A stretch of 39,154 bases of DNA from Burkholderiaceae bacterium (GTDB lineage: Bacteria; Pseudomonadota; Gammaproteobacteria; Burkholderiales; Burkholderiaceae_B), in NCBI GenBank assembly GCA_020851995.1, contig JADZBO010000169.1, positions 1 to 39,154 on the forward strand, in the 5' to 3' direction. This document shows positions 1-39,154 of the stretch, piece after piece. The notes below the pieces were generated by a model. That model was not told where the DNA came from. It saw only the letters and a program-made list of their open reading frames with translations, and made no database searches. A program made the translations under genes and the position numbers. Within the stretch, counting starts at the first letter, position 1. Each line of letters opens with the position of its first letter.

Positions 1-211
1 CGGCAGGAATCGTGTTGAGGTACGCCGTGTTGGGCGAGAACGGAATGTGCGCCCCTGACCGGCGTGCCAGATCAATCAGCCGTTCGAGCAGGTAATGGGC
101 ACGCTCAGGACCCTCGCGGTCAAGCACCGCGGCAAGCGCATCCAGCCATTCCTGCGTTTCAAGATTGTCTTCGTCCGCAGCGGCCATGAACGCGTTGGCT
201 TTAGGTGCCAT
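1..211 (-). CDS. aceE: Pyruvate dehydrogenase E1 component, N-terminal part (truncated by window edge)
   Basis: The first 70 codons read from an ATG at 211 toward the window start. The N-terminus (MAPKANAF..., then DEDNLETQEWLDAL, HYLLERLID and a Y-x-N-TIP stretch) matches the start of the homodimeric E1 component of the pyruvate dehydrogenase complex, which decarboxylates pyruvate with thiamine diphosphate and passes acetyl to AceF in the cytoplasm. An AGGAG ribosome site lies 7 bases before the start. The gene runs out of the window, so the thiamine diphosphate motif is not visible. It is divergent from the sensor kinase gene, and the roughly 170-base gap must hold both promoters. Confidence 0.85.
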   Translation of the reverse strand, partial: MAPKANAFMAAADEDNLETQEWLDALAAVLDREGPERAHYLLERLIDLARRSGAHIPFSPNTAYLNTIPA

Positions 212-282
212 GAGGATCTCCTGATTAATTATTTGTTCGATGTGGGCATTCTAGGTAAAACCGTTCATCCCGGCAACAAAAA

Positions 283-319
283 ATTTCACCTGACGGGATC
301 GATTTTTACATTGTGAAAT
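283..319. promoter_or_regulatory. Inverted repeat ATTTCAC/GTGAAAT in the divergent aceE-kinase gap
   Basis: ATTTCAC at 283-289 and its exact complement GTGAAAT at 313-319 are 23 bases apart, about three helical turns between arm centres, in the AT-rich gap between aceE and the sensor kinase gene. It could be an operator for either gene. No known regulator consensus was recognised, and a 7-base arm can arise by chance. Confidence 0.25.
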
Positions 320-379
320 ATCCTTCTTTTCAACACCGGAAGAAGACCGTCTAAAATGGGGCACTGCTGGATAACCCGA

Positions 380-2134
380 ATGTCCAATACCCAGAAATCG
401 GTTTTCGCCACACCCTTCCACGATCATGCCCAGTTGCGCCGTCGGCGCTGGTACTGGTTTGCACCCGTGTTCGTTCTGTTCCTGTACGCCTGCGTCATGG
501 GCGCGTTCTTCTGGATGCAGCGCTTACAGAGCGATAGTGTGATGTTCGTGACGATCGATCAGGAGATGCGCCAGCATCGTCTGACCTGGGTTGTGATCGG
601 GCTGTCCGTGGTGATCGTGATCGCCCTGCTCACGCTCTGGCGCTACACGCGCGATCGCTCCGATGCCGAAGCCGCGCTCGTTGCCGAAACCGGCTTCCGG
701 CGCGCGATGGAAAACTCCATGTCGACCGGCATGCGAGTCCTCGATCTCGAGGGGCGCATCGCCTATGTCAACCCGGCGTTCTGTCGGATGATCGGCTGGA
801 ATGAGGCCGACCTGATCGGCCGCATGCCGCCTTTCCCTTATTGGGTACCGGGACGTTACGACTCGCATTTGCACACGCTGCAGAACGTGCTTTCCGGCAA
901 GACACCCACAAGCGGGCTGGAACTGGAAGCGCAGCGGCGGGACGGCTCGCGCTTCACTGCGCGCATGTACGTGTCCCCCTTGCGTGAACCCAACGGCGTC
1001 CAGATCGGCTGGATGACCTCAATGACAGACATCACCGAGCCCAAACGAATCCGCGAAGCACTGACGGCCGCCCACGAACGGTTCATGACGGTGCTTGAAG
1101 GGCTTGACGACGCAATTTCGGTCACCGCCGACACGAACGAGGGCCTCGACCTGTTGTTTGCGAATCGTACCTATCGCCGTCTTTTTGGCGCCCAGACCGG
1201 CGGCCACGAGGAACTGCTGGCAGGTCGACGTGGTCGCTACACCGATGAATCGGTCGAGATTTTCTCCGCGTCCGTGCAGCGCTGGTTCGAAGTGCAGCAT
1301 CGCATGCTTGCCTGGACGGATGGGCGACGCGTCCGGTTGCAGGTGGCCCGGGATATCACTGAACGCCACAACCACGAGGAAGCCTCCCGCATTCAGCAGG
1401 AAAAGATCCAGATCACCAGCCGCCTGACCACGATGGGTGAAATGGCGTCGTCGCTCGCCCATGAGCTGAACCAGCCGCTCACCGCAATCGTCAACTACAG
1501 CGCGGGTGCGGTCGCGATGGTCAAGGCCGGTCGCACGGATCCAGACACCCTGCTGCCTGCACTGGAAAAGGCCGTCAGTCAGGCACAACGCGCCGGGAAA
1601 ATCATTAGCCGCATCCGCGAATTCGTCAAGCGCAGCGAACCTCGCCGTCAGGCGATCCAGATCAGCACCGTGATCGAAAATGCGGTCGACCTGGCCGAGA
1701 TCCACACCCGCAAGCGACACGTCACCATCGTGTGCAGCGTCCCGGCCAACCTGCCTGACGTGTTGGCCGACCCGATCCTGATCGAGCAGGTTCTGCTCAA
1801 TCTCGTCAAGAACGGCCTCGAGGCGATGGATCATGCTGCTCATCAGAACCTGCTTGTCGAGGTTTCGCTGCACGGCAACCAGATCGAGGTCGCCGTGGTT
1901 GATCGCGGCCAGGGCCTGACAGATCCGGAACGACTTTTTGAACCCTTCTTCAGCACCAAGGCCGAAGGCCTGGGCATGGGGCTGAACATCTGCCGCACGA
2001 TTATCGAATCGCATCACGGTCGCCTGTGGGCCACGCCCAATCCGGATGGCGGCACCATTTTCCGCTTTACACTGCCTTGCGCCGCACAAGGCACAGCGCA
2101 GCCGAATCATCAGTCCGAGGAGTTACACGCATGA
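380..2134 (+). CDS. PAS-domain membrane sensor histidine kinase (FixL/DctB-like)
   Basis: A 584-residue sensor kinase. Two hydrophobic segments near residues 21-44 and 67-90 flank a very short periplasmic loop, so sensing is probably through the cytoplasmic PAS region that follows (about 100-225; RDGS and TDITE motifs typical of PAS/PAC). A second, weaker PAS-like stretch leads to a HisKA domain with the phosphorylated histidine in LAHELNQPLTAI (H361). It ends in an HATPase_c domain with N-box VLLNLVKNGLEAM, G1 DRGQGL and G2 GLGMGLNICR. An in-frame ATG exists 24 bases upstream (356), but MSNTQK at 380 looks the more natural start. It overlaps the response regulator gene by ATGA, so the two are translationally coupled partners. 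The signal is unknown; divergence from aceE hints at a link to central carbon metabolism. Confidence 0.85.
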   Translation: MSNTQKSVFATPFHDHAQLRRRRWYWFAPVFVLFLYACVMGAFFWMQRLQSDSVMFVTIDQEMRQHRLTWVVIGLSVVIVIALLTLWRYTRDRSDAEAALVAETGFRRAMENSMSTGMRVLDLEGRIAYVNPAFCRMIGWNEADLIGRMPPFPYWVPGRYDSHLHTLQNVLSGKTPTSGLELEAQRRDGSRFTARMYVSPLREPNGVQIGWMTSMTDITEPKRIREALTAAHERFMTVLEGLDDAISVTADTNEGLDLLFANRTYRRLFGAQTGGHEELLAGRRGRYTDESVEIFSASVQRWFEVQHRMLAWTDGRRVRLQVARDITERHNHEEASRIQQEKIQITSRLTTMGEMASSLAHELNQPLTAIVNYSAGAVAMVKAGRTDPDTLLPALEKAVSQAQRAGKIISRIREFVKRSEPRRQAIQISTVIENAVDLAEIHTRKRHVTIVCSVPANLPDVLADPILIEQVLLNLVKNGLEAMDHAAHQNLLVEVSLHGNQIEVAVVDRGQGLTDPERLFEPFFSTKAEGLGMGLNICRTIIESHHGRLWATPNPDGGTIFRFTLPCAAQGTAQPNHQSEELHA

Positions 2135-2757
2135 ATACGCCCCAAGTCGCCAGCACTGTGTACATCGTCGATGACGACGAAGCCGTGCGCGACTCCTTGC
2201 GATGGCTGCTCGAGGCCAACGGCTATCGGGTGCGCGCATACCCAAGCGCGGAGTCCTTCCTTGGCGAGTACGACGAACAGCAACCCGGCGTCCTGATTGC
2301 CGATGTGCGCATGCCCGGCATGAGCGGGCTGGAGTTGCAGGAGCAACTCATCGCGCGCAAGTCGTCCATGCCCGTGGTGTTCATCACGGGCCACGGCGAT
2401 GTGCCCATGGCCGTTTCGACCATGAAGAAAGGCGCGGCCGATTTTCTGGAAAAACCGTTCAACGAAACCGATCTGCGGGAAATCGTCACGCGCATGTTCG
2501 AGCAGGCCAATCAGCGTCTTTCGCAGGCGCTCGCCCAGCGCAACCACGAAGCCATGCTCGCCAGGCTCACCGCACGCGAGCAACAAGTGCTTGAGCGCAT
2601 CGTCGCTGGACGCCTGAACAAACAGATCGCCGATGACCTCGGCATCAGCATCAAAACCGTTGAAGCGCACCGGGCCAACATCATGGAAAAGCTCCAGGTC
2701 ACTACCGTGGCCGATCTCATGAAGGTTGCCCTGGCCAAATCCGAGGGGGTTGCATGA
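2131..2757 (+). CDS. FixJ/NarL-type response regulator
   Basis: A 208-residue regulator. The receiver domain (1-125) has the acidic pocket [12 protein letters not shown], the phosphoacceptor D58 in [11 protein letters not shown] and the K of FLEKPFNE. The C-terminal LuxR/GerE helix-turn-helix has [15 protein letters not shown] and [26 protein letters not shown], as in FixJ, TodT and StyR. The start overlaps the kinase stop (ATGA at 2131), and its own stop overlaps the folD start (ATGA at 2754), so kinase, regulator and folD are very likely one transcript. Upstream in-frame starts inside the kinase gene are rejected because [17 protein letters not shown] begins just before the receiver fold. 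It is expected to be phosphorylated by the upstream kinase and to activate transcription; its targets are not visible. Confidence 0.9.
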
Positions 2758-3635
2758 CGGCTCGTGTGATCGACGGTGTCGCGCTCTCGGCCAGGATTCG
2801 CGAGGAAGTTGCGCTGCGCGCCGCCGCACTGACCGCCAAGGGCATCCGTCCGGGGCTCGCGGTGGTGCTGGTCGGCAGCGATCCCGCTTCCCAGGTCTAC
2901 GTGCGCAACAAAGTCGCCGCTTGCGAAAAGGCTGGCCTGTACTCCGTGCTGGAGCAATACCCCGCCACCATGACCCAGGGCGAGCTTCTCGCCCGGATTC
3001 GCGCGCTGAATGCAGATCCCGCCATTCATGGCATTCTGGTTCAGCTGCCCTTGCCCAAACACATGGATCCGCACCAGGTCATCGAGGCAATTGCCGCGGA
3101 CAAGGATGTTGACGGATTTCACGTCAGCAATGCGGGCCTGCTCATGACAGGCAAGCCCCTCTTTCGGCCATGCACGCCCTACGGCGTCATGAAAATGCTC
3201 GAAGCCGAAAACGTGCCGCTGCGCGGTGCCTCCGCGGTCATCGTCGGGGCCAGCAACATTGTCGGTAAGCCGATGGCGATGTTGCTTCAGAGTGCCGGTG
3301 CGACGGTCACCATCTGCAATTCGAAGACGCGCGATCTCGCCTGGCACACACGCCACGCGGACATCGTCGTCGTCGCCACCGGGCGTGCGCGCATGGTGGA
3401 TGGCAGCATGCTCAAACCTGGCGCGGTCGTGATCGACGTAGGCATCAACCGGACCGAGCAGGGCAAGCTCTGCGGCGATGTGGACTTCGAATCGGCCCGC
3501 GAAGTTGCTTCGGCCATCACGCCAGTACCTGGCGGCGTCGGGCCGATGACCATCGCCATGCTGCTGGTCAATACCATCGAGGCCGCCGAGCGCGCGCTCG
3601 CCGCAGGCCAGCGCTTGACGCAAACCGCCGCTTAA
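2754..3635 (+). CDS. folD: Bifunctional methylenetetrahydrofolate dehydrogenase/cyclohydrolase FolD
   Basis: A 293-residue protein of normal FolD length. It catalyses NADP-dependent oxidation of 5,10-methylene-THF to methenyl-THF and its hydrolysis to 10-formyl-THF, in cytoplasmic one-carbon metabolism. The substrate motif [14 protein letters not shown] contains the catalytic Lys. [12 protein letters not shown] and DKDVDGFH follow, then the nucleotide-binding motif [11 protein letters not shown] and the C-terminal signature [11 protein letters not shown]. The start overlaps the response regulator stop by four bases. The coupling of a signalling pair to folD is positional; no functional link can be read from the sequence. 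Confidence 0.96.
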
Positions 3636-3665
3636 CGCTTAGCACATTGAATCTCCGGGAATTAC

Positions 3666-5759
3666 ATGTCGTTTGAATTGAACCCGCTGCTCGCAGGCAT
3701 TGACGCGCCGATCAATTACGCCGCCGTCCGTCCGGAGCATATTGCTCCGGCCATCGAAGCGCTGCTGGCGCGGGCGCGAAGGGCAGTCGAGGCCGCCGCT
3801 GATCCGTCGCTTGCCCCCGACTGGGAGTCCATCATTACGCCGCTTGACGACGCCTGCGAACCGTTATGGCGCGCATGGTCGGTTGCCGCGCACCTGAATG
3901 CCGTCGTCAATACGCCAGCGCTGCGCGATGCGTACAACGCGATGCTGGGCCCGATCACCGAATATTCCACCTGGGTCGGATTGCACGAGGGGCTTTATCA
4001 ACAGTACCTGCGCCTGCGCACCAGCTCCGACTTCAACCACTGGACGCCGGCCCGCAAGCGCGTCATCGATCTGGCGATCCGCAACTTCCGGCTCAGCGGC
4101 GTTGAACTCGAAGGCGAGGCCCGCAAACGCTACGCGGAACTTTCTGAACAACAGTCGCGGGTATCGCAGAAATTCTCTGAAAACGTGCTGGATGCCATCG
4201 ACGGATGGTCGCTGGCGATCGACGATGCCTCCCGCCTGGAAGGCATCCCGCCCGACGCCCTGTCGGCCGTCAAGGTCGAAGGCGAATCGCGCTGGGTACT
4301 CAACCTCAAGATGCCCTGCTATCTGCCCGTGATGCAGTACGCGCGCGATCGTGGGCTGCGCCACACGCTTTACAAGGCGTATGCAACGGTCGCCTCGGAA
4401 CAGGGCGACGATAATTTCGATAATTCCGGACTGATCGAGCAATCCCTTGCATTGCGTGCCGAGGAGGCCGGGTTATTGGGGTTCGAACACTTCGCGGCCT
4501 TGCGGTTGCAAACCCGCATGGCCGAAAGTTCAGAGGAAGTCACAGGCTTCCTGCGCCAGTTGGCGGAACGCGCCCGCCCCTTCGCTGAGCGCGATCTTGC
4601 AGAACTGAAGGAGTTCGCCCGAACCGAGCTTGGCATTGCGGATCTGGAGCCCTGGGATGTGGCCTATGCGTCCGAGCGACTTCGTGAAAATCGCTACGCC
4701 TACTCGGAAGACGAAGTCAAGCAGTACTTCACCGAGCCGCGCGTGGTGGAGGGGCTCTTTGACGTTGCGCAGACACTTTTTGGCGTCACGCTGAAGTCCT
4801 GCGACATCCGTGGCTGGCATCCGGATGTGCGGGCGGCGAACCTCGTATCTCCCACGGGTGAAGTGCTCGGTTTGCTCGTGATGGATCTCTATGCAAGACC
4901 CGCCAAACAAGGGGGGGCCTGGGTCGACAGCGAACGCACACGGCGTCGTCGTCCTGACGGCATCCAGACACCGATTGTCTACCTGACCTGCAATTTCGCG
5001 CGCGGGCAGGACGGCAAACCCGCACTGCTCACGCACGATGATGTCATCACCCTGTTTCATGAAGCGGGCCATGCGTTGCATGCGTTGCTATCCGAGGTTG
5101 ACGAACCGGGTGTGTCGGCTTTCGCCGCGGTCGAATGGGATGCCATCGAACTGCCGTCTCAGTTCATGGAAAACTTCTGCTGGGAATGGCCGGTGGTGCA
5201 GCGCCTGACAGCGCATATCGACACCCGTGAAACGCTGCCGCGCGATCTGTACGACCGGATGGTTCAGGCACGCAACTTCCAGAGTGGTCTGCAAACCGTG
5301 CGGCAGATTGAGTTCGCCCTGTTTGACATGCTGCTCCACAGCCGCGATCAGGGGCTTTCGATCGCCGAGGTTCTGACCCAACTTGATCAGGTGCGCGACG
5401 AGGTTTCCGTACTCCGACCGCCGAGCTGGCATCGGTTTCCACACAGTTTTTCGCATCTCTTTGCGGGTGGATACGGTGCCGGATACTACAGCTATAAGTG
5501 GGCAGAGGTCCTTTCCGCCGATGCGTTCGAGGCCTTCGAGGAGGCAGTCGAGCGTGCGGCGCATGAGGCACACGAAGCCGCCACTGCGCTTGGTGCCGTC
5601 GATTCCGCCACAGGCGAACGCTTCCGGCGTGAAATTCTCGCGGTCGGAGGCATGCGACCCGCGGCCGAATCGTTCAAGGCATTCCGCGGTCGTGCGCCGC
5701 GCATGGATGCCCTCTTGCGCCACAGCGGCATGGCCGACGGATCGGAGCCTGTTGCATGA
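3666..5759 (+). CDS. prlC: Oligopeptidase A, M3 family zinc metallopeptidase
   Basis: A 697-residue cytoplasmic metallopeptidase of the thimet oligopeptidase family (M3A), the usual size for oligopeptidase A. The zinc site HEAGH is at residues 465-469 (LFHEAGHALHALL), followed by the conserved ELPSQFMENFCWE that supplies the third ligand and structural contacts. The C-terminal YSYKWAEVLSADAFEAFEE signature is also present. It degrades short peptides released by ATP-dependent proteases and signal peptides. It begins 30 bases after folD and its stop overlaps the SCO lipoprotein start (ATGA), so it probably belongs to the same operon. Confidence 0.95.
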   Translation: MSFELNPLLAGIDAPINYAAVRPEHIAPAIEALLARARRAVEAAADPSLAPDWESIITPLDDACEPLWRAWSVAAHLNAVVNTPALRDAYNAMLGPITEYSTWVGLHEGLYQQYLRLRTSSDFNHWTPARKRVIDLAIRNFRLSGVELEGEARKRYAELSEQQSRVSQKFSENVLDAIDGWSLAIDDASRLEGIPPDALSAVKVEGESRWVLNLKMPCYLPVMQYARDRGLRHTLYKAYATVASEQGDDNFDNSGLIEQSLALRAEEAGLLGFEHFAALRLQTRMAESSEEVTGFLRQLAERARPFAERDLAELKEFARTELGIADLEPWDVAYASERLRENRYAYSEDEVKQYFTEPRVVEGLFDVAQTLFGVTLKSCDIRGWHPDVRAANLVSPTGEVLGLLVMDLYARPAKQGGAWVDSERTRRRRPDGIQTPIVYLTCNFARGQDGKPALLTHDDVITLFHEAGHALHALLSEVDEPGVSAFAAVEWDAIELPSQFMENFCWEWPVVQRLTAHIDTRETLPRDLYDRMVQARNFQSGLQTVRQIEFALFDMLLHSRDQGLSIAEVLTQLDQVRDEVSVLRPPSWHRFPHSFSHLFAGGYGAGYYSYKWAEVLSADAFEAFEEAVERAAHEAHEAATALGAVDSATGERFRREILAVGGMRPAAESFKAFRGRAPRMDALLRHSGMADGSEPVA

Positions 5760-6379
5760 ATCCAAGCTGGGCAAGACGTCTGATCGGGGCATCGCTGCTG
5801 TGCATTGCATTGCTGTTGGCGGGTTGCAGCGAAAAATCACCTGACTGGACGCTTTACAACGTGACGGGGCACCTGCCGGATCTGAAATTCACGCTTCAAG
5901 GCGCGGGCAACCGAACGGTCACCGAGCGCGATCTCCAGGGTAAGACGGTCCTGTTGTTTTTCGGTTATGCCAGCTGCCCCGACATCTGCCCGACCACCAT
6001 GGCGCAGTTAAGCGAAGTGCTGCAGAAGCTCGGTGACGAAGCGCGCGACGTACGCGTCGTCTTCATCAGCGTTGATCCCCATCGGGATACGCCTGACGTT
6101 CTGCAGGCGTACGTGGATGCCTTCAATAACCAGGCGATCGGCCTGACAGGCAATGAAGCCCAGGTGGCTGATCTGGCGCGCCATTACCGCGTCGCCTACC
6201 AGATTGAAAAGCCCAAGCCGGGCGATTCAGCCGAAACCTACAACGTCACGCACAGCCGCGGCGTGTTTGTATTTGATAACCGGGGCAAGGCCCGCCTTCT
6301 GGCTTCGGATACCGAAAATGTCGATGCGGTGACAGCCGATTTGCGCAAACTCATCGACGCCACGCGCAAGCCCGGTTAA
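5756..6379 (+). CDS. SCO1/SenC/PrrC family copper-binding lipoprotein
   Basis: A 207-residue thioredoxin-fold protein with a lipoprotein signal: hydrophobic segment about 8-20, lipobox LAGC with C24 as the lipidated residue. It therefore faces the periplasm, anchored in a membrane. The copper/redox site CPDIC gives C74 and C78, and the conserved distant histidine is H166 in NVTHSRGVFVFD. The VDPHRDTPDVL stretch is family-typical. SCO proteins help deliver copper to the CuA centre of cytochrome c oxidase or keep its cysteines reduced. It overlaps the peptidase gene by four bases and ends 59 bases before the convergent flavoprotein gene. Confidence 0.93.
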   Translation: MNPSWARRLIGASLLCIALLLAGCSEKSPDWTLYNVTGHLPDLKFTLQGAGNRTVTERDLQGKTVLLFFGYASCPDICPTTMAQLSEVLQKLGDEARDVRVVFISVDPHRDTPDVLQAYVDAFNNQAIGLTGNEAQVADLARHYRVAYQIEKPKPGDSAETYNVTHSRGVFVFDNRGKARLLASDTENVDAVTADLRKLIDATRKPG

Positions 6380-6438
6380 GCCCTGTCGCCGACTCAATCG
6401 CGATCCCGGCCGCAGGACGCGTTTTACTACGACGATCT

Positions 6439-7851
6439 TCAGGCAGCGAGTCGAACGCCTGCCCTGTCCAGCAGCGCCTGCGCCTCGCGCAGCGCTGTTC
6501 TAAGCCCCTCCTCGATCACCGGATGGTAAAACGGCATCTCCAGCATCTGGTCAATTGTCAGGCTCTGCTGCGCCGCCCAGGCAAGCAGATGGCCGATGTG
6601 CTCCGCGCTCGGGCCGATCATTTCCGCGCCCAGAAATCTGCGGGTCGCGACGTCGGCGTAGACATGCAGCAACCCCTTGTTTTTCAGCATGACGCGCGAA
6701 CGCCCCTGGTTGCTGAAGTCCACCGCACCGGTCACGAACGTGCCCGCCCCAAGCTGCTTGAAGGGGATTCCGATCAGCGCGATTTGTGGATCGCTGAACA
6801 CCACTCCAAGGGAGGCCCGGCGCAAGCCCGCCCGTACGGCGGGAAACCTTGCTGCGTTGTCTCCGGCGATCTTGCCCTCGTCAGCAGCCTCGTGAAGCAG
6901 TGGTACATCCGCGTTGACGTCCCCCGCGATAAAAACCGCTGTGTCGCCGACTTGCATCGTTTCCCGATCAAAGACCGGAACACCCTGCGCGCCCAGCGGG
7001 ATCCCTGCCCTATCGAGGTCGAGGAATGCCGTATTTGGACGACGGCCAGTGGCCATCAGGACCACATCGAATCGCTCGACGCGCTCGGTGTTGTCCAGCG
7101 CCACGTAGCGGATCTCGACTTCATCTCCCACCCGCTTCGTATCAAGGACTCGCGCGTTTGGGTCAAGGTAAAACTCCTGCTGGAATATCCCGCACGCCGC
7201 ACTTCGCACGCGCGGATCGCTGATGCCGCCAATGCTGCCACTCTCGCCGAAGACGCGCACCGCGACATCCAGGCGTGCCAGCGCCTGTCCGAGTTCAAGC
7301 CCGATGACGCCAGGGCCAAAGACTGCAACCCGGCGCGGCAAATCATCCCAGTCGAAGACATCGTCATTGAGCACAAGGCGATCTCCCAACGCCCGGAACG
7401 ATTCCGGAATGAACGCCGAGGACCCCGTAGCGATCACCACCGCAGCAGCACGCACTCTGGTGTGCGCGTCGATCTGCAGCAGGCCAGGAGCGATAAACCG
7501 CGCAAAGCCCCTGATCTTATGCTCGGCCGGAATACTTTCTACGCCGTCGAGCACGAAGCCGACAAAGCGATCCCGCTCGCGTTTGACGCGATCCATGACC
7601 GCTCGCCCGTCAACCCGCACGTCACCATCAACATGAACTCCGAACGCAGCGGTGTGGCGCGCGTGGTGTGCAGCCTCCGCTGCCGCGATCAGCAGTTTGG
7701 ACGGCATGCAACCGACACGCGCGCAGGTGGTGCCGTAAGGCCCTCCCTCGATCAACACCGCGTGCTTGCCTGCCGCGATCGCAGCCCGGTAGGCCGCAAG
7801 GCCTGCCGTTCCGGCCCCGATCACCGCCACATCTGTCGTCAACTGCCTCAT
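6439..7851 (-). CDS. Dihydrolipoyl dehydrogenase-like pyridine nucleotide-disulfide oxidoreductase
   Basis: A 470-residue class I flavoprotein. It has an N-terminal FAD motif AVIGAGTAGLAAYRAA, a redox-active disulfide in CARVGCMPSK (family consensus CLNxGCxPSK), an NAD-binding GPGVIGLELGQALARL, a second FAD motif FIAGDVNADVPLLHEAADEG and a dimerisation domain with FYHPVIEEGLRTAL. The catalytic His-Glu pair is H-P-V-I-E-E. The start at 7851 was chosen because it sits one turn before the FAD motif; a 44-residue upstream extension is in frame but unconserved-looking. It lies 38 bases downstream of the hybrid peroxiredoxin on the same strand, so it may serve as a reductase in peroxide defence rather than in a 2-oxoacid dehydrogenase complex. 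Confidence 0.85.
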   Translation of the reverse strand: MRQLTTDVAVIGAGTAGLAAYRAAIAAGKHAVLIEGGPYGTTCARVGCMPSKLLIAAAEAAHHARHTAAFGVHVDGDVRVDGRAVMDRVKRERDRFVGFVLDGVESIPAEHKIRGFARFIAPGLLQIDAHTRVRAAAVVIATGSSAFIPESFRALGDRLVLNDDVFDWDDLPRRVAVFGPGVIGLELGQALARLDVAVRVFGESGSIGGISDPRVRSAACGIFQQEFYLDPNARVLDTKRVGDEVEIRYVALDNTERVERFDVVLMATGRRPNTAFLDLDRAGIPLGAQGVPVFDRETMQVGDTAVFIAGDVNADVPLLHEAADEGKIAGDNAARFPAVRAGLRRASLGVVFSDPQIALIGIPFKQLGAGTFVTGAVDFSNQGRSRVMLKNKGLLHVYADVATRRFLGAEMIGPSAEHIGHLLAWAAQQSLTIDQMLEMPFYHPVIEEGLRTALREAQALLDRAGVRLAA

Positions 7852-7889
7852 GTCATTTCCTTCAATACGGGTTACGGACGCGCGCATTC

Positions 7890-8627
7890 TCAAGCGGCCT
7901 TGGCAAAACGCGCCTTTAGGGCGTCCAGCCCGCCGACATGTTCGCCATTGATGAAGATCTGCGGAGCCGTGGTGTCGCCGCATACCGCGCCAATCACACG
8001 ACCGCGCACTTTGTTATCCAGCGGGATTTCGATTGCGTGATAGCCTGCGGCATCGAGCAACTCCTTGGCTTCAATGCAAAACGGGCAGCCCGGCTTGGAA
8101 AACACGACGACCTGATCAGGCGCCTTGGCTTTGGCGTCGATGTAGTTCAGCATCGTATCGGCGTCCGACACCTCGAACGGATCGCCGTCCTTCTCCGGTT
8201 CGATAAACATCTTTTGCACGACGCCGTCCTTCACCAGCATCGAGTAACGCCAGCTGCGCTTGCCGAACCCGATCGCCGACTTGTCAACCAGCATCCCCAT
8301 GCCGGCGCTGAATTCGCCATTGCCATCCGGCAGCAGAACGATGTTGTCCGATTCCTGATCCTTGGCCCATTCATTCATCACAAAGGTGTCGTTGACCGAA
8401 ACGCACACCACGCTGTCCACGCCGAGTTTGGCGAAAGTCGGGGCCAGTTCGTTGTAGCGCGGCAGGTGCGTGGACGAGCACGTCGGGGTAAAGGCGCCGG
8501 GCAGCGAGAACACGACAACAGTCTTGCCCTTGAACACGTCGTTGGTGGTCACTTGCTTCCAGGCATTGTTTTCACGCACCTGAAAAGTGACGTTGGGTAC
8601 GCGCTGACCTTCACGATTTTGCAACAT
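7890..8627 (-). CDS. Hybrid peroxiredoxin-glutaredoxin (PGdx/hyPrx5)
   Basis: A 245-residue fusion. Residues 1-165 form a Prx5-type peroxiredoxin with peroxidatic C50 in SLPGAFTPTCSSTHLP. Residues 171-245 form a glutaredoxin with the CPFC active site (C181, C184) and a TAPQIFINGEHVGGLDAL glutathione-binding motif. Such hybrids reduce hydrogen peroxide and alkyl hydroperoxides using glutathione, the fused glutaredoxin recycling the peroxiredoxin thiol, in the cytoplasm. It is the first gene of a probable two-gene unit with the flavoprotein gene downstream. The start MLQNREG at 8627 fits the family N-terminus. Confidence 0.94.
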   Translation of the reverse strand: MLQNREGQRVPNVTFQVRENNAWKQVTTNDVFKGKTVVVFSLPGAFTPTCSSTHLPRYNELAPTFAKLGVDSVVCVSVNDTFVMNEWAKDQESDNIVLLPDGNGEFSAGMGMLVDKSAIGFGKRSWRYSMLVKDGVVQKMFIEPEKDGDPFEVSDADTMLNYIDAKAKAPDQVVVFSKPGCPFCIEAKELLDAAGYHAIEIPLDNKVRGRVIGAVCGDTTAPQIFINGEHVGGLDALKARFAKAA

Positions 8628-8640
8628 GGCTGAATTTCCT

Positions 8641-8737
8641 TGATTTGATGTCGCCTGATTTGGCTTAACCTGATTTCGTCTGAGTTAACTTGGTTTGGAC
8701 TGAGTTAACCTGCTTCGGCCTGTTCTTGCTTCGCTGA
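8641..8737. repeat. Degenerate CTGATTT-type short tandem repeats
   Basis: Between the peroxiredoxin start and the AT-rich gap, the words CTGATTTG, CTGATTTC, CTGAGTTAAC (twice) and CTGCTTCGGC recur at roughly 10-15 base spacing. The stretch looks like a decayed tandem duplication. The two TGAGTTAACxTG copies (8691-8702 and 8701-8712) are the most alike. It may form part of the 5' leader of the peroxiredoxin mRNA. Confidence 0.4.
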
Positions 8738-8918
8738 TTGCGCAGGTCCAAACAGGCATGGACGAATCATAATTAACAGCTATCAATATATCTAATTGAA
8801 TTTATTAAATCTATCGATAGGTAAAAGCGAATTCATCGCAACTTGTATTAGTTAATTTTTATGAGACGATCTGAATCAGTCAGTTCAGCCTGACCTTCTC
8901 GACAAGAGTCCGCTGACG
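8738..8918. other. AT-rich non-coding gap with CTATCGATAG palindrome
   Basis: No gene is visible. The stretch 8768-8860 is strikingly AT-rich against high-GC surroundings and contains the perfect palindrome CTATCGATAG at 8811-8820. A further ATAG/CTAT word occurs at 8780-8783 on the plus strand. OxyR recognises spaced ATAG/CTAT words and the gene downstream on the minus strand is a peroxidase, but the spacing here does not match the four-element OxyR pattern, so I do not call it. The promoter of the peroxiredoxin gene probably lies here. Confidence 0.35.
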
Positions 8919-9122
8919 TCAGGAGGCTACTAGTTGAACCGTATATCCAGCGTCGCGAATTGCCGACTCGACTACAGCGGCTTTGTGCTCACCCTGCACC
9001 ACCACCTTCTTTGTGGCGACATCGCACTGAACCGTAGAGTCCGGTGCAACGGCATGAACGGCATTGGTAATCGTCTTAACGCAATGACCGCATGTCATAT
9101 CAATAACTTGAAACGATGTCAT
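8919..9122 (-). CDS. copZ: Heavy-metal-associated (HMA) copper chaperone, CopZ-like
   Basis: A 67-residue single HMA domain with ferredoxin-like fold and the metal site MTCGHC (C11, C14); the rest (VKTITNAVHAV...DAGYTVQLV) matches CopZ-type chaperones. It binds Cu(I) through the two cysteines and passes it to a P1B ATPase. The copper ATPase gene lies 425 bases away in the opposite direction, so the two are divergent rather than an operon. No CueR-type palindromic promoter was recognised in the shared gap. Confidence 0.9.
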   Translation of the reverse strand: MTSFQVIDMTCGHCVKTITNAVHAVAPDSTVQCDVATKKVVVQGEHKAAVVESAIRDAGYTVQLVAS

Positions 9123-9181
9123 GATAAATCACCTTAACTGACTCGATTGAAGAATACACATCGACTGGAAAGCCATTTTCA

Positions 9182-9273
9182 GACTGATCGCCGGTTCATT
9201 GTCCGACTGATCGTCGGTTCATTGCCCGACTGATTACCAGTTCATTGTCCGACTGAATCGCCGGGTCGCGACC
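9182..9273. repeat. 23-bp tandem repeat, 3.5 copies
   Basis: Three full units start at 9182, 9205 and 9228, each beginning GACTGAT and ending TTCATTGYCC, with 0 to 5 substitutions between units. A fourth, shorter and more divergent unit starts at 9251. The repeat sits 60 bases upstream of the copZ-like start in the divergent copper-gene gap. It may be slippage-generated filler or a set of regulator sites; 23 bp is close to two helical turns. Confidence 0.75.
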
Positions 9274-9328
9274 GAACAGATCCCCTGGCATCATCATACT
9301 AGCGTGGTGCTGAACGCTTGAAGGTGGC

Positions 9329-9481
9329 GTTCAACGCTTGAAGGCCCAATAAAACCGTTGGATTTTGGGGCGTGGCAAGGCCCGAACCACAGCGATACCC
9401 GCAGGAATCGCGAGGATTCGCCACGCCGCCGCGCCGCCACGGCCCAAAAGGCAGGATTTTAAGTGTCTGATCGCGTTGAAC
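9329..9481. repeat. Imperfect long inverted repeat (REP/MITE-like intergenic element)
   Basis: Outer arms GTTCAACGC (9329-9337) and GCGTTGAAC (9473-9481) are exact complements. Inner arms TTTTGGGGCGTGGC (9363-9376) and GCCACGGCCCAAAA (9436-9449) are complements with one mismatch. Arm-to-arm spacing is almost symmetric (34 and 32 bases). The whole forms a roughly 150-base palindromic element directly before the copA start. A second copy of ACGCTTGAAGG precedes it at 9314. I interpret it as a repeated extragenic palindrome or a non-autonomous mobile element. Confidence 0.6.
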
Positions 9482-9547
9482 ACTGCACTCGCGGGGATCA
9501 CGGCACCTTTCGCACGGACTTCGCCGCTTGCCGTTAATCTTACGATC

Positions 9548-11854
9548 ATGACTCAATCGCCTAAGCCTACCGCCCCCGTTTCTCCAGCAGATCGCCTTGA
9601 TCTCGCCATTGACGGGATGACCTGCGCCTCGTGCGTGCTGCGCGTGGAGAAGGCGTTGGCGTCAGTTCCGGGGGTCAAAGCGGCTAGCGTCAATCTTGCC
9701 ACTTCGCGTGCGCGGCTTACGCTGAACGACACTGCAAACGCCAAAATCGAATCGGCAGCCAAGGAGGCGGTGCGACGCGCCGGCTACGAGGCGCATTGCG
9801 TAAAGCAGGACGGCTCAGAGCAACCGAAAATCGACGAAAACCGTGCGCAGGAGGCCGCGAAACTACAACGCTCGCTGATCGCCGCGTTGCTGCTGACCGC
9901 ACCAGTGTTCATTCTGGAAATGGGCGCGCATTTGGTCCCCGGCATGCATCACTGGATCGCGACGTCGATCGGTACGCAGCGCAGTTGGCTATTGCAGGCC
10001 GCCCTCAGCACAGCGGTGCTCGCAGGACCCGGTCGCGTATTTTTCGCTAAGGGTATCCCGGCATTGTGGCGGCGCGCTCCGGAAATGAACTCACTCGTGG
10101 CGCTCGGTGCCGGTAGCGCCTGGATTTACTCGATGGTCGCGACCTTTGCCCCGGCATGGCTACCCCCAGACACACGCAACGTCTATTTCGAAGCGGCCTC
10201 AGTGATCGTCACGCTGATTCTGTTCGGACGGATGCTCGAAGCACGCGCCAAAGGCCGGACCGGAGCCGCCATCAGCCAGTTGCTCAAACTGCAACCACGG
10301 GAGGCGCGCTTACTGCGCGATGGACAGGCGGTCGATGTCGCGATCGAAACAGTACTTCCCGGCGACATCCTGATCATTCGTCCGGGAGAGCGCGTTCCTG
10401 TCGACGGCGTGATCACCGAGGGTGAAGCCTACGTCGATGAGTCCATGATCTCCGGAGAGCCGATTCCTGTCACGAAGCGGCGCGGCGACCCCGTCGTTGG
10501 CGGCACACTGAACACCACGACAGGATTCACCGTCAAAGCGACTCACACCGGCGGCGACACGGCCCTGGCACGTATCGTGCGGATGGTGCAGGACGCACAA
10601 GGGGCGAAACTACCCATCCAGGCGTTGGTCGACCGCGTCACCGCAGTCTTCGTTCCGGTCGTCCTGGCGATTTCGGCCCTGACATTTGCGGTCTGGCTGT
10701 GGCTTGGGCCCACCCCCAGTCTGGCCTACGCGCTGGTCAATGCCGTTGCGGTCATGATCATTGCGTGCCCGTGCGCAATGGGCCTTGCCACACCCACCTC
10801 GATCATGGTCGGAACCGGGCGTGCGGCGGAACTCGGCGTGCTGTTCCGGCAAGGGGACTCCCTGCAGCGATTGCGCGGCATTCAGACGATTGCATTCGAT
10901 AAAACGGGCACGCTCACGCTCGGCAAACCGGTATTGACGGATCTGTTGGTGCTGGATGATGCGTACGACCGCAGTTCCCTGCTGTCCTGGGCCGCCGCAA
11001 TGCAGATGCAGTCGGAACACCCCATCGCCCGCGCCATCCTGGACGCCGCGATGCAGGACGGGCTCGCGCTTGCGGCCGCGCGCGAGTTCGTGTCCGTCAA
11101 CGGCGCGGGCGTCAGTGCGATCGTCCAGGGCCGCGCTGTGCTCTGCGGCAATCTCCGGCTGATGCAATCCCGCAACATCGCGATCACGCACGAAGACAGT
11201 CGGGTCGGCGCCTGGGCCGACGAAGGCAAGACCCCGCTTTATCTGGCTGTCGATGGGCGGCTCGCCGCAATCATGGCCGTCAGCGACCCAATCAAGCCAA
11301 GCGCCGTGTCAGCCATTCGCGTCCTGCACCAACTGGGTTTACAGACCGTGATGATCACTGGCGACAACGCACGAACCGCGCGCACCGTCGCCAGCCAACT
11401 CGGAATCGACGACGTCCGCGCAGGCGTCTTACCAGAAGGCAAGGTCGAGGCGCTGCAAGGCCTGCGTGCCAACGGCAAGTCACTCGCCTTTGTCGGAGAC
11501 GGGATCAACGATGCACCTGCACTCGCTGCCGCCGACGTCGGCATTGCGATCGGCACGGGCACGGATGTTGCCATCGAATCGGCCTCGGTGGTGCTGATGT
11601 CTGACGACTTGCACGGTGTGGCCAATGCCATTGGAATTTCACGCGCGACGATGCGCAATATTCGCGAGAATCTGTTCTGGGCTTTCGCCTATAACGCGGC
11701 GCTTGTTCCACTCGCCGCGGGCGCGTTCTACCCGCCTTTCGGCCTCCTGCTCTCGCCCATGTTCGCGGCGGGCGCCATGGCTTTCTCAAGTGTATTTGTG
11801 GTGCTTAATGCACTGAGAATCAAACGCTACCAGCCCGAAGCGGCAGCAGGCTGA
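9548..11854 (+). CDS. copA: Copper-exporting P1B-type ATPase CopA
   Basis: A 768-residue inner-membrane pump that exports Cu(I) from the cytoplasm. There is one N-terminal HMA domain with MTCASC (C26, C29), and several membrane segments. The transport-site CPC motif is at 407-409 ([11 protein letters not shown]). The phosphorylated aspartate D451 lies in DKTGT, the P1B-specific SEHPIARAI in the N domain, and TGDN and [10 protein letters not shown] in the P domain. A longer reading with a TTG start at 9365 is rejected because it runs through the palindromic repeat and gives low-complexity sequence; ATG at 9548 places 22 residues before the HMA domain. It is divergent from the copZ-like gene. 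Confidence 0.96.
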
Positions 11855-11913
11855 CCGAACGCCGGGCGGGCACGGTCGGTCAGCGCGGAAATCCCTTCAA
11901 CAGGCACGGTCAG

Positions 11914-12507
11914 TCACTGCGGAGCGGGCGTCGGTTTCCACACATGCGTAAGCGACATCGCATCCATGCGCTGCACAGGTTCAAGCGGTGAAATCGGCGT
12001 ACCCACCGCAAGGAACCCGACAAAACGATAGTCCAGGGTATCAAAGCCCAACGCCTCGGGCACATCGTCGGTATAGGTGCCCAAACCGGTGCTCCAGTAG
12101 CACGAGAAGCCCAGCATATGCACAGCGTTCTGGATGTTCATCACAGCAGCCCCCATCGACAGGGTCTGCTCAATCTCCGGCACACGATCGTTGTCATGCT
12201 GGATTTTGTAGGCCAGACCAATCAGCAGGGGTACCTGCGCCAGCCAGTTGCGCATGTTCTTTTCTTTCTCGGGCTTGATTTCGAGACCTGAACGACGCAT
12301 TGCCGCAATGGCGAGTTCTGTCAATGCAGCGACATCCTGCTGCTCGACAAGCGCGAAACGCCACGCACGCAGCGCAGCGTGATCCGGTGCGCAGACCGCG
12401 GCCTGAAGGATCTGCCGCATCTGCGCGGCGTCCGGCGCAGGAGCGCGCACCATTTTCTGGGACCGTCTGGACAACAGGCTCGTCAGGCCGGCAGGCAAAT
12501 TAGACAT
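11914..12507 (-). CDS. Nitroreductase family protein (YdjA-like)
   Basis: A 197-residue FMN-dependent nitroreductase-fold protein. Early AAVCAPDHAALRAWRF carries the family's flavin-phosphate region, and GAAVMNIQNAVHMLGFSCYWSTG and FVGFLAVGTP match the C-terminal half of YdjA/TdsD-type small nitroreductases. Such proteins reduce nitro compounds or quinones with NAD(P)H; the natural substrate is unknown. The ATG at 12507 is preceded by a run of five or more G that serves as ribosome site; a TTG ten codons upstream is less likely. It is convergent with copA, 59 bases apart; that gap holds two similar GGCACGGTC words. Confidence 0.85.
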   Translation of the reverse strand: MSNLPAGLTSLLSRRSQKMVRAPAPDAAQMRQILQAAVCAPDHAALRAWRFALVEQQDVAALTELAIAAMRRSGLEIKPEKEKNMRNWLAQVPLLIGLAYKIQHDNDRVPEIEQTLSMGAAVMNIQNAVHMLGFSCYWSTGLGTYTDDVPEALGFDTLDYRFVGFLAVGTPISPLEPVQRMDAMSLTHVWKPTPAPQ

Positions 12508-12558
12508 GTTCAAACCCCCCGCAATTGGGTCGCGCAAATTGAAACCCGAAGCACAAAT

Positions 12559-12591
12559 AAAAAACCCTACATCACCAGAGCGATGCAGGGC
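12559..12591 (-). terminator. Rho-independent terminator of the cold-shock gene
   Basis: Read on the minus strand, CCCTGCATC, a six-base loop and GATGTAGGG (one G-T pair) are followed by a run of six T. It lies about 45 bases after the stop of the cold-shock protein gene. Confidence 0.85.
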
Positions 12592-12635
12592 TTCGTCGCG
12601 ACGACCAGCCCGTGGGCCGGCCGATGCGGCACAGA

Positions 12636-12839
12636 TTAGATAATCTGAATGTTCGTCGCGCTCGGACCCTTGGCGCCTTGGCCAATTTCGAAGCTGACTT
12701 TTTGGTTTTCTTCGAGGGTCTTGTAACCGCTCGAGCGGATTTCCGAGTAATGAGCGAAAAGATCCTTGCCACCGCCATCAGGCATGATGAAACCATAACC
12801 TTTTTCGGCGTTGAACCACTTCACGACACCAGTTGCCAT
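12636..12839 (-). CDS. Cold-shock protein, CspA family
   Basis: A 67-residue single-domain OB-fold protein. RNP1 is KGYGFIM and RNP2 is DLFAHYS, with the N-terminal [14 protein letters not shown] that defines the family. It binds single-stranded RNA/DNA and acts as an RNA chaperone. The gene is flanked by its own promoter (12992-13020) and terminator (12559-12591), so it is monocistronic. AGGAAG precedes the ATG at a proper distance. Confidence 0.96.
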
Positions 12840-12985
12840 TTTATTGAACTTCCTTGATAGATAAGAAAACGGGCGAGCAAACGCCCACTGCGCCAGACGA
12901 TCAAGGAAGGGATAGACACTTATGTACTGCGTACCACGAAGGGCGACAGACCAGGGACAAAAACCGCATCGCTCGAGAATCTTGC
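12840..12985 (-). other. Long 5' untranslated leader of the cold-shock mRNA
   Basis: With the promoter at 12992-13020 (minus strand), the transcript would begin near 12985, leaving a leader of about 145 bases before the ATG at 12839. Long structured leaders are typical of cold-inducible csp genes, where they act as thermosensors. No specific structure was worked out here, so cold regulation is inference. Confidence 0.5.
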
Positions 12986-12991
12986 CTGTCA

Positions 12992-13020
12992 AGTGTAGGG
13001 AGTAAACACCCGGGAGTCAA
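12992..13020 (-). promoter_or_regulatory. Sigma-70 promoter of the cold-shock gene
   Basis: On the minus strand, TTGACT (13020-13015) is separated by exactly 17 bases from TACACT (12997-12992). Spacing and both hexamers fit a sigma-70 promoter. The rest of the divergent gap up to dadA (13021-13195) is AT-rich with A-runs; I see no convincing dadA promoter in it. Confidence 0.65.
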
Positions 13021-13195
13021 ACAAATATCCTGTGTTTTGCTGTGGTTTTTACGCTAAACATGACTTTTCTCTTGAATTGACCCATTAAAACAACAAAAAA
13101 AGAGACTTCATAAATCCAAAGGCGTTTTTTCAAAAGAAAACACTACAAAACACTGTCTAAACTGTCGACATTCACTTTAATCCTGAGGTTGCGTG

Positions 13196-14491
13196 ATGAA
13201 AGTCCTTGTTTTGGGTGCCGGCGTCGTTGGAACCACCACCGCTTATTACCTTGCCCGTTCGGGTGCGGAAGTCACCCTCATAGACCGCCAACCGGGCGCC
13301 GCCGATGAAACCAGCTATGCCAACGCGGGCCAGGTTTCGCCGGGCTACTCGACCCCTTGGGCTGCCCCGGGCATTCCGCTCAAGGCCGCCAAATGGATGT
13401 TTCAGCGCCACGCCCCGTTGTCGATCCGACCGGATGGCACGTTCTTTCAGTTGCGCTGGATCGCGGCGATGTTGCGGGAATGCAATCCCGCCCGCTACGC
13501 GGTCAACAAAGAACGCATGATGCGCATCGCCGAGTACAGCCGCACCTGCCTGCAACAATTACGCGCCGATACCGGCATCAGCTACGAAGGCCGCACCGGC
13601 GGCACCCTGCAACTGTTTCGCACTCAAGAGCAAGTCGATGCCGTCAGCCGCGACATCAAGGTTCTCGAAGAGTGCGGCGTACCGTACGAACTGCTTGATC
13701 GCGATGCGCTGAACCGCGCAGAGCCCGGGCTTGCGCTCGCCTCTGCCACGCTGGCCGGCGGCCTTCGCCTGCCCAACGATGAGACAGGCGATTGCCGCCT
13801 GTTCACGCAACGCCTTGCCGACATGGCGATCGCGCTCGGCGTGGACGCCCGTTTTAACACCACAGTGGACAGCCTTCTGACCGACGGCCACCAGATCACC
13901 GGCGTGCGCTGCGGCGATTCGGTACTGACTGCGGATCGCTACGTCCTGGCGTTTGGCAGTTACTCACGCGCCCTGCTCGCTCCCCTGGGTGTCGACCTGC
14001 CCGTGTACCCGGTGAAGGGTTACTCCCTGACGATCCCGCTGGTCGATGCATCCAGGGCGCCTGTATCCACGGTACTCGACGAAACCTACAAGGTCGCCGT
14101 CACGCGCTTCGACGACCGGATCCGCGTGGGCGGCATGGCCGAGCTCGGCGGGTTTGATCTGAGGCTGAACCCGCGCCGTCGTGCGACGCTCGAGAAAGTC
14201 GTGACCGACCTGTTCCCGGGTGGCGATCTCGCACGCGCCGAATTCTGGACCGGACTGCGTCCCATGACGCCGGACAGCACGCCGGTTGTCGGTGCAAGCC
14301 GCCTGCGCAACCTGTTCCTGAACACGGGCCATGGCACGCTGGGCTGGACGATGGCCTGCGGCTCGGGCAAACTTGTGGCTGATCTCGTGACCGGGAATCA
14401 CCCCGAAATTCGCACCGAAGGTCTCGCCTTGGATCGTTACACCAAATCCGCCCGACAACGCGCCGCGTCGCCGGCCACTGCAAACGCATGA
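13196..14491 (+). CDS. dadA: D-amino acid dehydrogenase, small subunit DadA
   Basis: A 431-residue FAD oxidoreductase of the DAO family. The N-terminal dinucleotide motif [19 protein letters not shown] is followed by [17 protein letters not shown], and the C-terminal FAD-binding part contains [16 protein letters not shown] and [15 protein letters not shown]. DadA oxidises D-alanine and other D-amino acids to 2-oxo acids and ammonia, passing electrons to the respiratory chain at the inner membrane. ATG at 13196 follows TGAGG. A GTG one codon earlier is possible. Its stop overlaps the racemase start (ATGA), giving the classical catabolic dad operon. No Lrp gene is next to it. Confidence 0.95.
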
Positions 14492-15564
14492 CCCGCCCTG
14501 CCCGCGCCCTGATCGATCTTGGCGCGCTGCGGCACAACTATCAGTTAGCGCGTCGCCTGCAAGGCGGTCGCGCGCTCGCGGTCATCAAGGCCAACGCTTA
14601 CGGCCACGGTGCCACTCGCTGCGCAATGGCACTCGCGGACATCGCCGATGGCTACGCTGTTGCGTTCGCCCAGGAAGCGATTGAGCTTCGCGCGAGCGGT
14701 ATTTCAGGCCCCATCCTGTTGCTTGAGGGCTGTTTTGACGACGATGAGTTGTTGCAGGCTCAACAACTGGGCCTCTGGATCGTCGTTCACCAGTCCGAGC
14801 AGATCTCCATGATCGAGCGCTTGAGGCTCACACCGCGCAGCCTGACCGTCTGGCTCAAAATCAACACAGGAATGCACCGCGCTGGCTTCGATCCCGCTGA
14901 GGTCAAGGCCGCTCATGCACGCTTGAAAAATTGCGGATCGGTCGATTCGATTACGCACATGACACACTTTGCCCGCTCCGATGAACCGGACCATGACGCA
15001 ACGACGCAGCAATTGCACACCTTCGATCAAACCGTCGCGGGCTTGCCCGGCGAACAGAGCGTCGCGAATTCCGGAGCCGTTCTGGCCTGGCCAGGCGCGC
15101 GGCGCGACTGGGCTCGCCCGGGCATCGTTCTGTACGGTGCCGATCCGATGCCAGGCGAAAGCAGTGGCCTGGTACCCGTCATGTCCTTACAGAGTCGCAT
15201 CTTCAACGTTCGCATGCTGCAAAGCGGCGATGCACTGGGGTATGGCGCGACATTTATTGCAGATAAGCCGACCCGAGTCGGACTTGTCGCGATCGGTTAC
15301 GCAGATGGCTATCCGCGCAGCGCACCGACCGGCACGCCGGTGATGATTGACGGGAGGCTCTCGCGCACGATAGGGCGCGTTTCAATGGACATGATGACGG
15401 TCGACCTCACCGATCTTCCGCAAACCGGGGTTGGCAGCGAAGTCGAACTCTGGGGACGCAACATCAGCGTCAACCGCGTGGCCCAGGCCGCCGGCACGAT
15501 TTCGTACGAACTGCTTTGCAACGTCAAGCGCGTACCGCGCGTCTACACAAACGAAACGCCTTAG
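14488..15564 (+). CDS. dadX: Catabolic alanine racemase DadX
   Basis: A 358-residue fold-type III PLP enzyme. Schiff-base K34 is in [11 protein letters not shown]. The catalytic tyrosine is Y252 in ALGYGATF, at the start of the C-terminal domain. IGYADGYPR and [13 protein letters not shown] are family signatures. It interconverts L- and D-alanine; the four-base overlap with dadA indicates the catabolic role of feeding D-alanine to the dehydrogenase, although it can also supply cell-wall D-alanine. Length is typical. Confidence 0.94.
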
Positions 15565-15841
15565 TACAGCGTTCATCGGTACACCAGCCCGCCGCCAGGG
15601 TCGCAAACCGCCCAGGGCGCCAGCCGCCATGCAGCTTTGACACGAGGCATCAGACGCGCGCGGTCGGGCGCTTGCGGATCGCCGCAGTGGCGCTGACCAC
15701 TCCGTGATCCGACGACTGCCAAGCTCCGACCCACCCCTTGCTAGAATATTGACCAATCTCTCGGTGCAGCGCCTGTGGCACAACGTGCGTGCCCATGCTT
15801 CCGAACCCGAAGCCGAATCATTCCAACCTGACCACAAGCAA

Positions 15842-16621
15842 ATGCGGCTCGCAACCTGGAACGTCAATTCACTGAAAGTACGCCTGCCCCAGGTGCTGGA
15901 CTGGCTCGCGGCAAACCCTGTGGACGCGCTGTGCCTGCAGGAGCTCAAACTCGATCAGGATAAGTTTCCCCTGGCTGCATTCACTGAGATCGGCTACCAC
16001 GCGGCCTGGGCCGGCCAGAAAACCTACAACGGCGTGGCAATTCTTTCCCGCCAACCTGGTGCGGATGTCGTGCGGGACATCCCCGATTTTGAAGATCACC
16101 AGCGACGCGTTCTTGCAATCACGCTGCCTTTTGGCGACGAGCGCATCCGCGTGATTTGCGCCTACTGTCCAAACGGCCAGGCGCTTGACAGCGATAAGTA
16201 CACTTACAAGCTCGCCTGGTATAAGGCCTTGAACGCCTGGATTGCCCGTGAGCGGCAGATTCACCCGAATATCGCTGTCCTCGGAGACTACAACATTGCC
16301 CCGGGTGACGACGATGTCCACGATCCGGCGAAGTGGATCGGGCAGGTCCTGGTGTCCGAACCGGAACGGGCAGCACTGCGCGCACTGCTGGATCTGGGCT
16401 TTCACGATGCGTTCCGCCTGTTTGACCAGCCGCCAAAGTCGTTTAGCTGGTGGGACTATCGCATGAATGGGTTCAAACGCAACGCGGGTCTGCGCATCGA
16501 CCACGTGCTGCTTTCGGATTCGCTGGCGGCCCGGTGCACCACCTGTGTGATCGACAAGAGTCCGCGCGCGAATGACCAACCTTCCGATCACGCACCGGTC
16601 GTGGCAACACTGTCGGGCTGA
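15842..16621 (+). CDS. xthA: Exodeoxyribonuclease III (AP endonuclease)
   Basis: A 259-residue endonuclease/exonuclease/phosphatase-fold protein. MRLATWNVNSLKVR supplies the Asn ligand, LQELKLDQDKFP the metal-binding Glu, GDYNIAPGDDDV the Asp/Asn pair, and the C-terminal SDHAPVVATL the catalytic His. It incises DNA 5' to abasic sites in base-excision repair. ATG at 15842 puts the catalytic fold at the very N-terminus as in XthA; a 46-residue upstream extension has no family likeness. A TAGAAT word at 15742-15747 could be its -10. The 277-base gap after dadX (15565-15841) shows no gene I can support. Confidence 0.93.
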   Translation: MRLATWNVNSLKVRLPQVLDWLAANPVDALCLQELKLDQDKFPLAAFTEIGYHAAWAGQKTYNGVAILSRQPGADVVRDIPDFEDHQRRVLAITLPFGDERIRVICAYCPNGQALDSDKYTYKLAWYKALNAWIARERQIHPNIAVLGDYNIAPGDDDVHDPAKWIGQVLVSEPERAALRALLDLGFHDAFRLFDQPPKSFSWWDYRMNGFKRNAGLRIDHVLLSDSLAARCTTCVIDKSPRANDQPSDHAPVVATLSG

Positions 16622-16637
16622 TCTGGCCCTATCTTCC

Positions 16638-17555
16638 ATGGCTAAAAAGACCGCCCTCCCGATTGACCATCTTGTCATCAATGTCCATCGTGACCTTTCC
16701 CTTGCACGGGGTCTGTTCGAACGACTCGGATTCACCCTCACGCCGATGGGGCGCCACACGATGGGCTCCATCAACCACCTGATGGTTTTTGGCGACGATT
16801 ACATTGAAGCAATCGGCTTACCAGCGGATGGGGCCGTCGAACGCAGCGAACTGCTCAACGGGCCGGTCGGTATGGATGGACTGGTCTTCAAGACCCCCGA
16901 TGCCGAACAGACGCATGCACGACTCGCCGCAGCGGGCGAACCACTGCTGCCGGTGCAATCGTTTTCGCGACCGGTGCAGTTGGGCGACAGAGTCACCGAT
17001 GCTCGGTTCAAGACGGTCCGATTTGAAGCGAACCGCTTTCCTGCCGGGCGCGTCTACTTCTGCCAGCACGACACCCCGGAACTCGTCTGGCGCAAAGAAT
17101 GGCAGTCGCATGCCTGCCAGGCGATGGGAATCGCAGCACTCCTGATCGTGAGTACACAGCCACAGGTCGATGCGCGGCACTACGCCGCCATTGCAGGCGG
17201 CACCACCCGTCGTGGCGCACATGGCGAATTCCGAATTGACGGGGCGCAGTATTCACTGGTTGTGGTGACTCCCCAGGATTACCGCGCCTGCTTCGGCGCG
17301 CTCGCAGTCGAGGCGCACGGCCGCCCGAGTTTTTTCGGTGCCATCGCTCTGCGAGTGAAAAGCCTTGCCCCTCTGCGCAGCATTCTGGAAGCGCTTGAAT
17401 CAGAGCCTGTCAGTGGCGCCGATCAGCGCTCTCAGCGGCGTCCGTCGCCGCTGCACGCGGAATATGTTTTCCGCGACCGGGGCGACCGTATTGCGGTGTC
17501 AATGCACAGTGTCGGTACGCTGCTTGAGTTCATAGAGAAACAGGTCAATCCCTGA
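16638..17555 (+). CDS. VOC-family (glyoxalase-like) protein of unknown substrate
   Basis: A 305-residue protein with two glyoxalase/bleomycin-resistance-type halves. The first begins IDHLVINVHRDLSLARGLFERLGFTLTP with HTMGSINHLMVFGDDYIEAIGLP, which carry the family's metal-ligand-like His and Glu. The second half is more divergent. It resembles the Glyoxalase_3-like group seen as an uncharacterised metabolic enzyme in proteobacteria. It starts 16 bases after xthA, so co-transcription is likely. No substrate can be assigned. Confidence 0.8.
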   Translation: MAKKTALPIDHLVINVHRDLSLARGLFERLGFTLTPMGRHTMGSINHLMVFGDDYIEAIGLPADGAVERSELLNGPVGMDGLVFKTPDAEQTHARLAAAGEPLLPVQSFSRPVQLGDRVTDARFKTVRFEANRFPAGRVYFCQHDTPELVWRKEWQSHACQAMGIAALLIVSTQPQVDARHYAAIAGGTTRRGAHGEFRIDGAQYSLVVVTPQDYRACFGALAVEAHGRPSFFGAIALRVKSLAPLRSILEALESEPVSGADQRSQRRPSPLHAEYVFRDRGDRIAVSMHSVGTLLEFIEKQVNP

Positions 17556-17784
17556 GTTCATCGGGCCTTAATTGAATCCCGATTGCCCGGGAACACACCC
17601 TTTCGCGCACGAGGGTTGATCGTTTGCCTCGAAGCAATAGCCCTGAACCCGGCGCGATTCACTATTTTCCTGCCCCAGCTTCACGCATATCCTGATCGAT
17701 TCAGTACTTCATGACCCCGTATGCTTCAGAAATGCTCTCTTTTTGCCCACCCTCAAAAAGCGACTCAGTGACAGGAGAACTCTG

Positions 17785-18339
17785 ATGTTTACTTCGCCGC
17801 GCTACTCCCTTGCCGCCCGCCTGATACATTGGGCAGTTGCCGTATGCGTACTGATTCTGTTCCCGCTGGGCTTGTGGGCCACGTGGCGGGCAGGCGCCAA
17901 CCTCTGGGATGACCTGACCAATACCCTCTACGCATGGCACAAGACCATCGGATTTGCGGTTCTCATTCTGATGGTGCTTCGTCTGGTGATCAGACTCGGT
18001 GGCACCTTGCCGCCAAACCCGCCCCATCTCGCGCCCTGGGAAATCAATGCTGCCCGGGCGACGCATCTGCTGCTCTACCTGCTTTTGTTCCTCGTTCCGT
18101 TGCTGGGGTGGGCGGGAATTACCGCTTATCCGGCACTTGAAGTTCTGGCGGGCATGCGTCTGCCGGCGATGCCTTTTATTGCCAAGGGGGAAGCGCTTGC
18201 CAGGTTTCTCTTCGACTGGCATGCAAACATCGCCATTGTGTTGGGCGCTGTCCTGATCCTGCATGTTGCCGCGGCGCTGCGACATCGGTTCATCAAACGC
18301 GATGGCATCATGGATCGGATGTGGTTTGGCTCAAACTGA
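17785..18339 (+). CDS. Cytochrome b561 family membrane protein
   Basis: A 184-residue protein with four hydrophobic helices (about 12-32, 54-70, 92-112, 148-166) and histidines positioned for two b hemes: H15, H52, H94, H146 and H160. N-terminal YSLAARLIHW and WHKTIGFAVL are typical of bacterial b561 (YodB/CybB) proteins, which move electrons in the inner membrane, for example from quinol to superoxide. ATG at 17785 follows ACAGGAGAAC. The 229-base gap before it (17556-17784) has no gene I can see. The stop codon lies inside the -35 box of the tRNA promoter. Confidence 0.9.
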   Translation: MFTSPRYSLAARLIHWAVAVCVLILFPLGLWATWRAGANLWDDLTNTLYAWHKTIGFAVLILMVLRLVIRLGGTLPPNPPHLAPWEINAARATHLLLYLLLFLVPLLGWAGITAYPALEVLAGMRLPAMPFIAKGEALARFLFDWHANIAIVLGAVLILHVAAALRHRFIKRDGIMDRMWFGSN

Positions 18340-18364
18340 CAGGTGGTCTGATTTCCGCTAGAAT
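18336..18364 (+). promoter_or_regulatory. Sigma-70 promoter of tRNA-Ala
   Basis: CTGACA at 18336-18341 and TAGAAT at 18359-18364 are spaced by exactly 17 bases, with the tRNA starting 12 bases after the -10 box. The -35 box overlaps the stop of the cytochrome b561 gene. Confidence 0.75.
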
Positions 18365-18375
18365 GATTGGCTGTT

Positions 18376-18451
<76 letters not shown>

Positions 18452-18462
18452 ACAGATCACAA

Positions 18463-18489
18463 AACCAACCTTCTCGGTTGGTTTTTTTT
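18463..18489 (+). terminator. Rho-independent terminator of tRNA-Ala
   Basis: AACCAACC, loop TTCTC and GGTTGGTT, followed by a T run, 12 bases after the tRNA. A perfect eight-pair stem with U-tract. Confidence 0.9.
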
Positions 18490-18740
18490 CGCCAAGAGCG
18501 CCAGTGCTGGCGCAGGTGGCGCCATCGGTGCGAAGGACGCGCACGCCGCACTCGCCCACAAATTAGCCCGTTTTTCTCTCTCAGACGCGGAAATTCTCCG
18601 TTTATGCGAAGGGCGGCATTCGCCTGAAGACGAGCATTTGCGAGAATTTGTTCGCGAAAGTTCGTGACGTAAGTCGCTTTCACGCAGGCGACCCGAGCAG
18701 AAAGGTTTTTACACTGAAGTCGTAGGCGTCGTATCCGAGG
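18490..18740 (+). other. Junction stretch after tRNA-Ala, possible remnant coding segment
   Basis: No complete gene is supported. One plus-strand frame is open to the stop at 18667 and its last 37 residues (from AHKLARFSLSD to LREFVRESS) have protein-like composition, but no start codon with a ribosome site lies after the terminator. It may be the 3' remnant of a gene cut by integration at the tRNA. The rest, 18668-18740, is the 3' flank of the HNH gene; no terminator was recognised for that operon. Confidence 0.3.
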
Positions 18741-19586
18741 TCAGGTAGCGTCGAAACCGCCGTCACAGAACCAGTCGCTCTCGGCAAATGCCTCGAACGC
18801 AGAGACACGCCAACCATTGACACGAAGGGCGCGCGCGCTATCTGCGCGAGCCATTAATTCGCTACGAACGGTCTCTGCACCACCTGAACCATGGAAAATT
18901 CGAAGCTGATGTCGTATGTTGAGCAGCTCGTCGGCTCCTTGGGCCGCGTACAGGTCAGCTAATCCAAGCGTCTTAAAGTGAAGGTGTACCCGTGCGACAA
19001 GCACGGCATTCCAATGATCTGGCGGAATTACGATAAATTTCAGGGAAGCTGGCGCGGTCGTCTGCACGGACGCGAACAACCAGCGATCACCGTCGATATC
19101 GTCAAAGTAAGGATGCAGTGTCTCCTCAAATGCGTTCGTTGGCAGGCTCGCTAGCTTTGCCTTGTTGCAATCTGTACATGAGGGCACAAGGTTCAGCGGC
19201 GTGACTGCTAGAACCGGATAGTGCGCCTTGGGCAGATGGTGGTCCAGCGTGGATGCATCACGCTGTGCGCACAATGGGCACTTCCCGGAACGGGCTAGAC
19301 TCATTAGCTTGTCGTAGGCAGCTCGTCCAGGAGCGCTCTTAGGCACCATTCGCTGGGTGTATACGGCCTCCATCTCGGATGTCGTTACCAAACCGCCGAC
19401 GACGGACTCGCGTACGAACTCGTACAGCCGCACCCGGATTGCAAGGCCTTCGAAGGTTGTGGAGGCTTGGATGACATTTGGTGTCACCGAGGCCAGGCGC
19501 GCCTTGAGTGACAAATTGCGTACTCGGCTAATGCACAAGGCGAAGAACGCGCCGGCGTCCAGGTCTGGAGGATCTAACTTGATCAT
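18741..19586 (-). CDS. HNH endonuclease, putative defence effector
   Basis: A 281-residue protein with a central HNH/McrA-like nuclease. The zinc pair is CPLC (103-106) and CTDC (137-140), with the catalytic DHHLPKAHYP (115-124) and the NLVPSCTDCNKAK stretch that gives the Asn and second metal element between and around them. The N-terminal 100 residues and C-terminal 130 have no recognised domain and may bind the partner ATPase. It overlaps the ATPase gene by four bases (ATGA), so the two are translationally coupled. An ATPase with an HNH nuclease is also the composition of Septu (PtuA-PtuB). Expected activity is cleavage of phage or host nucleic acid once the system triggers; this is inference. 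Confidence 0.8.
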   Translation of the reverse strand: MIKLDPPDLDAGAFFALCISRVRNLSLKARLASVTPNVIQASTTFEGLAIRVRLYEFVRESVVGGLVTTSEMEAVYTQRMVPKSAPGRAAYDKLMSLARSGKCPLCAQRDASTLDHHLPKAHYPVLAVTPLNLVPSCTDCNKAKLASLPTNAFEETLHPYFDDIDGDRWLFASVQTTAPASLKFIVIPPDHWNAVLVARVHLHFKTLGLADLYAAQGADELLNIRHQLRIFHGSGGAETVRSELMARADSARALRVNGWRVSAFEAFAESDWFCDGGFDAT

Positions 19587-21133
19587 TGACTAGCCCCACG
19601 ATTGACCATCAGAGCTCGAATCAACGCTCGCGCCTCGCCGCCGAGCTTGCCATCAAACTTGGCGATCATGTCTTCGAAATCCACCGCGTCGCGCGCGGCC
19701 GTCCGCAACAACTGGTGGAAGCCGGAGTCCGTAACCTCAAGACCGAATACCTCGCGAGTGAGCACGCCGACGTTCTCGCCGAAGGTCTCGATGGTCGGGC
19801 GCTCGGCTTGAATTATCCGGCCGTTGCGCCAGATCTTCCAGACACATTCAGAGGGCACCTCCTGAAGTATCACCGGCGAGTGCGTCGCGACGATCGCGAC
19901 GCCGTTGCGATTCACGAGCAGGTCCGACAACGCACGCACAAAGGCAGACAGCAGGGGCGGATGGAGATGTGCCTCTGGCTCATCAAGCAGCACCAGGGTC
20001 CGCTCCTCCACAGTCTCTATCAGACGGGTAATCGTCAGAAGAACGATCTTGTGGCCAGAGCTAAGGTTGCTGAAGACTTGACGCGCACGGGCCTTCAGCT
20101 CGTCTGCTTCCGAATCAGTCTCTGCCAGCGAAGTGACGTCTGCAGCCTTGAAAATGGGATCTGCTTCGAGCATATGCAGCGCCCGTTGCCACCGACTTAG
20201 ACGGGCGCTTTGGCTGCGGCAGATGAGGACACTCGCGCCGAATTCCCGCGACAGATTGTCTGGCGATTTTGGAGCAGTGGGCTTACCCTCAGAGTTTGTC
20301 CCAGTGCGCTTGAGCCCCACGTACGCACAAGGGAACCCTTCAGAACGATCGCGGCGATTGGGCAGCGGGCCAAACGGATCGAACGCGCTAAAGGTTACCG
20401 ATACCAAGTTCGCGAATAGATCTTGGCCTTCGGTATCCTCCCCCCCCTCGAACGCACCCACTTCCTCTGGGCTTGATCGTTGGTCAACGAGCAAGCGTGA
20501 CATGTTGTTCAACAAATGCGTCTTGCCGACGCCGTTACGACCAATTAGGACATGAATATTGCTGGGCGGCATCGACTCGGGCTCAACGACAAAGGTCAGC
20601 TCAAATGGTATCCCCTTCGAACGGGCCTTTCGCGGACCAGAATACGAGAATTCGTAGCGCGACAAGCGCGCCCCCCCTTGGGCGATCCGAGCGTATTGGC
20701 CCTGCACTGTGGCTCGCGTCACGGAGCGAAGCAGCGACAGGCCGGTCACCTTCTCCTTGAGCGCCGTCTCAAGGCGCTGAGGATCGAACGCCATGTCACG
20801 TAGTCCCGTGAGAACTCGATCGCGTAGGCTCACCCCCAGCTCATTTAGGAGTTCGTAGTAGGTATCGTCTTGCCCGACAGAGAAGAACTCCTCGCCTAAC
20901 ATGTCGAACGTCGGTTCTAGATCTGGTCGTCGTTGGTCCGGTCGCATTCCAACCTGCCCAATTTTGACGCTGCCGATGCGATGAATCACGCCGTCAGCAT
21001 CCATGACGTTCAAGGTGAACATCGTGCTGAAGGAGAACCAGTCGTCCCAGTTGTCAACCAGCAAATACGCGGATTCCCCGTCAAACTTGGGTGGTGTCTG
21101 TCCCACAGTAATCACTGAAAAAAACTTATTCAT
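19583..21133 (-). CDS. SMC/OLD-like AAA ATPase of the defence operon
   Basis: A 516-residue ABC-type ATPase. Walker A GRNGVGKT is at 198-205, the signature NLSSGHK at 356-362, Walker B VLLDEPEAHLHP at 381-392, and the H-loop histidine in VATHSPVILQEV (H418). No C-terminal TOPRIM is evident, so it is not a full OLD nuclease. The first 170 residues are a distinct region without recognised motifs. GGAG precedes ATG 21133. It lies 95 bases downstream of the QueC-like gene and is fused by overlap to the HNH gene. Likely a sensor or motor for the HNH partner, as in Septu (PtuA) or Qat (QatA). Confidence 0.8.
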   Translation of the reverse strand: MNKFFSVITVGQTPPKFDGESAYLLVDNWDDWFSFSTMFTLNVMDADGVIHRIGSVKIGQVGMRPDQRRPDLEPTFDMLGEEFFSVGQDDTYYELLNELGVSLRDRVLTGLRDMAFDPQRLETALKEKVTGLSLLRSVTRATVQGQYARIAQGGARLSRYEFSYSGPRKARSKGIPFELTFVVEPESMPPSNIHVLIGRNGVGKTHLLNNMSRLLVDQRSSPEEVGAFEGGEDTEGQDLFANLVSVTFSAFDPFGPLPNRRDRSEGFPCAYVGLKRTGTNSEGKPTAPKSPDNLSREFGASVLICRSQSARLSRWQRALHMLEADPIFKAADVTSLAETDSEADELKARARQVFSNLSSGHKIVLLTITRLIETVEERTLVLLDEPEAHLHPPLLSAFVRALSDLLVNRNGVAIVATHSPVILQEVPSECVWKIWRNGRIIQAERPTIETFGENVGVLTREVFGLEVTDSGFHQLLRTAARDAVDFEDMIAKFDGKLGGEARALIRALMVNRGASQ

Positions 21134-21228
21134 TTATTGTCACTCCGCAAATTCAGAGCCACCACAACGACGATTGCATCTTTAGCGTGGCGACTGCAGC
21201 TAGGCACGTTGCCTTATCGTTACTCATG

Positions 21229-23349
21229 TCAAATATTCACAATGGGCCGAACATCCCAGGTGATTGGCATGCCGGGCCGATAGACTACGATGTTGCCGTG
21301 CTTGATGCTGGTCTTAAGGTGTTCGGCGAGCGGCTTGTCGTACTTCTCAATCTGCTTGATGGCCCGATCAACGGCGATGCGGAAGGCATCTCGGACATTC
21401 TTGCGCTTGTCGCCGGCCAAGCGCCGTCGTCCGCCGAGGCCTTTACCTCCTTCCATCGCCTTTGTCAGAAGTGCCATTTCCTCCTCAATCTTCTCAATCA
21501 GAGCGTGGTCACCAGCTGCGCGCGCATCTTCAATATCGCCAAGAAGTTCGTGGGCGCGCTGCTTCCACTCCCGGAGTGCCCGTCGGTCCGCGACGTCGCC
21601 TGCATCGGTCAGCGGCGCGCCGGTGACGATTTGATAACCTTCCTCAATATCCTCCGAAGTGACTCCCGTGTTCGCTGGTAGCTCAATTGCGTTGACAGCG
21701 CTCCCACAGGCAAGCTCATACACCGACGCCTCGCGATCCGGGAACGCTAGCAGCAGATTCAGGTACTCAGCCCCCTTGTCCGCGCCCTGGATCAGGATTG
21801 TGGTTCTGCCTCGCCCCAGAAACCGCGCCTCCCACACGCCGCCCCGTCTGCGAAAGATGTTGTCGGGCAACTTTTCTGCAGTGGCGACTGCCGGCACCGA
21901 TTCCACCGAACCCGACTCGTAGACCGAGCGCAGCAGGCAATCACCAGGCAGCGTGCGCTCCCGAATTCCTGTGATGTTTCGTGCAATCAGCGTATCAAGC
22001 GCCCCGGTCACCTCGGTCGCATGCCGCTTGTAGAGGTCAAAAACCCGCGCGGCTGCCTGCGCCGGACTTGGATCCAGATACCGAAAAACCCGGTTCACCT
22101 CCGGATAGCTGCTGATGAACTGCATCACATCCCCAAGTGACTTGACCTGATTGGCGCGCTCGAGATACGCCGCCGCCATGATCTTGTCGTCGCCCTTGTC
22201 CCGACTCTGGGTGAATACGTCGGTCTTGTAGTGGTCGGCCGGATCGTACTGGTCGGCCCTGGCTGCAACCACTGCGAAACGGCGGTCGATGCACTGTGAA
22301 CAGCCGCCGCAGTGGGTGTGCTGATTCGTCATTTCCCAGGTGTGCGTGCAGGTCATCGAATGCGCAATCAGATCCGCGCACCCACCTCGGGTGATGACCT
22401 CGACGACATCGGCCTTGGTTTTCCAGATGAAGGGGTTCTCGATGGTAAATAGCTCTCCCGCCACCAGCGAGATGATTTCCTGAAAACCCTGCATCACCTG
22501 GGGGTGGGTTGTGCGCGTGGCGCGACCACCGGCGACCTGAGCGCAGACGGGAAGATTCAGGCTGATGACGCCGTTTTCGTAAAAGCGCAGGCTGTGCAGG
22601 CCGAGCATTTTGGCAATCGTCGCACCGATCGACATGTACAGAAAGGATCGACTGCGCTGGGTGTATTCCTGATTTAGCTCCGATGCCTTGTGCACTCTCA
22701 CACCAATGTGGTGTGGCGCGTTGTCGCCCGCCTTGGCCGCCAGCAGCGCTTGCATGTTGCGATGCCGGTTATTGAGCTTCGGGGTCGATTTGTGGGTAAC
22801 AAGCACCACCCGGCGTTTCTGCGTCAGAATTTCTTCAACTGCGCCGGCCAGCGAGTCCAGGCCCCCGGAAAACATCACCACCTGCTCCGCGCGTCCAAAC
22901 ACTTCCTGGGTATCGTTGAAATCCAGATAGTCCTGAATCGCATGATCCTGCTTGAGTGCGACGAACTCAAATTGGTAATTGTCATCGGACAGAAATCCGA
23001 GTGTCGCGCGCAGCGTCTGAAGCACTTGAGGTGCGCCCCAAAAGTCTGGGTTTCGCACCGGGATGACAAAGTGCAGGTCGCGCCTCCACGCATCGCCGAA
23101 ATTGTCCACGTCGTCAGCACCACGCTTGATGGCCTGATCGGCACCGTAGACGTAGGTGGCAATCTCCAGCAGATCATGAAACTGGGTCGGAACGCTGCGA
23201 AACATCTTGGAGTGGATGTCCTCGATGTGCAGCGTCACATTGCCGTGCCCCCCTCGGCCCGAAATCTGTAAGCGCAAATCCCGATCGGAGTCCCTGTGTT
23301 TGCCTTTGACCGAAGCACCGCCGCAAAGGATGTAGCGTTTATCTTGCAT
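21229..23349 (-). CDS. QueC-like PP-loop enzyme with C-terminal signalling-type extension
   Basis: A 706-residue protein, about three times the length of QueC. The PP-loop SGGLDS (161-166) is the ATP-pyrophosphatase site of 7-cyano-7-deazaguanine synthase. A zinc-like set C334, C347, C350, C353 (CGGCSQC) mirrors the QueC zinc site. Residues 1-155 are an added N-terminal region. Residues 500-560 resemble a winged-helix segment (DKGAEYLNLLLAFPDREASVYEL), and 580-700 resemble a module with an arginine/glutamate coiled coil, GLGGRRR and HLKTSIKHGNIVVYRP that I recall from AfsR/LuxR-type signalling proteins. True queuosine genes do not look like this. It overlaps the upstream 262-aa gene by 11 bases, suggesting that protein is its substrate. 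Proposed to activate a deazapurine-like base for protein conjugation. Confidence 0.8.
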   Translation of the reverse strand: MQDKRYILCGGASVKGKHRDSDRDLRLQISGRGGHGNVTLHIEDIHSKMFRSVPTQFHDLLEIATYVYGADQAIKRGADDVDNFGDAWRRDLHFVIPVRNPDFWGAPQVLQTLRATLGFLSDDNYQFEFVALKQDHAIQDYLDFNDTQEVFGRAEQVVMFSGGLDSLAGAVEEILTQKRRVVLVTHKSTPKLNNRHRNMQALLAAKAGDNAPHHIGVRVHKASELNQEYTQRSRSFLYMSIGATIAKMLGLHSLRFYENGVISLNLPVCAQVAGGRATRTTHPQVMQGFQEIISLVAGELFTIENPFIWKTKADVVEVITRGGCADLIAHSMTCTHTWEMTNQHTHCGGCSQCIDRRFAVVAARADQYDPADHYKTDVFTQSRDKGDDKIMAAAYLERANQVKSLGDVMQFISSYPEVNRVFRYLDPSPAQAAARVFDLYKRHATEVTGALDTLIARNITGIRERTLPGDCLLRSVYESGSVESVPAVATAEKLPDNIFRRRGGVWEARFLGRGRTTILIQGADKGAEYLNLLLAFPDREASVYELACGSAVNAIELPANTGVTSEDIEEGYQIVTGAPLTDAGDVADRRALREWKQRAHELLGDIEDARAAGDHALIEKIEEEMALLTKAMEGGKGLGGRRRLAGDKRKNVRDAFRIAVDRAIKQIEKYDKPLAEHLKTSIKHGNIVVYRPGMPITWDVRPIVNI

Positions 23350-24127
23350 CGCTGCGCGCCCCCGCCTTCAATTCATCTTTCATTTTCGTGAGCGCATAGC
23401 CCGCAAAGCCATCCGACGACCTTCTGGAAATCTCCCCTTTTTCCTCAAAGCGGTGCTTCGAAAACCACTCGCTCGAAAACGTTTCCACAATCAGCGAGGC
23501 CTCGCGGGTGTGCGTCTGTAAGGCGGCGTCGAACTGAGCCTTTTGGTTGAGCGTTGCAAACCGCATACCCTCCCCCAGCTGCGTGTTCAGCGTCTTGCTC
23601 AAAAAATACTGCAGACTCTCGTTGGCCAGCCGAGCGTAAAACCCTCTCGAAAACTCCCCGAATGCTCGCGGCGTGCCAAGCGTCGACAGTGCTGCCTGCA
23701 TCGCGAGCGGGTCGGAGGGGAACAGGGTGTGCAGTCGGGGACCAAGCGCATCGGCTGCGGCGCCGACAAGGGCGCGCACGGCAAGCTCGCCAAGGTCTGA
23801 GCGCCTGGCCGAGACCTGAGTCGCGCGATCCATCGCTTCAACAAGGGCCGTCGTCACGTCCGGCAGCGTCGCCTCTTGTGGCAGCACGACGCCAACCGAT
23901 CCCAAGTGGCCCAGGGGGTCCTGCTTCTTGGCCGCGACGGCCAACTGCGTCATGAGCCACACTGCCTGCGTGTAGCCGAGATCTTGCAGGACAAACGAAA
24001 ACGCTTTCTCGGCTGCCGAAATCGTCGCGTTTGCCACCTGCGGCACATCGGCCCCAGCGGCAATCAGACCAACAACCTCCTTCCAAGCCTTCGATCTTGG
24101 CAACAGGCCTAGCCGGACATGCCCCAT
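23339..24127 (-). CDS. Conserved 262-aa protein with N-terminal Met-Gly-His-Val-Arg-Leu-Gly, candidate conjugation substrate
   Basis: A 262-residue soluble, mostly helical protein without a recognised catalytic motif. Its start, MGHVRLGLLPRSKAWKEVV, is a pattern I recall as a strongly conserved N-terminus among hypothetical proteins encoded beside QueC-like genes. Strict conservation at the very N-terminus with Gly at position 2 is what is expected when the initiator Met is removed and the glycine is modified, as in QueC-dependent defence systems. It overlaps the QueC-like gene and is 39 bases downstream of the LexA-like gene. No strong ribosome site precedes ATG 24127, consistent with coupling. 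No established function can be given. Confidence 0.6.
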   Translation of the reverse strand: MGHVRLGLLPRSKAWKEVVGLIAAGADVPQVANATISAAEKAFSFVLQDLGYTQAVWLMTQLAVAAKKQDPLGHLGSVGVVLPQEATLPDVTTALVEAMDRATQVSARRSDLGELAVRALVGAAADALGPRLHTLFPSDPLAMQAALSTLGTPRAFGEFSRGFYARLANESLQYFLSKTLNTQLGEGMRFATLNQKAQFDAALQTHTREASLIVETFSSEWFSKHRFEEKGEISRRSSDGFAGYALTKMKDELKAGARSDAR

Positions 24128-24166
24128 CCAAAAGCCCCTTACGCCGCTGAACTCACGCGATCATCC

Positions 24167-24400
24167 TCAGGCAAGGCGCTTGATGACAACGATGCTGCGT
24201 GCTTTTCGTTCTTGTTTTGACAAATACCCTTTCCGCACCAGTTGCCCAAGCTGCTCATGCGCGCTCGCGTGGCTGATGCCCAGCGCGTCGGCCAACTCCT
24301 GGACGGTCGGTGGCAGACCCGTGGCGTCCAGGATTTCACAAAGCACCCGCAGCGTCTTCGCTTGCGGGTCAGTGATGCCCGGCGTCCTTTGCTTGCTCAT
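24167..24400 (-). CDS. LexA-type winged-helix DNA-binding protein without peptidase domain
   Basis: A 77-residue protein made only of a LexA N-terminal-like domain: DPQAKTLRVLCEILDATGLPPTVQELADALGISHASAHEQLGQLVRKGYLSKQ reproduces the LexA helix-turn-helix arrangement (T..R..L..I......PPT..ELA..LG..S..). The S24 autoprotease domain of LexA is absent, so release from DNA cannot be by self-cleavage. GGAG lies seven bases before ATG 24400. It heads the five-gene minus-strand operon, and a perfect palindrome lies in its own promoter, so it is probably the autoregulatory repressor of the operon. Confidence 0.8.
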   Translation of the reverse strand: MSKQRTPGITDPQAKTLRVLCEILDATGLPPTVQELADALGISHASAHEQLGQLVRKGYLSKQERKARSIVVIKRLA

Positions 24401-24423
24401 GGCATCACTCCATGTCTGAACTG

Positions 24424-24452
24424 AGTGTATGGCCTGATAAATATCAGGTCAA
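24424..24452 (-). promoter_or_regulatory. Promoter of the defence operon with embedded palindromic operator
   Basis: On the minus strand TTGACC (24452-24447) and TACACT (24429-24424) are spaced by 17 bases. The perfect inverted repeat CCTGATA-AA-TATCAGG occupies 24433-24448, between and overlapping the -35 box. A protein bound there would block RNA polymerase. The palindrome has CTG-N8-CAG spacing, two bases shorter than the enterobacterial SOS box CTG-N10-CAG, so it is a LexA-like but distinct site. It is the obvious target of the adjacent LexA-like protein. Confidence 0.7.
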
Positions 24453-24496
24453 TGCACGCGACGCGACAAAAACGAACGCTCAACCCCCGCGCATGT

Positions 24497-24511
24497 GCGC
24501 CAAAAGTAGCC
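24497..24511 (+). promoter_or_regulatory. CGCCAAAAGTAGC motif, copy 1
   Basis: GCGCCAAAAGTAGCC lies in the divergent gap ahead of the first plus-strand prophage genes. Near-identical words occur at 27101-27117 and 27122-27138, before the next transcription unit, and a weaker copy at 36125-36137. Probably a shared operator of the prophage. Confidence 0.5.
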
Positions 24512-24572
24512 GGGGCGACCACTTTCGATGCCTATCATTTCTCACGGTCTGAACATTCTATTGGTTGCCGAG

Positions 24573-24758
24573 ATGAACGTCGAACAAACTCTCCCCGAAG
24601 CCCTGACGCCGCGCGAGCGTGCGCGGCAAGTCGCGTGCCTGCTCGCCGATGCCATTGCCCGACTACAAGCAACACGGCCGCCACATAGCGATATTGCGCT
24701 TGGCTTTGTGCCCGCCGAGCGCGTTCATACAAACCCGTCTAAACGAAGAGGTTTGTAA
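24573..24758 (+). CDS. Small hypothetical phage-associated protein
   Basis: A 61-residue charged, helical protein (LTPRERARQVACLLADAIARL...) with no recognised domain. It is immediately followed by the DUF2924 gene with no gap, so it is the first gene of the recombinase operon. ATG 24573 was chosen because MNVEQTLPEALTPRERA is protein-like from there; an in-frame ATG at 24528 is possible, and neither has a strong ribosome site. Similar short proteins commonly precede DUF2924-recombinase pairs. Confidence 0.55.
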   Translation: MNVEQTLPEALTPRERARQVACLLADAIARLQATRPPHSDIALGFVPAERVHTNPSKRRGL

Positions 24759-25220
24759 ATGAAACCACCCTCACCCGTTCGATCTCTCGCCGCACAGATT
24801 GCTGCACTGCCGCAGCTCAACATGAAAGATCTTTGGGCATTGTGGGATAAGCATTTTCCCCGTCGCCCGCCACACAATAACCGCGCGTATGTCGAAGGCC
24901 GTCTCGCCTACAGGATTCAGGAGCTGGCGCTCGGCGCGCAGTTGTCCGCACGCGCGCAACTGGCGCGCATTGGCGAGGCGCAGTCGCAAATCAAGTCACA
25001 GCGTCGCCGCGAATTCATCGTGACCCCGGGCACGACGCTAGTGCGTGAATTCAACGATCGCGAGCATCACGTCACGGCGCAGGCCGACGGCACTTTTGAT
25101 TACGCCGGCAGGCGATTCAAAAGCTTGTCGGCTGTCGCCCGCCATATCACTGGCACCCAGTGGTCGGGACCAAGCTTTTTCGGACTTTACAAGGCCATTT
25201 CAACGCGGAGACCTAAATGA
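24759..25220 (+). CDS. DUF2924-like protein
   Basis: A 153-residue basic protein. The features LWALWDKHFPRRPPHNNRAYVEGRLAYRIQELALG and the C-terminal PGTTLVREFNDREHHVTAQADGTFDYAGRRFKSLSAVARHITGTQWSGPSFFGL match DUF2924 as I know it: an N-terminal helical part and a C-terminal RAMA-like fold. The family nearly always sits directly upstream of a serine recombinase, as here (ATGA overlap), and is thought to assist it or bind DNA. Function is not established. Confidence 0.75.
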   Translation: MKPPSPVRSLAAQIAALPQLNMKDLWALWDKHFPRRPPHNNRAYVEGRLAYRIQELALGAQLSARAQLARIGEAQSQIKSQRRREFIVTPGTTLVREFNDREHHVTAQADGTFDYAGRRFKSLSAVARHITGTQWSGPSFFGLYKAISTRRPK

Positions 25221-26584
25221 ACACCGTTGTGACCAAAAAACGCTGCGCGGTCTACACCCGCGTCTCGACCGACGAGCGTCTTGACCAGTCGTTTAACTCC
25301 CTCGACGCCCAGCGCGATGCGGGTCAGGCCTACATCGCCAGCCAGCGCTCCGAGGGCTGGTTGCCCGTCGCTGATGATTACAACGATGGCGGCTACTCAG
25401 GTGGCAACGTGGAACGCCCGGCGCTCAAGCGACTGATGGCCGACATCATCGCCGATCAGATCGACATCGTGGTGGTCTACAAAATCGACCGACTGACCCG
25501 AAGCCTCGTGGACTTTTCCAGACTGGTCGAGGTATTTGAGCGGCACAACGTGTCCTTCGTGTCAGTGACACAGCAATTCAACACAACCACCTCAATGGGA
25601 CGGCTCATGCTCAACGTGCTCCTGTCCTTTGCGCAGTTTGAGCGTGAGGTCACGGGCGAGCGCATCCGCGACAAGATCGCGGCCAGCAAACGCAAAGGCA
25701 TGTGGATGGGAGGCTACCCGCCGATGGGATATCTGGCCAAAAATCGCACACTGGTGATCCATGAGGAAGACGCCTGCATCATCCGAAGGATTTTCCAGCG
25801 ATTCACCGAAACCCAGTCAATCACGGACGTAGCGCGCGAGCTGTACCAGGAGGGCGTAACCACCAAGGCCATTCGGCTGAAGAACGGTGGTACGCGTAAC
25901 GGCACCCCCATGGACAAGAGATGCGTTTCCAAGATGCTGCGCAATCCGATCTACGTCGGCGAGGTACGCCACAAGGGCACGATCTTCGCAGGCCAGCACG
26001 AACCCCTCATCACCCGGGAGCTCTGGGATCGAGTCCAGACAATCCTTGCCGAGGATTCGAACGAGCGCATGGGTAAAACCCAAACGCGTCATAAGATCGA
26101 CGCTCTGTTGCGCAACCTTCTCTATGAATCGAATGGCGGTAAGTACCACATCACCTACAGCAAGAAATCGTCGGGTAAGAAATATCGCTATTACATGCCC
26201 AAGGCCGATAAGCGCTACGGCTACCGCCCCGGTGCGAAAGGACTCATCCCGGCCGACCAAATCGAGGAGGTCGTGGTCAACACGCTGATCGGTGCACTTC
26301 AGGCACCGGAAACGATCCACGCCGTCTGGCAGACGGTGTGCGCCCGCCACCCCGAAATTGACGAGCCTACCGTGGTACTGGCGATGCGCCACCTCGGGGA
26401 TGTCTGGAAGCAACTGTTCCCGGCCGAGCAAGTGCGGCTTGTATCTCTGCTGATTGAGCGCGTGCAGTTACTCTCGGACGGGGTGGACATCGTCTGGCGC
26501 GAATCGGGATGGCGCGAACTGGTGGGCGAACTGGCGCCTGGCACGATTGGCGCCGAACTTTTGGAAATGGAGGTTGATTCGTGA
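25217..26584 (+). CDS. Serine recombinase (resolvase/integrase family)
   Basis: A 455-residue recombinase. The N-terminal catalytic domain (8-160) has YTRVSTDE with nucleophile S17, then KIDRLTRSLVDF and FAQFEREVTGERIRDKIAASKRKG. The PF07508-type recombinase domain follows (about 180-290, with GVTTKAIRLKNGG and NPIYVGEVRHKG). The usual zinc-ribbon cysteine pairs are missing: the expected segment (LLRNLLYESNGGKYHITYSKK) has none. It probably mediates integration or excision of the surrounding element or a DNA inversion. It overlaps both neighbours, so it is part of one operon with DUF2924 and the next HTH gene. Confidence 0.9.
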   Translation: MNTVVTKKRCAVYTRVSTDERLDQSFNSLDAQRDAGQAYIASQRSEGWLPVADDYNDGGYSGGNVERPALKRLMADIIADQIDIVVVYKIDRLTRSLVDFSRLVEVFERHNVSFVSVTQQFNTTTSMGRLMLNVLLSFAQFEREVTGERIRDKIAASKRKGMWMGGYPPMGYLAKNRTLVIHEEDACIIRRIFQRFTETQSITDVARELYQEGVTTKAIRLKNGGTRNGTPMDKRCVSKMLRNPIYVGEVRHKGTIFAGQHEPLITRELWDRVQTILAEDSNERMGKTQTRHKIDALLRNLLYESNGGKYHITYSKKSSGKKYRYYMPKADKRYGYRPGAKGLIPADQIEEVVVNTLIGALQAPETIHAVWQTVCARHPEIDEPTVVLAMRHLGDVWKQLFPAEQVRLVSLLIERVQLLSDGVDIVWRESGWRELVGELAPGTIGAELLEMEVDS

Positions 26585-27057
26585 ATCTACCGATAAAAAT
26601 ACTGGTCACCGATGGCGCCCCCCACGCGCGCCGCCATCCCTTGGAAGGCGGGGGCGTTCGCATCACGACCTTTGTGCCCTTCCACTTCAAGAGGCGGGGA
26701 TTCAAAAAGGTGATCGTGCCGCCGACGGGTGAGAATCATCCGGTCACGTTGAGTGACTCACTCGTGATCGAGCCCGAGCAGGACCAGCCCTTGATCAAAG
26801 CGCTGGGACGTGGCTTCTACTGGCAATACCTGCTTGAAACCAGTGCGGTCGCCTCGACCACCGAGATCGCCGAGCGAGAAGGCATCCATCGCTCCACAAT
26901 CAACGAGTTTTTGCGTTTGGCCCTGCTCGCACCGGACATCGTTCAGGCAGCCTACGAGGGAAAGCTCCCCCGAACGGTGTCATTCGAAGCGCTTTTGAGA
27001 GCCAAAATCCCCTATGACTGGAAGCGCCAGCGGGAGATGATCGCCTCGCTCGGGTGA
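26581..27057 (+). CDS. Helix-turn-helix protein linked to the recombinase
   Basis: A 158-residue protein with a GTG start overlapping the recombinase stop. The C-terminal half has a ParB/KorB-like helix-turn-helix, STTEIAEREGIHRSTINEFLRLALLAPDIVQAAYEGKLP, and the N-terminal half has no recognised domain. It probably binds DNA and may guide or regulate the recombinase. Proteins of this kind often follow DUF2924-recombinase pairs; the exact role is unknown. Confidence 0.65.
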   Translation: MNLPIKILVTDGAPHARRHPLEGGGVRITTFVPFHFKRRGFKKVIVPPTGENHPVTLSDSLVIEPEQDQPLIKALGRGFYWQYLLETSAVASTTEIAEREGIHRSTINEFLRLALLAPDIVQAAYEGKLPRTVSFEALLRAKIPYDWKRQREMIASLG

Positions 27058-27100
27058 TCCGACGACAAAAAAAATGCAGAAATAGCAAAAAAAAGTTGCC

Positions 27101-27138
27101 GCTACGCCAAAAGTAGCCATTGCTACGCCAAATGTAGC
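27101..27138 (+). repeat. Two direct copies of GCTACGCCAAAxGTAGC, 21 bp apart
   Basis: GCTACGCCAAAAGTAGC (27101-27117) and GCTACGCCAAATGTAGC (27122-27138) differ by one base and start 21 bases apart, two helical turns. Each is also a short hairpin/inverted repeat (GCTAC...GTAGC). They lie in the gap between the recombinase operon and the next gene set, after an A-rich stretch. Consistent with an operator pair bound on one face of the helix; a recombinase core site is an alternative. Confidence 0.7.
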
Positions 27139-27233
27139 GCCTTCCCTGATGAAGGCGTGATTCGGCATCCTCGGTCAGTATCGGATTGACCACCAGTCAC
27201 GCCCCAGTCCCTTTTTGGGAAAGGAGCATGGCA

Positions 27234-27545
27234 ATGGCCAAATCAATGGCACCGCCAGTGGGTATTGGTGAACTGTCCGTACGCCACTCAAGCGTCCTGG
27301 CGGGCGCAACCTCACCTGAAAGACCCCTCTCGTACGCTGAACGACGCTATTTGACCGAACACGAGCTCGCCGGCCGCTGGGGAATGTCTCCCAAGACCCT
27401 GGCGCGCTGGCGCGGAATTGGCAAGGGCCCCTTCTTTGCCAAATTCTCAAAGAAGGTCGCATATCCACTTGACGGGGCGGGTGGCATTCTTGAGTACGAG
27501 CAGCGCCAACTGTACGTGTCGACCTCGTCGCGCGTGACGGCGTAG
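27234..27545 (+). CDS. Helix-turn-helix (MerR/excisionase-like) phage protein
   Basis: A 103-residue protein whose core RRYLTEHELAGRWGMSPKTLARWRGIGKGPFFAKFSKKVAYPLDGAGGILEYEQRQ is an HTH_17-type DNA-binding fold (wing with the RVxY-like VAYPL and the helix pattern L..E.A..wgvs..Tl.rWr..G.GP.f). ATG 27234 has AGGAG seven bases upstream. An ATG at 27228 in the same frame has too little spacing. It is the first gene of the long early operon and could act as excisionase or early regulator. Confidence 0.75.
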   Translation: MAKSMAPPVGIGELSVRHSSVLAGATSPERPLSYAERRYLTEHELAGRWGMSPKTLARWRGIGKGPFFAKFSKKVAYPLDGAGGILEYEQRQLYVSTSSRVTA

Positions 27546-27557
27546 GGAGAGACAGAA

Positions 27558-28043
27558 ATGAATGCCCTCTCCATTTTTCCCGCCGATATCGCGGAGATGT
27601 CCGTGCGGCAACTCGCCGCACTGCCCGACAGCCAGCTCTATGAGGTGCACACCAATCTTGATCAGGCCATCGCCTGGCTTAAGTCCGCACGTACCAAGGT
27701 CGATGCGGCGCTTGAGCAGCGTTTCGGCGACGAGGCGCTCGCGGCTTTGCGCGATGCCGGTCACGAGTTCGGCACGGTCCACCTGCGCCGTGGCGCATTG
27801 CGCTTGAGGTTTGAGCTTCCCAAGAAGGTGACCTGGGATCAAAAAACGCTCAAGACGATCGCAGAGCGGATCAGCACCTCAGGACTAAACCCCAGCGACT
27901 ACCTCGAAACCGAATTCTCGGTACCCGAGTCGCGCTACGTGCGCTGGCCAGCGGTGCTTCAGCAGCAGTTTATAGAGGCCCGCACGGTGCAGGCCGATAC
28001 GCCGTCATTTCAACTGTCGATCGATTCGGAGCACCAACCATGA
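27558..28043 (+). CDS. Hypothetical phage protein
   Basis: A 161-residue acidic, mainly helical protein: an N-terminal MSVRQLAALPDSQLYEVHTNLDQAIAWLKSARTKVDAALEQRFG helix pair and a C-terminal part with WDQKTLKTIAERISTSGLNPSDYLETEFSVPESRY. Proteins like this are common in early regions of proteobacterial prophages, but I know of no function. AGAGAGACAG precedes the ATG; it overlaps the Bro-N gene by four bases. Confidence 0.65.
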   Translation: MNALSIFPADIAEMSVRQLAALPDSQLYEVHTNLDQAIAWLKSARTKVDAALEQRFGDEALAALRDAGHEFGTVHLRRGALRLRFELPKKVTWDQKTLKTIAERISTSGLNPSDYLETEFSVPESRYVRWPAVLQQQFIEARTVQADTPSFQLSIDSEHQP

Positions 28044-28789
28044 TTGCGATCATCCCCTTTCAGTTTGAGCAACAGGTCGTGCGCATCCATCTCGATGCGG
28101 CCGGCGAACCGTGGTTCGTCGCGACCGATATTTGTGCTGCGCTCACCATCACTACCGAGCAAACCCGTCGCCTGGACGAAGACGAAAAGGGTCTGCGTAC
28201 TGTGCAGACCCCTGGCGGCCGCCAGGAAATGGTCTGCATCAGCGAGTCGGGTCTTTACAGCCTGATTCTGACCAGTCGCAAACCTGAGGCCAAGCGCTTC
28301 AAGCGTTGGGTCACGCACGAGGTCCTGCCCTCCATTCGCAAGACTGGTGCGTATGCTGCAGCCGCGCCAGCCGCAGCACTGCCCGCCGCTATGCAGGACA
28401 CCGTCGGCGCGCTCTTGTTGATCGGCGACGCGATCGCCCGCGTTCCGGGTGTGAAACACGGCATCGCGATGGTTGCCACCTTGACCGTGATTCATGAGAA
28501 CACGGGGCTGGCGCTGGACTCCTTGCGCCGGGCACTACCCCCCGCCAACGAACCACTTTGCTGCCTGAATCCCACCCAGTTAGGCGAACGCGTGGGCATG
28601 CCCGCACGTGCGATCAACAGCCGCCTTCAGGCACTTGGATTGCAGTTCAAGAACGATCGTGATGAATGGGAGCTGACCACCGCCGGCCAGCGATGGGCAG
28701 AAGCCCTGCCGTTTTCAAGGAACGGTCACTCCGGCTACCAAGTTCTCTGGAATCCGGCCGCAACCACTTTGATCCGTGAGGTGGCGTAA
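28040..28789 (+). CDS. Bro-N domain antirepressor-like protein
   Basis: A 249-residue phage protein. The Bro-N domain (1-110) is marked by FEQQVVRIHLDAAGEPWFVATDICAAL, LDEDEKGLRTVQTPGGRQEMVCISESGLYSLILTSRKPEAKRFKRWVTHEVLPSIRKTG, all textbook for the family. The C-terminal part (from about 165) looks like a winged-helix, LNPTQLGERVGMPARAINSRLQALGLQ...W.LT..GQ, similar to phage antirepressor C-termini. Such proteins bind DNA or inactivate repressors during the lytic switch. The stop and the next start overlap as TAATG. Confidence 0.88.
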   Translation: MIAIIPFQFEQQVVRIHLDAAGEPWFVATDICAALTITTEQTRRLDEDEKGLRTVQTPGGRQEMVCISESGLYSLILTSRKPEAKRFKRWVTHEVLPSIRKTGAYAAAAPAAALPAAMQDTVGALLLIGDAIARVPGVKHGIAMVATLTVIHENTGLALDSLRRALPPANEPLCCLNPTQLGERVGMPARAINSRLQALGLQFKNDRDEWELTTAGQRWAEALPFSRNGHSGYQVLWNPAATTLIREVA

Positions 28790-29613
28790 TGGCACTCCCC
28801 ATCATCTCAGCCGAAGAACGGCTCAAGGAGCGACACAGCGCCAAGGTCGCTTTGGTTGGGGCAGCAGGCGTCGGCAAAACGTCGCAAATCAGAACGCTAC
28901 CCCCAAAGTCGACGCTCTTTGTCGATCTGGAAGCTGGCGACCTGTCAGTACGCGACTGGCCAGGCGACACGGTGCGCCCGCGCACCTGGCCCGAGTTCCG
29001 GGATCTGGTTGTGTTTCTGGCAGGCCCCATGCCAACGGCCAGCGCCGAGCAGGCTTTCTCACAGGCGCATTTCGAGCACGTCTGCGCCAAGTTCGGCGAT
29101 CCGGCGCAACTGGCCAAGTACGCGTTCTATTTCGTCGATTCGCTGACCGTGCTCTCGCGCCTGTGCTTTGCCTGGTGCAAAACGCAGCCGCAGGCCTTCA
29201 GTGAAAAAACCGGCAAGCCCGATAGCCGGGGCGCCTATGGGTTGCTCGGTCAGGAAATGATCACCGCCCTCACCCACCTGCAGCACGTGCGCGACAAACA
29301 CGTCATTTACGTCGCGATTCTTGAAGAAAAACCCGACGACTTCAACCGCCGTTTCTACCAGTTGCAGCTCGAAGGCACCAAGACTGCGCTCGAACTGCCG
29401 GGCGTGCTCGACGAGGTGATCACGCTTGCCGTGCTCAAAGCCGAGGACGGCACGCCCTACCGGGCCTTTGTCACGCGCGCCGACAACCCGTTTGGCTATC
29501 CGTCCAAGGATCGCAGCGGGCGCCTAGACGCCCTCGAGGAGCCGAACCTCGGAAAACTCATCGACAAGTGTCTGGGCGCCGACATTTCGGCCACCCAGCA
29601 ACCAACTGCCTAA
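28789..29613 (+). CDS. RecA-like AAA_24 phage ATPase
   Basis: A 274-residue ATPase with Walker A GAAGVGKT (24-31), VDLEAGDLSVRDWPGD in the next strand, and Walker B-like YAFYFVDSLTVLSRL. This arrangement is the AAA_24 family (PF13479), phage Sak4-type single-strand annealing/recombination ATPases. It is followed by a likely ssDNA-binding protein and a PD-(D/E)XK nuclease, the usual set for phage recombination. Confidence 0.85.
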   Translation: MALPIISAEERLKERHSAKVALVGAAGVGKTSQIRTLPPKSTLFVDLEAGDLSVRDWPGDTVRPRTWPEFRDLVVFLAGPMPTASAEQAFSQAHFEHVCAKFGDPAQLAKYAFYFVDSLTVLSRLCFAWCKTQPQAFSEKTGKPDSRGAYGLLGQEMITALTHLQHVRDKHVIYVAILEEKPDDFNRRFYQLQLEGTKTALELPGVLDEVITLAVLKAEDGTPYRAFVTRADNPFGYPSKDRSGRLDALEEPNLGKLIDKCLGADISATQQPTA

Positions 29614-29623
29614 AGGATTGCAC

Positions 29624-30259
29624 ATGAACGCTCAAAACAACTGGAACGATTTCAATGACGCCGAAGCACAGCAAGGTGGCTTCGATCTGATCCCCCGCAG
29701 CACCATCGTACCGGTGCGCATGACCATCAAACCCGGTGGTCACGATGATGCCAGTCAGGGCTGGACGGGAGGCTATGCCTCGCAGTCCTTTGATACGGGA
29801 TCGGTCTATCTCGCCTGCGAGTTCGTTGTGACCTCGGGCCCTTTCGCCAAGCGCAAGCTGTGGTCCAACGTCGGACTGCACTCCCCCAAGGGTCCTGTCT
29901 GGAGCCAGATGGGTCGCAGTTTCATTCGCGCCGCTCTCAACAGCGCGCGCAACGTTCATCCTCAAGACAACAGCCCACAGGCAGGCGCCGCCCGGCGCAT
30001 CCACAGCTTCGCGGACCTCGATGGCCTTGAGTTCCTCGCCCGCGTCGACGTGGAAAAGGATGGCAAGGGAGAAGATCGCAACGTCGTAAAGATCGCGATC
30101 GAGCCCGACCACCCGACGTACGCCGCAATGATGGGAGTGCCCCCCAAGAGCAACTCGGGAGGTGGAAGCTCTGGCGCTCCGGCGCAAGCTGCTGCGGCCT
30201 ACGCCACACCGGCCCCGCGCCACACGCCGGCGACTGGCAAACCGTCCTGGGCCCAGTGA
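29624..30259 (+). CDS. Putative phage single-strand DNA-binding/recombination-associated protein
   Basis: A 211-residue protein. Residues 15-150 have alternating hydrophobic strands suggesting an OB-like fold (FDLIPRSTIVPVRMTIKPGG, SVYLACEFVVTSGPFAKRKLWSNVGL, FLARVDVEKDGKGEDRNVVKIAI). The last 60 residues are a flexible Gly/Ser/Ala/Pro tail ending PSWAQ, as in ssDNA-binding proteins. Similar proteins usually accompany AAA_24 ATPases in phages. A TTG start six bases upstream is possible, but AAAGGA is better spaced for ATG 29624. Confidence 0.6.
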   Translation: MNAQNNWNDFNDAEAQQGGFDLIPRSTIVPVRMTIKPGGHDDASQGWTGGYASQSFDTGSVYLACEFVVTSGPFAKRKLWSNVGLHSPKGPVWSQMGRSFIRAALNSARNVHPQDNSPQAGAARRIHSFADLDGLEFLARVDVEKDGKGEDRNVVKIAIEPDHPTYAAMMGVPPKSNSGGGSSGAPAQAAAAYATPAPRHTPATGKPSWAQ

Positions 30260-30269
30260 GGAGCGAGTC

Positions 30270-30536
30270 ATGACCCAACAACACGACAACCCCGGTTTCT
30301 ACCCGCTGTGCTTTATCAGCGCCAGCCAATACGAACGTTGGAAGCTTGCCGCCATGCGTGCAGAGCCTGGGGAGAGCGACCATTGCGCGGACTGCACGCC
30401 GGATTACAAGCTCGAAATGATCGTCGCCAATCGCTGCGCGTACCCCCGAACCGTTTTCCGTAGCGTGCACGGTGCCGATCTGGAGGGCGTGCGGCTCGAT
30501 TCGGACCTTGCGCGCCCCAAGACGACAGGAGCATGA
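30270..30536 (+). CDS. Small phage protein with Cys pair
   Basis: An 88-residue protein: N-terminal FYPLCFISASQYERWKLAAMRA, then CADCTPDYKLEMIVANRCAYP containing a CxxC and a further Cys, which may bind zinc. GAGGAGCGAG precedes ATG. Its stop overlaps the next start (ATGA). I recall similar proteins in beta- and gammaproteobacterial prophages; no function known. Confidence 0.7.
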   Translation: MTQQHDNPGFYPLCFISASQYERWKLAAMRAEPGESDHCADCTPDYKLEMIVANRCAYPRTVFRSVHGADLEGVRLDSDLARPKTTGA

Positions 30537-31036
30537 AATGCTGGATCTGCTCAAGACAGTCCCGGGGCTTGCGCCACGCCGATCTGCGGCACCGCCCCAC
30601 CGACCCCCGGCACCATCCCACCGATTGGGTGTTTTGCTCTCGGCGCTGCCAGGAGGCGTTTCACCAACTCTATGGACACTGGACGCGCGCGGTGCTGGCC
30701 GGCCAGCGGAAGGAGACCGTCATGGTTGACGCGACTGAGTTGGAAAAGGCTGCGATGCGCCTGTGCCTGAAATTCTTTGGCGAAGCCGCAAGCGAAATCG
30801 GCTTCGACAAGCCCCTCGGGGCTTACACCGAAGCCGAGGCGCTGGCGGTCATCGAAGCGATCGTGACTGCCTACGTCGAGGAGATGGCCGCGCACCACGA
30901 GCGTACTAAACACCCGCCAGTGCACATGTCGGGTACGACACCAATCAATGACCCCATCCGGGATCCAGCAAATAGCGGCACCGCGCCCATGCTTGCCGGC
31001 ATCCCGGACGATCTGCCCTGGGAGGCAAAACCATGA
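30533..31036 (+). CDS. DUF6511-like phage protein with N-terminal zinc finger
   Basis: A 167-residue protein. The N-terminal CWICSRQSRGLRHAD...WVFCSRRCQEAFH contains two Cys pairs of a treble-clef-like zinc finger, which resembles the N-terminus of DUF6511 proteins. The rest is a helical segment (ATELEKAAMRLCLKFFGEAASEIGFDKPLGAYTEAEALAVIEAIVTAYVEEM) and a flexible tail. An internal ATG at 30723 has its own AGGAG, so a short form containing only the helical part may also be made. Function unknown. Confidence 0.65.
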   Translation: MKCWICSRQSRGLRHADLRHRPTDPRHHPTDWVFCSRRCQEAFHQLYGHWTRAVLAGQRKETVMVDATELEKAAMRLCLKFFGEAASEIGFDKPLGAYTEAEALAVIEAIVTAYVEEMAAHHERTKHPPVHMSGTTPINDPIRDPANSGTAPMLAGIPDDLPWEAKP

Positions 31037-31770
31037 TGGACTTCAACTCATCGGCCAGTCTGTCTGGCCGGCTGCAGGAACTGCTTGACCGCGCCCTTGC
31101 GGCCGAGCGTGACGCGACCCCCGCACGTGACTACCTAGGCGCCTCGCGCCTTGGGGCTGCCTGCGAGCGCCAGCTTCAGTACGAATTCGTCAAGGCACCC
31201 GTCGATCACGGCAAGGGCTTTTCAGGGCGCATGCTGCGCATCTTCGAGCGAGGCCACCGAACCGAAGACATGGTGATCCGCTGGCTGCGCCTCGCAGGCT
31301 TCACGCTCAAGACCGAGGATGCCGACGGTCACCAGTTTGGCTTTTCGGTGGCCGACGGCCGCCTGCGTGGACACATCGATGGCGTGTTGACCGCCGGCCC
31401 CGAGGGGTTCACGTACCCAGCGCTTTGGGAAAATAAATGCCTGGGTTCCAAATCATGGCTCGACGTTCAGAAACACAAACTCGCTGCCTCAAAACCCGTC
31501 TATGCCGCGCAAATCGCCATCTACCAGGCGTATCTCAATCTGCACGAACATCCCGCGCTCTTCACAGCTGTGAACGCCGACACGATGGAGATCTACGCCG
31601 AGCTGATTCCGTTTGACGCGGGGCTCGCACAACGGATGTCCGATCGCGCCGCGCGCGTGATCAGTGCAACCGACGCGGGCGAGCTGCTGGCGCGATCCTT
31701 TGCCGATTCGTCGCATTTCGAGTGCAAGTTCTGCGCGTGGTCCGAACGCTGCTGGAGGCCCGCGCCATGA
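31033..31770 (+). CDS. PD-(D/E)XK nuclease with likely Fe-S cluster (Cas4/AddB-like phage exonuclease)
   Basis: A 245-residue nuclease. The core GHIDGVLTAG...ALWENKCLGSKSW gives D116, E133 and K135. Four cysteines sit as in AddB/Cas4 nucleases, one before the core (C44 in GAACERQLQYE) and three at the C-terminus (C231, C234, C240 in FECKFCAWSERCW), suggesting a 4Fe-4S staple. Q-I-A-IYQAYL is the following conserved helix. It probably resects DNA ends for the adjacent recombination proteins. The start (two adjacent ATG codons) overlaps the previous gene. Confidence 0.85.
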   Translation: MMDFNSSASLSGRLQELLDRALAAERDATPARDYLGASRLGAACERQLQYEFVKAPVDHGKGFSGRMLRIFERGHRTEDMVIRWLRLAGFTLKTEDADGHQFGFSVADGRLRGHIDGVLTAGPEGFTYPALWENKCLGSKSWLDVQKHKLAASKPVYAAQIAIYQAYLNLHEHPALFTAVNADTMEIYAELIPFDAGLAQRMSDRAARVISATDAGELLARSFADSSHFECKFCAWSERCWRPAP

Positions 31771-31979
31771 AACAACCCCTGTCACAGGCACCGGCGACCG
31801 AACCATTGCTCAACGCCCGCGAGGCCGCGCGCGCGCTCGATCTGCCGCTCTATTACTTCACCAAACCGCGCGCGCGCCGCGCAAAGCGCATCCCGCATAT
31901 CCGGATCGGACAAATGCTTCGCTTTCGCTTGTCTGCGCTCACAAACTGGTTCGACACACAGGGAGGCTCACATGGGTGA
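31767..31979 (+). CDS. Small helix-turn-helix protein
   Basis: A 70-residue protein with an HTH_17/excisionase-like pattern: LLNAREAARALDLPLYYFTKP......RIPHIRIGQMLRFRLSALTNWF. In such folds the wing carries the R-I-G-...-R-F motif. Start overlaps the nuclease stop, and its stop overlaps the next gene by eight bases. Possibly a regulator or accessory DNA-binding protein of the replication module. Confidence 0.7.
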   Translation: MKQPLSQAPATEPLLNAREAARALDLPLYYFTKPRARRAKRIPHIRIGQMLRFRLSALTNWFDTQGGSHG

Positions 31980-32571
31980 TTACCGCGTAAGGATTTCCGT
32001 GCGCAACGCAAGGTTGCTGCGCGCCATCGAAGCCGCGGGCTATCGGCCAGGCCTCGCGTTTGCTCAGGCGGTGGGCATCAACTACAACGCTGCCGTGCTG
32101 CCGTATCTGAACCTGACGCGCTCGCCGCTGAACCGCCAGGGGTTGCTGCGCGAATGTGCCTGGTCGTTATGTGACTTTCTTGGCGCCAGCCCCTCCGATC
32201 TTTGGTCCGACGAGCAGTTGCAACCGCTCGCGCGCAACTGGTCTCATGCCGATGTTGAGCTTGGGCAACTGCAGGCTCTCCTGTCTCAAGGGGCTGAGAC
32301 GAATGCGCCGGTGCGCGCTGCCAGCCGCGCGCAGGCCGGCCGTCTTCTGCAGGAAGGTATGGCCACGCTCTCGCAGCGCGAAGCGAAGGTGATTCACGGT
32401 AGGTTCTTTCACGACCACACGCTCGAGGAACTTGCCACCCAATTCGACCTTAGCAGAGAGCGGGTACGGGAAATCGAGGCGCAAGCCCTGCATAAGCTGC
32501 GCCAGGATGACTGCGTGACGCACGCACTGGCTGGGACCGCCGACATCATCGGGGGAAACGCCGATGCTTGA
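31972..32571 (+). CDS. Sigma-70 region 4-like phage regulator
   Basis: A 199-residue protein. The C-terminal part, LSQREAKVIHGRFFHDHTLEELATQFDLSRERVREIEAQALHKLR, is a near-perfect sigma-70 region 4 helix-turn-helix. The N-terminal half, with RLLRAIEAAGYRPGLAFAQAVGINYNAAVLPYLNLTRSPL...CDFLGASPSDLW, looks like an XRE-like helix-turn-helix. Regions 2 and 3 of a real sigma factor are absent, so it is more likely an activator or a bifunctional promoter-binding protein. GGAGG precedes the ATG. Its target could be the repeated CGCCAAA motif; this is inference. Confidence 0.8.
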   Translation: MGDYRVRISVRNARLLRAIEAAGYRPGLAFAQAVGINYNAAVLPYLNLTRSPLNRQGLLRECAWSLCDFLGASPSDLWSDEQLQPLARNWSHADVELGQLQALLSQGAETNAPVRAASRAQAGRLLQEGMATLSQREAKVIHGRFFHDHTLEELATQFDLSRERVREIEAQALHKLRQDDCVTHALAGTADIIGGNADA

Positions 32572-34846
32572 TTTCAATGACACTGCCTCGGATCTGCCAC
32601 GGCGCGACGGCGAGGAGCGCGAAGCGCTGCGCGCGGCATTGCTGGCGCAGCTGGAGTCGGTTCTAACCATCCTGTTTCCTGCCGGCAAGAAGCGCCGGGG
32701 CAAGTTCCTGATCGGCGATGTGCTGGGCAGTCCGGGCGACAGCCTTGAGATCGTGCTGACGGGCGAGAAGGCGGGTCTTTGGACCGATCGCGCGAATGGT
32801 GACGGTGGCGACATTTTCGATTTGCTTGCCACCCACCTTGGCCTGAGCGTACAGACGGACTTCCCGCGGGTGATGGAGCACGCCGCCGATCTTGTCGGTC
32901 GCGCGCCGGCAGCGCCCGTTCGCAGGGCGAAGAATTCGGCCCCATTCGACGAGCTTGGACCCGCCACGGCGAAGTGGGACTATCTTGACGCCGCTGGCGC
33001 TCTGATCGCAGTCGTCTACCGGTACGATCCGCCCGGCGGTAAGAAGGAGTTTCGCCCCTGGGATGCGAAGCGCCGCAAGATGGCGCCTCCCGATCCACGA
33101 CCGCTTTACAACCAACCGGGGCTGGCTGGCGCAAGTCAGGTTGTTCTGGTCGAGGGCGAGAAATGCGCCCAGGCCCTCATCGACGCGCGGATTATCGCCA
33201 CCACCGCAATGCATGGTGCCAAGGCGCCGGTAGAAAAGACCGACTGGACGCCACTCTCCGGCAAGGAGGTTCTCATCTGGCCCGACCGCGACAAGCCCGG
33301 GTGGGAGTACGCAACCAACGCCGCTCAGGCAATCCTGTCAGCGGGCGCCAAATCGTGCCACATCCTCTACCCGCCTGAGGAAAGTGCGCAAGGGTGGGAC
33401 GCGGCAGATGCCTTTGCCGAAGGGTTCGATGTTTCGGGTTTTCTCGCGCATGGCCCTAGGCTGCAAATGCATGACATCACAGAGAACATTGAGCCCGTTG
33501 CCTCGACCGACAAATCCGTCTGGGGTACGGAAGATGCGCTCGCACTTGCCTTCACACGGCGCTATCACCGCGACTGGCGGTATGTCGCCGCCTGGGGTCG
33601 CTGGCTTGTCTGGGACGGATGCCGCTGGCGCACCGACGACACCCTTGCTGCGACCGACCTCATTCGCAGCGTCTGCCGCCACGCTGCGCTCAAAGCGGGT
33701 GACCCGAAGCAGGCTGCAAAGCTCGCCAGCTCAAGCACCATCAACGGCGTCGAGCGTCTGGCACGCGCCGATCGCCGCCATGCGGCCACGCCCGACGAAT
33801 GGGATGCCAACCCGTGGCTTCTGAACACCCCGGGCGGCGTCATGGATCTGCAATCCGGGCGAAAGCGTTCACACAATCGCACGGACAGAATGACAAAGGT
33901 CACGACCGCAACACCACAGGGCGACTACCCGATCTGGCGACAGTTTCTTGATGAAGTCACGGGCGGGGACAAGGAGTTGCAGGCGTACCTGCAGCGCATG
34001 GCCGGCTACGCCCTGACGGGGTCAACGCGCGAACACGCCCTCTTCTTTCTCTACGGCACCGGGGCAAATGGGAAGTCCGTTTTCGTCAATACGCTTGCAA
34101 CGATCCTTGGCGACTACGCGACCAACGCGCCGATGGACACGTTCATGGAAACCCGCACCGACCGGCACCCAACCGATATGGCGGGTCTTCGCGGGGCGCG
34201 GTTTGTCGCCGCCATCGAAACCGAACAGGGTCGACGCTGGGCGGAATCGAAGATCAAAAACCTGACGGGCGGCGACAAGATCGCGGCGCGATTCATGCGC
34301 CAGGACTTCTTTGAATTCTTCCCGCAGTTCAAGCTCTTTGTTGCGGGCAACCACAAGCCGTCGATTCGCAACATCGACGAGGCCATGAAGCGGCGCTTGC
34401 ATCTAATCCCCTTCACGATCACCGTCCCACCGGAAAAGCGCGACAAGCACTTGCAGCAGAAATTGCTCGCTGAACGCGACGGAATCCTCGCCTGGGCGCT
34501 CGCGGGGTGTCTTGAGTGGCAGCGTCTTGGTCGATTGGATCCCCCCAAACAGGTGGTCGATGCGACCGAAGAGTATTTCGAGGGCGAGGACGCGCTCGGG
34601 CGCTGGCTTGAAGAACGCTGTGTGCGTGTCGCTACGGCCAAGGCCCTCACGGCGGAACTCTTTGCCGACTGGAAGCAATGGGCGGACTCCGCAGGCGAGT
34701 TTGTCGGCTCGCAAAAGCGCTTTGCCGACTTATTGCTCAATCGCGGCGTCGAGAAGTGGAGAAACAGCGGGGGCTTGCGTGGATTCCGTGGCGTTGGCCT
34801 CAGACAACCGCGCGAACCCGCTTACGCCCCCTACCCCGACCACTGA
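32564..34846 (+). CDS. P4/D5-type phage DNA primase-helicase
   Basis: A 760-residue replication protein. The N-terminal part (1-180) resembles a primase fold without an obvious CHC2 zinc finger. The TOPRIM-like segment starts VVLVEGEKCAQALI (193-206) and includes IWPDRDKPGW. The D5_N/helicase part has Walker A GTGANGKS (498-505), the SF3 features DYATNAPMDTFMETR and LRGARFVAAIETEQGRRWAESKIKNLTGGDKI, then FKLFVAGNHKPSIRNIDEAMKRRLHLIPF, typical of phage/plasmid P4-family primases. It primes and unwinds at the phage origin. It overlaps the sigma-4-like gene by eight bases. Confidence 0.93.
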   Translation: MLDFNDTASDLPRRDGEEREALRAALLAQLESVLTILFPAGKKRRGKFLIGDVLGSPGDSLEIVLTGEKAGLWTDRANGDGGDIFDLLATHLGLSVQTDFPRVMEHAADLVGRAPAAPVRRAKNSAPFDELGPATAKWDYLDAAGALIAVVYRYDPPGGKKEFRPWDAKRRKMAPPDPRPLYNQPGLAGASQVVLVEGEKCAQALIDARIIATTAMHGAKAPVEKTDWTPLSGKEVLIWPDRDKPGWEYATNAAQAILSAGAKSCHILYPPEESAQGWDAADAFAEGFDVSGFLAHGPRLQMHDITENIEPVASTDKSVWGTEDALALAFTRRYHRDWRYVAAWGRWLVWDGCRWRTDDTLAATDLIRSVCRHAALKAGDPKQAAKLASSSTINGVERLARADRRHAATPDEWDANPWLLNTPGGVMDLQSGRKRSHNRTDRMTKVTTATPQGDYPIWRQFLDEVTGGDKELQAYLQRMAGYALTGSTREHALFFLYGTGANGKSVFVNTLATILGDYATNAPMDTFMETRTDRHPTDMAGLRGARFVAAIETEQGRRWAESKIKNLTGGDKIAARFMRQDFFEFFPQFKLFVAGNHKPSIRNIDEAMKRRLHLIPFTITVPPEKRDKHLQQKLLAERDGILAWALAGCLEWQRLGRLDPPKQVVDATEEYFEGEDALGRWLEERCVRVATAKALTAELFADWKQWADSAGEFVGSQKRFADLLLNRGVEKWRNSGGLRGFRGVGLRQPREPAYAPYPDH

Positions 34847-34866
34847 CCCGCACACCGATCAACAAA

Positions 34867-34985
34867 ACTGACGGATCGGACAGGCCACATCGAAACCCTC
34901 CGTGACGCGCGCGTATGCGCGTATAAGAGACTTTCGTTGTAACCCGTCAAATCCGTCAGTCCCGAGCCACTCAAGGACTGACACC
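34867..34985 (+). promoter_or_regulatory. Hairpin-rich gap with mutually exclusive stem-loops before the RuvC-like gene
   Basis: ACTGACGGAT (34867-34876) and ATCCGTCAGT (34951-34960) are perfect 10-base complements. GTCAGTCC (34955-34962) and GGACTGAC (34975-34982) are perfect 8-base complements. The second and third arms overlap, so the two stems cannot coexist. The shorter one covers the region of the AAGGA ribosome site for the ATG at 34986. ACGCGC/GCGCGT (34905-34922) makes a third small hairpin. It could be a translational switch, or a replication origin given the primase-helicase beside it. Confidence 0.55.
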
Positions 34986-35450
34986 ATGACTTCAACCATC
35001 CTCGCCCTTGATCTGGGCACCACCACCGGATGGGCGATTCGCGCCCTTTCCGACCCGATCACCCACGGCTTCGTCACGTTTCGGCCCCAGCGCTTTGAGG
35101 GTGGCGGCATGCGCTTCCTGCGGTTCAAGCGCTGGCTCACCGAAATTAAGGCAACCGCTGGCGAGATCCACGCAGTGTATTTCGAGGAAGTGCGCCGCCA
35201 TGCGGGCGTAGATGCTGCCCACGTCTACGGTGGACTGATGGCCACGCTCACCACCTGGTGCGAGCACCACAACATTCCGTACCAGGGGGTGCCTGTCGGC
35301 ACGATCAAAAAGCACGCGACCGGCAAAGGCAATGCCGGCAAGGGCGACGTGATCGCAGCGATCCGCGCCCGCGGACACTCGGTCACCGACGACAACGAGG
35401 CCGATGCGCTGGCGCTCTTGCACTGGGCACTCGACACACAGGAGGCTTGA
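34986..35450 (+). CDS. RuvC-like Holliday junction resolvase
   Basis: A 154-residue RNase H-fold resolvase. D9 is in ILALDLGTTTGW, E67 in VYFEEVRRHAG, and D135/D136 with D140 in TDDNEADALALLHW, the four acidic positions of RuvC. VPVGTIKKHATGKGNAGKGDVIAAIRARG is the characteristic central motif of phage RuvC-like proteins. It resolves branched recombination or packaging intermediates. ATG 34986 removes a 28-residue Arg/Ser-rich extension; its ribosome site may be hidden in a hairpin. Confidence 0.88.
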   Translation: MTSTILALDLGTTTGWAIRALSDPITHGFVTFRPQRFEGGGMRFLRFKRWLTEIKATAGEIHAVYFEEVRRHAGVDAAHVYGGLMATLTTWCEHHNIPYQGVPVGTIKKHATGKGNAGKGDVIAAIRARGHSVTDDNEADALALLHWALDTQEA

Positions 35451-35451
35451 A

Positions 35452-35661
35452 ATGAAAATTCCACCCCGCCCCTACCAATGCCCGCTCGGACGCACACAAC
35501 CGACGGCGCTCGATCTGGATGCCCTCAAGGAACAAGGCTGGCGCGAGCAGCGCATACTGGTCATTGCCGTGTATGACGATCGGCTGGACTTTACCGAACG
35601 GGAGTTGATCCGGCGCCTCGGCGAGCGGCTCTATGGCCACCCGGGAGCGCGCCATGGTTGA
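35452..35661 (+). CDS. Small hypothetical phage protein
   Basis: A 69-residue protein (MKIPPRPYQCPLGRTQPTALDLDALKEQGWREQRILVIAVYDDRLDFTERELIRRLGERLYG). GGAGG lies ten bases before the ATG. It has no domain I can name. It recurs as a pattern before DUF6362-like genes in prophages, to my recollection, and overlaps that gene by eight bases. Confidence 0.65.
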   Translation: MKIPPRPYQCPLGRTQPTALDLDALKEQGWREQRILVIAVYDDRLDFTERELIRRLGERLYGHPGARHG

Positions 35662-36061
35662 GTGGACCGTTGAAGGCGTGGCGGCACGCTTTGAGGACGC
35701 GGCATCCACCGCCCGACGCCTGCATCCTGTGCGCGTGCAGGGGTATTTCAACTCCTGGCCGGCCTTTGCCCGCAGTCAGTGGGAAGCCTTTGCAAGCGAG
35801 GAACCGACGCTCACCCACGTCCCGCCAACTCCAGAGGCTATGGACCGGATGCTCGAGACAATGCGCTGGGTGCAGTGGCTGGAGATCGAACAGCGCCATC
35901 TCGTCTGGATGCGCGCCAGGCGCTTTGGCTGGCGCGACATTACGCGGCGCTTCGCCTGTGATCGCACAACGGCTTGGCGGCGCTGGCAACACGCGCTGCA
36001 GAAGGTGACGCAGCGCCTCAATGATGGTCCTGTCGCGGCGGCGTATATGGAGAAAATTTAA
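35654..36061 (+). CDS. DUF6362-like helix-turn-helix phage protein
   Basis: A 135-residue protein. The C-terminal WMRARRFGWRDITRRFACDRTTAWRRWQHALQKVTQRLN is a clear helix-turn-helix with the W-x-x-I-x-x-x-x-x-C-D-R-T-T-A-W-R-R-W pattern of DUF6362. The N-terminal helical part has RRLHPVRVQGYFNSWP. Proteins of this sort sit between replication genes and DNA methylase/packaging genes in prophages. ATG 35654 has GGGAG six bases upstream; an in-frame ATG at 35633 is possible. Role unknown, perhaps a late regulator. Confidence 0.75.
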   Translation: MVEWTVEGVAARFEDAASTARRLHPVRVQGYFNSWPAFARSQWEAFASEEPTLTHVPPTPEAMDRMLETMRWVQWLEIEQRHLVWMRARRFGWRDITRRFACDRTTAWRRWQHALQKVTQRLNDGPVAAAYMEKI

Positions 36062-36124
36062 CGTACATCGGCTGTAAGTTGCGGGCTTCAGCGGCAATCG
36101 GCGGATTCCATCTATGCAACAAAT

Positions 36125-36137
36125 GCGCCAAATTTAG
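36125..36137 (+). promoter_or_regulatory. CGCCAAA motif, degenerate copy
   Basis: GCGCCAAATTTAG resembles the copies at 24497, 27101 and 27122. It lies in the 204-base gap between the DUF6362-like gene and the methyltransferases, which holds no other gene. A related TTTGGC word follows at 36155 on the opposite strand. Confidence 0.3.
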
Positions 36138-36214
36138 GGTAGTATTTTGGCTATTCTCTGGACAGTCGTGTGAGCAGCCCCAGCCTGCTGCCGCCTCGCG
36201 ATTGACCGGATCCT

Positions 36215-36250
36215 CAAACCCGCTCTGAGCAACGCTCTTGGCGGGTTTTT
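36215..36250 (+). terminator. Rho-independent terminator ahead of the methyltransferase genes
   Basis: AAACCCGC and GCGGGTTT form a stem around a 17-base loop, which contains a smaller GAGC/GCTC hairpin, followed by five T. It would end the replication operon, with read-through or a local promoter serving the methyltransferases 16 bases on. Confidence 0.7.
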
Positions 36251-36265
36251 GCATTCCTGGACCCA

Positions 36266-37657
36266 ATGTCACCCTTGCAAATCCATTATCGGCCGATCGA
36301 GCTGCTGATCCCGTACGCCAAGAATGCGCGCACCCACAGCGAGGAGCAGGTCTCGCAGATCGCCGCCAGCATCCGGGAGTTCGGTTTCAACAACCCGATC
36401 TTGGTCGATGGCCACCGCGGCATCGTGTCTGGCCACGCACGGCTGCTCGCTGCACGCACGCTGGCGCTGTCCGAGGTGCCGGTGATTGAGCTCGCACACC
36501 TGAGCGAGACGCAGAAACGCGCCTTCATCCTGGCCGAGAACAAACTCGCGGAACACTCGGGCTGGGACAGCACACTGTTGTCGCTCGAACTGGCAGACCT
36601 GCAGAACGCGGGCTTCGATCTGGGGCTGACCGGCTTTGATGATTCGGAAATCCAGTCCTTGCTCGACACGGACGAGGATGCCAGTGCCGACGAAGCGCAG
36701 GACTCAGCCGATGAGTTGCCGGCGCCACCCGCGAAACCTGTCAGTCGCACGGGCGACGTCTGGGCGCTCGGTGAGCACCGCCTGATCTGTGGCGATGCCA
36801 CGGACTCTGCGGTGATTACCGCCCTGATGGGTGACCAACGCGCAACACTCTGCTTTACCTCCCCCCCCTACGGGAGCCAACGCGACTACACCGACACCAT
36901 CGTCGATTGGGATGGCCTGATGCGCGGCGTGTTGGCCACGCTCCCCATGGCTGCCGACGGACAGGTGCTCGTCAACCTTGGGCTCATCCACCGTGACAAC
37001 GAGGTGATGCCGTACTGGGACGCTTGGCTCAAGTGGATGCAGTCCGCGGGCTGGCGCCGCTTTGCCTGGTACGTCTGGGACCAGGGGCCGGGAATGCCGG
37101 GCGACTGGAACGGACGTCTGGCACCCAGCTTCGAATTCATCTTTCACTTCAATCGCGAGTCGCGCCGCCCCAACAAGATCGTGCCCTGCAAGCATGCGGG
37201 CCAGGAATCACACCTGCGCTCGGACGGTTCATCGACCGCGATGCGCAAGAAGGATGGCGAAGTCGGCGGTTGGTCGCACGCCGGCACGCCCACGCAGGAC
37301 ATGCGCATCCCCGACAGCGTTATCCGGCTCATGCGCCACAAAGGCAAGATCGGTGAGGACATCGATCACCCGGCCGTGTTTCCGGTCGCGCTGCCCGAGT
37401 TCGTGATGGAGTCCTTCTCCGCCAAAAGCGACATCGTATTTGAACCGTTCAACGGCTCCGGCACCTCGTTGCTGGCTGCACAGCGTACCGGGCGCCGCTG
37501 CCGTGCAGTGGAAATCGCTCCCGAATACGTGGACGTGGCAATTCGTCGCTTCCAACAAAATCATCGAGGTGTCACCATCACGCTCGTTGCCACTGGCCAG
37601 TCGTTCGAAGATGTCGCTACCGAGCGCTTGGGCACAGACGGAGGTGCCCATGCGTAA
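36266..37657 (+). CDS. ParB-N domain/DNA methyltransferase fusion, SPPY type
   Basis: A 463-residue protein. The N-terminal ParB-like domain (5-100) has LIPYAKNARTHSEEQVSQIA, VDGHRGIVSGHARLLAA and LSETQKRAFILAENKLAE. An acidic linker (130-155) leads to a beta-class methyltransferase with motif IV TSPPY (198-202) before motif I FEPFNGSGT (392-400). SPPY suggests N4-cytosine methylation, though this is not decisive. No restriction nuclease is adjacent, so it is an orphan phage methylase that probably protects phage DNA or regulates packaging. It overlaps the next, related gene by eight bases. Confidence 0.9.
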   Translation: MSPLQIHYRPIELLIPYAKNARTHSEEQVSQIAASIREFGFNNPILVDGHRGIVSGHARLLAARTLALSEVPVIELAHLSETQKRAFILAENKLAEHSGWDSTLLSLELADLQNAGFDLGLTGFDDSEIQSLLDTDEDASADEAQDSADELPAPPAKPVSRTGDVWALGEHRLICGDATDSAVITALMGDQRATLCFTSPPYGSQRDYTDTIVDWDGLMRGVLATLPMAADGQVLVNLGLIHRDNEVMPYWDAWLKWMQSAGWRRFAWYVWDQGPGMPGDWNGRLAPSFEFIFHFNRESRRPNKIVPCKHAGQESHLRSDGSSTAMRKKDGEVGGWSHAGTPTQDMRIPDSVIRLMRHKGKIGEDIDHPAVFPVALPEFVMESFSAKSDIVFEPFNGSGTSLLAAQRTGRRCRAVEIAPEYVDVAIRRFQQNHRGVTITLVATGQSFEDVATERLGTDGGAHA

Positions 37658-38915
37658 CCCCCTCACGGACCTGAAGATCGAACTGCGATCGGTTTCCGCT
37701 CTGATCCCGTATATCCGGAACAGCAAGCAACACTCCGATGCCCAGGTCGCCCAGATCGCAGCCAGCATCGCAGAGTTTGGCTGGGGCGCTCCAATTCTTG
37801 TCGATGGTCAGAACAACGTCATCGCCGGCCACGGCAGATTGCTTGCGGCACGCAAGCTCGGCATGACCGAGGTGCCCGTGGTTCCCATGGCGCATCTGAC
37901 CGACGTTCAGCGCAAAGCCCTGATCCTTGCCGACAACAAGATCGGTGAGAACGCCTCCTGGGACGACGAGTTACTGGGCCTTGAACTGGCCGAGTTGCAG
38001 GAGGCTGGGTTTGACCTGGCACTCACTGGCTTCAGCGCCGATGAGTGGGATACGCTCATTGCCGGCGACGAGGGCAGCGAAGGACTGACCGACGAGGACG
38101 CGGTTCCTGAGGTCTCGGAGGATCCGGTGACTCAGCCAGGCGACGTATGGGTGCTCGGTGAACACAAAATTCTGTGCGGCGACGCGACCAAAGCGGAAGA
38201 CTACAAGGCATTGTTGGGCGAGGAACTGGCCGACATGACCGTGACCGACCCGCCTTACAACGTGAATTACGCCAACACCGCCAAGGACAAAATGCGCGGC
38301 ACCAACCGCCCCATTCTGAACGACAACATGGGCGACGGCTTCGCAGGGTTTCTGACTCTCGCCTGCCAGAACATCCTCGCCGTCACAAAGGGTGCGGTGT
38401 ACATCGCCATGAGTTCATCCGAGCTCGACACCCTGCAAGGCGCGTTCCGGGCTGCCGGTGGTAAGTGGTCAACCTTCATCATTTGGGCGAAAAACACCTT
38501 CACCATGGGTCGCGCCGATTACCAGCGCCAGTACGAACCCATCCTCTACGGCTGGAAGGACGGCGCCCAGCACTACTGGTGCGGTGCCCGCGATCAGGGC
38601 GACGTCTGGCAGATTAAGAAGCCGCACAATAACGATCTGCATCCGACCATGAAACCGGTGGAACTGATGGAGCGCGCCGTACGCAACAGCAGCAAGACGC
38701 GCGACATCGTGCTCGATCCGTTTGGTGGCTCGGGCACCACGCTCATCGCCTGCGAGAAGTCAGGACGGCGGGCGCGTCTGATCGAACTCGATCCGAAATA
38801 CATGGACGTGATCATCAGGCGCTGGCAATTGTTCTCTGGCCATGAAGCCAAACGCGCCAGGGATGACGCGAAGTTTGGGGACTTGGTGAAGGCGGATCAG
38901 GTCTCGACTTTGTAG
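37650..38915 (+). CDS. ParB-N domain/DNA methyltransferase fusion, DPPY type
   Basis: A 421-residue paralogue of the preceding gene with the same layout: ParB-like domain (ALIPYIRNSKQHSDAQVAQIA, VDGQNNVIAGHGRLLAARKL, ILADNKIGENASWD), acidic linker, then a beta-class methyltransferase. Motif IV is TDPPY (D200) and motif I DPFGGSGTT (D356). DPPY is typical of N6-adenine methylases. GGAGGT precedes ATG 37650, within the upstream gene. With its neighbour it could modify two different bases. Its 3' end overlaps by 19 bases the convergent DUF3489-like remnant. Confidence 0.92.
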   Translation: MRNPLTDLKIELRSVSALIPYIRNSKQHSDAQVAQIAASIAEFGWGAPILVDGQNNVIAGHGRLLAARKLGMTEVPVVPMAHLTDVQRKALILADNKIGENASWDDELLGLELAELQEAGFDLALTGFSADEWDTLIAGDEGSEGLTDEDAVPEVSEDPVTQPGDVWVLGEHKILCGDATKAEDYKALLGEELADMTVTDPPYNVNYANTAKDKMRGTNRPILNDNMGDGFAGFLTLACQNILAVTKGAVYIAMSSSELDTLQGAFRAAGGKWSTFIIWAKNTFTMGRADYQRQYEPILYGWKDGAQHYWCGARDQGDVWQIKKPHNNDLHPTMKPVELMERAVRNSSKTRDIVLDPFGGSGTTLIACEKSGRRARLIELDPKYMDVIIRRWQLFSGHEAKRARDDAKFGDLVKADQVSTL

Positions 38916-39034
38916 ATGCGCTCGCCTCCCTGCTCCTTTGTGGATGTGATGACCAGCCCGAGTTTCTTTTTCAACGATCCTGCAAACGTCCCGCGTACAG
39001 TGTGCTGCTTATGCCGATGTCGGCATAAACAACA
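38897..39034 (-). pseudogene. 3' remnant of a DUF3489-like gene
   Basis: On the minus strand, the last 34 codons before the TGA at 38899-38897 read TVRGTFAGSLKKKLGLVITS...GERIYKVET, which resembles the C-terminus of DUF3489 proteins (basic helix then beta-hairpin; frequent next to prophage DNA). Upstream the frame continues through a repeat cluster with no start codon and meets a TAA at 39037-39035. The gene therefore appears truncated by the sequence to its right. A frameshift or sequencing error could also explain it. Confidence 0.55.
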
Positions 39035-39116
39035 TTACGCCGATGTCCTGGTTATGCCGACTCACGTCGGCAACACGGCCTGTGCAGCGGAAAGCGCTGC
39101 GATGAAGTCGGCATAA
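39009..39116. repeat. Cluster of TTATGCCGA half-sites, probable end of a mobile element
   Basis: A perfect 20-base palindrome, TTATGCCGA-TG-TCGGCATAA, is at 39009-39028. Further copies are TTACGCCGA (39035-39043), TTATGCCGA (39052-39060), TCGGCAA (39067-39073) and TCGGCATAA (39108-39116). Six half-sites in both orientations within 108 bases look like subterminal recombinase or transposase sites. The body of the element would lie beyond the window. Confidence 0.65.
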
Positions 39117-39154
39117 AAAAGATGTCACGCGCATGATGAGTTCCCCTATTTCAA

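Follow-up and report, generated by a model that had tools for sequence, protein, structure and literature searches.

Cap9 of type IV CBASS acts on an N-terminal glycine, and it has the same QueC fold as the enzyme described here. In the qatABCD system, QatB and QatC alone defend against phage lambda and the G2D substitution in QatB abolishes this defence, while QatC's reaction on QatB is presented as an open question in the literature (PMC13279940).

Here, we analyzed a five-gene set for which our best explanation, somewhat more likely right than not, is a prophage-borne QatBC-like module (wHTH, MGH protein and QatC-like enzyme) with an independent Septu-like ATPase-HNH pair behind it, together with the mechanism proposed below. 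Having neither QatA nor QatD, the module probably acts in superinfection defence through modification of the MGH N-terminus. A literature search, whose coverage excluded most subscription papers and bioRxiv, returned no recognisable description of the module.

Five genes inside a prophage

The window is the whole 39,154-nucleotide stretch of Burkholderiaceae DNA that was analyzed. Its relevant features are the following.

18376 to 18451, plus strand: tRNA-Ala(CGC), the presumed attachment site
18457 to 18696, minus strand: spacer next to the presumed attachment site, non-coding and conserved on comparison of loci
18741 to 19586, minus strand: HNH protein (cargo), PDC-M01B by PADLOC profile, with an HNH zinc finger
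19583 to 21133, minus strand: AAA_21 ATPase (cargo), PDC-M01A / PtuA-like by PADLOC profiles
21229 to 23349, minus strand: QatC-like enzyme of 706 aa, resembling QatC at about 56-394 and extended C-terminally at about 470-706
23339 to 24127, minus strand: MGHVRLG protein (MGH), 262 aa, putative substrate of the QatC-like enzyme
24167 to 24400, minus strand: wHTH, 77 aa, the LexA DNA-binding domain alone (PF01726, E 1.2e-13), putative autoregulator
24424 to 24452, minus strand: promoter (-35 TTGACC, 17-base spacer, -10 TACACT) and putative wHTH operator
24759 to 25220, plus strand: DUF2924 protein, a conserved neighbour divergent from the module
25217 to 26584, plus strand: large serine recombinase, a prophage gene

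The coordinates agree with the first-pass annotation, which had described five minus-strand genes here, and its gaps (39 and 95 bases) and overlaps (11 and 4 bases) are exact. All the motifs that it claimed are present, SGGLDS, Walker A and HNH among them. In the window sequence, the QatC-like enzyme has SGGLDS, TRTTHP and four cysteines, and the ATPase has Walker A (GRNGVGKT), LSSG and VLLDEPE. The set had been placed between tRNA-Ala and a prophage; comparison of loci puts it inside the prophage instead, with the recombinase on one side and the presumed tRNA attachment site on the other.

Other loci carry tRNA-Ala(CGC) or a tmRNA at this position. The spacer beside it contains a hairpin, AACCAACC-TTCTC-GGTTGGTT (18461-18489), which was read from the sequence and is absent from the list produced by the scan for terminator-like sites. 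Attachment repeats were not found: a comparison with G520, a contig of 54.7 kb, at its module end gave no direct repeat of 14 bases or more. Four loci (L045, L047, L051 and L055) depart from this layout, in that a tmRNA adjoins the recombinase end instead of the QatC end, or further genes follow on the QatC end. The attachment site is thus not the module's neighbour everywhere.

The wHTH, MGH and QatC-like genes recur together in prophages. In L081, L082 and L175, a recombinase 75-81% identical occurs with no module, despite more than 5 kb upstream. We compared the window with 41 other loci, and the counts given here are of contigs and not of independent events, because many loci are near-identical (for example L010, L011 and L026).

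A QatC relative and its candidate substrate

The window's QueC-like enzyme is a relative of QatC. It matches the PADLOC QatC profile (E 1.7e-53), HHalign aligns it with QatC (E 3.9e-49), and in a fold comparison QatC is its best match among solved structures (9y01_B, E 2.9e-17); against the NCBIfam QatC profile it scores 208.9 bits, under the cut-off of 280. The profiles and the fold match thus bear out the earlier description of a QueC-like enzyme and refine it to the QatC type.

The ATP loop, the Thr-x-Thr-x-His motif and the zinc cysteines are common to QatC and the window enzyme, whereas the latter is about 250 residues longer and has a different C-terminal part. All 29 aligned enzymes, and likewise all 21 divergent ones, have Thr-x-Thr-x-His as QatC does, where QueC and Cap9 have Tyr/Asp. 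The window enzyme itself has neither the substrate-pocket Tyr/Asp of Cap9 nor the YPDC motif of canonical QueC, and neither a CD-NTase nor Cap10 was found among the five genes and two neighbours scanned. The alignments (A2 and A3) comprise 32 and 29 chosen rows, the rest of the 41 loci having been omitted as near-duplicates or incomplete; the divergent set was drawn from 54 loci, minus those more than 66% identical and four matching over fewer than 50 residues, with locus L242 examined apart. In the Leptospira enzyme the loop reads SGGADS and Ser replaces the first Thr. The QatC-like gene of L013 is interrupted.

As in qatABCD, the partner gene is directly upstream of the enzyme gene, and both partners have an N-terminal Met-Gly and a disordered start. 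The partner starts with MGH in 32/32 aligned and 26/26 listed homologues, in contrast to the MGTS of QatB, and all 21 divergent MGH homologues precede a QatC-like gene (gene overlaps in these loci depend on the start codon, and the longest frame was used). The predicted structure of MGH is all-helical, with residues 1-9 of low confidence, and it has no counterpart to QatB's tail of 30-90 residues. We considered MGH as a QatB homologue, but HHalign detected no relation (probability 1.4%) and the fold search of the PDB gave no match at E<=0.001. Nor did MGH match any family in Pfam, PADLOC, NCBIfam or PHROGs at that threshold.

A Leptospira relative of MGH, 23% identical, was reached through its QatC gene. 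A tblastn search with MGH in plasmid and phage records gave no match, and this absence is weak because the same search missed the Leptospira protein. In L054, MGH has an internal deletion, and the locus has no wHTH and no recombinase.

Temperate phages from several bacterial classes carry this QatBC-like core. It appears to be a second lineage, which shares the enzyme pocket but has a substrate candidate unrelated to QatB, again with its N-terminal glycine conserved; the QatC-QatB question can here be asked on an independent partner. The features common to both partners (Met-Gly start, helical body and adjacency) are likely to be requirements of the chemistry.

Proposed mechanism

We hypothesize that SGGLDS is where the QatC-like enzyme binds ATP, and that a small acid is activated by it. 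Loss of the methionine would leave MGH with an exposed N-terminal glycine, to which the enzyme would join the activated acid. The modified MGH-enzyme complex would then be set on DNA through the C-terminal domain of the enzyme, and, so placed, could halt an incoming phage.

The C-terminal domain looks DNA-binding (winged-helix) in distant members, as judged from weak sequence matches. At E<=1, Trans_reg_C is matched by six of nine C-termini from distant members (best E 0.0018), and in a PDB profile search of these C-termini response-regulator domains came out on top, at E 0.05 or worse. A query with the C-terminal 240 residues gave one weak plasmid match, to a Streptomyces AAA ATPase (E 8e-4). 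The enzyme on the Leptospira plasmid carries a DpnII-MboI nuclease domain.

Tentatively, MGH and the enzyme might be a phage-made protein-modification switch working on DNA, in which the QatC-type ligase marks the N-terminal glycine of MGH and so turns on a DNA-bound complex. If this is true, a ligase fused to a winged helix, or to a DpnII-MboI nuclease in Leptospira, would decide rival exclusion or prophage behaviour, and N-terminal modification driven by QatC would have a second lineage, independent of QatB and found mainly in temperate phages.

A conserved putative operator at the module's own promoter

A palindrome, ACCTGAT-N4-ATCAGGT (24432-24449, one mismatch), lies inside the promoter spacer. 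With at most two mismatches, it is present in 39 of 42 loci (the window and 41 others), and the loci in which it is missing (L050, L053 and L054) are the three without wHTH, a gene present in 38 of the 41. We propose that wHTH binds this palindrome and represses its own promoter; until derepression, this would keep expression low for the module and, if co-transcribed, for cargo behind it. Locus L242 has a wHTH, no operator at up to two mismatches, and adjoins apparent terminase genes; L268 has the MGH-QatC pair without wHTH.

The wHTH had been annotated as a LexA-like repressor. It shares the DNA-binding domain of LexA (PF01726), but at 77 aa it has no S24 autoprotease, which rules out a LexA cleaved in the SOS response. 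Its putative operator is unlike the LexA box. The suggestion that it adds control probably holds, given the conserved operator-promoter. A phage-wide repressor is unlikely: the window and G520 each have a single copy of the operator, at the promoter of the module, so that wHTH looks local.

The three genes could instead be a lysogeny or prophage-control switch, in which the winged-helix-like C-terminus of the enzyme acts on phage or host promoters and wHTH tunes it. The module is divergent from the DUF2924-recombinase genes, which is a repressor's place, and the Trans_reg_C likeness of the distant C-termini fits such a role. An XRE domain lies within 2 kb of DUF2924 (distances by hand) in 8/20 module-less contigs, or 6/16 when four contigs chosen for their known XRE are excluded, against HTH_3 in 1/8 and S24 in 0/8 module-bearing contigs. 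An XRE regulator is often at the module's place in module-less relatives, which could mean a role in phage control.

The single operator in the window and in G520 speaks against this reading, even with the second site (two mismatches) in L270-L272. A recombinase relative (34-51% identical) near the pair in 12 of 21 divergent loci fits prophage control, but the other nine show none, five although they have more than 4 kb upstream. Pairs also stand beside tyrosine integrases (L050 and L053, both integrases under the Pfam cut-off) and on the Leptospira plasmid, with its nuclease-bearing enzyme. We therefore regard prophage control as unlikely, and favour the QatBC-like defence module.

The ATPase and HNH genes are cargo

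The first-pass annotation had seen a Qat-like arrangement in which an HNH nuclease takes the place of TatD. The B-C pair of that arrangement stands, but a single five-gene system with the ATPase and HNH in place of QatA and QatD is not supported. QatA (KAP) and QatD (TatD) are absent from the window's set, whose ATPase is AAA_21 and whose nuclease is HNH. KAP NTPase was found in 0/12 related contigs. Infrequent co-occurrence in other genomes had been named as a refuting outcome, and the ATPase and HNH genes are in 0/41 other loci and 0/22 further loci. A cargo slot separates the QatC-like gene from the presumed tRNA or tmRNA attachment site; of 37 distinct contigs, 26 have nothing in it and 11 have it filled. 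These counts rule out the five genes as one conserved system.

The ATPase-HNH pair is an independent Septu-like pair in this cargo slot. The ATPase matches PDC-M01A (8e-207) and one PtuA1 profile (3.3e-195) over its length, and the HNH protein matches PDC-M01B (3.5e-103), all in PADLOC; against NCBIfam PtuA the ATPase scores 45.6 bits, below the cut-off of 500. This likeness to Septu and PDC-M01 belongs to the cargo and not to the QatC-like module. The first-pass annotation had recognised no named system in the operon; the pair matches the named candidate PDC-M01. The pair is also found elsewhere without the other three genes: the ATPase is in 96 of 72,556 plasmid records, and on an E. coli plasmid (L065) the pair is alone in its stretch.

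Alternatively, the five genes could form one genuine Qat variant whose MGH-QatC core has the ATPase and HNH as its effectors; the single strand and tight spacing would suit this. In all nine filled contigs with ORFs listed, slot cargo and module share a strand, and the region's 7 terminator-like sites are within chance (shuffles give 5.7). Nevertheless, the missing pair elsewhere, the mostly empty slots and the pair standing alone on plasmids make this variant improbable.

Besides the window's pair, the cargo of L027, L028 and, weakly (4.1e-5), L009 matches defence profiles; cargo genes of L013 and L052 had no PADLOC match. Compared with qatABCD, the window's module is prophage-borne and has its own wHTH and operator; thus, one lineage of the core has its own operator and a slot for interchangeable defence genes.

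The synthesis of a free base, or modification of phage DNA by QueC-like metabolism for anti-restriction, is very improbable: the QueC fold and a matching PHROGs family, filed there as a QueC-like moron, would suit it, but the base-binding Tyr/Asp is replaced by Thr, as in QatC, and the QueD family is in 0/12 chosen contigs. The genome's canonical queC is on a separate contig (C213), which, with the QueD count, agrees with the earlier view of a locus outside queuosine synthesis.

A three-gene module with separate cargo

The window contains five minus-strand genes, whose spacings match those recorded in the first-pass annotation. In order of transcription, they encode a winged-helix protein (wHTH, 77 residues), a protein with the N-terminal sequence MGHVRLG (MGH, 262), a QatC-like enzyme (706), an ATPase (516) and an HNH protein (281).

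Features of the module region
18376-18451: tRNA-Ala(CGC)
18741-24400 (minus strand): the five genes, wHTH to HNH
24424-24452 (minus strand): wHTH promoter with palindrome (putative operator)

To the right of the module lie DUF2924, a large serine recombinase and then further genes, including a D5-type primase-helicase. The related 54.7 kb contig G520 carries the module along with genes for tail, tape-measure, endolysin and spanin proteins, which makes a tailed-phage prophage the most likely identity of the element. Translations judged by eye also place two neighbouring ParB-like/DNA methyltransferase genes in the prophage (36266-37657 and 37440-38915).

The five genes had been read as a single Qat-like system, and this reading was abandoned: among 41 MGH homologue loci (11 from viral contigs, 30 from species genomes), none carried the ATPase or the HNH gene, and the distinct contigs with the conserved stretch beside the slot comprised 26 without further sequence there and 11 with extra sequence. 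The QatC-like gene was present in 40/41 loci (in L051, the sequence ends first), wHTH in 38/41, and the recombinase with DUF2924 in 34/41; four of the other seven have under 1 kb of sequence ahead of MGH. It is the three-gene core, not the five-gene set, that deserves attention.

By title, the 30 species-genome loci belong to alpha-, beta- and gammaproteobacteria, sulfate reducers (e.g. Desulfosarcina) and Opitutaceae. MGH matches occurred in 6/369 sampled genomes of the class, two of them marginal, and no match at E<=1e-3 was found among 72,556 plasmid records. In the same records, the ATPase matched 96 and HNH 82 (E<=1e-5). A wider scan for MGH gave 54 loci; all 21 of those examined, 30-65% identical, had a QatC-like frame at the MGH end that retains SGG[LVM]DS, TRTTH and the cysteine motif.

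From the QatC stop to the 3' end of tRNA-Ala(CGC) or tmRNA runs a conserved non-coding stretch, which measures 256-259 bases in the 14 empty loci among the 21 measured.

Content of the slot
Window: ATPase-HNH
L009-L011: DUF4145 in L009; L010 and L011 assigned by likeness
L013: two genes, one of them DUF4145
L027: ResIII helicase
L028: 2015-residue protein, Avs1b-like (8.2e-19)
L030, L031, L163: small protein with hydrophobic end in L030 (by eye); L031 and L163 assigned from their equal length
L052: extra sequence

The tmRNA lies on the recombinase side instead in L045, L051 and L055, and in these loci and L047 QatC is followed by other genes or by the contig end. The conserved stretch of ~257 bases (window 18457-18696) shows two imperfect repeats by eye, and perhaps represents recombination arms or an RNA. 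One recombinase type adjoins both tRNA-Ala(CGC) and tmRNA genes (L009-L055, module-side ends); the 3' ends of these genes may have an attachment core in common.

The enzyme and its partner

The window enzyme matches QatC models and aligns at E 3.9e-49 with ten QatC from annotated or apparent Qat operons. The best solved match of its predicted structure (pLDDT 72) was QatC in the QatB-QatC complex (TM by target 0.69). SGGLDS, T278-R-T280-T-H282-P and C334/C347/C350/C353 were invariant in 29/29 aligned rows. The QatC threonines stand where QueC and Cap9 have Tyr/Asp, and are required for defence (PMC13279940). In a midpoint-rooted 26-row tree with several long branches, the enzymes that have an MGH partner clustered with L057, which has no partner (98/92), separate from the Qat enzymes (100/98).

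The C-terminal part of the module enzymes differs from that of QatC, and in the window enzyme it matched no Pfam family. In nine distant members it bears a weak but consistent resemblance to a response-regulator winged helix (Trans_reg_C in 6/9 at E<=1, best 0.0018; PDB E 0.05). A Leptospira noguchii plasmid (L056, 3207-5851) encodes an MGH homologue together with a QatC-like enzyme, and the C-terminus of the latter gave a match to the DpnII-MboI restriction enzyme domain (1.2e-9, over Pfam's cut-off).

MGH, modelled as all-helical with residues 1-9 at low confidence, matched no family, and neither profile nor fold comparison related it to QatB. Like QatB, it occupies the partner's gene position, and it begins Met-Gly-His in 32/32 rows. 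The QatC partners inspected in plasmids start MGTS in 10/10 of alignment A4, MGHE in L056, MGSG in L059 and MGTA in L062; that of L058, as annotated, lacks an MG start. In L059 (Bradyrhizobium plasmid, 7-5760), CHAT-domain and ASCH proteins flank the QatC-like gene and its glycine-rich partner, possibly another QatBC-type system with a protease-like component. In L062 (Halolamina plasmid, 3162-5431), the gene upstream of the archaeal QatC-like gene is seemingly a split partner.

The core is a phage-borne module, predicted to be QatC-driven, whose putative substrate is a different one. Defence by N-terminal modification would be its likeliest function, given the analogy to QatBC, which by itself protects against lambda (PMC13279940), and the company of defence cargo.

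Regulation and the place in the phage

The module often takes a regulator-like place, so we retain control of lysogeny as an alternative, though an improbable one. Among eight chosen module-bearing viral contigs, the S24 domain occurred in 0/8 and HTH_3 in 1/8; HTH_3 occurred in 11/20 module-less relatives, eight of these within 2 kb of DUF2924 (distances by hand), or in 7/16, six within 2 kb, without the four picked with HTH_3 known. An XRE-IrrE-type pair lies 3-4 kb away in L175 and L183. QueD and KAP families were absent from 12 chosen contigs, which may be fragments.

Upstream of wHTH, the palindrome ACCTGAT-N4-ATCAGGT fills the spacer between TTGACC and a TATATT-like element. At up to two mismatches, this putative operator occurred once per locus in 39/42 (window plus 41), and was not found in the three loci without wHTH. 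The window has a single site even at three mismatches, a level at which chance alone predicts 0.81, and it is therefore the conservation that gives the site its meaning. G520 has one site, a second one (two mismatches) lies ~4 kb beyond the first in L270-L272, and L242 carries wHTH but no site; this occurrence makes local autoregulation by wHTH appear likelier than phage-wide repression. Among the divergent loci, 4/21 had both wHTH and operator and 17/21 neither: the two are part of the closer lineage.
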